Notes under the pieces: generated by a model | The model's database searches: none | The model's input: only the letters and a program-made list of their open reading frames with translations | What the model was told of the DNA's origin: nothing | Assembly (NCBI GenBank): GCA_030427245.1 | Contig: JAUHXA010000053.1 | Span: forward strand, 1 to 50,617 | Source of the DNA: Bacteroidia bacterium | GTDB lineage: Bacteria > Bacteroidota > Bacteroidia > Chitinophagales > UBA2359 | Length of the DNA: 50,617 bases | Direction: 5' to 3' | Translations under genes and position numbers: made by a program | In this document: one piece after another, positions 1 to 50,617 of the stretch | Layout of the letters: each line of letters opens with the position of its first letter | Position numbering within the stretch: position 1 is the first letter of the stretch

Positions 1-75
1 TGCGGACAAACATTCGGCAAAAATACAGATATTTTTTATTTTTTGCAATAGCTTTTCCCACTACAAACAATTTGA

Positions 76-249
76 CAGGTGCTGATTTTGCATTTGTTAT
101 CTCAAAAACCTGTCAAACTCAAGAAACTTATTGAGACGATTCGATATTGTGAAATGGCATTGTTTGCGCCTGTTGCAGATGCGGACAACTTGCAGGGAAC
201 GTATAATGATACCCAAATTTTGATAGCGGATTTGGAGGAAACTATTTGA
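76..249 (+). pseudogene. Remnant of a BatD-like C-terminus
   Basis: An open stretch of 57 codons follows an in-frame TGA at 73-75 and ends at TGA 247-249, with no good start codon. Its product ends in a segment with CEMALFAPVADAD followed by an acidic helix (LIADLEE). I recall this pattern from the C-terminal helical tail of Bacteroidota BatD-type aerotolerance proteins, where a CE-A-FAP motif precedes a final helix. The other two frames of bases 1-75 show no continuation, so the upstream part of the gene is either frameshifted or lost. Bases 250-466 show no gene or recognisable element. The identification is from memory of the motif only and is weak. Confidence 0.3.
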
Positions 250-466
250 GTTTTTTATTCTCAATTTGGTGAGTTCCATTGAACTATAGGGAAACAATAT
301 GCGATTGGATAATTTCCAAGATCATAATGCTGCTACAATAAGGAGCGTTTGACGATAGTCGTTGGAGGGTGTTTTCTACAAAACGACGAAATCCTTTTTT
401 GACCACCACATAAGACACAATAGATCTCATACACACTCAAACACGACTACCAACTAAACACAGCGA

Positions 467-1393
467 TTAGTCCACCATCGCTGTAATCGGATGCTTCAGT
501 CCTTTATAGTCTGTCAAATGTACTTTTACTTTTCCAATGGTAACAGGAGATTCAATCAAAACAGGGAGTTTGTTTGCATCATCAGTAGCATAGATGATCA
601 TTTTGTCATCACCACCTTCACCAAAAGCATCCCCTTCCAATAGGTAAGGAGACAGTTTGATGCATCGCACTTTACCAATTTTGGTTTTGACCACTTCTTT
701 GCCGAGATAGCGGAAATAAACGGGTTTGATTTTTTCACTCGTAAATAAGTCAATGTGAACTGTTTCACCTTCCTTAAATTTGGAGAAATCCAAAGAACGG
801 GTGTAGTATAGAATCGAAACGATGTCTTGAGCACAAGTTGAAATGCTTACATCTTCATTTTTTGTTTTTACCGTTCCTTTTTTGATGCGGAAATTAACAT
901 TTGCCTTATTGTTGTCGTGAAAAAATTCGTATTGTGTTTGCTCAGAATATTTTCCTTCGTTGATATCCAGAGAGAATTTCACAGGACGCATACTTTGTTT
1001 GTCAATATAACTTTCGTAGTTGTCATCCACCTCATAAAACCAATTGAAGGCCGAAGCAGTACGTCCCACACATTTTGCATGGTAAGTAGGTTTACCATTG
1101 TAGGTAGTTTCATTCAGATGGAAGGTTGCTTTTCCGGCAGTCATATTGATTGCAGTCCATTTATAGTTGATTTTGTAAGTAAGTGTTTCTCCTACTTCAA
1201 AGGTGTTGAAGTCCATATAAGAACCACAAACATCGTTTTTCTGGCTTGCATTTTTGTTGCCCACTGCTACGCTGCTGCTCATTAAGATAAAAGATGCAAC
1301 GGCTAAAAGTACCACGAATTTTATCCCCCAAAAACCAAGAAACAATGATTTGAAGGAGTCACGAAGCTTATGGAAGAAAAATAGATTTTTCAT
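467..1393 (-). CDS. DUF3108 domain-containing exported protein
   Basis: A 308-residue protein with an N-terminal hydrophobic segment at about residues 23-45, so it is probably exported or membrane anchored. The rest matches the DUF3108 pattern: a start like FEVGETLTYKINYKW, then AGKATFHL, a conserved FNWFYEVDD, and a C-terminal region with DDANKLPVLIESP. DUF3108 proteins are periplasmic or outer-membrane beta-rich proteins of unknown function. The gene lies 7 bp downstream of a paralogue in the same orientation, so the two are almost certainly one operon that arose by tandem duplication. Start ATG at 1391-1393. Family assignment is firm; function is unknown. Confidence 0.85.
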   Translation of the reverse strand: MKNLFFFHKLRDSFKSLFLGFWGIKFVVLLAVASFILMSSSVAVGNKNASQKNDVCGSYMDFNTFEVGETLTYKINYKWTAINMTAGKATFHLNETTYNGKPTYHAKCVGRTASAFNWFYEVDDNYESYIDKQSMRPVKFSLDINEGKYSEQTQYEFFHDNNKANVNFRIKKGTVKTKNEDVSISTCAQDIVSILYYTRSLDFSKFKEGETVHIDLFTSEKIKPVYFRYLGKEVVKTKIGKVRCIKLSPYLLEGDAFGEGGDDKMIIYATDDANKLPVLIESPVTIGKVKVHLTDYKGLKHPITAMVD

Positions 1394-1400
1394 GAGATTG

Positions 1401-2279
1401 TTATTTTATTTTGGCATCTAAGGGATGCACAAGATTTTCGTATTCATTTAGATAGGCTTTCATCCAACCTACCCTGAGTGGTGATTCTATCAGCAAAGGC
1501 AATTTGTTGGCATCGTCTGTCACCCAAATCACCATCGTTTCGCCACCCTCACCAAAGGCATAGCTCGACAACAACATGGGCGCAAATTTGAGACAACGAA
1601 ACTTACCCATTTTGGTTTTTAACTCGTCCTTTCCTTTATAACGTAAATGAACGTTATAAGATTTTCCATCTAAAAAAACATCTATTGGAATCGTATCGCC
1701 CACTGCAAGATGGCCTTTTTTGAAGTCGAAAGCTCGTGCATAATAAAGCGTTGACAAGACATCTTGTGTACAAGATTTGATGCTTGCGACTTCGTCTTTT
1801 GCCTTCACTTCTCCTTTGCGAATTCGATAATCAATTGCCACTTCATTTCGGTCGTGAAAAAAACGAAACTGATTCTTTTTGGTGAATTTGCCTTCGTGAA
1901 TATCTCGAATGTACTTCAATGGCAGCAAAGTCGAAGGGTCAATATAGCTTTCGTAATGGTCATCTATTGTGTAAAACCAATTGAAGGCGGAAGCGGTTTT
2001 GCCAACACAATCAACATGATACACCGTTTTGCTGTTCATATAAGCATCCGAAATCTCAAATGTGACATTGCCTGCTTTCATCCAAATTGCCGACCAATTG
2101 TAGTAAATCTTGTAGGTCAGTTTTTCACCCGATTGAAAAGTATTGTAATCCAAAGGCAACGAACAAATAGCATCTTTTGAAGCAGTAGAAGTCGCCTCAT
2201 TGTTTCCTCCTTTTTTTGCATGAACATGGTAAACAACACTCATACAAATCACTAAACAGAGCCATATCCATTTTTTCAT
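1401..2279 (-). CDS. DUF3108 domain-containing exported protein (paralogue)
   Basis: A 292-residue protein with a clear signal peptide (MKKWIWLCLVICMSVVYHVHA, cleavage near residue 21). The mature part parallels the neighbouring protein over its whole length: FQSGEKLTYKIYYNW, AGNVTFEI, FNWFYTIDDHYESYIDP and DDANKLPLLIESPL. I chose the ATG at 2277-2279 over the TTG one codon upstream. It is the first gene of the two-gene operon. The two copies have diverged to roughly half identity by eye, so the duplication is not recent. Function unknown; a role in envelope assembly is only inferred from export and family. Confidence 0.85.
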   Translation of the reverse strand: MKKWIWLCLVICMSVVYHVHAKKGGNNEATSTASKDAICSLPLDYNTFQSGEKLTYKIYYNWSAIWMKAGNVTFEISDAYMNSKTVYHVDCVGKTASAFNWFYTIDDHYESYIDPSTLLPLKYIRDIHEGKFTKKNQFRFFHDRNEVAIDYRIRKGEVKAKDEVASIKSCTQDVLSTLYYARAFDFKKGHLAVGDTIPIDVFLDGKSYNVHLRYKGKDELKTKMGKFRCLKFAPMLLSSYAFGEGGETMVIWVTDDANKLPLLIESPLRVGWMKAYLNEYENLVHPLDAKIK

Positions 2280-2367
2280 CAAAGGATAGATTTTTTTTGT
2301 TAGACAAAATTTAGGTTGATTGGTTTATTATTTCACCCCTACATTGTTCCATTAATTTTATTGAATG

Positions 2368-2397
2368 AACAACAATACAACAATACAACAATTCAAC
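2368..2397. repeat. CAATACAACA simple repeat
   Basis: A short degenerate tandem run of AACAATAC units at the 3' end of the flippase-like gene. Similar CAAT/AACCAT simple sequence appears in the gaps at about 5050-5257 and 13300-13340. Confidence 0.5.
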
Positions 2398-3370
2398 TTT
2401 CCCACCCTTCCAATACATTCAAACGACTGATCAGCCACCAACCTACAATAGCAGGCATCATCAAATTGATCCACCAAAGACTAAACGTTGCAGCAATGAT
2501 AGCGAGATGATTGGTGGTCACATAGCCCCAAAAAAATATAGCAAGGTTTCCCCGAATTCCCAACTCTATAAGGGCAATACTTGGGATGAAAAGTTGCACA
2601 AAAAAGATGGTATTTACCACCATCCAAGCGGTCAAAAGTCCGACTTCCATATTGAAGGCCCAACACAAACCGATGTATTGAAGGGTAAAAACGAGGTTTC
2701 GCAAAAACGACCAACCCAAAACCTGAGCTAACTCTCGTTGAGAATAGGTTTCAATGGGCTTGAAATAGCTTTTGTAGCGTCGGAAAAAAGGAATTTTTCC
2801 CATCCATTGTTCCGCTTTTTGAACGTGAAAATAGACTAGTAAAAGAGCTACAATCAGCAAGACTGCTCCTGCAATCGCCAATTCCATTTGCCAACCGTTC
2901 CACTTCAAATAAAACCCTGCAAAAGTTAAAAAACCAATCGCTCCCAAGGTGACATTTGCAATGATTTGACTCAAACTGCCCACCAAGGTTACAGCAATCG
3001 CCTGCAATCTGTTAGCGTGCTGCAATATCAGCACCCGTCCTCCGTATTCTCCTACTCGATTGGGTGTAAATAGCGACAGGGTAATACCGCACAAAATCGC
3101 TCGAAAAGCATCTTTGAAAGAAAGACGTTCCATTTTTGTCAAAAGTTGCCGCCATTTTTGGGCTTCAATGCCCCAGTTGACAAAAGTAAAACTACAAACT
3201 CCCATCATCCAAGCTGCATTGTGAAATTTGAAGGAAATTAAAAATGTCCAAATAATGGCTTCAACGTTCTCTTGACGAGCAATCTGTTGGTAAATTGCCC
3301 AAACCAAACCACTAAAAATGAGTATCTTTAGGAATCGAGTCAGGTTCTTTTTAAAATCTGGATTGGACAA
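2393..3370 (-). CDS. Lysylphosphatidylglycerol synthase TM region / flippase-like membrane protein
   Basis: A 325-residue polytopic membrane protein with about seven to eight hydrophobic segments. The short motif SLFTPNRVGEYGGRV near residue 96 is characteristic of the UPF0104/LPG_synthase_TM family, which in its stand-alone form is proposed to move lipids or lipid-linked compounds across the inner membrane. There is no C-terminal aminoacyl-transferase domain, so lipid aminoacylation is unlikely. No ATG is available near the N-terminus; the best start is TTG at 3368-3370, with a stop only nine codons upstream. It is divergent from ruvC with a 36-bp gap, so both promoters must overlap there. 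Confidence 0.8.
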   Translation of the reverse strand: MSNPDFKKNLTRFLKILIFSGLVWAIYQQIARQENVEAIIWTFLISFKFHNAAWMMGVCSFTFVNWGIEAQKWRQLLTKMERLSFKDAFRAILCGITLSLFTPNRVGEYGGRVLILQHANRLQAIAVTLVGSLSQIIANVTLGAIGFLTFAGFYLKWNGWQMELAIAGAVLLIVALLLVYFHVQKAEQWMGKIPFFRRYKSYFKPIETYSQRELAQVLGWSFLRNLVFTLQYIGLCWAFNMEVGLLTAWMVVNTIFFVQLFIPSIALIELGIRGNLAIFFWGYVTTNHLAIIAATFSLWWINLMMPAIVGWWLISRLNVLEGWES

Positions 3371-3406
3371 TATTGGTTGACTTGGTTTTGAAATCTAAAT
3401 GTTTGT

Positions 3407-3973
3407 ATGGACAAAAATAAGAAAATCATAGGAATAGACCCTGGTACAGTGGTGATGGGTTATGCAGTGATTGAGGTACTCGGCAAAAATGACCTGGAAA
3501 TCCACAGCATTGGAGTTGTGCGGCTCAATAAATATCCTGATGCTTATACCAAATTGAAGGTGATTTACGAAAAAATTACGTTTCTGGTAGATACTTATGA
3601 ACCTGATGAAATGGCGATTGAAGCTCCTTTTTTCGGAAAAAACGTTCAGTCTATGCTCAAATTGGGAAGGGCACAAGGAGTGGCGATTGCGGCAGGAATG
3701 ATGCATGGCATGAATGTGCAGGAATATGCTCCTCGAAAAATTAAACAATCTATTACTGGAAATGGAAATGCTTCAAAGGAGCAGATTTCGGCTATGTTGA
3801 AGCACATGCTGAAAATTGATGCTATGCCGAAATATTTTGATGCAACGGATGCGCTCGGCGTGGCGGTTTGTCATCACCTTCAATTGCAGTCTCCCTTGCC
3901 AATTGGAGGAAACAAAGCGAAGAATTGGAAAGCGTTTTTGGCGGCGAATCCCGATAGGTTGAAGAAGAAGTAA
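3407..3973 (+). CDS. ruvC: Crossover junction endodeoxyribonuclease RuvC
   Basis: A 188-residue RuvC, the Holliday-junction resolvase that works with RuvAB in recombinational repair. The RNase H-like fold and the four acidic catalytic residues are visible: D11 in IIGIDPG, E72 in MAIEAPFFGKN, and D145 and D148 in FDATDALGVAVCHH. Length fits the family (about 160-190). The gene is convergent with the ABC permease; their stop codons are only 4 bp apart. No ruvA or ruvB is adjacent. Confidence 0.97.
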   Translation: MDKNKKIIGIDPGTVVMGYAVIEVLGKNDLEIHSIGVVRLNKYPDAYTKLKVIYEKITFLVDTYEPDEMAIEAPFFGKNVQSMLKLGRAQGVAIAAGMMHGMNVQEYAPRKIKQSITGNGNASKEQISAMLKHMLKIDAMPKYFDATDALGVAVCHHLQLQSPLPIGGNKAKNWKAFLAANPDRLKKK

Positions 3974-3977
3974 ATAA

Positions 3978-5042
3978 CTACACAATCTTCTTACGCTTCA
4001 AAAACCAATACCCCTTATACACCAATGCCAAAAATACATAGAGGTGAATAAATCCCGCCGTATCTCCAAACAAATACGTCAGAATGGGTTCGTCGTCGCT
4101 ACCCATCAAAAGGGTTTTAGTGAATTGATTGACGAATAATAAAATATAAATGCCTAATCCCACATAAACAGCTACGCTACTCGCATAAGACCATATTGCA
4201 GAAAAAACACTGGTTTTGGGGGCTTCTTTTTTGTAACCATCTTTGGTTTGGTATTTATGCGGAAAAAATTGGCGGTCGAGGTAGGTGAAATACTTATCTT
4301 GAAGGAAACCGATAATCACAATAACGACCAAAAGAGCAAAGACCTTATCTACACGTCCTTGCCGCTGCCCGACTCTCCAAATCAATGCTCCAATTCCTCC
4401 TTGATTCCCCAAGCTTTCGGCAATGATAATATACGTCCATGAAATAGCTGTCAGGACTCGAATATCGTCTGAGAGTTTGGAGATAACTGCGGGAATGTAG
4501 ACCGATTTGATGGTTTGCCATTTGGTTGCCCCCAAAGTATAGACAGTTTTGGTATAGACATCTTCAATGTCGTCAATTCGCTGAACGACCACAGGTAGTA
4601 GGTAAATCAATATCCCAAATGCCAAAAAATGGACTTTCATGGATGTTCCCAAACCAAACCAGATAATGAATAATCCTGTCACCGCAGTCAATGGCACAAA
4701 TCGAAAGGCATCTACTTGTTTTTGGAGTGTTCCTCTAAACAAAGGAAACAAACCAATCAGAAAACCCAAGGGAATCGCAATCGCTATGGATTCGGTATAA
4801 CCCGCCAAATTCAAACCCATCGAACGACACAAGTTTTTGAAGAGGTCGTTGTCAAAATAGAGTTCTTTGTAGGATGCTAAGACTGCCCACGGACTCGGCA
4901 AAATACCTGAACGTACTATTGGATTTTCGCCTACGGTTAGGATGTGCCAAATCAAAATCAACAACAAAATCCCGATGATTTCGAGCATCAATCGGGTGCG
5001 GGTATCAAGTGTTCCTCGAAGTTTGAATAAACGACTTAGCAT
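3978..5042 (-). CDS. NitT/TauT-type ABC transporter permease with C-terminal extension
   Basis: A 354-residue inner-membrane permease of the SsuC/TauC/NrtB class (BPD_transp_1). The cytoplasmic EAA loop that contacts the ATPase is recognisable as YTLGATKWQTIKSVYIPA at about residues 169-186, and the N-terminus contains ILPSPWAVLAS, typical of the class. Usual length is 250-280; this one carries about 80 additional C-terminal residues with two further predicted membrane segments. It is the last gene of the minus-strand set that includes two cognate-looking substrate-binding proteins. No ATP-binding subunit is encoded in the window, so the ATPase must be elsewhere or shared. The gap to the upstream gene is 222 bp and contains a fold-back sequence. 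Confidence 0.85.
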   Translation of the reverse strand: MLSRLFKLRGTLDTRTRLMLEIIGILLLILIWHILTVGENPIVRSGILPSPWAVLASYKELYFDNDLFKNLCRSMGLNLAGYTESIAIAIPLGFLIGLFPLFRGTLQKQVDAFRFVPLTAVTGLFIIWFGLGTSMKVHFLAFGILIYLLPVVVQRIDDIEDVYTKTVYTLGATKWQTIKSVYIPAVISKLSDDIRVLTAISWTYIIIAESLGNQGGIGALIWRVGQRQGRVDKVFALLVVIVIIGFLQDKYFTYLDRQFFPHKYQTKDGYKKEAPKTSVFSAIWSYASSVAVYVGLGIYILLFVNQFTKTLLMGSDDEPILTYLFGDTAGFIHLYVFLALVYKGYWFLKRKKIV

Positions 5043-5066
5043 TGTTTTTACTGTTGAATTGCTGAA

Positions 5067-5256
5067 TGGTTAGATGCTTGAATTGTTTTATTGTTAGATG
5101 GCTATATGGTTGAATTGCTAAATGATTTGCGCCTGTTCAAATCTGGAGACTTGCCACTTGGTTTCGTACAAGTTAGGAAACTTGTACTGGTAGGTATTTT
5201 TTAAAGGTATACCTATTGCGTCAATGCAACAATAAAACAATTCAACCATATAACCA
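5067..5256. repeat. Fold-back intergenic repeat
   Basis: The arms 5067-5096 and 5228-5256 are near-perfect inverted repeats of about 29 bases (core AACAATAAAACAATTCAA). Between them is a second perfect hairpin, GTACAAGTT at 5166-5174 against AACTTGTAC at 5179-5187, and a short TAGGTAT/ATACCTA pair. The whole gap can therefore form a long branched hairpin. It lies between the SBP-OmpA gene and the permease and could attenuate or process the transcript. Confidence 0.6.
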
Positions 5257-5264
5257 TAAAAACC

Positions 5265-6833
5265 TTACTCCGCTACAAGCTGAAATTCCGTCCTCCTATT
5301 TTTAGAACGACAAGCCTCTGTATCGTTTTTCTCACAACCTTTGACGGGTTTGTCGGGACCATTCCCTACAATGATGAAGCGATTCACATCCATATTGTAA
5401 GCCGTTTCGAGATATTTAGCTACGGATTCGGCACGTTTGAGAGACAGTTTTTTGTTCATCGTTGCAGAACCAACGTTGTCGGTGTTTCCTTCCACTCGAA
5501 TACGAGCATTGGAGAAAGCTTTGGCAACGTCTCCAAATTGAAGGTCAATGATGGTTTTTGCATTTTCACCCAATTCAGATTTGCCTGTAGGAAAGCTGAT
5601 GCTGATGGGTTTTGAAGCAATCGCAGGAGCCGTTTTCTCTTTTTCAGTAGGAGCCTTGAAGGTTTTGCCGCCTTCTGCAAGATTGGCATCGCCACTCAAA
5701 TTTGCGGCACTAATCGCACCAGGGTAAGCAATTGTTCTCCAATTGGGCCAGCCTTTTTTCGCAAAACCCAATTCTTCGTAGGTTTTACCCATTTTGGTAT
5801 ATAATTTTTCGCCTGTTACGCCTTTGTAGTCGGGATTTCTACCAAAAAAATTGAGGTTGTCGCCATGTGTGGTCAAGCGGACATTGTTGATTCCTCCCAA
5901 TGCATCTTGCTCCGAAATTCCTGTTCCATCTGCCATGATTTTGGCTGCTTTTTTCTTAGCAGCTTCTGAAGCATTGATTTCTGCTGCACCAATCATGAAC
6001 CCTTCGTAGAGTTTGTTCACTTTGTCTCGATTGGCATCTACCCAAGATTTTTTGGCGATATAAACATCTGCTACAATGTGAGAAGCATCACGTGTACTTT
6101 GTAGTACTGTAGCACCGGGAACTTCTCGTACAATGATTTCATCGTCGGGACTCCAAACCACTGCGGCATCCAAACGGTCGCTTTTGAAAGCAGTTGCTGC
6201 GTCAATTGCTGAAGGTACTTCTTTGACTTTCACATCGTCTAAGGTCATGCCTGCTGCCTCCAACATCCAAATCAAAAAAGTTTGAGAGGGAGTAGAAGGG
6301 GTAACTGCTACGGTCTTTCCTTTCAAATCGTTGATGCTATTGATGCCTCTACGCGCTACAATCGCATCTCCACCTCTTGACCAATCAACTTGAAACAATA
6401 TCTGTGGGTCGTACTCCTTCAATCCTTCCATTTCGGTCGGAAGTGCATCGGCTGTTGTTCCCAACAAATGTACTTCATCGGCTTTCCACGCACTTCGAGA
6501 AGCGTCAAAGTCGTCAATCAACATGAAATCTACGTCCAAGCCATAGTCTTTCGTAAAGCGGGATTTTGCAGAATGTTTGAAGCCTTCATTGAAGTATTGT
6601 CCACCTGCATAACCGCCCCAAGTAAAGGCTTGGACTTTGATGACATCACCATTTGAAGTTTTTGTAATGGGGTCTTTGCCGTTAATATCTTCGATTGTTT
6701 CCTTTTTAGCGATTTCTTTGCCGATATCTGTATTATTTGCCAAGTAATACAGTCCGCCACCAATTCCACCTACTATGAGTAGAGTGATGATGAATTTAGA
6801 AAAGCCAGTCAAACGAGTTCTTTGCTCTGCCAT
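5265..6833 (-). CDS. Substrate-binding protein fused to OmpA C-terminal domain
   Basis: A 522-residue two-domain protein. Residues 10-30 form an uncleaved-looking membrane anchor. Residues about 62-365 are a NitT/TauT-like periplasmic binding protein (VAVTPSTPSQTFLIWMLE, AVVWSPDDEI). After an Ala/Lys-rich linker, residues 415-522 are an OmpA/MotB-type peptidoglycan-binding domain with the pattern NTDNVGS...LSLKRAESVAKYL and a final KNRRTEF. The product should be tethered to the inner membrane and grip the cell wall while presenting a ligand-binding module in the periplasm. It is downstream of a near-duplicate SBP without the OmpA part and upstream of the matching permease. Ligand unknown; a phosphate or nitrate assignment would be guesswork. 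Confidence 0.85.
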   Translation of the reverse strand: MAEQRTRLTGFSKFIITLLIVGGIGGGLYYLANNTDIGKEIAKKETIEDINGKDPITKTSNGDVIKVQAFTWGGYAGGQYFNEGFKHSAKSRFTKDYGLDVDFMLIDDFDASRSAWKADEVHLLGTTADALPTEMEGLKEYDPQILFQVDWSRGGDAIVARRGINSINDLKGKTVAVTPSTPSQTFLIWMLEAAGMTLDDVKVKEVPSAIDAATAFKSDRLDAAVVWSPDDEIIVREVPGATVLQSTRDASHIVADVYIAKKSWVDANRDKVNKLYEGFMIGAAEINASEAAKKKAAKIMADGTGISEQDALGGINNVRLTTHGDNLNFFGRNPDYKGVTGEKLYTKMGKTYEELGFAKKGWPNWRTIAYPGAISAANLSGDANLAEGGKTFKAPTEKEKTAPAIASKPISISFPTGKSELGENAKTIIDLQFGDVAKAFSNARIRVEGNTDNVGSATMNKKLSLKRAESVAKYLETAYNMDVNRFIIVGNGPDKPVKGCEKNDTEACRSKNRRTEFQLVAE

Positions 6834-6939
6834 ATTTTAATAAGGTTAATGATGATTTATGAGTATTTTTTTTGGAAAGCGTAGAGAGAAATGTGATTCT
6901 AATTTTTTGTCTCTCTATTCTCTGCTTTTTTTTATAGAA

Positions 6940-8085
6940 TCAATATACGTCCACGAAATTCATTTCTGCTTGGTGTTCGTCACCCTCCAAATTTGCAGTT
7001 GTCACTGCCCCGGGGTAGTAGATGGTTTGCCAATCCAACCAGCCTTCTTTTGCAAAGCCCAATTTTTCATAGATATCAGCCATTTTAGTATAAAGCTGAT
7101 TACCTGTTACGCCTTTGTAGGCTGAGTTTTTACCAAAAAAGTTGAGATTGTCACCATGTGTGGTTAAGCGAACATTGTTGATGCTGCCTATTGCATCTTC
7201 TGGCGAAATACCTGTTCCTTCTGCCATGATTTGTGCTGCTTTTTTCTTAGCATCGGGAGAAGCATTTATTTCGGCTGCCCCTATCATAAAGCCTTGGTAG
7301 AGTTTGTTTACCTTGTCTCGGTTGGCATCTACCCATGATTTTTTGGCAATATACACATCCGCAATGATGTGAGCCGCTTCTTTGTTTCGGGTACTTTTCA
7401 AGACCTTTGTACCTTCCATTTCTCTGGTGATGATTTCATCATCTGGACTCCAAACTACTGCGGCGGCTAACTTCCCACTTTTGAAGGCTGTTGCTGCATC
7501 AATTGCCGAAGGAACTTCCTGTACTTTGATGTCTTCTAAGCTCATTCCCGCTTCTTCTAACATCCAAATCAAGAAAGTTTGAGAGGGTGTAGATGGAGTA
7601 ACCGCTACCATTTTGCCCTTCAAATCTTTGATGCTGTTGATACCTTTGCTGGCTACAATTGCATCTCCTCCTCTCGACCAGTCGACTTGAAATAGGATTT
7701 GCGGATTGTATTGCTTCAATCCTTCCATTTCGGTCGAAAGTGCATCGGCAGTTGTTCCCAACAAATGTACTTCGTCGGCTTTCCAGGCACTTCTTGAAGC
7801 GTCAAAATCATCCATTAAGATGAAGTCCACGCTCAATCCGTAGTCTTTCGTAAAGCGAGATTCAGGTGAATGTTTGAAGCCTTCATTGAAGTATTGACCT
7901 CCTGCGTAACCACCCCAAGTAAAAGCTTGGACTTTTATGATGTCGTTTTTGTCGACTTTGGTGGTTTCTTCTGTAGTTTTATCGTCTTTATCTGTTGTCG
8001 TTTTGGTTTGACAACCGATTGTGAAGAGGAGGGAGACGAGTAATAGGGTGAAAAGTTTGGGGTAAATTGTTTTTGAATTTTTCAT
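6940..8085 (-). CDS. NitT/TauT-like substrate-binding lipoprotein
   Basis: A 381-residue lipoprotein: signal peptide with lipobox FTIGC (Cys25), a Thr/Lys/Asp-rich linker, then a binding-protein domain nearly identical to that of the next gene (shared KVQAFTWGGYAGGQYFNEGF, DFDASRSAWKADEVHLLGTT, VPSAIDAATAFKS). It stops where the OmpA linker of the neighbour would start, so it is the short sibling of a tandem duplication. As a lipoprotein it may deliver ligand to the same permease from the inner membrane, or be sorted to the outer membrane. A terminator-like hairpin precedes it, suggesting its own promoter. Confidence 0.85.
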   Translation of the reverse strand: MKNSKTIYPKLFTLLLVSLLFTIGCQTKTTTDKDDKTTEETTKVDKNDIIKVQAFTWGGYAGGQYFNEGFKHSPESRFTKDYGLSVDFILMDDFDASRSAWKADEVHLLGTTADALSTEMEGLKQYNPQILFQVDWSRGGDAIVASKGINSIKDLKGKMVAVTPSTPSQTFLIWMLEEAGMSLEDIKVQEVPSAIDAATAFKSGKLAAAVVWSPDDEIITREMEGTKVLKSTRNKEAAHIIADVYIAKKSWVDANRDKVNKLYQGFMIGAAEINASPDAKKKAAQIMAEGTGISPEDAIGSINNVRLTTHGDNLNFFGKNSAYKGVTGNQLYTKMADIYEKLGFAKEGWLDWQTIYYPGAVTTANLEGDEHQAEMNFVDVY

Positions 8086-8127
8086 GTATTGATTTTTTGA
8101 GGTTCTCTAACGGACTTGGGCAAACAG

Positions 8128-8162
8128 AAAAGTCAGATTAAATCACCTTCAATCTGACTTTT
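8128..8162 (-). terminator. Rho-independent terminator after the PspA-like gene
   Basis: Perfect 12-bp stem AAAAGTCAGATT (8128-8139) / AATCTGACTTTT (8151-8162) with an 11-nt loop, flanked by A and T runs, 22 bp past the stop of the coiled-coil gene. It separates the coiled-coil genes from the binding-protein genes at the transcript level. Confidence 0.7.
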
Positions 8163-8183
8163 ATGCTGGGATTTCTGTATTTT

Positions 8184-9209
8184 TTAGAAATCGAATAAAT
8201 CATTGTATTGACTCTTTTGTCCTTCTTCCCGTTCCTTTTTGGGTTGAACAGGTGCATCCAAATCAATGGTAATGTTGTCTTGTTCTACCTCTTTGATGAT
8301 GGTATTTTTTTCGTCACCCAACAAGAAAGAAGTGCCTTCTTTTTCCCATTTTTCGAGCATCGCCAAGCCTTTTTCTTCAAAGACACCGTTTTGAAGGTCA
8401 ATGGAATCCATAAAATTGTCGGAAATTTCCATGAACCGTTCCATTTCGCCTACTTTTCGTCCCACATCGTCTGCGATGGCTTCCATTGCTTGGTCAAACA
8501 TCATTCGTTTGTCCTTGTCTCCTGCAATAATGTTCATAGCTGATTTCATAGCCGAATGACTGGTACGTATGGCTTCACGTTCTCGTTTTTTCAGTTCGAC
8601 TTCATCTTGAACATCCTCCAAAAGGATTTCAGAAGTTTCGTACATTTTGGTTAGAACTCGATACATCACCTCCATTTTTTTGTAGAGGTCATCGAGTTTG
8701 AAGTTGGATTCTCGAAGACGACCTGCCTTTCGGGACTTCAAAATCATGATGTTTTCTTTGCCTTTTTCTTTAGCCCGACTCGCCAAAGCAAGGTTTTGCT
8801 CCATCATTGTGCGATTTTTGTCCATCATGGTTTTGAGCTTACGCATTTCGCCTCGAAGATTGGAGATTTGTTTGCCCATTTTTCGAAGGTTGTTGCGAAG
8901 GTCTTCCATGTAGGATTCGATGATTCCGATGGGGTCAATCTGCACAAAAATTCCTGTGATGAATCGCATAATGCTCTTGTAACCATACCATAGTAGGTTT
9001 CTGAATCTGGGGTCAACGACCACATAGACCATAACGGCTAAGACACCAATTAGCAGGGCGGCGGTAATGGTGTTTTGAAGTAGAGCAATGATGGCGGGTA
9101 AGAACATGAATAATCCATAAGCAGCCGCACCAACCATTGCAATGCCAAACAGTGCGCCCGTTTTTCCTTCTGGTCTTTTCCAAAAAGACTTTCCTTTTAT
9201 CTCTTGCAT
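8184..9209 (-). CDS. Membrane-anchored PspA/IM30-like coiled-coil protein
   Basis: A 341-residue protein starting at ATG 9207-9209; the reading frame is open 33 codons further up, but that part is non-coding in composition. Two membrane segments (about 17-43 and 46-66) are followed by a long alpha-helical coiled coil (about 92-300) whose beginning, QIDPIGIIESYMEDLRNNL, resembles the start of the PspA/Vipp1 helical hairpin (DP-x-IhhxYhxDhxxxL). The tail is acidic and ends in NDLFDF. PspA family proteins assemble on stressed inner membranes. The membrane anchor is unusual for PspA, so relationship could be convergent. It follows the soluble coiled-coil gene by 121 bp. Confidence 0.6.
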   Translation of the reverse strand: MQEIKGKSFWKRPEGKTGALFGIAMVGAAAYGLFMFLPAIIALLQNTITAALLIGVLAVMVYVVVDPRFRNLLWYGYKSIMRFITGIFVQIDPIGIIESYMEDLRNNLRKMGKQISNLRGEMRKLKTMMDKNRTMMEQNLALASRAKEKGKENIMILKSRKAGRLRESNFKLDDLYKKMEVMYRVLTKMYETSEILLEDVQDEVELKKREREAIRTSHSAMKSAMNIIAGDKDKRMMFDQAMEAIADDVGRKVGEMERFMEISDNFMDSIDLQNGVFEEKGLAMLEKWEKEGTSFLLGDEKNTIIKEVEQDNITIDLDAPVQPKKEREEGQKSQYNDLFDF

Positions 9210-9330
9210 AAATAATGTCGGTTTATGAGTGTTATTATTTGTTTTGTGTTTGTAATGAATAATCCGATTTAGGTTACAATTAGTTTCCTGTTTGTGAAAA
9301 ATTAACAAAAAAAAACAGGATTTGGATTTT

Positions 9331-10062
9331 TTAGCTCAAATATTTATTGATATTTTCAACATCTTTATCCATTTGGGTCAACAAATGGTCGTAAGTTGTG
9401 ATGAAACTGTCTCTTTCTTCCTGTACTTTTTCCTTCAAACCTTCGATTTGTTTACAGGTTTTATCCAATTCTGCTTGATGTTGACTAATTTCTTCAGTCA
9501 GCTTTTTGATTTGTTCTGATTTTTTCTGAATCATTTGGGTCAAATCATTGGTTCGTGCTTCGTTTTTGTGCAGTCGTCCTCCGATGTGTTTTTGAAGTTC
9601 GTTCCTAAAGCTGTCTTTTTCTTTCTCCAATACTTTTTTGTAAAAGTTTGCAGAATCCATGAGCTTTTGTTTGGTTAGCCCCATTGTTGAAGCTGTCGCA
9701 AAAGCAGATTGAAATTTTGCAGCCTCGTCTATAGGAATGTCTTTCAAGGCCGTCAAAGAATGTTTGAACTCTAGATAATCAAACCCTTCCATATTGTTTA
9801 CTTCGATGGCTTTCATCAGCATATCGTAGTATTTTTTGGTAACAGTAGGTTTTTTTGGTGTTGGAGGAGGAGGCATATCGGATTTATTTTTTTTGTTTGA
9901 AGGAGGCGTTTCCTCTTTAGATTCAGGCTTTTGGGTCGCTTCTTGTTGGACTTCTTTTTTAGGCTTATCCTTTTGCTCATTGATAGGAGCATTGGGTGTG
10001 TGCTCTTGCCCTTCTTCTTCTTCAACGATAAAAAGCGATTTTAAATTCTTTAGATTTATCAT
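9331..10062 (-). CDS. Soluble coiled-coil protein of unknown function
   Basis: A 243-residue cytoplasmic protein. Residues 15-75 are low complexity, rich in Glu, Lys, Pro and Gln (PPPPTPKK). A small helical region follows (about 76-130), and residues 140-243 form a heptad-rich coiled coil (QIKKLTEEISQHQAELDKTC). No catalytic motif is visible. It is the first gene of the minus-strand set and precedes the PspA-like protein, so a partner role (scaffold or regulator of the PspA-like oligomer) is plausible but inferred only from context. I do not recognise the family. Confidence 0.65.
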   Translation of the reverse strand: MINLKNLKSLFIVEEEEGQEHTPNAPINEQKDKPKKEVQQEATQKPESKEETPPSNKKNKSDMPPPPTPKKPTVTKKYYDMLMKAIEVNNMEGFDYLEFKHSLTALKDIPIDEAAKFQSAFATASTMGLTKQKLMDSANFYKKVLEKEKDSFRNELQKHIGGRLHKNEARTNDLTQMIQKKSEQIKKLTEEISQHQAELDKTCKQIEGLKEKVQEERDSFITTYDHLLTQMDKDVENINKYLS

Positions 10063-10219
10063 TTCTATTTGAGATACTTATTTGTTTGATTGCAATATAA
10101 GAAAAACAGCTTAAAATTAGAAAAACTTATGGAATTTGAGGAGTGGACTTGCATTTTCCAAAAAGAAATTGGATATTTAAAACGTAAATAATTTATTAAC
10201 CGTCAAATATTATTCCATT

Positions 10220-11407
10220 ATGAAGATAAAGTCAATCTCACCCACCCTCCTTTCAAGAGGGGAGTTTATCCAAAAGATAAATAACAGTAAAGTTACCTTT
10301 TCTTTGGTATTTATTTTTTTATTGCTGCTTTTTTCCGACGCTACAATGACTGCTCAAAACATCGCCACTTTTACAGACAAACATGGACGGTTTAAGGTGT
10401 TTGACAATGGTAAAATACAGGATTTAGAACACGAAGAAATAACAGAAGTTCATATTGGAGGGGACTATGTGGTGTATAAGGACAATATCAAACAAACAAA
10501 GCGGTACTTCAATGGGGAAGTGGAACACATTACGGACGACCAAAAAATCAAGTTTTACCCTGCTCAGTATTTGATGGGTGTTGTAGAGGGCTTTAAAGGA
10601 GAAATATTGAAGGTTTATTATGGGGGAGAGGAAGAATTGTTGACCATAGACCTACAAAGAGATGGTTTTGAAGTGGGAGATAGTGTTTTGGTTTTCATAG
10701 ATATTGACCAGTATTTGAGTGTCTTCTACAACGGAATGACGGATGAGTTGACGGGACGTTTTCCAGATGCTGACAATTTTAAAGTGAGTACCAATTCAGT
10801 GGCGTATATTGACAATTCGGGTAGCTTTTTGATTTTTCATGGGGGAGAAATTGCAGAAGTCTCTCACCGAGAGCCTTCCACAAAAGAAGATGGATACAGC
10901 TATCATGTGGGAGATAATTTTGTGGTTTTTATAGACGAAATGGGGAAGTTGGTGGCTTATGATGAAGGTGAATTGACCACCTTGACCGAATTTGAACCTG
11001 ATGCGTATGTTGCTGGAGATAAGATTGCCGCTTTCGTGAATGATAATGGACAGTACATGGTATATTGGAATGGTGAAGTGAAAGAACTTGCTCCAAGACC
11101 GCCCAAATTTCAGGCGATTGAAGACAACACTTTGGCGTATGTAGATGATAGAGGATATTTGAATGTATTCGACCAAGGCAAAAACGAGGTTTTGGAAATG
11201 TATGAACCAAAAAAGATTGAAGTCTTCAATGGGATTGTGGTGTATATGGATTTAGACGGGCGATTGAAGGCGTATTACGAAGGCAAGAAATTGAAGGTGT
11301 CGAATGAGATTGTCAAGGATTTTCGATTGGAGGGAAGGGTTATTTTATATACGGTCGGCAACAATGAAACGAAGATTTTTCACGATGGAAAACATTATTC
11401 GGGGTGA
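10220..11407 (+). CDS. Secreted repeat protein, beta-propeller-like
   Basis: A 395-residue exported protein. The N-terminus has an extended, partly odd leader before a hydrophobic segment (VFIFLLLLF, about residues 31-41) and a cleavage-like TAQ. The mature part is made of about seven imperfect 45-50-residue repeats with the pattern AYxDxxGxLxVFxxGexxxL followed by FxVGDN, all beta-strand-like, suggesting a propeller or solenoid. The final unit is GRLKAYYEGKKLKVSNE and the end is IFHDGKHYSG. A shortened, disrupted paralogue lies 540 bp downstream. Divergent from the coiled-coil gene at 10062. Function not recognised. Confidence 0.7.
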   Translation: MKIKSISPTLLSRGEFIQKINNSKVTFSLVFIFLLLLFSDATMTAQNIATFTDKHGRFKVFDNGKIQDLEHEEITEVHIGGDYVVYKDNIKQTKRYFNGEVEHITDDQKIKFYPAQYLMGVVEGFKGEILKVYYGGEEELLTIDLQRDGFEVGDSVLVFIDIDQYLSVFYNGMTDELTGRFPDADNFKVSTNSVAYIDNSGSFLIFHGGEIAEVSHREPSTKEDGYSYHVGDNFVVFIDEMGKLVAYDEGELTTLTEFEPDAYVAGDKIAAFVNDNGQYMVYWNGEVKELAPRPPKFQAIEDNTLAYVDDRGYLNVFDQGKNEVLEMYEPKKIEVFNGIVVYMDLDGRLKAYYEGKKLKVSNEIVKDFRLEGRVILYTVGNNETKIFHDGKHYSG

Positions 11408-11569
11408 TTAGGCAAATTCAAATTAAAAACTCAAATGCAAATTCAAACAATACTTTGTAAGCGAGCAAAGTAAATTGCAGAAATGCCTAATTTAATATTT
11501 TAGTTTGCCTAGTCCGAAAATACAAGCAATAAAATAACTCTGGTAGTAAATAATTCATATTTCTTGTAT

Positions 11570-11903
11570 GTCTGCTTAATAGCGTATAGGGTTTCATTGA
11601 CGTTCAAAAAATAAACGGGTATTTTGTACATCTAAAAGTTGTTTTACTCCTTATCATAGAGTACAAATTTATTAATTTGGAATTAATCGATACATTTAAA
11701 GCGCTTTGCCTGTTTCAAATTTCATCTAATCTACTCACAGGATTCTTAACAGAATGACAAAAGGGAGCGTGTCATATTGTAAATATCCTGTGAGAGCATA
11801 TCGATAAATTGTATTTAATGTATAAAACCTAATAAAAAACACAACACTAAAATTACCCGATTAATTTTTGAACGTCAATGAAACCCTACGCTATTGAGCA
11901 GAC
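11570..11903. mobile_element. Fold-back element, MITE-like (~334 bp)
   Basis: Terminal inverted repeats of about 40-55 bases: the left end GTCTGCTTAATAGCGTATAG continues into TTTCATTGACGTTCAAAAA and its inverted copy occupies about 11863-11903 with few mismatches. Inner parts also pair (CTCACAGGAT near 11735 with ATCCTGTGAG near 11787, and ATCGATA motifs), so almost the entire element is one imperfect palindrome. It contains no coding frame. TAT flanks both ends, possibly a 3-bp target duplication. It covers most of the 539-bp gap between the two repeat-protein genes and ends 43 bp before the paralogue's ATG. Bases 11408-11569 show nothing definite. Confidence 0.65.
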
Positions 11904-11946
11904 TATTATGAAAAAGTAATTGTGATAGTTAAAATTTTGTAATCAA

Positions 11947-12670
11947 ATGAAAAACAATACACTACTTCAATATAGTTTGTTGATTTTGGCAATTCTGTTG
12001 TTATTTTCTTCAATGGATGCTCAAAATATTGCGCCTTTTGTGGATAAATATGGACGCTTCAAAGTGTTTGACCATACTACTGTACAAAATGATTTTTGAA
12101 CCACAAAAGTATCAAAAGAGCACAAAAGAGATGGTTGAATTTCAGTTCTTTACTTTTATTTTCTTTGTGCCTTTTGTGGTTGAATTAAAAATGTACAGTA
12201 GTATGGTGTTTAACAATGGCATGATTCACGATTTGGAGCATAACGAAGTAAGTGAGGTTTCAACAGGTAGGGATTTTGTGGTCTATAGAAATAGCATTGG
12301 TCATGTGAAAGAATACGCAGAAGGAGAAGTGACCTATATTTCTAATAGCAGGAGATTGGAGTTTTTTGCAGTAATGGAATCAGACAATAGCCTCATAGTA
12401 GAATCAGGCTATCACCTATCTGTATTTGATACCGAAACAAAAACAAGAACGCTTTTGGAAACTTTGCGTATCAAAAAAGTACAATCATTTGATAAAGTAG
12501 TCGCTTATATGGATATAGATGGGCGATTGAAGGCGTATTATGAAGGGGAAAAGGTGAAAGTTTCGAATCAAATCATTCAAAGTTTTCAATTGATAGGTCG
12601 GGTCATTGTTTATACACTTAGAAACGGAAAGGTAAAGATTTTTCACAACGGCAAACATTATTCAGGTTGA
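11947..12670 (+). pseudogene. Disrupted paralogue of the secreted repeat protein
   Basis: Starts with ATG 11947 and a good signal peptide (LLILAILLLFSSMDAQ), followed by APFVDKYGRFKVFD, matching TFTDKHGRFKVFD of the intact gene upstream. At 12073 a 133-bp palindromic element interrupts the gene; translation then stops at TGA 12097-12099 after 50 codons. Homology resumes at 12206 in a frame shifted by one (FNNGMIHDLEHNEVSEV) and runs to the shared end IFHNGKHYSG. Removing the element and one target duplication restores a 193-residue frame, so the gene was intact when hit. It lacks the central repeats of its 395-residue relative. A start at 12017 would read through the element but would have no signal peptide. 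Confidence 0.8.
12073..12205. mobile_element. MITE (133 bp) with 9-bp target duplication
   Basis: Perfect 14-bp terminal inverted repeats, CATACTACTGTACA at 12073-12086 and its complement at 12192-12205, followed inward by an imperfect palindrome (CCACAAAAG ... CTTTTGTGG). It is flanked by GTGTTTGAC (12064-12072) and GTGTTTAAC (12206-12214), a 9-bp target-site duplication with one change. The intact paralogue upstream has a single GTGTTTGAC at the equivalent place, which confirms insertion. No coding capacity, so it must be moved by a transposase elsewhere. Confidence 0.85.
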
Positions 12671-12797
12671 AAACGTTTTTTTGCTACTTTTGGACAGGAA
12701 CTGCTGGATGCAAAGTAACTATTTGTAGCTTGTGGTTTTCTCTTACCGATAGAATAAGAGTTCGTTCATTATTTATTATCCTAATTATCAATTAACC

Positions 12798-13178
12798 ATG
12801 AGTGCAATAAGACAACAACAAGTAGCCAGTTTGATTAAGCGGACACTGAGCGAAATTTTTATCAAAGAAGGACGCAATATTTACAACAATGCTTTTGTGA
12901 CAATTACACAAGTCCGACTCACCCCCGATTTATCTGTGGCTCGAATTTATTTGAGCGTTTACAATATTCAAGACAAAGAGGATGTGATTACGATGATTTC
13001 TGAAAACGAGTACGGAATTCGTCGGCTTTTGGGCAATCGAATTCGCAATAAAGTACGTCACATTCCTGAATTGGAGTTTTACCTGGATGATACTTTGGAC
13101 GAAGTATATAAAATGGATAAACTCCTAGATGGTTTAGACATACAGCCCGAAAAAGAGGAAGACGATAGTGAGGAATAA
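12798..13178 (+). CDS. rbfA: 30S ribosome-binding factor A
   Basis: A 126-residue RbfA, the KH-fold factor that binds immature 30S subunits and helps 16S rRNA 5'-end processing and cold adaptation. Visible features are the N-terminal helix with RQQQVASLIKRTLSEI, VTITQVRLTPDLSVARIYLSV, and RNKVRHIPELEFYLDDTLDE before an acidic tail. Length is typical. It lies upstream of a LolC/E-type permease gene, an arrangement common in Bacteroidota. Confidence 0.96.
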   Translation: MSAIRQQQVASLIKRTLSEIFIKEGRNIYNNAFVTITQVRLTPDLSVARIYLSVYNIQDKEDVITMISENEYGIRRLLGNRIRNKVRHIPELEFYLDDTLDEVYKMDKLLDGLDIQPEKEEDDSEE

Positions 13179-13220
13179 TATTCTAAATCAATTATCATAA
13201 ATTCAAAAATCGTCTATCAT

Positions 13221-13254
13221 ACATCTTGTGTCCACCGGTTTTGATACAAGATGT
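13221..13254. terminator. Hairpin between rbfA and the permease
   Basis: Stem ACATCTTGT (13221-13229) / ACAAGATGT (13246-13254) with a 16-nt loop, 43 bp after rbfA. There is no U tract, so it may be an mRNA-processing or stabilising hairpin rather than a terminator. The rest of the gap ends in AACCAT/AACAAT simple sequence. Confidence 0.35.
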
Positions 13255-13344
13255 GCGATTACGTACTTTTTGAAGGAGGATTTTAATCAAGTATCGTATA
13301 TTTGGCAATCCAACCATAGAGCCATCTAACAATCCAACAATTTA

Positions 13345-14577
13345 ATGAACTTAGCCTTTCACATTGCCAAACGCTACCTGATTTCCAAAAAATCAACCAA
13401 TGCCATCAATGTCATTTCCTTTGTGTCGGTGATGGGAATGATAGTCGGAACAATGGCTTTGATACTGGTCTTATCGGTCTTCAATGGCTTTGAAGATTTG
13501 GTGACCTCGCTCTACAATACCTTCAATCCACATATCAAAATAACCGCAGAAGAAGGAAAGGTTTTTACACCCGACAGTTCAAAAGTACTACAACTTGAAG
13601 CTTTACCACAAGTCTTAGCCGTTTCTAAAGTATTGGAAGAAAATGCTTTATTGCAGTACCGAGAAGAAAACAATTTCATTGCTCGATTGAAGGGAGTGGA
13701 CAATAATTTTACCCAAGTTTCGCAAGTTGATACAGCTTTGATAGATGGCAGTTTTTTGTTGGAAGATGGAGCGATTGACTATGCCGTTTTGGGCTTGGGA
13801 GTGCAGAACATTTTGAGAGTCAATATCCACAACGAGTTTACACCTATTCGGGTCTATATGCCCAAACGGGATGTGAAGGTCAGTCGAATGCGTCCTGAAT
13901 CTGCCTTCAAACAAGAAATGATTTATCCTTCTGCTGTTTTTGCGATTCAACAAGATTTCGATGCACGCTATGCAATCGTACCTATTCGGTTTATGCGTGC
14001 GTTGTTGAATTATGACAAAGAAGTGAGCGCCATCGAAATAGCGCTGAAAAATGAGGAAGATGCAGACTATGTAAAAAAGCAGATTAAGACGATTATGGGC
14101 GAGGGCTTCTATGTGAAAGACCGATATGAACAAGACGAAACGCTCTACAAAATCATGACCGCTGAAAAATGGGTGGTCTATCTCATTCTTTCCTTTATTC
14201 TCATTGTTGCTTCCTTCAATATCATCGGTTCACTGTCCATGTTGGTCATCGAAAAAAAACACGACATTGGCATTTTGAAGGCAATGGGTGCAACGAAAAA
14301 CTTTGTCCGTCGAGTGTTTTTTATGGAGGGAGTGATGTTGTCTTTGAGTGGGGCAATTATTGGAGGCGTTTTGGCAACAGCTATCTGTTTGATTCAGCAA
14401 CATTTTGAAGTAATCAAACTGCAAGGAGCCTCGTTTTTAATTGATGCGTATCCGGTTAGTATGCGAATGGGTGATTTTGTGTTGGTGTTTGTGACGGTGA
14501 TGGTGATTTCGGTTTTGGCTTCGATTGTTCCTGCTCAACGAGCAGCAGAAACGAGTCAGTTGATGAAGGAAGAATAA
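13345..14577 (+). CDS. FtsX-family ABC permease (LolC/LolE-like)
   Basis: A 410-residue permease with the MacB/LolC architecture: one N-terminal membrane helix (about 20-45) preceded by AKRYLISKKSTNAINVISFVS, a large periplasmic domain (about 50-260), and three C-terminal helices containing IEKKHDIGILKAMGAT, the conserved cytoplasmic contact site for the ATPase. In Gram-negatives the LolCDE complex releases lipoproteins from the inner membrane. The ATPase partner is not nearby. LolE-type assignment is by architecture; a general export permease cannot be excluded. Confidence 0.88.
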   Translation: MNLAFHIAKRYLISKKSTNAINVISFVSVMGMIVGTMALILVLSVFNGFEDLVTSLYNTFNPHIKITAEEGKVFTPDSSKVLQLEALPQVLAVSKVLEENALLQYREENNFIARLKGVDNNFTQVSQVDTALIDGSFLLEDGAIDYAVLGLGVQNILRVNIHNEFTPIRVYMPKRDVKVSRMRPESAFKQEMIYPSAVFAIQQDFDARYAIVPIRFMRALLNYDKEVSAIEIALKNEEDADYVKKQIKTIMGEGFYVKDRYEQDETLYKIMTAEKWVVYLILSFILIVASFNIIGSLSMLVIEKKHDIGILKAMGATKNFVRRVFFMEGVMLSLSGAIIGGVLATAICLIQQHFEVIKLQGASFLIDAYPVSMRMGDFVLVFVTVMVISVLASIVPAQRAAETSQLMKEE

Positions 14578-14773
14578 GAATTGTGAAACGGTACAAAAAC
14601 TTACATCATCTATCGTACTTCATACATTCACCAGTTTCGAGCCTTCAATGAAGAACTCACAAATTAAGCGCACTCTATTTGGGTTTTCGATGTAAGATTA
14701 CCTGATTTGTGAATTTTGATATAGCTAAACAACATCAAAAAGCATATATCTACCCGTTTCGAGACTTGAATGG

Positions 14774-14813
14774 AAAGTACAAACTCAATAAATTGAATTT
14801 GAGTTTGTACTTT
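14774..14813. terminator. Bidirectional terminator-like hairpin
   Basis: Perfect 14-bp stem AAAGTACAAACTCA (14774-14787) / TGAGTTTGTACTTT (14800-14813), 12-nt loop, in the gap between two convergent genes. The flanks are A/T rich but without a long uninterrupted T run. Confidence 0.5.
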
Positions 14814-14829
14814 GAATTTGAAATTTTGT

Positions 14830-16428
14830 TTATTCCACCACATGCACCTCTTTCCCAGCCCTTGCAGGAGAAAAAGAAGCCGCACCCGCATTTTCAGCAT
14901 AGATGTAATACTCTAATTTTTGACCATTTTTGGCTTGCTTCAAACTCCCCGCAAAAATGCCATCTCCTTTTTTTCCATCATTGTGTTTGCGATCATCGAA
15001 TAACTCCATCACTTCAAAAACATCATTGGAATTATAGCGGTAATACACCTTCACATTCTCCGCTTTTTGGGTCTGTGCGATTATCCACACATCATCGTCC
15101 GCTTTCGTATTTTTGAAGGAATGTTTGGCAACCTCAATAGTCGGCGCAACTTTTAGCAGTTCAGGATGTTTTTTGAGGAATTGAGTACGAGCCGCCATCA
15201 ACTCCACGATTCCCAAAACGCTTTCTTCGGCAGAAACATGGATAGAACCCTCCATATTACTCATAAAATCATTGAAGGAAAAATACTTGTGTTCGTCCGC
15301 ACTCACCTCTTCTTTGATGGTCTCGTGCAACTCTCGGATTTGAGCCAAATAAGCATCGTTCAAAAAGTTTTCTTCCAAGATAGTCCGTAGGTGAGCAGTG
15401 TACATTTTTTGATACTGCTTGTTTTTCAACAATTGACTGATCAGAGGCTTATGTTCATTCTCCACATGAAGCATAGGATCCAACTGCTGCAATCCTGCCA
15501 AATCTAAGGATGCTCCTTCACCAGTGTTTTTGAAGCCTCCAAAAGAACGGTCTAAATCCCAAAGAATAGGAACAAACTGTCCATTGTCTTTTTGGTACAA
15601 ATAGTAGTTGTGTTCAATTTTTCCGATGTAACTACTCAAATTCACCAGTACATTGTTGAGTGCCAAATACCACAAAGCAGCATTGACATCCAAATGTTCT
15701 TCGATTTCGGCAGGCTTTCCATCCTTCAAAGCCTTGGTCAAGGCTATCAAGGACTTCCAAGAACTCTCATCACCCGACTTCAATTCATAAATAGATTGAT
15801 AGCAAGCCACATCATCTCCCAAGTACTCCAAAGAAGCACCCGTAGTTTTGTTGCACCCTTCTGCCTTTGTTGCGTTCCAATTTGGGTCTGCTTTGAAGAG
15901 AACAGGGTTGTCATCCGCAAAGTGTTTTTTCAAAAACGATTTATTCACCGCTTCAATGTTGACATACATACCGATTGCGGTTTCGTTCACACTGACTTTT
16001 GCATAATTTGCTTTTGGAACAGTCGCATATTTTCCTGCAATAGAATAACTCAGGACTTCTCGCAAAAAACTGGGATCCGCTATCACATTGGCGAGTTTGA
16101 TGGTTTTGTAGCCTTGATAGTTGGCCTTACTATCCGCTTCGTTGAGGTCAATATTGAAAGGATTTTTGAGCCTATCCGAATTGAAAGAGCTATTGCCTCG
16201 ATAGATGATATCCGCATCTCCGACCATATTGCCATTGATGTTGATACGTGCATTTAGGGACACCCCTTCTTCGTTGAGTTTGAGAGAATCCAAGACATTG
16301 TCCCAATTTTTCATTGGAAAAATGACGTGTACTTCTTGTATCTTCTTCAAATCGTAAAAATCTTGGGCAAAGGCGATTTGAGAAAACAAGAGAGAAATAA
16401 GAAATAAAGAACTTAAAGTCTTTTTCAT
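14830..16428 (-). CDS. CotH kinase family exported protein
   Basis: A 532-residue protein starting at ATG 16426-16428, giving a standard signal peptide (SSLFLISLLFSQIAFA). The frame stays open 23 codons upstream, but those residues are not signal-like. The body matches the CotH family: an N-terminal beta domain with ADIIYRGNSSFN, SFLREVLSYSIAGKY, and the atypical-kinase signature region ILWDLDRSFGG. Members in spore formers phosphorylate coat proteins; in Bacteroidota they are secreted and mostly uncharacterised. The C-terminal ~90 residues look like an added beta-sandwich (YYRYNSNDVFEVMEL ... YIYAENAGAASFSPA). Convergent with the FtsX-family gene. Confidence 0.85.
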   Translation of the reverse strand: MKKTLSSLFLISLLFSQIAFAQDFYDLKKIQEVHVIFPMKNWDNVLDSLKLNEEGVSLNARININGNMVGDADIIYRGNSSFNSDRLKNPFNIDLNEADSKANYQGYKTIKLANVIADPSFLREVLSYSIAGKYATVPKANYAKVSVNETAIGMYVNIEAVNKSFLKKHFADDNPVLFKADPNWNATKAEGCNKTTGASLEYLGDDVACYQSIYELKSGDESSWKSLIALTKALKDGKPAEIEEHLDVNAALWYLALNNVLVNLSSYIGKIEHNYYLYQKDNGQFVPILWDLDRSFGGFKNTGEGASLDLAGLQQLDPMLHVENEHKPLISQLLKNKQYQKMYTAHLRTILEENFLNDAYLAQIRELHETIKEEVSADEHKYFSFNDFMSNMEGSIHVSAEESVLGIVELMAARTQFLKKHPELLKVAPTIEVAKHSFKNTKADDDVWIIAQTQKAENVKVYYRYNSNDVFEVMELFDDRKHNDGKKGDGIFAGSLKQAKNGQKLEYYIYAENAGAASFSPARAGKEVHVVE

Positions 16429-16594
16429 TAGAAGTATGTTTATGTTTTTTGAAGAATTTAGACGAATAAAGGTACTGTTTTTATCAAAAAATGCCATTTT
16501 AGGGTGTTAATGCCTGTTAAAAGTAGTTTAATGCAATATTTCCCCAAAAAGAACTATTATCTTTACGAGCATTTTTTACGGAAAAATAAACCAA

Positions 16595-18943
16595 ATGAAA
16601 CACCCATTTTTATTGATTTTCTTGTTATTCGTTTATTGCAATATATTTGGAGACGTAAACAATACGCCCAATGAAAATAGCTATAAATTTTCTTTGAATC
16701 TAAATGAAGTAGAAAACGACCAGTTGATGGTCAGCCTTATTACTCCCCAAATTCAAGAAAAGGTCATCACCTACTACATCCCCAAAATCATCCCAGGAAC
16801 ATACAGTATTTCCGATTTTGGACGATTCATCAAAAAATTCAAAGCCTTCGATAAAAATGGCAAACAGCTAAAGGTGAAACGTTTGGATGACAATAGCTGG
16901 CAAATCAAAAAAGCCAATAAAATCCACAAAGTTACTTATTGGGTAGATGATACCTTTGATGCAGATATGGGCGACAACCAGATTTACCCCATGTCGGGAA
17001 CGAATATCGAAGATAAGAAAAACATCGTAATCAATACGCATGGGTTCTTTGGCTATTTTGGAGGAATGAAAAGCTTGCCTTATGAGGTGAGCATAACCCA
17101 TCCCGAAAATTTCTATGGTAGTACAGGTTTGATACCTTCAAAGGTGGAAAAAGACAAGGACATTTATTGGGTAGAAGACTATATGCGTTTGGCAGATGCA
17201 CCAATGATGTACAACGAACCCGATACTACGATTATAAAGGTAGCAGGAGCAGAAGTGTTGGTATCGGTCTATTCCCCAACTGATAAAATCGAATCGGCTT
17301 ACTTGGCAGAAGGCATCAGAGAATTGTTGATGGCGCAAAAAGAATACCTAGGTGGTGAGCTACCTGTTGACAAATACGCTTTCATCATGTACTTTGTCGA
17401 GCCCTTCAATGCTGCACCTGTACAAGGAGCCTTGGAACATTCCTATTCTTCGTTTTACTATCTACCCGAATATCCTCAAACCTTGGTAATGCCTTTTATT
17501 CGAGACATTGCAGCGCATGAATTTTTTCATATTGTCAGTCCTCTAAACATACATTCAGAAGAAATCCATTACTTTGACTACAACGACCCTAAACTCTCCA
17601 AACACCTTTGGCTCTACGAAGGTAATACCGAATATTTCGCAAGCAATGTACAGGTGAAATACGGTTTGGTTACTCCCGAAGAATACTTTGACGTACTTCG
17701 TGGCAAAATCATCAACTCCAAAAACAGCTATGACGATAATTTGCCTTTCACCGAAATGAGTAAATACTGTGCCGATAAATACGCCGACCAATACCAAAAC
17801 GTGTATGAAAAAGGTCCTTTAATCAATATGTCACTCGATTTGTTGTTGTTGAACTTATCAGAAGGCAAATATGGAATGCAAAATTTGATTGCAGATTTGT
17901 CGAAAAAATACGGCAAAGACAAACCCTTCAAAGACGACGAACTTTTTGACGAAATTGTAGAAATGACCTATCCCGAAGTCAAGGACTTTTTTGCAAGATA
18001 TGTAGAAGGACCAGAATCATTGCCTTTAGAAAAGTCTTTTGCCTATGCGGGTGTGAGTTACAAGCCTTTTTCTTCTTACGATGATTATTCTTTTGGCAAT
18101 GTGACCCTGAGCTTCAACCCCGACACCAAACGTTTGTTGGTAGATGATACAGCAGAAATGAACGAATTGGGGGTAGAGTTGGGCTATGAAAAAGGTGATG
18201 AAATCATAAAAATGAATGGAGAAGAAGTTCCCACCGATGCCACAATTCGAGAGTTTATCCAAGATTTCAAAGCAGGTTTGGAGGAAGGTAAAGAATTTAC
18301 CATCACTGTTTTGCGCCCCAATGAAGAAGGTGAAACCGAGGAAACTCTTTTGAAAGGTACAGCCTTCAAAGTAGAACGTACGGCCTTACACGAAATAAAA
18401 TTTATGGATGCTCCTACTGCTCGACAAATGAAAGTCAGGAATGCATGGTTGAAAGCTTTTGTGACACCAATGGATGCGCCGGCTTATCAACATACAGCAG
18501 AGGAGGTGGCTACAATTGAAGGAATCACAACCGCATTGTACGATGTGATTTCGGGACCTGCTGGGCAACGAAATTGGAGCAGGTTGAAAGCATTGTGCAA
18601 ACCCAATGCCCAATTCAATGCGCTGGTACCGACACCAGAAGGCGAAAAAAATTACCAAACTTTGTCATTAGAAGAATACATTGGCAAAGCAGATCCCTTC
18701 TTCATGGAATCGGGTTTTTATGAGGTCGAAACAGGTCGAGTAGTCGAAGAATTCAACGGCATCGCCCAAGTATTTAGCAGCTTCGAAACCCGCACCGAAG
18801 TAGAAGGAGAACCTTTCACCAAAGGCATCAACAGCATCCAACTTGTTTATGATCAAGATAGATGGTGGGTGGTGAATATTCTATGGGGAACAGCTACCCC
18901 AGAAAACGGGATTCCCAATAAATATTTGAAGAGTGGTAAGTGA
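16595..18943 (+). CDS. M61 glycyl aminopeptidase-like metallopeptidase with PDZ and NTF2-like domains
   Basis: A 782-residue exported protein (signal FLLIFLLFVYCNIFG). The M61 N-terminal beta domain is followed by the gluzincin active site HEFFH at residues 308-312 and the downstream YEGNTEYF with Glu342 as probable third zinc ligand. A PDZ domain covers about 490-590 (GVELGYEKGDEIIKMNGEEV). The last ~150 residues have an NTF2/SnoaL-like pattern (ALYDVISGPAGQRNWSRL ... WWVVNILWGT). M61 enzymes clip N-terminal Gly or Ala. The fused NTF2-like module is unusual and may give substrate or ligand specificity. Confidence 0.88.
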   Translation: MKHPFLLIFLLFVYCNIFGDVNNTPNENSYKFSLNLNEVENDQLMVSLITPQIQEKVITYYIPKIIPGTYSISDFGRFIKKFKAFDKNGKQLKVKRLDDNSWQIKKANKIHKVTYWVDDTFDADMGDNQIYPMSGTNIEDKKNIVINTHGFFGYFGGMKSLPYEVSITHPENFYGSTGLIPSKVEKDKDIYWVEDYMRLADAPMMYNEPDTTIIKVAGAEVLVSVYSPTDKIESAYLAEGIRELLMAQKEYLGGELPVDKYAFIMYFVEPFNAAPVQGALEHSYSSFYYLPEYPQTLVMPFIRDIAAHEFFHIVSPLNIHSEEIHYFDYNDPKLSKHLWLYEGNTEYFASNVQVKYGLVTPEEYFDVLRGKIINSKNSYDDNLPFTEMSKYCADKYADQYQNVYEKGPLINMSLDLLLLNLSEGKYGMQNLIADLSKKYGKDKPFKDDELFDEIVEMTYPEVKDFFARYVEGPESLPLEKSFAYAGVSYKPFSSYDDYSFGNVTLSFNPDTKRLLVDDTAEMNELGVELGYEKGDEIIKMNGEEVPTDATIREFIQDFKAGLEEGKEFTITVLRPNEEGETEETLLKGTAFKVERTALHEIKFMDAPTARQMKVRNAWLKAFVTPMDAPAYQHTAEEVATIEGITTALYDVISGPAGQRNWSRLKALCKPNAQFNALVPTPEGEKNYQTLSLEEYIGKADPFFMESGFYEVETGRVVEEFNGIAQVFSSFETRTEVEGEPFTKGINSIQLVYDQDRWWVVNILWGTATPENGIPNKYLKSGK

Positions 18944-19046
18944 GAAGTAAAGCTGTTTCTCTGCGTTCCAATTGCAGTTTTGTCAGCTATAGATTTCCTT
19001 CAAGGCTTAATTTGTTTTATTTTGCAGCAAAGCAAAATATCAAACA

Positions 19047-21887
19047 ATGAAGTATTTATACCCTTTTCTGATTTTCCTTTTATCTACATTCCAATGCCTT
19101 CAATCCCAAACCAATGTCAATGGCACATTCGACAGTTTTGAGGACTTCTCAACTGTCCAAAAAATGCCATTCACGATGCCCGATGGTGTAGAGTTGATGA
19201 CCGATGTATATTTGCCCATAACGAGCGATTCGTTGGTCTTGCCGCTTGAGCTGGAAGGCATCGGGACGATTTCATTGGAGTTGATACCACGAGGCATTCA
19301 ATGGATAGTTTACGACAGCCTCAACAACGAGCCCAATCCAAACCCTTTCCAATTACCCTTTATTTTCTTGCGAACACCCTATGACAAAGACACCGAAGAA
19401 GGCGGTTTTGTGGCGAATATATTAGGTTATGGTTTTGCCATTCAAGACCTTAGGGGACGGTATGAATCAGAAGGAGTGTATTTTCCTATGTATAGTGATG
19501 GTTGGCAAAAAAACGCCTATCATCCCGAATACAGTCATGCAGCAGATGTGACCGAATTGTCGAGTCCCTTCAATGGCAACAAACACGAAGACGGTTACAA
19601 TAGCGTACAATATTTGGTCAATGATTTGACAGGAGATTTTGATTTGGACGGAGATGGAACAGCCGAAACAACCGCACCTTTCTGCAATGGCAGCGTCGGA
19701 ATGTTGGGCGGTTCGGCTTTGGGAAATACGCAATATCAAGCAGCAGCAACCCATCGAATCAATCCCAACGAAAAGGGCTTGAAATGCCTGGTGCCTGCCG
19801 TAGCGACCAACGAACACTTCAATAGTACGGCATATAATAATGGCGTTTTTCGAGAAAGTTTGGTGAGAGGATGGTTGTATGGGCAAATTTTGAATTTGGA
19901 GGATGAATTTATTGACATAGATGACGACCTTCAAAACAATATACACACAGCCGCAGACTACAACCTCGAAAACAAGAATCAAGTTGCAGAACGTTGTGTC
20001 GAATATTCGAGTGAATATCAATTTGAAGGAAACGTAGCAAATGCCTATCCAAACAGCCTTTCCCGAACTGATTTTGATGCAAGTCGTGCGCCTGTCAACT
20101 CCAATGGAGAAAGTGATGCAAATGGTTTGTACAGCCGCTACTCCAACATGGAAGTCCCGATGTACCATCTTTCGGGTTGGTGGGATATTTTTGTGAGTGG
20201 ACAAATCGAAACCTATAATCGCTTGATGAACAACCTAAGCGAAGAGCAGGGAAATAAATCTTTTCAGAAAATTGTGATAGGTCCTTATGCCCACCAAACA
20301 CTTGGAAGCCGCACAACAGGTGACCAAATCTACAAGGAAAATGTAAACGATGTCTTCAATGCTGACTTCTCTAATATCAGCATTGATAATGTGGATGTAG
20401 AAGAATTGCTGCAATCAGAGATTGCACTTTGGTATCGCCAACACTTGAATTACCGACAAGGTTTGGGTGAGCCGAAAGTTCGGATTCCCGAAAGTCAGGT
20501 TTGGCAACAAACGACTATTGGAGAGGTGAGAGTGCCTTCGGAAGACTATTATGTGGGATTGATGGACATGCTCAATTTTTTGTCAGGTAAAACCGAACTG
20601 CCCGCCATCAAATTGGAACTCAACAGCCCCTTTGGTGTGACTCCTTTGGAGTTTCCGATTCCTCAATTGACCACTCCTTTGTTGGACATTCCTGGAGAAG
20701 CTTTGTCCCCGATTGCAGAACGAGATTTCAGCAACGTTCCCAATTTTCGCTTTTATGTGGCAGGGCCGCTTAACGACGGTATTGAAGCGAATGAGAATGT
20801 CGGAAATTACTGGTTTTCATCCGATGTTTTTCCATTATCAAAGACAGAAGGAGTAGAGTTTGAAGAATTTTATTTGCACGAAAATCAAACTTTCAATACG
20901 GAAATACCGATCGAAAATGAAGGCGTTTTGTTTTTTACACACGATCCTAATAATCCTGTGCGAACAACAGGCGGCGGCAATATGTTGGTCAGAACGCCCA
21001 ATAATAGCCGCAACAGTCAAGGCCAAATGAACTTGGCAAATCCTGCTTGGGCGAATATGACGCTGAATAATGACGGAGTGCTTCAATTTACGAGCGAGGT
21101 CATTGAAGATTCGCTGACCATTATGGGCTATCCCAAAGCCAAAATTTTTGCGGCTTCCAATCCCGATGGCGAAAGTTCAGGCTTGACCGATACCGATTTT
21201 TTTATACGGGTTTTGGATGTCTATCCCGATGGTAGAGAGTTGTTTGTGGTAGAAGGAGCTGTAAATGCGAGGGCGAGAGAATATGCTCGTTCTTTGGCGG
21301 ATGGGGAAGAAAACATCAATGCCCCTTTCACGAATATCAACATTGGACAGGTCTATGAATATGAGTTTCAGTTGTTGCCGATTGCCTATACTTGGGGAGC
21401 TGGTCATCAGGTGAAAGTGTTGATTAGTAGTAGCAACTACAACCGTTATCAGGTCAATGCAAATGTGCCGATTGAAGAAGGCGAGTTTTTCCGTCGCCAA
21501 CCCAATGATGGTCAAACCTACAACTTCAATGGGGTAGAAATGGCTCCAAGAATTGCCACCCAAAGCATTTATTTTTCGCCCAATCACCCAACTTCTATTT
21601 CTTTGCCTGTATTCAAAGGCATGGGCGTAACAATTGAAGATGCGCCAGTGGAAGATTTGGCGGTTCGCATTTATCCCAATCCTGCAAGTTCTTACCTGTA
21701 TATTAAGGCGGAAAAAAGCGGTGATTACTCTGTGACGGTTCGCAATTTGATGGGACAGGCTTTACTCCAATCGAATTTTCATAGTCGCATAGAATTGGAT
21801 TTGAAAGGTTTCGCAGTGGGAATGTATTTGGTGGAGGTCAATGGAGAGGATGGGAAAATGATGATTGAGAAGGTGGTGGTTAGGTAA
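19047..21887 (+). CDS. CocE/NonD (S15 family) hydrolase with T9SS sorting domain
   Basis: A 946-residue secreted hydrolase. After a signal peptide (LIFLLSTFQCLQSQ) comes an X-Pro dipeptidyl-peptidase/CocE alpha/beta-hydrolase domain with TPYDKD, AIQDLRGRYESEG and the nucleophile region GMLGGSALGN (Ser223). A C-terminal jelly-roll domain (about 560-850) contains NYNRYQVNAN, as in CocE enzymes. The last ~75 residues (IYPNPASSYLYIKAE ... GMYLVEV) are a type A type IX secretion signal, so the enzyme is exported across the outer membrane and probably surface attached or released. Substrate could be an acyl ester, amide or Pro-peptide. Confidence 0.9.
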   Translation: MKYLYPFLIFLLSTFQCLQSQTNVNGTFDSFEDFSTVQKMPFTMPDGVELMTDVYLPITSDSLVLPLELEGIGTISLELIPRGIQWIVYDSLNNEPNPNPFQLPFIFLRTPYDKDTEEGGFVANILGYGFAIQDLRGRYESEGVYFPMYSDGWQKNAYHPEYSHAADVTELSSPFNGNKHEDGYNSVQYLVNDLTGDFDLDGDGTAETTAPFCNGSVGMLGGSALGNTQYQAAATHRINPNEKGLKCLVPAVATNEHFNSTAYNNGVFRESLVRGWLYGQILNLEDEFIDIDDDLQNNIHTAADYNLENKNQVAERCVEYSSEYQFEGNVANAYPNSLSRTDFDASRAPVNSNGESDANGLYSRYSNMEVPMYHLSGWWDIFVSGQIETYNRLMNNLSEEQGNKSFQKIVIGPYAHQTLGSRTTGDQIYKENVNDVFNADFSNISIDNVDVEELLQSEIALWYRQHLNYRQGLGEPKVRIPESQVWQQTTIGEVRVPSEDYYVGLMDMLNFLSGKTELPAIKLELNSPFGVTPLEFPIPQLTTPLLDIPGEALSPIAERDFSNVPNFRFYVAGPLNDGIEANENVGNYWFSSDVFPLSKTEGVEFEEFYLHENQTFNTEIPIENEGVLFFTHDPNNPVRTTGGGNMLVRTPNNSRNSQGQMNLANPAWANMTLNNDGVLQFTSEVIEDSLTIMGYPKAKIFAASNPDGESSGLTDTDFFIRVLDVYPDGRELFVVEGAVNARAREYARSLADGEENINAPFTNINIGQVYEYEFQLLPIAYTWGAGHQVKVLISSSNYNRYQVNANVPIEEGEFFRRQPNDGQTYNFNGVEMAPRIATQSIYFSPNHPTSISLPVFKGMGVTIEDAPVEDLAVRIYPNPASSYLYIKAEKSGDYSVTVRNLMGQALLQSNFHSRIELDLKGFAVGMYLVEVNGEDGKMMIEKVVVR

Positions 21888-22034
21888 GACTTTGTTCAAT
21901 TGAAGTTGGAGGTTTTTATCTATTAAGAGTGCCCCATAAAATAAGCGAAAATTGAGTATAAACCCTTGTCTTCAAGCTTAATAATCAAAGAGAGATCAAA
22001 ACCAAACCAATTAAGCCCAAAATCCCACAAAACA

Positions 22035-22550
22035 ATGAACAACCTATTCCAACAAATCCTAAACCTCTGCAACAACAAAACTCAATCCACCAAAGACAGA
22101 AGAGAACTGCTTCGACCTTTGCAAAGACAACTTGAATACGATATGCAAGAACATCCAAACAAACTATTAGAAGATGCAATAGCCCTTTCTTTGAATTTGG
22201 CAAAAAGTACAGATGCAGTCGGTAGAGGTTTCGCCTACGACCTTCTAAGGGGACTCAACAAACTCCCTTTTCAAATCAATGAATACGAAGCCGAGGCTTA
22301 TACCAAAGCAGAACGAAAAGTACGCAACCAACAATTGTATCAATATGTGTGGGATATTTTAGCTCTTTTGGAGGGCGACAAAACAAAAATACGAACCCGT
22401 TTTCGGGCAGAAGCATTGAGGTTGTTGGCGGATTTGGTGTGGTTTTACAAAGAGAAAGGCTTGAAAACAAAATTGAAGCCTTATCTCGCTAAAAAGGGTA
22501 CGGATGAACGATTTTTTGCATTGGAGGTAGTGGCGAATATGAAGAGGTAA
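22035..22550 (+). CDS. Hypothetical helical protein
   Basis: A 171-residue, mostly alpha-helical cytoplasmic protein, starting at ATG 22035; an alternative TTG at 21966 would add 23 residues that look untranslated. Regions such as LRPLQRQLEYDMQEHPNKL and RAEALRLLADLVWFYKEKG suggest HEAT- or TPR-like helices. No motif or catalytic residue is recognised. It begins about 150 bp after the S15 hydrolase and 110 bp before a RhuM-like gene. Confidence 0.6.
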   Translation: MNNLFQQILNLCNNKTQSTKDRRELLRPLQRQLEYDMQEHPNKLLEDAIALSLNLAKSTDAVGRGFAYDLLRGLNKLPFQINEYEAEAYTKAERKVRNQQLYQYVWDILALLEGDKTKIRTRFRAEALRLLADLVWFYKEKGLKTKLKPYLAKKGTDERFFALEVVANMKR

Positions 22551-22660
22551 TGGCAACAAGAATTTGGGGGTTCGGAGGAATTTTTTATTGAAGAAAAAGA
22601 GGTCGTTTCTATTTGAAATTCATTAAATTAGTCCATTCGTAAAACAAAACAAACCCAATA

Positions 22661-23341
22661 ATGGCAATAAACAACGAATCCAAAATCCTCATTTACCAAA
22701 CCGAAGAAGGAGATACCCGTATTGAGGTACAATTGGAGGGAGAGACGGTTTGGTTGACACAAGACCAAATGGCGGAGCTTTTTCAAAGGAATAAATCAAC
22801 TATTTCAAGACATATCAACAATGTTTTTGAAGAAGGCGAATTGTCATCAGAGGCAACTGTTGCAAAATATGCAACAGTTCAAAATGAAGGAGGACGAAAA
22901 GTAAATAGAGATTTGGCATATTACAACCTTGATGTCATTATTTCGGTAGGTTATCGGGTCAAATCCCATAGAGGTACACAATTCCGAATTTGGGCAACTC
23001 AACAGTTGAAGGAATACATCATCAAGGGTTTTATACTGGACGACAGGCGTTTCAAAAGCGGAAAGCAACTGAATTATTTTGATGAACTTTTGGAGCGCAT
23101 CCGAGATATTCGAAGCAGTGAAAAAGTATTTTATCAGAAAGTCAAGGACATTTACACTACGAGCATAGATTACGACCCCAAATCGGATATGAGTGTGAAA
23201 TTCTTCAAAGTCGTACAAAACAAATTTTTGTGGGCAGTTAGCGGTAAAACTGCTGCTGAAATCATCCACCAAAGGGCGAATGCAGACAAACCGAACATGG
23301 GCTTAACTGCTTGGTTCAACGCACCAAAAGGAAAGATTTGA
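22661..23341 (+). CDS. rhuM: RhuM family protein, C-terminally truncated
   Basis: A 226-residue member of the virulence RhuM family: VWLTQDQMAELFQRNKSTISRHI (helix-turn-helix), RKVNRDLAYYNLDVIISVGYRV, RGTQFRIWATQQLKEYI and AEIIHQRANADKPNMGL are all standard. Full-length members have about 330 residues; this one ends right after NAPKGKI, losing the C-terminal third. No clear continuation is visible in the following 120 bp in any frame, so the gene was cut by deletion. RhuM genes often sit in accessory loci near toxin-antitoxin or restriction genes. Possibly non-functional. Confidence 0.8.
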   Translation: MAINNESKILIYQTEEGDTRIEVQLEGETVWLTQDQMAELFQRNKSTISRHINNVFEEGELSSEATVAKYATVQNEGGRKVNRDLAYYNLDVIISVGYRVKSHRGTQFRIWATQQLKEYIIKGFILDDRRFKSGKQLNYFDELLERIRDIRSSEKVFYQKVKDIYTTSIDYDPKSDMSVKFFKVVQNKFLWAVSGKTAAEIIHQRANADKPNMGLTAWFNAPKGKI

Positions 23342-23463
23342 AAAAAATGAAGAAGGGTAAATAAACGATTTTTGTATTGGAGGAGGAAGATTTAATTATT
23401 GGTAAGTTTTTGCTTTGGTGTGAACAGGAACGGTTAGGTGGAAAAGAAACAGAGATTTGATAA

Positions 23464-23913
23464 TCAGTAGCTCACTAACTGAATAAAAACAGTTTGCAAA
23501 TGGTCAAAATCCTTATCGGATGTTACCAAAGTTAAATTCAGGTGATGGGCAGTGGCTGCTATCCAAACATCATTTTTACCCATATTTCTTGCACTCATCC
23601 CTGTTGGTAGAGGAGTTCCTTCTAATTTACCTTGACTATACGCATCAATTTCCGCATAAGCCACCACAATTTCTTGACGAGCAATTGGTAATAAATTGAG
23701 GTGACTGATGAGAGTAGCCAGTTTTTGAAGCTTCTTTTCTTGCCATTTTCGTTGTTTGGCAAGTGAGTAAATTTCACCCATTGTTACTATGGAAATAAAA
23801 ACCTGATTTTCTGCTCCAAAAAAATTGTAACGGCTATTTAAATTCTGATAGGTTGTGGAAGTGCGAATATAATGAACAAGCAAATTGGTATCCCATAAGT
23901 AATTCATAATCAT
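23464..23913 (-). CDS. PIN-domain ribonuclease toxin (VapC-like)
   Basis: A 149-residue PIN-domain protein with the acidic metal-binding quartet visible: D8 (WDTNLLVHY), E47 (TMGEIYSLA), D115 (NDVWIAATA) and D133 (TSDKDF). VapC toxins cleave tRNA or rRNA and stop growth when their antitoxin is degraded. The gene follows a 92-residue protein by 5 bp, the usual antitoxin-toxin order. Confidence 0.88.
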   Translation of the reverse strand: MIMNYLWDTNLLVHYIRTSTTYQNLNSRYNFFGAENQVFISIVTMGEIYSLAKQRKWQEKKLQKLATLISHLNLLPIARQEIVVAYAEIDAYSQGKLEGTPLPTGMSARNMGKNDVWIAATAHHLNLTLVTSDKDFDHLQTVFIQLVSY

Positions 23914-23918
23914 CAGTT

Positions 23919-24197
23919 TTATTTGGTGAGCATTTTACATAATTCTTCCGCAGGCAGTTCGTCTTCCCACAAATTCACTAAACCCTCCAAGTCTTTTTCT
24001 TGTACGACATAGTTTTGAAGTTGAATAGGTTTGTTAAAATCGGGGAAGTTTTGAAAACTTGGAAAAATTTGCTTTTTGGAGGAAGTAGATTGTTCTACAG
24101 ACCACTCTGTTATTAACATTTGTTTGATTTCCTGTGGCAGTTGTCTTGCCAATTTTAGGATTTCGTGAGTTGAAAATTCTATGCTGATGTTGTTCAT
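23919..24197 (-). CDS. Putative antitoxin of the PIN toxin
   Basis: A 92-residue protein, N-terminus MNNISIEFSTHEILKLARQLP resembling short helical antitoxins (LA..LP..I.Q.LI), with an acidic C-terminal region (LWEDELPAEELCKML) suitable for binding a basic toxin. Position 5 bp upstream of the PIN gene supports the role. No AbrB or RHH motif is obvious, so the DNA-binding class is not assigned. Bases 24198-24378 hold nothing recognisable. Confidence 0.7.
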   Translation of the reverse strand: MNNISIEFSTHEILKLARQLPQEIKQMLITEWSVEQSTSSKKQIFPSFQNFPDFNKPIQLQNYVVQEKDLEGLVNLWEDELPAEELCKMLTK

Positions 24198-24378
24198 AAG
24201 AGATGATTCGATTGTTTCTTAAAAGAACAAGTAAACCGAAAAATTGGTTCAAGCTTGGAAAAGAAAGGAATCTCTCAAAAGATTTTTGCCGAGAGTATTG
24301 GCTTGTATGTATGCTTTGGAGCGATTGAAGGGGTGAAATAGAGAAACTTTTGTAACGAGTGAAAATCAGCAAATAGCC

Positions 24379-25011
24379 TCACCTCCCCATTACCCATGTA
24401 ACAGGAATACTCAACAAAGTGACTCCGCCACTTACAGGAAATGCTCCAGTAATAGCATAGCTAATCACTCCTAAGATTGTTCCAACAATAATAGGAGCAA
24501 CGATTTTATCCATAAACCAACTTCTTCGAGGCGGAGAGGAAGGATTTCGTGGATTGCTTTTTCTTGAAAAAAATGATAGGACACCTCTGTAGAGTATAGG
24601 GCTGCCGAAGACAATAAAAAGTGAAAGTATTGATGATAAACTCATTATTAGTATGATATCCCTATCACCGTAACCAGTTGAGAGATTGTACTCACTTCCA
24701 ATCATTGATACAAAAAATGAAATAATTATAAAGAGAATTAGAGACTTTCTAATATTACGAAACCGTTTTTCTTGAATAATATTAAACATTTTATGTTCAT
24801 ACTTACTGACTTGCCTTGCTGTCCAAACTGCTAAACAAAAAAATATAAACATTATAGAACCAATTGAATCATCAACAGCATTTACATTTTCATCGCCAAA
24901 AAATTTAGAAAAAATAACCAGCAGACTTAATATTAAGAAAAATCAAATATAAAAAGACCAAAAGCCTTGAAAAGCACCTGAAATCGCGAAAAATGATTTT
25001 TGATTACTCAT
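24379..25011 (-). pseudogene. Membrane protein gene with in-frame UGA at codon 23
   Basis: From ATG 25009-25011 the frame encodes MSNQKSFFAISGAFQGFW and then meets TGA at 24943-24945 (codon 23), after which it stays open for 187 codons. The downstream part has several hydrophobic segments (SLILFIIISFFVSMI, IILIMSLSSILSLFIVF, IVGTILGVISYAITGAF). The TGA lies inside a hydrophobic stretch (FYI-stop-FFLILSLLVIF), where TGG would be natural. Either this is a nonsense mutation, readthrough occurs, or translation restarts at an internal ATG such as 24852. Function unknown. Confidence 0.6.
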
Positions 25012-25248
25012 TTGGGTAGAAATTTATTGAAATAATTACAAATATACAATTTAAGTCAAATATCAGAAAGAAAGGTTGAAAAAATATTTGTTATTACTCC
25101 CTTCAAAACTTGACCTCCCAATTAGTACCAAAATAAAAATCTCTCCGCCTCTCTGTCTCTTCGTTCAATCCCAAATTCTACAAGAAAAATCTCTGTGTTC
25201 TTCCAAAAAACAAAAATTATTTTTTAGTCAATATCGCCTAATTTTATC

Positions 25249-25256
25249 TATATTTG
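25249..25256 (+). promoter_or_regulatory. Bacteroidota -7 element TATATTTG before the carboxylase
   Basis: TATATTTG fits the TAnnTTTG consensus and lies 90 bp upstream of the biotin carboxylase ATG. The surrounding 334-bp gap (25012-25345) shows no credible gene. Confidence 0.4.
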
Positions 25257-25345
25257 TGGTCAATCTTAATAAATAAACACCGAGAAAAAGATTACAAAAA
25301 TCTCCAAGACTTTTGTAGTCTCATCTCTGACCTCAAAACAAAAAA

Positions 25346-27322
25346 ATGCGACCTATCAACACCATCCTCATTGCCAACCGTGGAGAAATTGCTTCCAGAG
25401 TGATTCGCACTTGCCGCAAAATGGGCATCAAAAGTGTCGCTATATTTTCAGAGGCAGACCGCAATGCACCCTTTGTGACACAAGCAGATGTGGCAGTATT
25501 CATTGGTGAAAGCAGCCCTGCAAAATCCTACCTCAACCAAAACAAAATTATTCAAACTGCCAAAAAAACAGGGGCAGATGCCATTCACCCCGGATATGGT
25601 TTCCTCTCCGAAAATGTGAGTTTTGCGGAAAAATGTGCCGAAGAAGGCATCATTTTCATCGGACCTCATCCTGCTGCTATCGCTGCAATGGGTTCTAAGT
25701 CCGAAGCCAAAACATTGATGCAAAAACACAATGTTCCCATCGTTCCTGGCTATCAAGGCAAAGACCAAAGCCTCGAAAGATTGACCCAAGCAGCCATCAA
25801 AATCGGTTTTCCCGTTTTGCTCAAAGCCACAGCAGGAGGTGGTGGAAAAGGGATGCGAATTGTCCAACGAGAATCTGACATTGAAGGAGCAATTAATGCT
25901 GCCAAGCGAGAGGCATTGAATGCTTTTGGAGACGATGAATTGATTGTCGAAAAATACGTGGCTTCGGGACGACACATTGAATTTCAGATATTTGGCGACC
26001 AACACGGCAACGCCATTCACCTATTGGAGCGAGAATGTACGATTCAAAGACGCTACCAAAAAGTCATTGAAGAAAGTCCTTCCCCGATTATGGGTGAGGA
26101 TTTGCGGAAGCGAATGGGAGAAGCTGCAGTCAAGGCTGCAAAAGCATTAGCTTACGACAATGCAGGAACGGTCGAGTTTATTTTTGACGACACGACACAA
26201 GATTTTTATTTCTTAGAAGTCAATACCCGCCTTCAAGTAGAACATCCTGTCACCGAAGAAATTACAGGCTTGGACTTGGTGCAAATGCAAATCGAATCCG
26301 CACAGGGTTTGCCGCTTTCTATCCGTCAAGAGGAAGTCAAGGGGCGAGGCTATGCCATTGAAGTACGCCTATATGCCGAAGATGCAAGCAATGATTTTTT
26401 ACCCGTTACAGGCACAATACAACGTTTTGAAACTCCAAAAGTGGAGGGATTGCGAATCGAAACGGCTATAGAAGACGGCTCGGAAATTTCGATTTTTTAC
26501 GACCCGATGATTGCCAAGCTCATTGTGTGGGACAATAGTCGTGCGGCAGCTCACCGAAAAATGCAATACGTTTTACGGAATTTGGTGTGCATGGGCATGA
26601 CGACCAACCAAGATTTTCTGCTGCAATTGTTGGAGAACAACGATTTTCAAGCAGGGCAATACGATACGCATTTCATCCAAAACAAAATTGACCTCACTTC
26701 AACGGCTTCAAAAACCCAAACCGATTACGATTTTGCTGCAATGGCTGCTTGTGTGAGCGCATGGCTGCAAAGGGAAAAATCAAGAACTTTGTTGCGTTCT
26801 GTTCCTTCGGGTTGGCGCAACAACTTCAATGATTATCAACAAGAAACCTATTTGGTTGGTGAGGAAGAATTGAAGGTGAAATACCGCTATCAAAAGAATA
26901 CTTTTGAGTTTTTTGTGGGAGAAAATGCTTATTCCCTTCAATTGATTGAAGTAAACGAAAAAGGGCTTCGATTGGAGATTGATGGACTGCAATATGCGTT
27001 CAGCGTGGTGCAAAACGGCAATGATTTTTTTGTGCATAATGAGCAAATTGGAAACGTTCACTTAATTGAAAAAGAGCGTTTCCCTGCAAAGGAGGTGGAG
27101 AAAGTTAAGGGCGGCTATGAGGCTCCGATGCCTTCGCAAATTGTGAAGGTTTTGGTGACGGAAGGGCAGTCGGTGAAGAGTGGTGAGGGTTTGGTTGTCT
27201 TGTCTTCAATGAAAATGGAAAACACGATTGAAGCGGTGGAAGATGGTCTGGTGGAAGAGGTGTATGTGGAAGAAGGAGCGAGTGTGGAAGCTGGGTTTTT
27301 GTTGTTGAAGATTGTGGCATAA
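25346..27322 (+). CDS. Acyl-CoA carboxylase biotin carboxylase / biotin carrier subunit
   Basis: A 658-residue alpha subunit of an acetyl/propionyl/3-methylcrotonyl-CoA-type carboxylase. The biotin carboxylase part (1-450) has NRGEIASRVIRTC, HPGYGFLSEN, the ATP-grasp glycine loop KATAGGGGKGMRIV and EVNTRLQVEHPVTE. A BT-like linker follows, and the C-terminal biotinyl domain has SSMKMEN with Lys623 as the biotinylation site. It uses ATP and bicarbonate to charge biotin for transfer to an acyl-CoA by a beta subunit. No carboxyltransferase gene is in the window, so the acyl-CoA substrate cannot be named. It leads the acyl-CoA gene block. Confidence 0.9.
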   Translation: MRPINTILIANRGEIASRVIRTCRKMGIKSVAIFSEADRNAPFVTQADVAVFIGESSPAKSYLNQNKIIQTAKKTGADAIHPGYGFLSENVSFAEKCAEEGIIFIGPHPAAIAAMGSKSEAKTLMQKHNVPIVPGYQGKDQSLERLTQAAIKIGFPVLLKATAGGGGKGMRIVQRESDIEGAINAAKREALNAFGDDELIVEKYVASGRHIEFQIFGDQHGNAIHLLERECTIQRRYQKVIEESPSPIMGEDLRKRMGEAAVKAAKALAYDNAGTVEFIFDDTTQDFYFLEVNTRLQVEHPVTEEITGLDLVQMQIESAQGLPLSIRQEEVKGRGYAIEVRLYAEDASNDFLPVTGTIQRFETPKVEGLRIETAIEDGSEISIFYDPMIAKLIVWDNSRAAAHRKMQYVLRNLVCMGMTTNQDFLLQLLENNDFQAGQYDTHFIQNKIDLTSTASKTQTDYDFAAMAACVSAWLQREKSRTLLRSVPSGWRNNFNDYQQETYLVGEEELKVKYRYQKNTFEFFVGENAYSLQLIEVNEKGLRLEIDGLQYAFSVVQNGNDFFVHNEQIGNVHLIEKERFPAKEVEKVKGGYEAPMPSQIVKVLVTEGQSVKSGEGLVVLSSMKMENTIEAVEDGLVEEVYVEEGASVEAGFLLLKIVA

Positions 27323-27390
27323 TGGAACAGTGAACAGGAATTGAGGTTTCGGAGGAATTTTTCTTGTAGGATGAAGAGGGATGAAGCAGT

Positions 27391-27430
27391 GAAATTTTGC
27401 CAACAATTTCCAATTTTGGCAACAGTTGAA
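27391..27430 (+). repeat. TTGNCAAC module pair, copy 1
   Basis: Two units in tandem, TTGCCAACAATTTCCAA and TTGGCAACAGTTGAA. Each contains the odd palindrome TTGNCAA; adjacent units with complementary N also pair as a hairpin. The same two-unit sequence recurs at 29966-30005 almost exactly. Confidence 0.7.
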
Positions 27431-27490
27431 CGGAGCATCATTTCATAGAAGTTTGTCGAAACAAATCAAAATCTTAAAGGGAAATAACGA

Positions 27491-27508
27491 GATGCTTACA
27501 GCATGACA
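27491..27508 (+). repeat. 18-bp inverted repeat, left arm
   Basis: GATGCTTACAGCATGACA; its exact reverse complement lies at 28443-28460, so the pair brackets the crotonase gene. Confidence 0.6.
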
Positions 27509-27530
27509 ATTGTAAGACGTAACGAAAATC

Positions 27531-27583
27531 TTGACAACACTTGAAAAGTTTGTCAACGATTGAAGTGGGCAACATTTGAAAGA
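27531..27583 (+). repeat. TTGNCAAC module triplet, copy 2
   Basis: Three consecutive units, TTGACAACACTTGAA, TTGTCAACGATTGAA and GGGCAACATTTGAA, spaced about 19 bp, between the carboxylase and the crotonase. Shows that the unit is a direct repeat of about 19 bp. Confidence 0.65.
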
Positions 27584-27608
27584 AATGAAAAAGGAAATAT
27601 AAATAAAC

Positions 27609-28427
27609 ATGAATATATACACAAAAGAACAAACTCAAAACATTCATTCACACACTTTTGCTTTTATTGAAGTAGCAGAAGCCGACCATGTATTGACTTT
27701 GACGCTCAATCGAGCAAAGAAAAAAAATGCCTTGCATCCGCAGATGGTCAATGAAATTGCTTATGCCTTGCAGTATGCTCATTATGAGAAAAATGTGTGG
27801 GTCGTGGTAATGGCTGCAAATGGAAATGTGTTTTGTGCAGGAGCAGATTTAAAGGCGATGGCGGGTTTCGTCGAGCCGAATGATTCGACTGTTCCGAAGC
27901 CAAACAATCCGATTTTGATTGGAGAATTATTCAATAAGGTATATAAACCGACGATTGCAAAAGTGACGGGAGATGTATATGCTGGTGGCTTCTTTTTCTT
28001 GGCGGGCTGCAATGTCGTGGTGGCGCAAGATGATGTAAAGTTTGGATTGCCAGAGGTGAAACGGGGTCTGTATCCTTTTCAGGTGATGGCGGCTTTGTTG
28101 AAAGTGATGCCTGCTCGAAAGGTGGTGGATTGGTGTATTCGAGGTTATAATTTGCCTGTTGCGGAGGCAGAACGCTATGGTTTGGTCAGTCAGGTGGTGA
28201 AAGCGGAGGATGTGGATGCTGCTGTTGAAGTGGTTGTGGAGGAGTTGAAACAAAATAGTCCTACTGCGATTCGATTGGGATTGGAGGCTTATGACCATAT
28301 TCAGCCGAGTGCTGCGGAGCATAAATACCTGAATGATATGTTGCAGAAAACGATTCGGACGAAGGATGGGCAAGAGGGGTTGAGAGCTTTTCGAGAGAAA
28401 CGGAGGGCTGAATGGACAGGGGAGTAA
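27609..28427 (+). CDS. Enoyl-CoA hydratase/isomerase (crotonase) family protein
   Basis: A 272-residue crotonase. The CoA/oxyanion signature FCAGADLKAMAG and the second oxyanion loop YAGGFFFLAGCN are present. Of the two glutamates used by classical hydratases, the second is present (GLPEVKRGLYPF) but the first position is Phe (AGGFFFLA instead of GGGCELA). A hydratase mechanism is therefore doubtful; an isomerase- or other crotonase-type reaction is possible. It sits in the acyl-CoA block between the carboxylase and BKACE. Confidence 0.85.
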   Translation: MNIYTKEQTQNIHSHTFAFIEVAEADHVLTLTLNRAKKKNALHPQMVNEIAYALQYAHYEKNVWVVVMAANGNVFCAGADLKAMAGFVEPNDSTVPKPNNPILIGELFNKVYKPTIAKVTGDVYAGGFFFLAGCNVVVAQDDVKFGLPEVKRGLYPFQVMAALLKVMPARKVVDWCIRGYNLPVAEAERYGLVSQVVKAEDVDAAVEVVVEELKQNSPTAIRLGLEAYDHIQPSAAEHKYLNDMLQKTIRTKDGQEGLRAFREKRRAEWTGE

Positions 28428-28442
28428 CAACCAATCCCGCAA

Positions 28443-28460
28443 TGTCATGCTGTAAGCATC
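28443..28460 (-). repeat. 18-bp inverted repeat, right arm
   Basis: Exact reverse complement of 27491-27508, just after the crotonase stop codon. Confidence 0.6.
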
Positions 28461-28606
28461 TTGTGAGTTGCTACTACAAATTTGATGCTGTCTAATAGTC
28501 AGAGCAGTAAGTCTATTTCCCCACACATTTTTGCTTGAATGAATTTTGTAAAGGTAAGCCACAAGATTTTTTCAAAATGACACATTAATATAAAAAATCA
28601 TTCTAA

Positions 28607-29464
28607 ATGAAGAAACTCATACTTTCCGCCGCCCTCACTGGCGCAGCAACGACAAGAAAACAATGCCCCTACATTCCCTACACCCCAAAGGAATTAGGCG
28701 AAGAAGCCAAACGTGCGGCAGATGCAGGGGCGAGTATTGTGCATATACACGCACGAGAAGACAATGGAATGCCGAGTTGGAGATTGGAGGTGTTTCAAGA
28801 GATTCATGCAGAAGTACGAAAACGTTGTCCGAACGTGATAATCAACTATTCGACAGGTGCAATTGGTATCTCGAAAGAGGAAAGAATGAACCACATTCCG
28901 CACACCAAACCCGACATGGCAGCCTTCAATATGGGTTCGATGAACTATGCGATTTACTCCAAAAAAGCCAAGAAGTTTTACCTTAGCGGTGTGTTTGAAA
29001 ACTCATTTGATACCATGCAATATGTGGTCAAAGTGATGAATGAAGCGGGAACTACGCCTGAAATGGAGTGCTTCGATACAGGACATATTCGCAATGCCGA
29101 AGTATTGAGAGAAATGGGTTTGATTCCCGACAATGCTTGCTATAGTTTGGTGATGGGCGTATTGGGAGGCATTCCTGCAACGCCTGAAAACTTGATGCAC
29201 CAAATCAAACAAGTTCCTGACGGTGCGTTTTGGCAGGTGATAGCGATTAGCCGCAAACAATGGCAAATGGCGGCAATTGCTTGTACGATGAATGGGAATT
29301 TTAGAGTGGGATTGGAGGACAATTTCTATTTGCCGAATGGCGAAATGGCAAAATCGAATGGCGAATGTGTGGAATGGGGCGTGAAATTGGCGAATATGAT
29401 GGGGCGTGAAGTGGCTACGATTGAAGAAACGAGGGAAATGTTGAGGATTCCATTGAGAGATTGA
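28607..29464 (+). CDS. BKACE (beta-keto acid cleavage enzyme, DUF849)
   Basis: A 285-residue TIM-barrel enzyme of the BKACE family, whose first known member is 3-keto-5-aminohexanoate cleavage enzyme (Kce). Family members condense a beta-keto acid with acetyl-CoA and release acetoacetate plus a new acyl-CoA. Zinc ligands are visible as H46 and H48 in IVHIHARE, with the entry SAALTGAATT at the N-terminus and GLEDN near the C-terminus. Length is typical. Substrate specificity in this family depends on a few pocket residues and cannot be read here. Neighbouring acyl-CoA enzymes would handle the CoA product. Confidence 0.9.
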   Translation: MKKLILSAALTGAATTRKQCPYIPYTPKELGEEAKRAADAGASIVHIHAREDNGMPSWRLEVFQEIHAEVRKRCPNVIINYSTGAIGISKEERMNHIPHTKPDMAAFNMGSMNYAIYSKKAKKFYLSGVFENSFDTMQYVVKVMNEAGTTPEMECFDTGHIRNAEVLREMGLIPDNACYSLVMGVLGGIPATPENLMHQIKQVPDGAFWQVIAISRKQWQMAAIACTMNGNFRVGLEDNFYLPNGEMAKSNGECVEWGVKLANMMGREVATIEETREMLRIPLRD

Positions 29465-29538
29465 ACACTGATAAGCGCAGATTTTCGCAGATGATACACA
29501 GATATATTTTAGAATAGTAGAGATTATACAAAAGCCAA

Positions 29539-29964
29539 ATGGACTTCAAGCTCGAACAAGTCAAAAAAGTAGTAGAACAAATGATTCCTCTCCATAAATT
29601 TTTGGGAGTCGAAGTGTTGGAAATCGAAAAAGGATATGTCAAATTGAGGATTCCTTTTCGGGAAGAAGTATTGGGGAATTTTGTGCATCGGCATTGGCAT
29701 GGAGGAATGTTGTCGGCAATGTTGGATTCGGCAGGTGGAATGGTGGCAGGAACTTGTTTCCCTGAACTGTTCGATAGAATCTCAACGATTGACATTCGAG
29801 TGGACTATCTCCGACCTGCAAAAGACAAAGCGATTATTGCAGAAGGAAAGGCTTTGAGAGTGGGCTATCGGACGGTGGTGACGAGTATGCAAATAAGACA
29901 AGAAGGAAGTGAGGAGGTATTAACAGAAGGGCGAGGAGTCTTTAATGTAAGGCAGAAGAAGTAA
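29539..29964 (+). CDS. PaaI-type hotdog thioesterase
   Basis: A 141-residue hotdog-fold protein of the PaaI/4HBT group. The active-site motif is HRHWHGGMLSAMLDSAGG (HGG at 54-56, Asp63 in the central helix), followed by ISTIDIRVDYLRPA typical of the family. It hydrolyses an acyl-CoA to free acid and CoA, probably relieving CoA trapping in this pathway. Start ATG at 29539, 74 bp after the BKACE gene. Confidence 0.87.
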   Translation: MDFKLEQVKKVVEQMIPLHKFLGVEVLEIEKGYVKLRIPFREEVLGNFVHRHWHGGMLSAMLDSAGGMVAGTCFPELFDRISTIDIRVDYLRPAKDKAIIAEGKALRVGYRTVVTSMQIRQEGSEEVLTEGRGVFNVRQKK

Positions 29965-29965
29965 T

Positions 29966-30005
29966 GAAACTTTGCCAACAATTTCCAATTTTGGCAACAG
30001 TTGAA
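29966..30005 (+). repeat. TTGNCAAC module pair, copy 3
   Basis: Starts right at the thioesterase stop codon and repeats the copy at 27391-27430 almost exactly over 40 bases. Confidence 0.7.
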
Positions 30006-30024
30006 ATGCTGTTGCTGCTAACTG

Positions 30025-30050
30025 TTGACAAGGTTTTCAACCGTTGTCAA
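30025..30050 (-). repeat. TTGNCAAC modules, copy 4 (inverted)
   Basis: TTGACAAGGTTTTCAACC and CGTTGTCAAAG. The reverse complement ACTTTGACAACGGTTG is identical to part of the copy at 33845-33880, so this copy is inserted in the opposite orientation. Confidence 0.6.
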
Positions 30051-30075
30051 AGTTTTAAAACAAAAAACCAAACAA

Positions 30076-30885
30076 ATGTTCCAAAACGACTTATTCAAAG
30101 ACAAAATAGCCTTGGTGACAGGCGGACGTAGCGGCATTGGCTATGCAATTGCGAAAATGCTGCTGCAATTGGGCGCAAAAGTGGTGATTTGTTCTCGAAA
30201 AGAAGAAAAATTGCAGAAAGCGGCGAAGGAACTGCAAGCCTTTGGAGAATGTGACTTCAAAGCTTGTGATATTCGGCAAGAGGAAGACATCAAAGCTCTT
30301 GCAGCCTATATTAAAGAGCAGCATGGACTATTGGATATTTTGGTGAACAATGCAGGCGGACAGTTTCCGGCTTTAGCAGAATACATCAACAATAAAGGAT
30401 GGAATGCCGTGATTAACAACAATTTGAACGGCACTTTTTTTATGACCCGTCAAATGGCTACCTCTTTTTTTATTCCCCAAAAACAGGGCAATATCATCAA
30501 TATTACCGCTAATGTTTTTAGAGGATTCCCTGGTATGGCACACACTGGAGCTGCAAGGGCTGGCGTGGAAAATTTGACGAAAACGCTTGCAGTAGAATGG
30601 AGTGAGTACAATATTCGCATCAACTGCGTAGCTCCTGGCACTATCGAATCTTCGGGGCTTTCGACTTATCCCAAACCTGTGCAGGATATGTTTGAAGAAG
30701 CTCGTGAGGCTGTGCCTTTGAAGCGATTTGGAACGGTGGAAGATGTGGCGAATACGGTTTGTTTTTTGGCGAGTCCTTTGGCGAGTTACATTACAGGTAT
30801 TTGCTTGTATGTGGATGGGGCGCAACATTTGAATTCGGATATAATGGGTTTGCCGAAAGTGTTTAAGAAGATGATGGGCAAGTAG
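30076..30885 (+). CDS. PECR-like SDR (enoyl-CoA reductase family)
   Basis: A 269-residue short-chain dehydrogenase. NADP-binding TGGRSGIG (15-22) and NNAG (91-94) are intact. The catalytic region reads HTGAARAGVENLTK, so the canonical Tyr and Lys are Thr157 and Arg161. That pattern is the one I know from peroxisomal trans-2-enoyl-CoA reductase (PECR) and 2,4-dienoyl-CoA reductases, and the following WSEYNIRINCVAPG agrees. Likely reduces an enoyl- or dienoyl-CoA with NADPH. I used ATG 30076; the upstream TTG start would translate part of an intergenic repeat. Confidence 0.85.
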   Translation: MFQNDLFKDKIALVTGGRSGIGYAIAKMLLQLGAKVVICSRKEEKLQKAAKELQAFGECDFKACDIRQEEDIKALAAYIKEQHGLLDILVNNAGGQFPALAEYINNKGWNAVINNNLNGTFFMTRQMATSFFIPQKQGNIINITANVFRGFPGMAHTGAARAGVENLTKTLAVEWSEYNIRINCVAPGTIESSGLSTYPKPVQDMFEEAREAVPLKRFGTVEDVANTVCFLASPLASYITGICLYVDGAQHLNSDIMGLPKVFKKMMGK

Positions 30886-30915
30886 TGACTGGTGGATTAA
30901 TGACTGGTTATTAGC

Positions 30916-30970
30916 GTAAACTTTGCCAACACTTTAGATTCCTTCGGAACGAGTTTTGGCAACAGTTGAA
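30916..30970 (+). repeat. TTGNCAAC module pair, copy 5
   Basis: TTTGCCAACACTTTAGA and TTTGGCAACAGTTGAA separated by an extra small hairpin (TTCCTTCGGAA). Shares both ends with the copies at 27391 and 29966. Confidence 0.65.
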
Positions 30971-31044
30971 GTGGAGAACGAAGTCGTTCTAATGTCGCCG
31001 AATCTTTCAGATGTCAGCGAATTATCACTCAATTTTTAAAAATC

Positions 31045-31352
31045 AGTTTAATTGCACCATTTTGGGATTGAAACACACTATTAGACAACAAAATTTAAGT
31101 TATCCCTGAAATGAATACTCTTACTTGTACCATTTTGGGATTGAAACTTTATTTGATTTTGGAAAATCAAATATCTACTTATGTTAAAATTTTACTTTAA
31201 TAGTACCATGTTGGAATTGAGACTTAAATAACAACATTTAGGTTATTCCTGAAATGGAATAACCTTGCCATAGCGTGAAGTAAAACTCATGGTTTCCTTT
31301 GTGTTATGGCAGTTGTTTCCCTCTTATAATTGTACCATGTTGGGATTGAAAC
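31045..31352 (+). repeat. Four degenerate CRISPR-repeat-like units, no cas genes
   Basis: Units of about 30 bases end at 31074, 31147, 31223 and 31352 with the core CCATNTTGGGATTGAAAC, the kind of 3' end found in type I-B/III CRISPR repeats. Start-to-start distances are 73, 76 and 129. The third unit has two changes (GGAATTGAGAC). The spacer-like segments after units 1 and 3 resemble each other (AAGTTATCCCTGAAATG / AGGTTATTCCTGAAATG), which true spacers should not, so part of the block is a ~149-bp duplication. No cas gene is in the window. This block fills most of the 604-bp gap 30886-31489. Confidence 0.55.
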
Positions 31353-31489
31353 TCAATAAAATTGAAGAAGAATAATTTTTTAGATAAAAAGCAGAAGTAA
31401 ACAGCGAAAAACTCGCCAATCTTAGATGCCGAAACAATCGGTACACCCGATAGGGTTTGGCGACGTTTAAAGCGGCAAAATACCAAAAC

Positions 31490-32722
31490 ATGAACAACAC
31501 AAAATACCAACTCCCCCGAAAAATTTACGCTTCCGAAGAACACCAAATGCTTCGGGAAACGATAGAGGCGTACTACAAACAAGATGTAGAACCCTATCGA
31601 GAAAAATGGGAAAAGCAGGGATATTGCGACAAAAAAGCGTGGTTGAAGGCAGGAGAATTGGGTTTGTTGGGATTGACGCTTGACCCTGAATATGGAGGTT
31701 CGGGATTGGATTTTTCATTTTCGGCATTGAACATTGAGTTGTTGTCGGAATTGGGAATGGTCAGTCCTGCCATTTCGATGCATGCCGATATTGTGATTCC
31801 CTACGTTGAAAAATACGGTAGTAAACAATTGAAGGAGAAATATTTGCCCAAAATGGCTTCGGGTGAAATCGTGGGTTCTTTGGCAATGACCGAACCGAGT
31901 ACAGGTAGCGACCTTCAAGCGATTCGCACAACGGCTGTGGACAAAGGCGACCACTATCTCCTCAATGGCAGCAAAACTTTCATCACGATTGGTTACAGTT
32001 CGGAGACAACGATTGTAGCCTGCAAAACCAATCCAAGAACACCACAAGAGGGCATCAGTTTGATTTTGGTGGACGCTGGAACAGAGGGCTTTAGCAAGGG
32101 ACAACCGTTTGAAAAGTTGGGATTGAAGGCGAGCGATACTTGTGAGTTGTTTTTCGAGAATGTGAAAGTGCCAAAAGAGAATTTACTGGGTGAAGAGGGT
32201 AAGGGTTTTATTTATTTGATGCAGGAATTGCCGAGGGAACGGCTGACGGTGGCATTGCAGTCTATTGGTGCGGTGCGAGGTGCATTGAAGGAAACGGTGG
32301 CTTACACACAGGAACGAACGGCTTTCAAACAACCGATTTGCGCTTTTCAGAATACACAGTTTAAGTTGGCAGAAGTGGCGACGCAATTGGAAATTCATAC
32401 GGCTTTTGTGGATAGGTGTAGTGAGCTGTTGAGCGAACACAAATTGACTCCTGAATTGGCTTCAATGGCGAAATATTCGGCTTCGGATATGCAAAACAAA
32501 ATGATTGACGAATGTTTGCAACTCTTTGGAGGTTATGGTTATATGTGGGAATATCCGATTGCGAGGTATTGGGCAGACGCAAGGGTTTCGAGGATTTATG
32601 CAGGTACGAATGAAATTATGAAACTGATGATTGCAAGGTCGATTTTTTCTGATTATTTCCGAGAAATGAAGGCGATGATGAAGGCAAGAAAAGCCAAGAA
32701 AATGGCTGCAATGAAGGGGTAA
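31490..32722 (+). CDS. Acyl-CoA dehydrogenase
   Basis: A 410-residue FAD-dependent acyl-CoA dehydrogenase, starting at ATG 31490. FAD/substrate signatures are present: LAMTEPSTGSDLQAIRT, GSKTFITIG, and C-terminal LFGGYGYMWEYPIARYWADAR. The position used as base in MCAD (YEGT) is YAGT here, while Glu250 in ELPRERL lies where long-chain and isovaleryl-CoA dehydrogenases keep their catalytic Glu. So it is active-type and belongs to the LCAD/IVD style. It introduces the alpha-beta double bond and passes electrons to ETF. The last residues are Lys/Met/Ala rich (MKARKAKKMAAMKG). Confidence 0.92.
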   Translation: MNNTKYQLPRKIYASEEHQMLRETIEAYYKQDVEPYREKWEKQGYCDKKAWLKAGELGLLGLTLDPEYGGSGLDFSFSALNIELLSELGMVSPAISMHADIVIPYVEKYGSKQLKEKYLPKMASGEIVGSLAMTEPSTGSDLQAIRTTAVDKGDHYLLNGSKTFITIGYSSETTIVACKTNPRTPQEGISLILVDAGTEGFSKGQPFEKLGLKASDTCELFFENVKVPKENLLGEEGKGFIYLMQELPRERLTVALQSIGAVRGALKETVAYTQERTAFKQPICAFQNTQFKLAEVATQLEIHTAFVDRCSELLSEHKLTPELASMAKYSASDMQNKMIDECLQLFGGYGYMWEYPIARYWADARVSRIYAGTNEIMKLMIARSIFSDYFREMKAMMKARKAKKMAAMKG

Positions 32723-32736
32723 ACATGCCTCCTTTG

Positions 32737-32839
32737 CCTTCTTGTATTGACGTAAGTTCTTTTGCCTGTTCTTTTTCCCCGATTACATCGGGATTTCGCT
32801 TGCGCTCAACTTGATGAAAAGAACCAAAAATCAAGAAGG
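32737..32839. repeat. Fold-back intergenic repeat
   Basis: Outer arms CCTTCTTG (32737-32744) / CAAGAAGG (32832-32839), inner arms TTCTTTT (32757-32763) / AAAAGAA (32817-32823), and a central CCCGAT/ATCGGG hairpin. The text resembles a repeat that I have seen between Bacteroidota genes (AAAAGAACCAAAAATCAAG). Confidence 0.5.
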
Positions 32840-32987
32840 GGCAGCTTCTACACGTTTCTCTAAATATAGATTTTCCAAGAACTTACCAAAATTCACAAGG
32901 CGTGAGTTGAAGGAATTGGGCAATACAAAAGCTCCTATAGAGCGATATATTTTAACATCATGGCGATAGCCCTATGAACACTAAACA

Positions 32988-33749
32988 ATGCTAAACACGA
33001 TACAAAAAGAAGGTTATCAAATAGTTGAATTGAATCGAGGCAAAGGAAATCCTATCAACAACGATATGGTTTCTGCAATTCGAGCCAAATTGAAGGAAGT
33101 GGCGATGGATGATACAACTCGTGCGATTATTTGGCGAGGCAATACCGATGGTTTTTTCAGCGTAGGTCTGGATTTGAAGGAGTTGTATTATTTCGATGAA
33201 CTTCAAATGGCAGATTTTTGGCGAAATTGGGAGGCGATGGTTTTTGAGTTAGCGGCTTTTCCAAAGCCAATGGTGGCGGCGGTCAATGGTTACAGTCCTG
33301 CGGGTGGCTGTGTATTGGCGATTACTTGCGACTATCGAATGATGGCGGCAAGCGATAAGTTTGTGATTGGACTGAATGAAATTGGCGTAGGCATCACGAT
33401 TCCCGATTACATCTTTGAGTTGTATGCGTTTTGGATTGGGAGTCGAAAGGCCTATCAAAATCTAATGACGGCTAAGTTGATGACTGTTGCAGAAGCTTAT
33501 GATTGTCATTTGGTGGATGAAGTGCATGAAATGGCGGACTTGTTGCTGAGTGCAGAAAAGTATGTGCAAGGTTTGTTGAGGCTGCCTTATAAGGTGGTTT
33601 TGGATTCTAAAAAGGTGATGCGGCGAAGTTTATTAGAGCGAATCAATAATGCACCAAAAGCAAGTGTTCAGGCGAAATTGGAGGCTTGGTTTCATCCTGA
33701 TGCGAGAGCAATGATGGGGGCGGTGGTGAAGAAGTTGGAGAGAGGGTGA
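32988..33749 (+). CDS. Delta3-Delta2-enoyl-CoA isomerase-like crotonase
   Basis: A 253-residue crotonase. NGYSPAGGCVLAITCDYR and IGLNEIGVGI closely follow the mitochondrial Delta3,Delta2-enoyl-CoA isomerase (ECI1) pattern (PAGGC-A-TCDYR ... IGLNE), with a single catalytic Glu in GLNE and no Glu in the GGC loop. It would move a 3-cis/trans double bond to position 2 so that unsaturated acyl chains can continue through beta-oxidation. Consistent with the neighbouring PECR-like reductase and acyl-CoA dehydrogenases. Confidence 0.85.
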   Translation: MLNTIQKEGYQIVELNRGKGNPINNDMVSAIRAKLKEVAMDDTTRAIIWRGNTDGFFSVGLDLKELYYFDELQMADFWRNWEAMVFELAAFPKPMVAAVNGYSPAGGCVLAITCDYRMMAASDKFVIGLNEIGVGITIPDYIFELYAFWIGSRKAYQNLMTAKLMTVAEAYDCHLVDEVHEMADLLLSAEKYVQGLLRLPYKVVLDSKKVMRRSLLERINNAPKASVQAKLEAWFHPDARAMMGAVVKKLERG

Positions 33750-33844
33750 TGAGCACGGAGCACAGAGGTTTTTGACTCAATTTGGTTTTGGAAATTGAAC
33801 GGAGAGATGGGGAGGTGGAGAGCTTTTTTTTTGAAGTAGTGGAT

Positions 33845-33880
33845 ACCTTGTCAACAGTCGCAGACTTTGACAACGGTTGG
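33845..33880 (+). repeat. TTGNCAAC modules, copy 6
   Basis: TTGTCAACAGTCGCAG followed by TTTGACAACGGTTGGAA, 45 bp before the last acyl-CoA dehydrogenase. The second unit is the exact complement of that at 30036-30050. Confidence 0.65.
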
Positions 33881-33924
33881 AACGGAACAAACACAAAAAC
33901 ATAAACACAAATAAAACAAACATA

Positions 33925-35481
33925 ATGAGCAGTTATTATTTTACCGAAGAACACGAACTATTCAGACAGAGTTTTAGGGCTTTTTTGGAGAAGGAAGCGA
34001 TGCCACATATTGACGAATGGGAAGAAAAACGTAGGATTCCAAGAGATATTTGGAAGAAAATGGGAGAGATGGGCTTTTTGGGTTTGTCTTATCCAGAAGA
34101 GTATGGAGGGATGAACTTGGATTTCTTCTACGATGTGGTCTTCAATGAAGAATTGGGACGCACCAATTCGGGTGGTTTTGCGATTACCCAACAGGTGACA
34201 CAGTACATGTCTGGACCTTATGTATTGAAGTATGGTTCGGAGGAATTGAAGCAAAAATATTTACCAGGTATCATCAACGGTGACTTGATTTGTTCGATTG
34301 GAATTACCGAGCCGGGAGCAGGTTCGGATGCTGCAAACATTCAAACAAGAGCCGTTAATAAGGGCGACCATTACATCGTGAATGGTTCTAAGACCTTTAT
34401 TACCAATGGCGTGTATGGAGATTTTATCATAACGGTCGTAAAGACAAATCCAGAATTGGGTTCGGCAGGCGTGAGTTTGTTGGTCATTGATAGGAATGCA
34501 GAAGGGGTTTCGGCTCGCAAATTGAAGAAATTGGGCTGGCACGCTTCGGACACCGCAGAGTTGAGTTTTGACAATGTGAAAGTGCCTGCCATGAATCTGA
34601 TTGGTGAAGAAGGAAAGGGTTTTTACTACTTGATGAATGGGCTGCAATTGGAGCGTTTGTGTGCGGTGCCTGCTGCGGTGAGTAGTATGGAACATGCCAT
34701 TGATTTGACGCTTCAATACATGTCGGAGCGGGAAGCTTTCGGACGACCGATTAACAAATTTCAAGTTTTGCGGCATCGAGTCGCACAGATGGCGAGTGAA
34801 ATTGAAGCATTGAAGGCGTTTACCTATCAGTGCTGCAAAATGTATGGTGATGGTGTGTATGACGTGAAATTGTGTTCGATGGCAAAATTGTTGGCGACTG
34901 AATTGTGCGAAAAGGTAGCGACTCAATGTTTGCAAATGTATGGTGGTTATGGTTTTATGGAGGAATATCCGATGGCGAGGATGTATCGGGATGTGCGTGT
35001 AGGTACGATTGGAGGTGGTTCTTCTGAGATTATGAGAGAGATTATTGCCAAGATTGTGATTGATGGACAGGGCTATAAAAAAGCGGGGCAAAACTCAAAT
35101 ACAAGTTCAAAATCAAATACGACACGTTCTGCTGCAAAACCGAAAGCGACTGCAACTACTTCAAATGGTCAAACAAATGGCATATTGACGGTAGCGGACA
35201 TTTTACCTTCGATTCAGGCACAGGCTGCAAAAGCTTCGCCTTTGGGTAAGACTTTGAAGTTTGATTTTGGAGGCGAACAGTTGTTTATTGACGGAACAGG
35301 AGCAGAAAATGTGGTTTCGGCAACGGATGGCGAGGCGGATTGTTCGGTGAAACTTTCATTGGAGGACTTTGTGGCTTTGACCAAAGGTGAACTGAACCCA
35401 ATGGGTGCGGTGATGAGTGGGAAGGTGCGAATTGATGGGGATATGATGGTTGCCATGAAATTGCAGGAATTGTTTGCTTAA
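33925..35481 (+). CDS. Acyl-CoA dehydrogenase fused to an SCP2 sterol-carrier domain
   Basis: A 518-residue two-domain protein, ATG at 33925. Residues 1-385 are a complete acyl-CoA dehydrogenase (ITEPGAGSDAANIQT, NGSKTFITNG, MYGGYGFMEEYPMARMYRDVR). The MCAD base position is Gly (IGGGSSE), but Glu243 in NGLQLERL matches the isovaleryl-CoA dehydrogenase base. A Ser/Thr/Asn/Lys-rich linker (about 386-417) leads to an SCP2 domain (about 418-518) with DGEADCSVKLSLEDFVAL and GKVRIDGDMMVAMKL. SCP2 domains bind lipids and fatty acyl-CoA, so the fusion may feed hydrophobic substrates to the active site. Last gene of the block. Confidence 0.9.
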   Translation: MSSYYFTEEHELFRQSFRAFLEKEAMPHIDEWEEKRRIPRDIWKKMGEMGFLGLSYPEEYGGMNLDFFYDVVFNEELGRTNSGGFAITQQVTQYMSGPYVLKYGSEELKQKYLPGIINGDLICSIGITEPGAGSDAANIQTRAVNKGDHYIVNGSKTFITNGVYGDFIITVVKTNPELGSAGVSLLVIDRNAEGVSARKLKKLGWHASDTAELSFDNVKVPAMNLIGEEGKGFYYLMNGLQLERLCAVPAAVSSMEHAIDLTLQYMSEREAFGRPINKFQVLRHRVAQMASEIEALKAFTYQCCKMYGDGVYDVKLCSMAKLLATELCEKVATQCLQMYGGYGFMEEYPMARMYRDVRVGTIGGGSSEIMREIIAKIVIDGQGYKKAGQNSNTSSKSNTTRSAAKPKATATTSNGQTNGILTVADILPSIQAQAAKASPLGKTLKFDFGGEQLFIDGTGAENVVSATDGEADCSVKLSLEDFVALTKGELNPMGAVMSGKVRIDGDMMVAMKLQELFA

Positions 35482-35533
35482 AAAATGCAGTGCGGTGAAA
35501 TTTTGAATGAAATTCCACCGCACTGCATTTTTT
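35480..35533. terminator. Bidirectional rho-independent terminator
   Basis: Perfect 18-bp stem: AAAAAATGCAGTGCGGTG (35480-35497) / complement at 35516-35533 with an 18-nt loop and T runs on either strand. It closes the acyl-CoA block and the convergent minus-strand gene, overlapping the last bases of both. Confidence 0.92.
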
Positions 35534-36179
35534 ATTTGAGTAAATCAAAGATATCCTTTTTAGAATCTTTTGGTTGTATAAACTTAGGCAAAATATCTGT
35601 CCAATTATGTAGAGGAAAAATCGATCGATATGGGTATTCCTGTTCTTCAAACTCAGGAATTCGATGAAGTGTGACCTCATGCATTTTTACTTTGTTTTTG
35701 TTACATTCGATTTCTTGCCTTCTGATTTGAAAAGCAAAAGGTAATTTGTTAGTAGAATTAGTAAAGGGAATATTTTGAAGCTTCATTATATCTTTTTCAG
35801 CTTTCAAAATTTTGAAAATTAAAATATCACACATTTCTCCTAACATAATTTTAGCTTCGGAAGAAGTATATCTATAATCTTTAGTAGGTTTCAAAGTTTT
35901 AGAAAAGTCAATTATTAAATATTCTCCTCCTCCGACAACATTGTATTTTAAATGTTTTTTATATACGTCACTATCAATAAAATATTGTCCATCTGGTGTT
36001 AATTCAAAATGAAATTCATAAAGTTGCCATAAAGCTTGTGCATGTATATCTCTAGGAGGTCTGGGTCTTTTTATTTCCCATTTGCCGATATAAAGCGGTA
36101 CTGGCTTAATGGAGTAGAGTATGAGTAAGGTTAGACACAATAGAGATGCATCTATCAAAAAGCATAATAGTTCGGGCAT
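35532..36179 (-). CDS. Hypothetical membrane-anchored protein
   Basis: A 215-residue protein with an N-terminal hydrophobic segment (LLCFLIDASLLCLTLLILY). The remainder begins YIGKWEIKRP and has FHFELTPDGQYFIDS, loosely resembling lipocalin-like GxW ... LxxDGxY patterns, then a charged helical part. No family recognised. The codon usage is more AT-rich than that of the neighbouring acyl-CoA genes, which hints at a different origin. Confidence 0.6.
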   Translation of the reverse strand: MPELLCFLIDASLLCLTLLILYSIKPVPLYIGKWEIKRPRPPRDIHAQALWQLYEFHFELTPDGQYFIDSDVYKKHLKYNVVGGGEYLIIDFSKTLKPTKDYRYTSSEAKIMLGEMCDILIFKILKAEKDIMKLQNIPFTNSTNKLPFAFQIRRQEIECNKNKVKMHEVTLHRIPEFEEQEYPYRSIFPLHNWTDILPKFIQPKDSKKDIFDLLK

Positions 36180-36357
36180 GGTGGTTAATTTTGGTGGTTA
36201 AGTAGGCTGTTTTTTAGATTTAGTTGATTTTTTATATGTGAAAGCCAAATGGACTTTTCCGAATCTTTGATTTGAGAGATGGGACTAACAAATTAGGTTG
36301 AAAACAGCAAAGTCAAAATTTGGGCCTATTTTTCCTGAGATTTGGAACAATAAAAGA

Positions 36358-36383
36358 GGCGATGTTTATGGAAGAACATCGCC
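36358..36383 (-). terminator. Hairpin GGCGATGTT / AACATCGCC
   Basis: Perfect 9-bp stem with an 8-nt loop; on the minus strand it is followed by TCTTTTATT, so it could terminate a minus-strand transcript, although no minus-strand gene is evident just upstream. It lies in the 606-bp gap 36180-36785, where I see no convincing gene. Confidence 0.4.
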
Positions 36384-36734
36384 AAATTTACTTTATTTTC
36401 ACGTAGAATTAGATGAGAGTGGTTGTTAAATTACCAACAGATTTATGATAGTTTTTCACAATAGTTTTCTGAGAACACTTTCTTATTTTACGCACTTATT
36501 CTTAGGCGCAAGGCTATTCCCACAATCAGTTTTATTTGCTTTTTGATTCGTTAGCAAGTTACTTCTAAAACAAAAAATCTACAATAAGCTTTTTTTGCAA
36601 AAGCACTTCTGGAAATAGGGAAAGTAAATTCTTTTTGTGGAGATTCTAAAATCATAGATGTTTGATAGTCAAGTTTTGATGTTTTTTTTGTGAAAGCTAA
36701 ACTTTCAAAAAACACCTTTTTAAAAAAATGCAAA

Positions 36735-36742
36735 TATCTTTG
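36735..36742 (+). promoter_or_regulatory. -7 element TATCTTTG
   Basis: Matches TAnnTTTG, 43 bp before the ATG of the 497-residue helical protein. No convincing -33 TTTG is seen. Confidence 0.45.
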
Positions 36743-36785
36743 TAGAAACAATTACTTCAACAAAAGCTCAAAATTAGCCTAGCTC

Positions 36786-38279
36786 ATGTCTTCCATGAAA
36801 TCCCAAACGTTCTATATTTTAAGAGGTTTTGACAATAAAGATTGGCAAGATTTGAAGTACTATTTTGAATCTCCATTTTTCTTCAATCCTCAAACAAGAG
36901 AGCCCATATTGCCTACCTTTGTCAATGTTCTGTACGAATATTTTGAAAGTAGAGTAGAGGAGAACCCTCAAAATCCCAGTTATGAGTATGTTTGGTCAAA
37001 ACTATATGGGAGAGAAGAAAAAATAGATACCAAACGGATTACCAATCTCCTGTCTAAGTTGGAAGACCATCTGAATACTTTTTTTGCACATCGTTTGGTA
37101 AAGGATGATTCTTCCTTGCTAAACAGTACGCGAGTGTTGAAATATCTAAATGGTAGAACTTCACAGAGTGAAGATACTCGCAAGTATTTCAAGCGTAAGT
37201 TGAGTAAATTTGAACGCTACTTCATTAAAGAGAAAGAACAATCTTCTGAATATTGGTATGCTTGCTATTTATTAGAAGTCGAAAAAGGGGTTTTCTTCAA
37301 AACAGAAGATAAATTCAATAGAGATACCTACCTCAAAAAAATAGTAGAAAACCTGGATTTTTTCTATGTTTTGGATAAACTAAAATACTTGTGCATCTTA
37401 TTGGATAGAAGTAAAACGACTGATGGAGATATAAGCGACTTGTCTATAGAGGAATTTAGTGATTATTTAGAAGTGTTTAAGACGGCAATGTCGGATGTTT
37501 CTCCACTTTTTAAGATGTATTATCATCTGTTGATGGGATTGACAAAGGAGGATTATACAATACACTATCAACGATTAGAAAAAGAATTCCTCAAGTCAGG
37601 TTTGGAAATTTCTTCACGAGAAAGAATTAATATAGGTGAGTTTATTATAAATTATTATGTAAGAAGAATCAATAAAGAGGAAACAGAATACAGGGGTATA
37701 TTGTATTCTTTTTACTTAGACTCACTGAAGCGAGATTTAATCACACTAAATGGAAGGATAGGTTATGGCAAATATCGAAACATTATCATTATTGCTATTC
37801 AAGAAGGAAAATGGGAGTGGGCAAAGGAATTTGCAAAAGATTATCAAAACAAAATTCATCCGATTCATCGGGCCAAAGATTCTTATTCTTATGCTCAAGC
37901 CATTTTGAGTTTTAGCCAAGAAAAACCTGATTATGAACAAACAGTGACTTATTTGGGGCAAATTCATTCTCGATTTGTTTTTTTTGTACTTTGGCGCAGA
38001 ACCTTATTGATTATGTGCTACTACGAATTGGGGGAACCTTACAGCAAAACCTTAGAACATGAATTGGATAGCTTCAAACAATACATCTATAAAAAAGAAC
38101 TAAAGGAACGAACGGAATCTTATCAAAACTTCGTTCGACTACTTAGACGAGTAGTCAAAATGACCGTATTTGAAGATGCCCAAACCAATTATCAACTCCT
38201 ACTTAGGGAAATTAAAGAAATCAAAAAACTTGTGCATAGAGATTGGCTCTTGGAAAAACTGAAATCAAAAGCGAAATAA
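36786..38279 (+). CDS. Large helical protein with SPFF motif, unknown function
   Basis: A 497-residue, almost entirely alpha-helical cytoplasmic protein, rich in Lys, Glu, Tyr and Phe. The N-terminus contains LKYYFESPFFFNPQTREPI, which resembles the L..F..SP.FN motif of a protein family expanded in Saprospiraceae-like genomes. Helix pairs through the middle suggest a TPR-like solenoid. No catalytic motif, signal peptide or membrane segment. Two start codons are possible (36786 and 36795). Its strong terminator is shared with a convergent 48-residue GG peptide. Function not known. Confidence 0.7.
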   Translation: MSSMKSQTFYILRGFDNKDWQDLKYYFESPFFFNPQTREPILPTFVNVLYEYFESRVEENPQNPSYEYVWSKLYGREEKIDTKRITNLLSKLEDHLNTFFAHRLVKDDSSLLNSTRVLKYLNGRTSQSEDTRKYFKRKLSKFERYFIKEKEQSSEYWYACYLLEVEKGVFFKTEDKFNRDTYLKKIVENLDFFYVLDKLKYLCILLDRSKTTDGDISDLSIEEFSDYLEVFKTAMSDVSPLFKMYYHLLMGLTKEDYTIHYQRLEKEFLKSGLEISSRERINIGEFIINYYVRRINKEETEYRGILYSFYLDSLKRDLITLNGRIGYGKYRNIIIIAIQEGKWEWAKEFAKDYQNKIHPIHRAKDSYSYAQAILSFSQEKPDYEQTVTYLGQIHSRFVFFVLWRRTLLIMCYYELGEPYSKTLEHELDSFKQYIYKKELKERTESYQNFVRLLRRVVKMTVFEDAQTNYQLLLREIKEIKKLVHRDWLLEKLKSKAK

Positions 38280-38290
38280 AACAAATCAAA

Positions 38291-38331
38291 AAGACCGCTA
38301 ACAAAAATATTCAATACCTGTTAGCGGTCTT
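38291..38331. terminator. Bidirectional rho-independent terminator
   Basis: Perfect 13-bp stem AAGACCGCTAACA (38291-38303) / TGTTAGCGGTCTT (38319-38331), 15-nt loop, with T or A runs at each side. Located between the helical-protein gene (plus) and the GG-peptide gene (minus). Confidence 0.92.
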
Positions 38332-38357
38332 TTCATTTAAAATAGAATTGGTTTGAT

Positions 38358-38504
38358 TTAGAAATCAACGTGTTCTTCTGTGACATCAGAGGCAGTATTA
38401 CCATTTCCTCCTTTGAGTACTTCAAGATTAGAAATAGCGAATTGACTAAATTCACTGAACACATTAGATAGAGCATTACCTGCAATAGGAGTTACGTTAG
38501 ACAT
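38358..38504 (-). CDS. Small double-glycine (GG) leader peptide, bacteriocin/RiPP-precursor-like
   Basis: A 48-residue open frame, ATG at 38502-38504 and TAA at 38358-38360. The peptide has a leader-like helix ending in ISNLEVLKGG (GG at 32-33), the form recognised by C39 peptidase/ABC exporters of bacteriocins and of Bacteroidota natural-product precursors, then a 15-residue acidic segment NGNTASDVTEEHVDF. It has its own TACCTTTG promoter element 60 bp upstream and a strong terminator downstream, which supports it as a real gene. No C39 transporter or modification enzyme is visible in the window. It could also be a plain small protein. Confidence 0.6.
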   Translation of the reverse strand: MSNVTPIAGNALSNVFSEFSQFAISNLEVLKGGNGNTASDVTEEHVDF

Positions 38505-38563
38505 GATGTTGATGTTTATTTAATTAATAAAAAGAGATGTTAGAAATGTCGTAATTACTATTA

Positions 38564-38571
38564 CAAAGGTA
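38564..38571 (-). promoter_or_regulatory. -7 element TACCTTTG for the GG peptide
   Basis: Perfect TAnnTTTG on the minus strand, 60 bp upstream of the peptide ATG. The rest of the 423-bp gap 38505-38927 contains a tandem repeat but no convincing gene. Confidence 0.5.
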
Positions 38572-38724
38572 TTGGGATGTAACGAGTTGTCTTACAGAGT
38601 GTTTCCGTATGTTTTGAAGAGTTTTGTGTTTCTTTTACAGATATTTTCTGGTCTTTGCATAGTTTTTGCAGAGTAATAGATATTGATTAATATTATTGTT
38701 ATGGACTAAAAATTAGCGCAATGA

Positions 38725-38761
38725 AAAGTTTTTATGTCGTTGGGAAAGTTTTTATGTCGTT
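38725..38761 (+). repeat. Tandem 17-bp repeat
   Basis: AAAGTTTTTATGTCGTT occurs at 38725-38741 and again at 38745-38761, a period of 20 bp (about two helical turns), in the gap before the plus-strand gene at 38928. The spacing suits an operator for a dimeric or tandem-binding regulator. Confidence 0.55.
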
Positions 38762-38927
38762 TGTTAGAAGACGAGGACCTTGGTATTGTTTATGTGCATT
38801 TTTTTATCCATCTTTTCACTTGTTCAATTTTTCTTTTTGAAGGTTAGGTGGAACTTACCATGAATTAAATAATCATGGACGTTTCATTTGTTTTGCATAG
38901 TTTTTCCATATTCCCAAAAGCAACAAG

Positions 38928-39746
38928 ATGAAATTTCAGGTAAAAACATTGGAGCAGTTGCTAACAAAGGCTGTTCAACAGACCAATAAATCACTCAATC
39001 ATGCTGATCTGGCAGAAATGACAGCCGAAATAAATGCAGATATTGAAGAAGGAAGACTAAACGGTGTGAGAATAGGAGAGAAGTATATTTATGACAGCAT
39101 TTACCGACAGTTTAAGAATTTGGGAGAGGAGGAGGACTTGAACCTAAACAAAAAATATGTAGACACAATTGCAAGGTACGCAGGGTATGAAAACTTCAAT
39201 GCTATTGATGCCTCAGGTACTTCCTTATCCAAAATGGGGGATGAGATAATAAATCGCTGTGGCGGAACTTGGAAAAGTTATGTTCGCACCAATTCGGGGA
39301 GGTCAGAACTATTGATAGCACCTTTGCAGATTTCAGAGTCAAATGGTAAAACCATTATTCAAATGAAAGGAGAAAACAATGTGATATATGATTCAGATTT
39401 GAGTTTACGAGGTGGATGTTTGAGGTGTCTGTTGGACGGAAGGGAGAAGGACGATAGGCAAATATATATGGTGATGAAACTGGGAGTGGCTGCAAAACCA
39501 ACAGTTTTGTTGGGTATCTTTGCAGGAATGTCGAATAGTGGAATGCCTATTGGCGGTCGAGAGGTTTGGGTGAGAGAACAGGAAGATGTGTCTTTTGAAG
39601 AGCTGAATCATCAAGTGGTGAATATGGAAGATAGCAATGTGGAGATAGACGAAAATATCTTATTCTACTTCAAAAAGAAGAACAAAAACTGCTGGAAAGG
39701 TACGCTTCCAAGCAGTTTTGATAGAAGGGATTTGAAAAATGAGTAG
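38928..39746 (+). CDS. Two-domain protein of unknown function next to a TIR gene
   Basis: A 272-residue protein. The N-terminal helical part (1-95) ends in KKYVDTIARYAGYENFNAI, resembling the L..la.y.GY.nw..f segment of small helical domains attached to many Bacteroidota signalling and conflict proteins. The rest (about 105-240) looks beta-rich (GTWKSYVRTNSGRSELLIAP, VYDSD-type strands, VLLGIFAGMSNSGMPIGGREVWV) and could be a ligand-sensing domain. It ends 1 bp before the convergent TIR gene. No family is named with confidence; no catalytic site seen. Confidence 0.6.
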   Translation: MKFQVKTLEQLLTKAVQQTNKSLNHADLAEMTAEINADIEEGRLNGVRIGEKYIYDSIYRQFKNLGEEEDLNLNKKYVDTIARYAGYENFNAIDASGTSLSKMGDEIINRCGGTWKSYVRTNSGRSELLIAPLQISESNGKTIIQMKGENNVIYDSDLSLRGGCLRCLLDGREKDDRQIYMVMKLGVAAKPTVLLGIFAGMSNSGMPIGGREVWVREQEDVSFEELNHQVVNMEDSNVEIDENILFYFKKKNKNCWKGTLPSSFDRRDLKNE

Positions 39747-39747
39747 T

Positions 39748-40530
39748 TTATAAGATTTTACCGTTAAGGCTGGATATTATTTTTGTGAAATTCAATTTTA
39801 AGCTATTATTATCTTCTGGTTCAATATTAGAAAAATCCTCCAATGTGATGTTTGTAGGCAATAAATAAGGGTCGGCAATATCACCATTTTCAACATGGTC
39901 ACGATATTCATGAAAATCACAAACTTGCCCATCTTCATTGTATAGAAAAACCCATAAATTTTTCTCTATCAAAGTGTTTTTTATAGAACTAATGATTTTG
40001 TCAAAAGACAAATCAAATGGATAAGGTGAAAATATCTTATTTTTTGATTGCTCCATTTTGTCTATAAGGCGTTTTATCAGAGAAGATTGTTCTGCACAAA
40101 TATATTTGGAGATTTGTGCTGCCATAGCTTCGATACCCATAGTGTCCTTAATCACAAACCTATCTGCAAATACAGGGAAATGAGTGACAAATTCAGGATA
40201 GCTAATATCATGTAAAACAGGAATAATCATTCTTTGACCAAGCATTTCTTTGGCAAAAAAGGCGCCCACTTCTGTAAAAAACCACTTACTCTGTATGGTA
40301 CTTTTACTGAAGATAGCAAGGCAATATTTAGACTGTTTAATCGCTTCATTGATATCATACAGTACAAAGTCAAGTATTCCATCTTTAAACTTAATACTGG
40401 AAAACCATGGGCTGATGCTGTATTTGTTGTGAAGGATTTCATACAGTTTGTTGGCAAAGTCTCTATCTTTGGTTGAGAAAGAAATGAAGATGTCATATCT
40501 CGGAAAATCAGAAGGCAAGGTTAGTATCAT
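39748..40530 (-). CDS. TIR domain protein
   Basis: A 260-residue protein with an N-terminal TIR domain (about 9-145): YDIFISFSTKDRDFANKLYE, then SPWFSSIKFKDG, AIKQSKYCLAIFSKSTIQSKWFFTEVGAFF and MIIPVLHDI. Glu87 in SKWFFTE is at the position of the catalytic Glu of NAD-hydrolysing TIRs. The C-terminal ~110 residues are unassigned (VFLYNEDGQVCDFHEYRDHV). Bacterial TIR proteins commonly act as NADase effectors or signal generators in anti-phage defence. No Thoeris ThsA-like gene is adjacent; the abutting 272-residue gene is the only candidate partner. Confidence 0.88.
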   Translation of the reverse strand: MILTLPSDFPRYDIFISFSTKDRDFANKLYEILHNKYSISPWFSSIKFKDGILDFVLYDINEAIKQSKYCLAIFSKSTIQSKWFFTEVGAFFAKEMLGQRMIIPVLHDISYPEFVTHFPVFADRFVIKDTMGIEAMAAQISKYICAEQSSLIKRLIDKMEQSKNKIFSPYPFDLSFDKIISSIKNTLIEKNLWVFLYNEDGQVCDFHEYRDHVENGDIADPYLLPTNITLEDFSNIEPEDNNSLKLNFTKIISSLNGKIL

Positions 40531-40623
40531 GATAGGCTTGGTTTAATATAACAACAGTTCGATAGTTAATCATCCAACATCAAAATAACTTAATTGAGTT
40601 CCATAAGTATTATTATCAAAACG

Positions 40624-41073
40624 TTAAGAAGTTCGCACCTTATCCAACAACTCATTCAAAACCCTCAAATCATTTTCTTCTAAATTTCCCAAAACACCGT
40701 CCAATTCATGCTGCTGTTTATCAATTTGCAGAATCAATAGACGACCTTTTTCAGAAATCGCCACATCCACCAAACGCCTGTCTTTCTTACATTGCGTTCT
40801 CTCCACCATACCTTTCTTGTACAACCTGTCCACAATTCGAGAAACATCCGACATTCTATCCAACATTCTTTCCCTAATTTCGCAGGTAGAAATAGGAACA
40901 GACTGACCATTTAATATTCTCAAAACGTTGAATTGCTGCAAAGTAACTCCAAAAGGTTTCAGGATTTCTTTCAAACGTCCACTTACCCAGTTGTAGGTAT
41001 AAATGAGATTGATTACTCCTTTCTGACGCTCATTCCTAAAAGTCGACTGTTTGATTTCCTGCTGTAAGTTCAT
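40624..41073 (-). CDS. MarR family transcriptional regulator
   Basis: A 149-residue winged-helix regulator: dimerisation helices at both ends, recognition region ISTCEIRERMLDRMSDVSRIVDRLYKKGMVERTQCKKDRRLVDVAIS, where D..R is the wing motif. It is divergent from the TonB-dependent receptor with 114 bp between them. It may regulate itself or the uptake genes; inferred from position only. Confidence 0.93.
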   Translation of the reverse strand: MNLQQEIKQSTFRNERQKGVINLIYTYNWVSGRLKEILKPFGVTLQQFNVLRILNGQSVPISTCEIRERMLDRMSDVSRIVDRLYKKGMVERTQCKKDRRLVDVAISEKGRLLILQIDKQQHELDGVLGNLEENDLRVLNELLDKVRTS

Positions 41074-41115
41074 TGCAATTAATTGATGATAAGTCCGAAC
41101 AAAAATAACTGTTTA

Positions 41116-41123
41116 CAAAGGTA
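41116..41123 (-). promoter_or_regulatory. -7 element TACCTTTG for marR
   Basis: TAnnTTTG match on the minus strand, 43 bp upstream of the MarR ATG. Confidence 0.45.
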
Positions 41124-41174
41124 GGCCTTCTAAAGCAAATTGAATAGAAGCAAATAAAATTCACAAACTTAACT

Positions 41175-41182
41175 TAATTTTG
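41175..41182 (+). promoter_or_regulatory. -7 element TAATTTTG for the TonB-dependent receptor
   Basis: TAATTTTG ends 5 bp before the ATG at 41188, which would give a leaderless mRNA if used. Confidence 0.35.
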
Positions 41183-41187
41183 CCATC

Positions 41188-43113
41188 ATGAAACAAACCC
41201 TACTTTGTGGACTTCTACTGATTTGCTTTGTGGTTTTTACAAAAGCACAAACAAAGCAGTCGGCAATAGATTCGATTGAACTTCAAACAGTCGAAATCAC
41301 CCAAACCCGTTTGCAGCAGTTTCACACAGGGCAGTCGGTTCAAACTTTGGATTCCACTTCATTGCAGTATGCTGTGTCCCAAAATCTTTCCGATATTTTG
41401 GAAGAAAACTCTCCCCTTTTCGTCAAAACCTATGGCTTAGGAAGTTTGGCAAGTGCAAGCATAAGAGGAGCAGGTTCAGCGCATACCGCCATCTTGTGGA
41501 ATGGCTTCAATTTGCAAAGTTCGATGAACGGTTTGTTGGATTTAGCTTTAGTTCCTGTCAGTACAACAGACAACATTCAAGTTCAGTATGGAGGCAGCAG
41601 CGCTTTGTTTGGAAGCGGGGCGATTGGAGGAGTGATTCACCTTCAAAATCAGGCCAATTTTGGACAAGGAAAGACGGCAAACTTTGCCCAGACAATAGGT
41701 AGTTTTGGCAAACACCACCAAAGTTATACCTTGGATTGGAGTGAAAAAAAATGGCAATCCTCCCTTCAATATTATCGCCAAAAAGCCACCAATGATTTTA
41801 CCTACACGAATACCACGCTTGCTGCAAAGCCAGCTCAAATTCAGCAAAATGCAGCATTGAAGCAAGAGGGCATATTGCAGCAAAACTATTTGAAAATAGG
41901 TGAAAAACACCAATTGGGACTTCAATTTTGGTATCAAACTACCGATAGAGAAATTCCACCCATTATGTTGGCCGCCTCTTCAAAATCCAAGCAATCGGAT
42001 GTGTTTTACCGAACGGCTCTGAACTGGAAAAGCATCTATGCCAATCGCAGTTTGGAAGCTCGATTTGCCTACTTTTACGAAGACCTAAAATACATTGACC
42101 CTGCAATTCATTTGGTCGCAAGAAATCACTCCAAAGCCCTCATTGCAGAAGTCGAACACAAATGGCAACTATCCCCCAACCTTCAATGGCAAGTAGGCCT
42201 CAATCACACATCTGATTATGCCAAAACAGATGGGTATGAAGGAGTTGGGTTCAATCGAAATCGAACAAGCCTATTCACCACACTAAAAACCCAGATCGGA
42301 GCAGAACGCTTACACATTGTATGGAGTAGTAGGGGAGAAGTGGTAGACAATAAGACTCTTTCACCCATTGTACCTGCTTTGGGAATGGAGTATAATTTGA
42401 ATAAAAACCTTCTGTTGAAGGCACATATTTCGAGAAACTACCGATTGCCCACCTTCAATGATTTGTATTGGGTGCCAGGTGGTAACTCAGATTTGAAGGC
42501 AGAATTGGCATGGAATCAAGAGCTTGGAATAGATGGACGATTTTCAATCAAAGACCTAAAAGCTTCCTTTTTATTGAATGTTTTCAACAGCAATATCAAA
42601 GATTGGATAATATGGCTGCCTTCAAACAATGGAGTTTACAGCCCCAGCAATTTGCAAGAAGTTTGGTCGAGAGGTTTGGAATTCAAAGGGGAGCTGCAAA
42701 AAGAGACTTCAAAAGGACTTTGGAAAGCCAATCTATTGTATGCCTATACGCACACAACCAATCAAAAACCAAGATTTTTAAACGACAAAGCAGTTGGCAA
42801 ACAGTTGATTTATGTGCCCTTGAATACCACGAAAATAGGCCTCTCATACACTCACAAACTTCTGAAAATCAAATATACCCATCAATTGATTGGAAAACGC
42901 TACACCAATACCGACAATTCCAATAACTTGCCTTTCTATCAATTGGGTAATTTGCTGTTGGCAAAACATTTTTGTTGGGGAAAAAACAAAAGCCGACTTA
43001 TTAACCTTCAATTGAGAATAAACAATTTGTGGAATGAAGATTATCAAGTGATTGCATTTAGACCAATGCCTTTGAGGAATTGGGAATTGGGATTGAAGTT
43101 GGCATTGAAGTAA
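41188..43113 (+). CDS. TonB-dependent outer-membrane receptor (BtuB-like)
   Basis: A 641-residue receptor with signal peptide (LLCGLLLICFVVFTKAQ), a plug domain (about 30-155: IRGAGSAHTAILWNGFNLQSSM, VQYGGSSALFGSGAIGGVIHLQN) and a 22-strand barrel with receptor motifs such as NYRLPTFNDLYWVPGGNSDLKAE. It lacks the carboxypeptidase-like N-terminal domain of SusC proteins and is the size of cobalamin/siderophore receptors. The next gene is a YncE/DUF5074-type surface propeller, the usual companion of BtuB in this phylum, which favours a corrinoid-type ligand. No cobalamin riboswitch is visible in the 114-bp upstream gap. Confidence 0.9.
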   Translation: MKQTLLCGLLLICFVVFTKAQTKQSAIDSIELQTVEITQTRLQQFHTGQSVQTLDSTSLQYAVSQNLSDILEENSPLFVKTYGLGSLASASIRGAGSAHTAILWNGFNLQSSMNGLLDLALVPVSTTDNIQVQYGGSSALFGSGAIGGVIHLQNQANFGQGKTANFAQTIGSFGKHHQSYTLDWSEKKWQSSLQYYRQKATNDFTYTNTTLAAKPAQIQQNAALKQEGILQQNYLKIGEKHQLGLQFWYQTTDREIPPIMLAASSKSKQSDVFYRTALNWKSIYANRSLEARFAYFYEDLKYIDPAIHLVARNHSKALIAEVEHKWQLSPNLQWQVGLNHTSDYAKTDGYEGVGFNRNRTSLFTTLKTQIGAERLHIVWSSRGEVVDNKTLSPIVPALGMEYNLNKNLLLKAHISRNYRLPTFNDLYWVPGGNSDLKAELAWNQELGIDGRFSIKDLKASFLLNVFNSNIKDWIIWLPSNNGVYSPSNLQEVWSRGLEFKGELQKETSKGLWKANLLYAYTHTTNQKPRFLNDKAVGKQLIYVPLNTTKIGLSYTHKLLKIKYTHQLIGKRYTNTDNSNNLPFYQLGNLLLAKHFCWGKNKSRLINLQLRINNLWNEDYQVIAFRPMPLRNWELGLKLALK

Positions 43114-43152
43114 GAAAAGAGGTCGCTGTCTCTCTTCCATCTTGTTTTACCC

Positions 43153-43180
43153 ACTGCAAAGAATAGTTTATCTTTGCAGT
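43153..43180 (+). promoter_or_regulatory. Hairpin overlapping a TATCTTTG promoter element
   Basis: ACTGCAAAGA (43153-43162) pairs with TCTTTGCAGT (43171-43180), and TATCTTTG at 43169-43176 fits the -7 consensus. It could end the receptor transcript, start the propeller transcript, or bind a regulator. Confidence 0.45.
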
Positions 43181-43220
43181 CTTATTTTTCAATATTTAAA
43201 AACAACAATCGAATAAAAAT

Positions 43221-44327
43221 ATGAACTTCAATAATAATATTTTTTATGCTTTTTTCCTTATTTTTATATTATGTTTGGCTACTTCTTGTGGGGAAGACGA
43301 CGACTGTTGTGTATTGCCGCCTCCAGACGAAACACCTCTATATGCTAAAGGTGTATTGATAGCCAATGAAGGACAGTTTGGAAGTGGTTCGGGCTCGGTT
43401 TCTTTTTATGATAGGGAGCAAAATGTGGTGGAAAATGAAATTTTTTCGAGGGTGAATACCGAAGCCTTGGGGAGCAATGTTCAGTCGGTAAATATTTTTA
43501 ATGACAACATTTATGTGGTGGTGAATGGCGCAAACAAAGTTGTGCAAGCAGATACAGAAGATTTTTTGCTAAAAGGAACCATCACAGGTTTGGAACAGCC
43601 TCGTTTTTTTCTGGGTGTAGAACAAGATATTTCGTATGTATCTCAATGGGGAGCAGATGGTGTAACCGCAAGTGTGGCAGTTATTCAAATGGATAATCTG
43701 AGTATCATTGATGAGATTGCTACTCCTGCGGGTGCCGACAAGATGCTGTTGGTCGCAGACAAAGCGTGGGTTTTGTGTTCGGGCGGATTTGGGCGAGAAA
43801 AAAAGGTCGCCGTTATCAGTACCATCAAAAGCGAGATTTTGGCCGAAATCGAGGTGAGATTTTCCCCAAGAAGCATTGTCCGAGATGCAAATGGGAAAGT
43901 GTGGGTTGCTTGTTTGGGTAATGTCTATGATGAAAACGACAATGAAAATGGGGCTTTGATTCGCATCAATCCCAGTACATTTGATGTTGAAGAAACCCTT
44001 GATTTGGGCGCAACGGTTCAAGACTTCAATTTTGACCTCGTAACCAATTCAGATAAGACCATGCTTTTCTACAATTTTGGAGGAGTTGTTTATCGTCAAC
44101 CTATCGAAGAATCTACTGTACAGACGACTCCTTTTATTGACGGCACCAACATTGTGAGTTTATATGGTTTGGGCTTCGATGCGGCTTCCAACTATTTGTA
44201 TATCAGCGATGCAAAAGACTTTGCAAGTGATGGAGAAGTGCAGCGATACGATGCAGATTCGGGTGCATTTATAGATGTGCTGAATGTGAAAGTTGCACCG
44301 AATGGGAATAGTTTTTTTGGAGAGTGA
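43221..44327 (+). CDS. Surface beta-propeller lipoprotein (DUF5074/BtuG-like)
   Basis: A 368-residue lipoprotein, lipobox LATSC then acidic GEDDD, the mark of surface-exposed lipoproteins in Bacteroidota. The body has YncE/DUF5074-type propeller repeats (GVLIANEGQFGSGSGSVSFYD, NDNIYVVVNGANKV, WVACLGNVYDENDNE, LYISDAKDF). In Bacteroides the related BtuG captures vitamin B12 on the cell surface and passes it to BtuB. The position 107 bp downstream of the receptor supports such a pair; the ligand is not proven. Confidence 0.85.
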   Translation: MNFNNNIFYAFFLIFILCLATSCGEDDDCCVLPPPDETPLYAKGVLIANEGQFGSGSGSVSFYDREQNVVENEIFSRVNTEALGSNVQSVNIFNDNIYVVVNGANKVVQADTEDFLLKGTITGLEQPRFFLGVEQDISYVSQWGADGVTASVAVIQMDNLSIIDEIATPAGADKMLLVADKAWVLCSGGFGREKKVAVISTIKSEILAEIEVRFSPRSIVRDANGKVWVACLGNVYDENDNENGALIRINPSTFDVEETLDLGATVQDFNFDLVTNSDKTMLFYNFGGVVYRQPIEESTVQTTPFIDGTNIVSLYGLGFDAASNYLYISDAKDFASDGEVQRYDADSGAFIDVLNVKVAPNGNSFFGE

Positions 44328-44340
44328 TTCTTTCCAACCT

Positions 44341-44607
44341 TCACACTCTGTCTTTAGAATTGATTTCTGCTTGTATTTGCGTAAGATTGTGTGCGAGTTT
44401 TTGTGAATTCTTATAAATTCCACTTATCAAGATTAACGGAATGAAAATATGTAAAAAACCAAAACCGTGATTAACAATTCCATATATCATAACGCCTATT
44501 AAAAACCCTATTAGTACTGCAGCAATGGTTTTATTTTTTTTAACCTTTTTTTCTTCTACCCACAACTCTTCAAGTGTTAATTTAGAGTAATCCTTATTAT
44601 CCGACAT
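44341..44607 (-). CDS. Small two-helix membrane protein
   Basis: An 88-residue protein: a charged N-terminal helix (LTLEELWVEEKKVKKNK), two hydrophobic segments (TIAAVLIGFLIGVMIYGIV and FLHIFIPLILISGIY) and a polar C-terminal tail. Similar small proteins are common in Bacteroidota, function unknown. Convergent with the propeller gene, 13 bp apart. Confidence 0.7.
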   Translation of the reverse strand: MSDNKDYSKLTLEELWVEEKKVKKNKTIAAVLIGFLIGVMIYGIVNHGFGFLHIFIPLILISGIYKNSQKLAHNLTQIQAEINSKDRV

Positions 44608-44700
44608 GTTTCTATATGAATTTAAAAATTTATGATTTGTTTTTTTGTGCTAGTAGCTAAATTTAACACAAAGAAATTGAATGTTTTCAGCCAATTTACT

Positions 44701-45324
44701 CTAGTTAAGATTTGGAAAATTTGTTTTCTCTTTTGGGATTAATGTTTTTGAAGTATATACAAGAGCTTGAAGTACAATCAATATTATTATGATTAATACA
44801 GAAACAAACTGAGAGGATATTTTTCCAGAAAGATAGAGCCTTTCAGCGTAATTCATGATTTCTTTCGATTCTGTTAATTGAATTCCAGATAACTCATTGA
44901 GTAAAACAAGCGCTTTATCGGCAGACTCCAATTTGAGTTGATTATTTTTTAGTTGAGTAGGTTCAATCTCTTGTAAGACATTGAGCAAGGCATCTGCTTT
45001 TATTTTTTCGAGTTCAGTAAATTTAGTTTTATGGTAGGCATTGCTCGTTTCTTTAATTGCCAAAAGTAAGCTATCAATACTTTTATTTTTGTTGATATTG
45101 TTTGTATCAGAGTTTATCACCTCTTTTATTTGATACAAAGAGCTTGTCATTTTTAAAATATAAACCTCTGCAATTAAGCGGTCTTCATATAATGTGCTAA
45201 TTGATTGATTTACATTTTTTGTATGGTGTCTGTCAATAAAATTACTTAACAAAACCAATAAACATAGCGAAAGCAATACTACAGATGCCAACATTTTATT
45301 TTTTATGATATAAGTCCATTTCAT
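44701..45324 (-). CDS. Four-helix-bundle MCP-like sensor domain membrane protein
   Basis: A 207-residue protein with the topology of a stand-alone 4HB_MCP sensor: N-terminal membrane helix (ASVVLLSLCLLVLLSNFI), a periplasmic helical domain (about 30-170), a second membrane helix (FVSVLIIIILIVLQALVY) and a very short cytoplasmic tail. There is no HAMP or signalling domain, so it cannot signal alone in the classical way. Family resemblance from YEDRLIAEVYILKMTSSLYQ, typical for these domains in Bacteroidota. Confidence 0.7.
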   Translation of the reverse strand: MKWTYIIKNKMLASVVLLSLCLLVLLSNFIDRHHTKNVNQSISTLYEDRLIAEVYILKMTSSLYQIKEVINSDTNNINKNKSIDSLLLAIKETSNAYHKTKFTELEKIKADALLNVLQEIEPTQLKNNQLKLESADKALVLLNELSGIQLTESKEIMNYAERLYLSGKISSQFVSVLIIIILIVLQALVYTSKTLIPKEKTNFPNLN

Positions 45325-45449
45325 AGTTCTTACAGAGTATGTTAAATGATTTATAAAAGATACTTAAAAATATTGAGAATACTAAAACTCGTATTTAAAA
45401 AAATAAAAAGACAAGCTGAAAAAAGTGTTAGTTGCCATAACTCATGATA

Positions 45450-45545
45450 TTACTTCTGTTCATTAAATTTATTGTCAATTTTATTTGATAAGAGTACTGC
45501 AATAGATTTCCCAAATTGTCCTGTTATCCTTAATCCTTCTGCCAT
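45450..45545 (-). CDS. Possible 31-residue small protein
   Basis: ATG at 45543-45545, TAA at 45450-45452; encodes MAEGLRITGQFGKSIAVLLS followed by NKIDNKFNEQK. Lies alone in the gap between the sensor-like gene and the dehydrogenase pseudogene. An amphipathic middle and a charged tail are the only features; no GG motif. May be a chance frame. Confidence 0.25.
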   Translation of the reverse strand: MAEGLRITGQFGKSIAVLLSNKIDNKFNEQK

Positions 45546-45653
45546 GATGTTTATTTTATGTAAAGGAGGTTCCAATGTTTCGGGATAGATAGTGAGAGGT
45601 ATCCCCATAGGCGTTCAATGCTTATAGGTTATCTATTTTGTTGTGTTTTATGT

Positions 45654-46639
45654 TTAAATATTAATTATAACATTTCCTGTTTTGTTCCCCGAAATTACGT
45701 ATTCATAGGCTTTAGATATATCTTCCAGTAAATATTCTCTATCTATTACAGGCATGAATTTTCCCTTTTTTAGAAGATTAATAATATATGGAATTGACTC
45801 TTGTTTATCATAGGGTACAGGAAAGATTACTTTTTTCTTACTTGAAATCGCAGTTGTTAGGGCATAAAATATATTTTGGGAGTAAGGGCCTAATTCTGAA
45901 GATATATAAACGCCTTTTTCTTTTAGCAATGATTTACATTTTCCAAAAGTACTTTTACCTACGGCATCAAATATAAAATCATATTTTTCTTTATCATTCG
46001 TGAAATCTTCTTTGGTATAATCATAAATTTTATCAGCACCTAAAGATTTTATCAATTCTATATTTTTTGTATTACAAGTTGCTGTTATTTTAGCATCATG
46101 TTGTTTAACAAATTGCAGGAGAGCTGAGCCAATCCCTCCTGTTGCTCCATTTATAAGAATTCTTTGTCCGGGTTGAATATTCACTTTGTGAACAAAAGTG
46201 TAAGCATAATGAGCGCCTTCTAAACTTGCAGCAGCTTGCTTGTAATTTACATTTTCTGGAATATGAAATAAGTTTTCTTCTGCTATTGTCATGTATTCAG
46301 CTTGTGATTCTAAACCTGTATCTATAAACCCAAATACATTATCACTAATACTGAAAGATTTGACATTCTTCCCAACTGCTACTATTTCACCTGCAAAGTC
46401 AGTTCCCAATATTATTTTTCTTGGCTTAAAGAAACCAATACGAACCTCATAATAAATGGTTTAGCTGTAAGATTTGCACAATCTGTTCTGTTGACTGTAG
46501 TCGCTTTTACTTTAACTTGAACCTCATTATCTTTGGGAACAGGTTTTTCAATATGTTCAATTTTTATCTGATTAGGCAAAACATATCTACGACGTATTGA
46601 AGCTTTCATTCTTTGCATATTTATTTTATTTTTTCTCAT
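45654..46639 (-). pseudogene. Frameshifted zinc-type alcohol dehydrogenase (MDR family)
   Basis: Two adjacent frames make one MDR protein. The 5' part (46639 down to about 46440) encodes MKASIRRRYVLPNQIKIEHI and VKVKATTVNRTDCANLTAKP; the 3' part continues, in another frame, IGFFKPRKIILGTDFAGEI, then INGATGGIGSALLQFVKQ (NADP-binding) to the end GNKTGNVIINI. The junction is near 46440, where one base seems missing (after MRF). Restored length is about 325 residues, typical for quinone-oxidoreductase-like MDRs of Bacteroidota. A sequencing error cannot be ruled out from the sequence alone. Confidence 0.8.
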
Positions 46640-46650
46640 GAAGGCGAACC

Positions 46651-46834
46651 CAAAGGAATGTCATTCCCTGCCACCCCTTCAAACAATACTCCAAACTTCA
46701 CTATCGCAAACATTTCAGTTGAATGAAAGTTGGCTGTAGGGGAAAGGCTATGGTTTTTGTCTGACTTGCCTGCTTCGTAAAAATAACAAAATTGGAGGTA
46801 AAGCCTATACATCTACGGAACGTTTTATTTTAGA
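46651..46834 (-). repeat. ~185-bp direct repeat, copy 1
   Basis: About 80 percent identical by eye to 50430-50617, same orientation. The best-conserved part is GGGGAAAGGCTATGG through AACAAAATTGGAGGTAAAG. On the minus strand it lies immediately upstream of the dehydrogenase start and carries a 25-codon frame (46636-46713) whose TGA overlaps the ATG as ATGA; its peptide contains KFGVLFEGVAGNDIPL, matching the other copy. On the plus strand this copy alone continues into a 54-codon frame ending at 46904. Confidence 0.75.
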
Positions 46835-46900
46835 AATTGGAGGGCGAGAAGTGATTGAATCTTTTTCCTATGACCAATCAAGTTTTCAAAAAACCTTTTT

Positions 46901-47812
46901 CTAATTCATCCGATACTTCTCCCTATATTCCGACGGACTCACCCCTTCCCTCTTTTTGAATAATCTTGAAAAATACTGCGGATATTCAAATCCCAATTCG
47001 TAGGCTACTTCAGAAATGCTTTTATGCGGTTTCAATAAAATATTCTTGGCTTCGTCAATCAAATACAACTGCAAGTGTTCGGTGGACGTTTTACCCGTTT
47101 CCTTTTTGAGCGTGTCACTAAGGTAGCGTTGCGAAACCGACATTTTTTCTGCTAATTGTTCTATGCTTGGAATACCATTTTCTTGCAGTTGTCCAGACTC
47201 AAAACAGGTGTCTAATTGTTGGTTAAATTGCTCCAATAAATCATTCGATAGCTCTTTTCGATTTAAAAATTGCCGTTCATAAAAACGATTGGCATATTTT
47301 AGAAGGGTACTCAACTGCGAAATAATGATGTCTTTACTAAAGGCATCTTGGTTGTTTTGGTATTCTATTTCGATATTCTCTACGATGGATTCTATCTGCC
47401 TTTCTTCTTTTGGTGAAAGGTGTAAGGCTTCATTGACGGAGTAGGAAAAGAACCCATATTTCTTAATTTGTTGCGCCAATTCAGTTCCTTTCAGAAAATC
47501 TTCATGGAAGTTTATCGAAAAACCTTGTTGCTCAAAAACGATACTGCTATCCCATTGTAAAACTTGTCTTGGAGCAATGAAAATCAATGCGCCATTCGTA
47601 AAGTCATATTTTGTCCGTCCATAGTTGATGTTTCCTTTCACTGTTTTCTTTAGGTTGATGGAATAGCAATCATTGGAAATCGGAGGTGAGCTTTCTTTTG
47701 GACAAGGTAAAAAATCCTCTCCTGTTGCAAACAAGACACTCAACATAGGATGTTCAGGTCGAGGTAGTTGCATGTATTCTAAGTAAGCTGCAAGCGTTTT
47801 GAAGTGTTGCAT
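46901..47812 (-). CDS. AraC family transcriptional regulator
   Basis: A 303-residue regulator: N-terminal cupin-like sensing part (about 20-110) and a C-terminal double helix-turn-helix (about 213-303) with IEQLAEKMSVSQRYLSDTLKKETGKT and ISEVAYELGFEYPQYFSRLFKKREGVSPSEYR, the standard AraC signature. Last gene of a three-gene minus-strand operon with a 1-bp gap to the membrane protein. It probably controls this operon. Confidence 0.94.
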   Translation of the reverse strand: MQHFKTLAAYLEYMQLPRPEHPMLSVLFATGEDFLPCPKESSPPISNDCYSINLKKTVKGNINYGRTKYDFTNGALIFIAPRQVLQWDSSIVFEQQGFSINFHEDFLKGTELAQQIKKYGFFSYSVNEALHLSPKEERQIESIVENIEIEYQNNQDAFSKDIIISQLSTLLKYANRFYERQFLNRKELSNDLLEQFNQQLDTCFESGQLQENGIPSIEQLAEKMSVSQRYLSDTLKKETGKTSTEHLQLYLIDEAKNILLKPHKSISEVAYELGFEYPQYFSRLFKKREGVSPSEYREKYRMN

Positions 47813-47813
47813 A

Positions 47814-48326
47814 TTAATCTTTCAATTCTTTTTCTACTGACAATAATTGTTGACTATAGGCATCAATTCGTGCATAGGCTGTACCGTCAATCAATAATAT
47901 GACGACCAACATGGCAATAGTTGTAATCATACTTGCCCGCCAAATAGGTTTGTCAATGAATAGAATGACAAGGGAACAGGCAGCGATAATTAAAGGAATT
48001 GCCGTAAAAACAATGGTTTGATATTCTTTTAAAGTAGCTTCAGCACGGGAAAGTTCTGATTCTACAAAAGCTGATGCATCATTCTCGTAAGCAGTAGGAA
48101 AATTTGCAAGTCTTGATTTGTTGGTAAAGAACAATCCAAATCCAATTATCATCAATAAAACACCTGCTACCAAAGTGGGAATGATGTATGCTTTTGCCAT
48201 TTCAGTTTTTCCCATTTGCCAAAAGCCAATGCTCGCCAATACAAATAGAACTCCGAAAAGAATGAAAAAAGGAGTTGAAAAAAGTTCGGCTTTTGCCCAA
48301 TCTGTTGATGCTTTTAAAATATCCAT
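47814..48326 (-). CDS. Four-helix membrane protein of unknown function
   Basis: A 170-residue protein, ATG at 48324-48326, 10 bp after the SDR gene; a longer frame from 48395 would overlap the SDR and is rejected. Four membrane segments (about 19-37, 46-68, 104-124, 130-150) with a helical loop ASAFVESELSRAEATLKEYQ between the second and third. Similar four-helix proteins often accompany AraC-SDR operons in Bacteroidota, in my recollection. Function unknown. Confidence 0.75.
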   Translation of the reverse strand: MDILKASTDWAKAELFSTPFFILFGVLFVLASIGFWQMGKTEMAKAYIIPTLVAGVLLMIIGFGLFFTNKSRLANFPTAYENDASAFVESELSRAEATLKEYQTIVFTAIPLIIAACSLVILFIDKPIWRASMITTIAMLVVILLIDGTAYARIDAYSQQLLSVEKELKD

Positions 48327-48336
48327 GTCTCTGATT

Positions 48337-49287
48337 TTATAAATTCCATTTAAAACCCGTTGCCTCTTCTGATACTTTCCACAGCCGCTCTGCAACGACT
48401 TTATTCTTTGCGTGTGGCTTCAATTCATGCGCTCCAACAGGACCAACCCAGTTACTTCTACCCGTAGGACCATAAAAAGCGCTTTGGTCTAAGTTTTTTT
48501 CAGTAGCACACATCAACATTGGATAAGCACCATTTTCAGCGGGTTGTGTTAGTGGAGACAATTTCATCAGACCAAAAATAATCCGCATCATTAAGCTACC
48601 ACTTGTAGCGATTAGGGATGTTCTCGATGAACCTGGGTGACAAGCATACGCTTTAACATCAGTCTTACCCGCTTCTTTCAATCTATCTTGCAATTCATAA
48701 ATAGACATAATCTGGGCGAGTTTGCTTTGACTATAAGCATCATTTGCAGCATAATCTTTATCCCAGTTCATATCGTCAAACTTGATGGTTTTGAGTCCCA
48801 TATCGTAGCCCATACTGCCGACTGTCACAATACGCCCTTTGGACTTTTCAATCATCGGAAAGAGCAAGCCTTGCAGTGTAAAATGACCGTAGTGGTTCAC
48901 ACCAAGCTGACTTTCAAAGCCATCAACCGTCAATTTTTGAGTAGGCACTTGGGCGATAGCAGCATTGCAAATCAAGGCATCAATACGTGACACTTTTTCA
49001 AGTACCTCTGCTGCTGCTTTCCTTACCGAAGCCTGTTCTGCCAAATCCATCTGTATGTTCACCACGTTGATATCTTTACCAAGTTCTTGCTTTAAAGTGT
49101 TGATGATATCTTCCGATTTTTTTGGGTTGCGATTCAGCATTACCACCTTTGCCCCTTTTGATAGTAGTATTCGAGCCGCTTCAAATCCAGTTCCGCTTGT
49201 AGTTCCTGTTATGACATAAGTTTTACCACTCAAATCCCCGATTCTTTCGGGAGTCCAGCCTTTTTTGCCAAATTCTGTTGCTTTCAT
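48337..49287 (-). CDS. Short-chain dehydrogenase, protochlorophyllide-reductase-like
   Basis: A 316-residue classical/extended SDR with TGTTSGTG (27-34) for NADP binding, CNAA at about 107-110, and catalytic Ser158, Tyr185 and Lys189 (YSQSK). The long substrate loop and LGVNHYGHFTLQGLL resemble the RDH/protochlorophyllide reductase-like group, which reduces carbonyls on hydrophobic compounds. First gene of the operon with the membrane protein and AraC regulator; substrate unknown. Confidence 0.9.
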   Translation of the reverse strand: MKATEFGKKGWTPERIGDLSGKTYVITGTTSGTGFEAARILLSKGAKVVMLNRNPKKSEDIINTLKQELGKDINVVNIQMDLAEQASVRKAAAEVLEKVSRIDALICNAAIAQVPTQKLTVDGFESQLGVNHYGHFTLQGLLFPMIEKSKGRIVTVGSMGYDMGLKTIKFDDMNWDKDYAANDAYSQSKLAQIMSIYELQDRLKEAGKTDVKAYACHPGSSRTSLIATSGSLMMRIIFGLMKLSPLTQPAENGAYPMLMCATEKNLDQSAFYGPTGRSNWVGPVGAHELKPHAKNKVVAERLWKVSEEATGFKWNL

Positions 49288-49319
49288 CTTTGCTTATTTT
49301 TTCTTGAAAAGTAATATCA

Positions 49320-49327
49320 CAAAGATA
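49320..49327 (-). promoter_or_regulatory. -7 element TATCTTTG for the SDR operon
   Basis: TAnnTTTG match on the minus strand, 33 bp upstream of the SDR start codon. Confidence 0.45.
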
Positions 49328-49464
49328 GGTGTGAAGTGGCTTTAGCGTCTTATACTCAATTTCGAATCTTGTATATTTTTTGGTGTTTCTAATTGATGCC
49401 GTGGCGTGGCGGGCTTTTAACCAACATAAATATCATGCACTTTTTTACTTGCTGTATTTTATTT

Positions 49465-50400
49465 CTATTTATCAAGCAAAAATTTCAAGGGAATAGCTAA
49501 TCTTTTATTCCATGCTCTTTCGGAGTGATTCTCTCCTTCAAATTTCAATGTTTTCCAATTCTCGCTATTAAAATTATGCTTTATCATTATTGAGTCAATA
49601 ATTGCTTGATAAGATTCATATAAAGCATCAAGGGTTTCCGTTCCAAAATCGAAATAAATCGAGTGACTTTGAGCATTTGGTAAATTGTCATCTAAATATT
49701 CTGCGAACTTCAATGGAATAGGATTATTTAGTGTATCAAATATGCCAACCCAATGTGTTGATAGACATGCTGCTCCATAGAAGATTTCTGGATATTCACA
49801 CAAAGCATATATTGAAATTAACCCTCCCATACTTGAACCTGCAATGAAGGTGTTTTTTACATCGGAGAGTGTTGAATATTTATTGTCAATGAATGGTTTT
49901 AACTCCTTTACAATAAATTTTAGATAGTCATCTGAACATACCTTAGTTTTAAAAAGTGCCGATTCTTGATGTATTTTGCCATTGGTTAGCAATGAATCCT
50001 GAAACTTTTTGGGAAGACCTTCAAAGGGTTCTTGAGGAAAATATTCTGAATGTCTAAATTCAGTATTCCATATCCCTACAACTATCGAATTACGAATTTC
50101 TCCAACTTCCAAAAGTTGGCTCATTGTTTCGTCAACACCCCATTCTTGCTTATTCCATGACTTTGTAGAGTCAAAAAGCATTTGTCCGTCATGCATATAC
50201 AGTACTGCATAATCCTCATTGGCAGAATAATTATCTGGTAACCAAACATCAATATTTCTGGGAGATACAAATTTTGATTTAAAATTCTCAATTCTCTCTA
50301 CTTTACCACTTGATAATTTCAATATTTCATGGTCATTCTCATTTTGAGAGCAACCTAAAATATAAAAAACACAAATTATTACTATAACAGTGTATTTCAT
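49465..50400 (-). CDS. Esterase lipoprotein (esterase D / Fes-like alpha/beta hydrolase)
   Basis: A 311-residue lipoprotein: signal peptide with lipobox YILGC (Cys17). The hydrolase domain follows the putative-esterase family: NIDVWLPDNY, VLYMHDGQMLFD, nucleophile motif GSSMGG, FDFGTET (acid region) and a late His in GENHSERAWNKR. This family cleaves acyl esters, for example of siderophores or acylated sugars. Preceded at its 5' side by the second copy of the ~185-bp repeat. Confidence 0.88.
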   Translation of the reverse strand: MKYTVIVIICVFYILGCSQNENDHEILKLSSGKVERIENFKSKFVSPRNIDVWLPDNYSANEDYAVLYMHDGQMLFDSTKSWNKQEWGVDETMSQLLEVGEIRNSIVVGIWNTEFRHSEYFPQEPFEGLPKKFQDSLLTNGKIHQESALFKTKVCSDDYLKFIVKELKPFIDNKYSTLSDVKNTFIAGSSMGGLISIYALCEYPEIFYGAACLSTHWVGIFDTLNNPIPLKFAEYLDDNLPNAQSHSIYFDFGTETLDALYESYQAIIDSIMIKHNFNSENWKTLKFEGENHSERAWNKRLAIPLKFLLDK

Positions 50401-50429
50401 CGTGGGCTCATTTTATTATTTTATAGCAT

Positions 50430-50617
50430 CAAAGGAATGTCTGCGCCTCCCAACCCCTCCAATAATACTGCAAACTTCATTAGCGCAGATATTTCAGTTG
50501 AACGAAATTGGGTATAGGGGAAAGGCTATGGTTTTTGTCTGACTTTCCTACTTGGTAAAAATAACAAAATTGGAGGTAAAGTCAAATTTATACATCTATG
50601 GATTGTTTCATTTTAGA
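50430..50617 (-). repeat. ~185-bp direct repeat, copy 2
   Basis: Second copy of 46651-46834, running to the window edge. On the minus strand it lies just upstream of the esterase start and carries a 19-codon frame, 50421-50480, encoding MKFAVLLEGLGGADIPLML, similar to the peptide in copy 1. Confidence 0.75.

Follow-up and report, generated by a model that had tools for sequence, protein, structure and literature searches.

A Bacteroidota gene module pairing NitT/TauT-type importer components with a putative PspA/IM30-related membrane coiled-coil protein

Gene content of the locus

The analysed stretch of DNA (hereafter the window) is the 50,617-nt contig JAUHXA010000053.1 of assembly GCA_030427245.1, which belongs to Bacteroidia bacterium (Bacteroidota; Bacteroidia; Chitinophagales; UBA2359) and is labelled C144 here. 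ORF and Pfam checks confirmed five genes at positions 3978-10062, all on the minus strand, as an earlier note made from the sequence had reported. From the highest coordinates downwards, these are CC (9331..10062), a soluble protein of 243 aa; TMCC (8184..9209, with an internal ATG start), a putatively PspA/IM30-related inner-membrane protein of 341 aa; SBP2 (6940..8085), a lipoprotein-type NMT1-family binding protein of 381 aa from which the OmpA domain is absent; SBP-OmpA (5265..6833), an NMT1-family binding protein of 522 aa with a C-terminal OmpA domain; and a NitT/TauT-type ABC permease of 354 aa (3978..5042).

The 98 bp between TMCC and the gene that follows it, SBP2 (50 and 137 bp after TMCC in the related loci L037 and L044), contain a terminator-like hairpin on the minus strand (8123..8167). 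The terminator placed at 8128 by the earlier note is real as a hairpin, with a folding energy of -20.1 kcal/mol (z -5.3) that was equalled by none of 200 shuffles; a simple terminator scan did not list it. SBP-OmpA and the permease are separated by 222 bp of dispersed repeat (5043..5264), whereas in L037 and L044 the two genes overlap or lie 2 bp apart. No Rfam matches at gathering scores were found at positions 1-20000, and none of the nine scanned window proteins matched PspB, PspC or PspF. A defence system was considered and rejected on present evidence because the PADLOC hits were generic OmpA/MotB, AAA, ABC or coiled-coil matches.

SBP-OmpA matched the Pfam families NMT1 (44.4 bits) and OmpA (56.7 bits), both above cut-off. 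It has a signal-anchor-like helix at the N-terminus and a peptidoglycan-binding OmpA domain at the C-terminus, where the pattern TDxxG....NxxLSxxRAxxVxxYL is present, which we take to be an OmpA-domain motif. SBP2 (NMT1, 50.9 bits) is a local duplicate of SBP-OmpA, 78% identical and minus the OmpA domain; its LLFTIGC sequence is lipobox-like. The permease matched PF00528 with 50.3 bits (cut-off 26.4), was the sole match of its kind in its own genome and carries what we assume, reading its sequence, to be an ATPase-coupling EAA loop. With permease and binding protein above the curated Pfam cut-offs, the pair falls within NitT/TauT-type importer families; the best NCBIfam match of the permease was SaoP, at scores that did not reach the NCBIfam cut-offs.

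According to the structure model, CC consists of a short N-terminal motif helix (LKNLKSLFI), a low-confidence linker, a small helical domain (residues 76-126) and one 110-residue helix (131-241). It had no match among PDB folds, and its sequence hits in Pfam and PDB were generic coiled coils. Considering the lack of a fold match and a CC-TMCC profile comparison of 5 percent, CC as a second PspA or a TMCC relative is unsupported.

Relationship of TMCC to PspA and Vipp1

Hydrophobic windows of TMCC span residues about 17-70. In the structure model, which is of modest quality (mean pLDDT 69), a transmembrane hairpin is followed by an amphipathic helix (67-91), a PspA/ESCRT-III-like helical hairpin (93-221) and a further helix (233-269); the C-terminal motif, QYxDLFDF in the window version, is conserved. 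The helix ahead of the hairpin had a hydrophobic moment of 0.48 (shuffle p 0.02), compared with 0.41 (p 0.06) for residues 2-22 of E. coli PspA. Residues 91..225 of the model superposed on residues 23..157 of Vipp1 over 135 residues with an rmsd of 2.3, Z 9.7 and no net gap, and the comparison with PspA (4whe) gave Z 9.1 over 123 residues; BAR domains ranked higher, with Z up to 11.6, and such values are easily reached by helical models. Foldseek returned no match to the model at E<=0.001. PspA and Vipp1 align gap-free across the hairpin formed by helix 1 and the joined helices 2/3, the length of which is conserved (PMC8281802), and the modelled TMCC hairpin fits this length feature, with the same reservation that BAR domains score higher.

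At the sequence level, the description of the protein as PspA-like held for its family and not for the window copy itself, which had no match to PF04012 (PspA_IM30) at E<=0.01. Among aligned TMCC rows, PF04012 was matched at E<=0.01 by 6 of 12 and 16 of 40, with a best value of 3.5e-7 (30.5 bits); all five hits seen individually were below the curated cut-off of 33.9 bits. In each of the 5 listed hits, the DP preceding the hairpin fell on profile position 23, as does the DP of E. coli PspA. The generic coiled-coil family TACC_C matched 10 of the 40 rows, more weakly than PF04012. Direct comparisons were less informative than these matches, which are probably the better evidence for PspA kinship: hhalign probabilities against E. 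coli PspA were non-significant (0.7 percent for alignment A3 and 3 percent for A2), and a PDB search with the TMCC profile gave nothing below E 0.1. In ungapped-register scans with E. coli PspA, shifts by 7 and 28 outscored the DP-anchored register, which came third (z 2.8); that register was second with an actinobacterial PspA, and the best register for YjfJ was two residues off expectation, a likeness that is suggestive only.

Taken by sequence, TMCC appears to be a PspA/IM30 relative at the family level, weakly so in the window copy. It shares with PspA/Vipp1 the amphipathic helix, the DP, the gap-free helical hairpin and the next helix, as well as the register of its relatives' PF04012 hits. 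It differs by the N-terminal transmembrane hairpin and the conserved C-terminal motif, by a chain that exceeds that of E. coli PspA by ~120 residues and by a family similarity that stays below the Pfam cut-off. No classical PspA was found in its own genome with PF04012 at E<=0.001, a search for which the control was positive in 9 of 14 known genomes.

ATPase and AAA+ genes on other contigs

The earlier note stated that no ABC ATPase was present, which is correct for contig C144 (none of the 47 own-genome matches) and incorrect for the genome. A probable ortholog of the module ATPase stands alone on another contig (G000:C169:15667-16443), with Walker A, LSGGQ and DEP motifs intact. It is 65% identical to the operon ATPase of a relative, the next best own-genome candidate having 42%, and it reached 479 bits against a profile from which the C169 sequence was absent; the score of 501 bits obtained with alignment A5 is circular, that alignment including the sequence itself. 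In the tree, the C169 ATPase paired with the operon ATPase of L087 with weak support (80/66). The tree is poorly resolved and does not settle orthology: the 13-row fork with the C169 ATPase also takes in two long-branch paralogs from its own genome, yet leaves out the divergent ATPases of the L050, L181 and L182 operons; the assignment is based on identity and on the independent profile. An AAA+ relative is also encoded in this genome, on contig C173.

Conservation and co-inheritance

The order sample comprised 119 genomes of the host's order, in which TMCC was called with no query other than the window protein. Just as the C169 sequence is part of A5, some members of the sample supplied rows to alignment A4 (among them the window, L050 of G101 and L049 of G086) and, L050 excepted, to A8. 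TMCC was detected in 23 of the genomes and the permease in 14; SBP-OmpA occurred in the same 14, all of them TMCC-positive, and neither gene was present in any of the 96 TMCC-negative genomes (Fisher 1.4e-12). An ATPase was found at E<=1e-80 in 12 genomes, each permease-positive, and divergent ATPases adjoin the permease in G058 and G101, which gives an ATPase in all 14. ATPase and permease are adjacent in 13 of these genomes, the exception being the present one. In seven genomes (G011, G098, G111, G117, G079, G001 and G058), the ABC arm is located on a contig other than that of TMCC.

Of the 72 non-redundant loci whose flanks were long enough, 62 have CC no more than 3 kb upstream of TMCC, so that the coiled-coil genes do not usually lie elsewhere. 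By the refuting conditions set in the earlier note, this result and the confinement of SBP-OmpA and permease to TMCC-positive genomes of the order sample favour a system. CC, SBP-OmpA, permease and ATPase are all near TMCC on the same strand in 20 loci, 4 of which also contain the AAA+ gene, the only loci with this gene in the operon. Full operons with AAA+ were found in Lacihabitans sp. LS3-19 (L153) and in Tenacibaculum and Aquimarina records labelled uncultured (L120, L146). Transport lies outside the core of the module because permease and SBP-OmpA were not found in 9 of the 23 TMCC-positive genomes at the thresholds used, only CC is near TMCC in 25 of the 72 loci, and 7 have not even CC.

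The module is uncommon. In the phylum sample, TMCC was present in 10 of 296 genomes, three of them outside the order: G273 and G185 with the ABC arm and G355 with CC alone beside TMCC. G273 has the identical five-gene order with a TMCC only 28% identical. In a contig scan, those of the best 80 of 476 relatives that had an informative title were Bacteroidota, and a search of plasmids with the TMCC of L182 gave no match. The genes had been regarded as linked by synteny only; the order shared outside the host's order, the co-inheritance and the ATPase in all 14 genomes argue for a functional module rather than loose synteny. This conserved module comprises CC, TMCC, SBP-OmpA, the NitT/TauT-type permease and the ABC ATPase, sometimes with an AAA+ ATPase.

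Comparison with known systems

The locus had been proposed as an undescribed system. Among the open-access texts, the gene set was found only in PMC11237479 (mSystems 2024), a genome survey, section 18 of which mentions operons with PspA or a transmembrane-bearing Snf7, an AAA+ protein, an ABC ATPase, a permease and a PBPB-OmpA protein. The locus is a further case of this gene set and not an undescribed one. Matched by description, it shares with those operons the permease, the PBPB-OmpA binding protein and a transmembrane-bearing coiled-coil protein of the PspA/Snf7 family, and fuller relatives of the module also have the ABC ATPase and AAA+. It differs from the operons as described there by the absence of a classical PspA gene (PF04012, own genome, E<=0.001), by the location of the ABC ATPase (C169) and the AAA+ relative (C173) on other contigs, and by the additional OmpA-less lipoprotein binding protein and the CC partner. 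Since that section states that such genes 'may occur' in an operon, an operon AAA+ is no strict criterion. Local oddities of this genome are the split-off ATPase and the second binding protein, a lipoprotein copy that lacks OmpA. With the NitT/TauT-type ABC importers (SaoP as the best match; SsuABC, TauABC), the module has the permease, binding-protein domains and ATPase family in common; in contrast to them, the binding protein is fused to an OmpA domain and, in the order sample, is present only alongside TMCC.

Possible function of the module

We consider the five genes to be part of a co-inherited module made of a peptidoglycan-tethered NitT/TauT-type importer and a membrane-anchored TMCC of the PspA/ESCRT-III family with CC, and give this reading a probability of about one half. 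The most likely role is that of an ESCRT-III-like inner-membrane scaffold coupled to the tethered importer. SBP-OmpA would be held between the inner membrane and the wall and hand its ligand to the permease and ATPase. TMCC would lie on the cytoplasmic face, fixed by its transmembrane hairpin and amphipathic helix, and could, together with CC, form a polymeric patch or ring that stabilises or remodels the membrane round the transporter. The conserved QYxDLFDF tail of TMCC and LKNLKSLFI of CC may serve for docking, and in genomes that have it the AAA+ protein may take the polymer apart. CC-TMCC would be the core, able to work alone, and the ABC arm an add-on needing it.

The components could also represent a plain importer of the sulfonate, taurine or nitrate type, with the OmpA domain merely a periplasmic hold, CC-TMCC serving general envelope upkeep and the genes travelling together by operon history. 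An importer remains compatible with the data because the ATPase ortholog exists on C169 and an ATPase adjoins the permease in the 13 other module genomes; the permease, binding protein and ATPase families are all there, and CC-TMCC is frequently found without the ABC arm. What makes the plain-importer explanation improbable overall is that every genome of the order sample with the arm also had TMCC (14/14), and operon history alone explains the co-occurrence poorly because the arm tracks TMCC even on other contigs. A transport-coupled ESCRT machine goes further than our preferred reading: an ESCRT-III-like polymer with a permanent inner-membrane anchor, obligatorily paired with the wall-tethered ABC transporter, in which ligand capture or ATP cycling at the wall side would control membrane scaffolding on the cytoplasmic face. 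This we regard as speculative and likewise improbable.

From the tethered binding protein and its PspA-like partner, the earlier note had suggested sensing of, or response to, the envelope state over plain import. The argument from a missing ATPase lapsed when the own-genome search found the C169 ortholog; ATPase absence was therefore rejected as evidence for a non-transport role. A signalling function, with SBP-OmpA sensing the wall, the ABC arm as a sensor without transport output and TMCC as a PspA-type effector, agrees with the wall tether and PspA-type protein in one module, with the absence of a classical PspA by PF04012 and with a histidine kinase downstream of TMCC at two loci of one genus (L042, L043). 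However, the kinase linkage is local, the conserved set has no regulator, and the binding-protein domain, the presumed EAA loop of the permease and the conserved ATPase point to ligand transport, so we rank signalling slightly below the plain importer. Decay of the module towards loss, with the ATPase drifted off, the binding protein duplicated and the operon broken by terminator and repeats, would fit the ATPase-permease separation unique to this genome among 14 and the repeat-built spacer, but is very improbable given the uninterrupted genes, the kept motifs, the retained single permease, the still similar duplicate and a gap after TMCC no wider than those of L037 and L044.

As the locus illustrates, a split operon can make a transporter cluster look 'ATPase-less'. 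A link between ABC transport and PspA/ESCRT-III-type scaffolds is merely proposed in the corresponding section of PMC11237479. The one-way co-inheritance observed here, in which the ABC arm occurs only with TMCC and TMCC also occurs without the arm, turns this proposed link into a testable dependency.

Gene content of the window

Five genes on the minus strand occupy positions 3978-10062, all present and none interrupted, in the transcription order CC (243-aa coiled-coil protein), TMCC (341-aa transmembrane protein), SBP2 (lipoprotein-type binding protein), SBP-OmpA (NMT1-family binding protein with an OmpA domain), and a NitT/TauT-type permease. The five co-oriented genes of the earlier note were confirmed, and its terminator near 8128 corresponds to a strong hairpin (z -5.3) between TMCC and SBP2. 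Curated Pfam cut-offs were exceeded by the permease, the binding-protein domains of SBP2 and SBP-OmpA, and the OmpA domain. The permease and TMCC each had a single match in the genome. The permease C-terminus (3978-4250) carried approximately 80-90 extra, partly hydrophobic residues, also present in locus L049 of a relative and absent in L037 and L044. The spacer 5043-5264 is built of a repeat that contains an inverted pair of 30 nt (93% complementary). The genome has 34 matches to it at E<=0.001, a count that includes matches of the spacer to itself in direct and inverted orientation; the segment separating SBP-OmpA from the permease therefore belongs to a dispersed repeat family.

SBP2 has a lipobox-type start, lacks the OmpA domain, and is a copy of the binding-protein part of the adjoining SBP-OmpA (78% identity over 347 residues, joint branch 100/100). 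Only one other of the 14 genomes with SBP-OmpA, G116, had such a pair (L087). Since its two copies also group with each other (100/99), the pairs would have arisen either by parallel duplication or by gene conversion.

Beyond the five genes, two 10-bladed beta-propeller proteins (PF21734) are encoded at 10220-11407 and 12017-12670; the second is probably a shortened copy, covering only profile positions 198-345 of 345. Two adjoining proteins of about 300 aa, similar in appearance, lie at 467-1393 and 1401-2282, the latter having no NCBIfam match at E<=0.1.

Features of TMCC and CC

TMCC had hydrophobic windows across residues ~17-70. Next come an amphipathic helix (67-91; moment 0.48, shuffle p 0.02), D92-P93, a helical hairpin (93-149/152-221), an unsure stretch, and a helix at 233-269. 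The helical part should be cytoplasmic, judging by the lysines and arginines flanking the transmembrane hairpin on both sides. In the C-terminal motif, which is conserved, Tyr and Leu were invariant in 12 of 12 rows. PF04012 (PspA_IM30) matched 16/40 and 6/12 aligned TMCC rows at E<=0.01 (best 3.5e-7), the two sets sharing rows and both counting the window row, which itself had no match at this threshold. TACC_C, a generic coiled-coil family, also matched 10/40 rows (best 0.00038). Five PF04012 matches of relatives, inspected individually, were all under the curated cut-off. Each placed the aspartate of its DP pair at profile position 23: L181 (residue 130), L182 (154), L120 (92), L145 (91), and L086 (92). 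Escherichia coli PspA has its DP (24) at this position too, since PspA residue 2 is profile position 1. The alignments of L181 and L182 spanned 117-118 residues with zero net gap, and that of L086 extended past the hairpin through the next helix (91-271 vs. profile 22-192). The TMCC model (mean pLDDT 69), compared with PspA/Vipp1 as the earlier note had proposed, superposed on Vipp1 across 135 residues with an rmsd of 2.3 A; however, BAR domains ranked above Vipp1, which leaves the fold comparison with little weight by itself. We interpret TMCC, at the level of the family, as a PspA/IM30 relative anchored in the membrane.

In the model of CC, the commonest companion of TMCC, the LKNLKSLFI motif lies in a short helix at the N-terminus; a linker of low confidence and a small, conserved domain of helices lead into a single helix of 110 residues (mean pLDDT 83). 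Fold comparison revealed no solved relative, and sequence searches gave generic coiled-coil matches, nothing more specific.

Conservation of gene order

Overall, 116 TMCC loci were collected: 33 from genomes of the same order (with second copies counted), 80 from a named-genome collection (the best 80 of 476 relatives), and 3 from outside the order. After 10 loci with identical TMCC tails were dropped, 106 remained, and 72 of them had flanks of >=6.5 kb on the downstream side and >=2 kb on the upstream side. Genes were counted on the same strand only, CC within 3 kb upstream of TMCC and the others within 7.5 kb downstream, with limits of 150 bits for SBP-OmpA, 60 for the permease, and 90 for the ATPase. 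CC was found in 62 of the 72 loci, SBP-OmpA in 37, permease in 26, ATPase in 24, and AAA+ in 4. These are low estimates because the 150-bit limit loses divergent SBP-OmpA genes, among them those of L050 (95 bits) and L181 (83 bits). CC, SBP-OmpA, permease, and ATPase occurred jointly in 20 loci, CC alone in 25, and no counted partner in 7. The coiled-coil gene thus usually lies near TMCC rather than elsewhere, which argues for a system. In L044, the genes from SBP-OmpA through AAA+ overlapped or were <=5 bases apart. Outside the order, the arrangement was kept in full in G273 (CC weak, 40 bits) and, apart from an undetected CC, in G185; their TMCC proteins are 28% identical to that of the window; conservation in distant genomes was the outcome that the earlier note expected of a system.

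In G041, a GmrSD-type restriction gene (L034:10016-11998) splits CC from TMCC. Downstream of TMCC, two genomes from a single genus encode a histidine kinase and then a glycine-cleavage T protein (L042:4061-6359, L043:9974-12077); the kinase comes after SBP-OmpA in L042 and right after TMCC in L043.

Co-inheritance in Chitinophagales and the dispersed ATPase

TMCC was present in 23 of 119 genomes of the order, a sample that contains the genome of the window. The permease family (E<=1e-45) and SBP-OmpA (E<=1e-50) were found in the same 14 genomes, all TMCC-positive, and in 0 of 96 TMCC-negative ones (Fisher 1.4e-12 for the permease, a value that overstates independence, given draft genomes and shared ancestry within the sample). 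The ATPase family (E<=1e-80) was detected in 12 genomes, every one permease-positive; in the remaining two, G058 and G101, an ATPase gene beside the permease is divergent and scored 117 and 118 bits, respectively. At the thresholds used, the ABC arm (SBP-OmpA, permease, and ATPase) was not detected in 9/23 TMCC genomes, which counts against strict coupling. Within the order sample, gene content points to one-way dependence: the arm occurs only with TMCC, and TMCC also without the arm. A long AAA+ match (>500 bits) was found in 10 genomes, nine TMCC-positive and the other being G028. Two TMCC matches were detected in 11 of the 23 genomes, all in one family, f17; loci L055, L057, and L060 are second CC-TMCC pairs with no ABC arm.

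The earlier note reported no ABC ATPase. This holds for the window's contig, since the 47 ABC-ATPase matches found genome-wide all lie on other contigs, but not for the genome. In several relatives, an ABC ATPase of ~268 aa directly follows the permease, and that of L049 had one standout match here, C169:15667-16443 (65% identity; next best 42%). The C169 protein contained Walker A, LSGGQ, and Walker B motifs and scored 479 bits against a profile of four operon ATPases built without it. Among its neighbours in a 19.5-kb stretch, none was a module gene. Its probable orthology was judged by identity and profile score, an ATPase tree being poorly resolved. A linked ATPase, which the earlier note suggested seeking, adjoins the permease in 13 of 14 permease genomes, that of the window being the sole one separating them; in 7 of the 13 (G011, G098, G111, G117, G079, G001, and G058) both lie on another contig than TMCC. 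The AAA+ protein of L044, encoded after the ATPase, had a relative on contig C173 (46% identity over residues 3-627 of 631). With these matches on C169 and C173, the genome has, by sequence similarity, the whole module gene set in dispersed form.

Relation to described systems

The system had been proposed as possibly undescribed, which did not hold: the gene set belongs to a kind described in the available text of PMC11237479, a 2024 survey. That survey mentions operons in which PspA or a TM-bearing Snf7 protein may occur with AAA+, an ABC ATPase, a permease, and a PBPB-OmpA protein, and it also records a coiled-coil protein gene as the third gene in PspA-Snf7 neighbourhoods of Bacteroidetes. 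No experimental work on this kind of module was found in the open-access literature searched. The quantified one-way co-inheritance, CC anatomy, split ATPase, and OmpA-less lipoprotein copy were not found in that text or in the literature searched. In the best-supported mechanism, a wall-tethered putative importer would work together with a PspA/ESCRT-III-type scaffold anchored in the membrane; within the order sample, the transport arm was found only where the scaffold was present as well.
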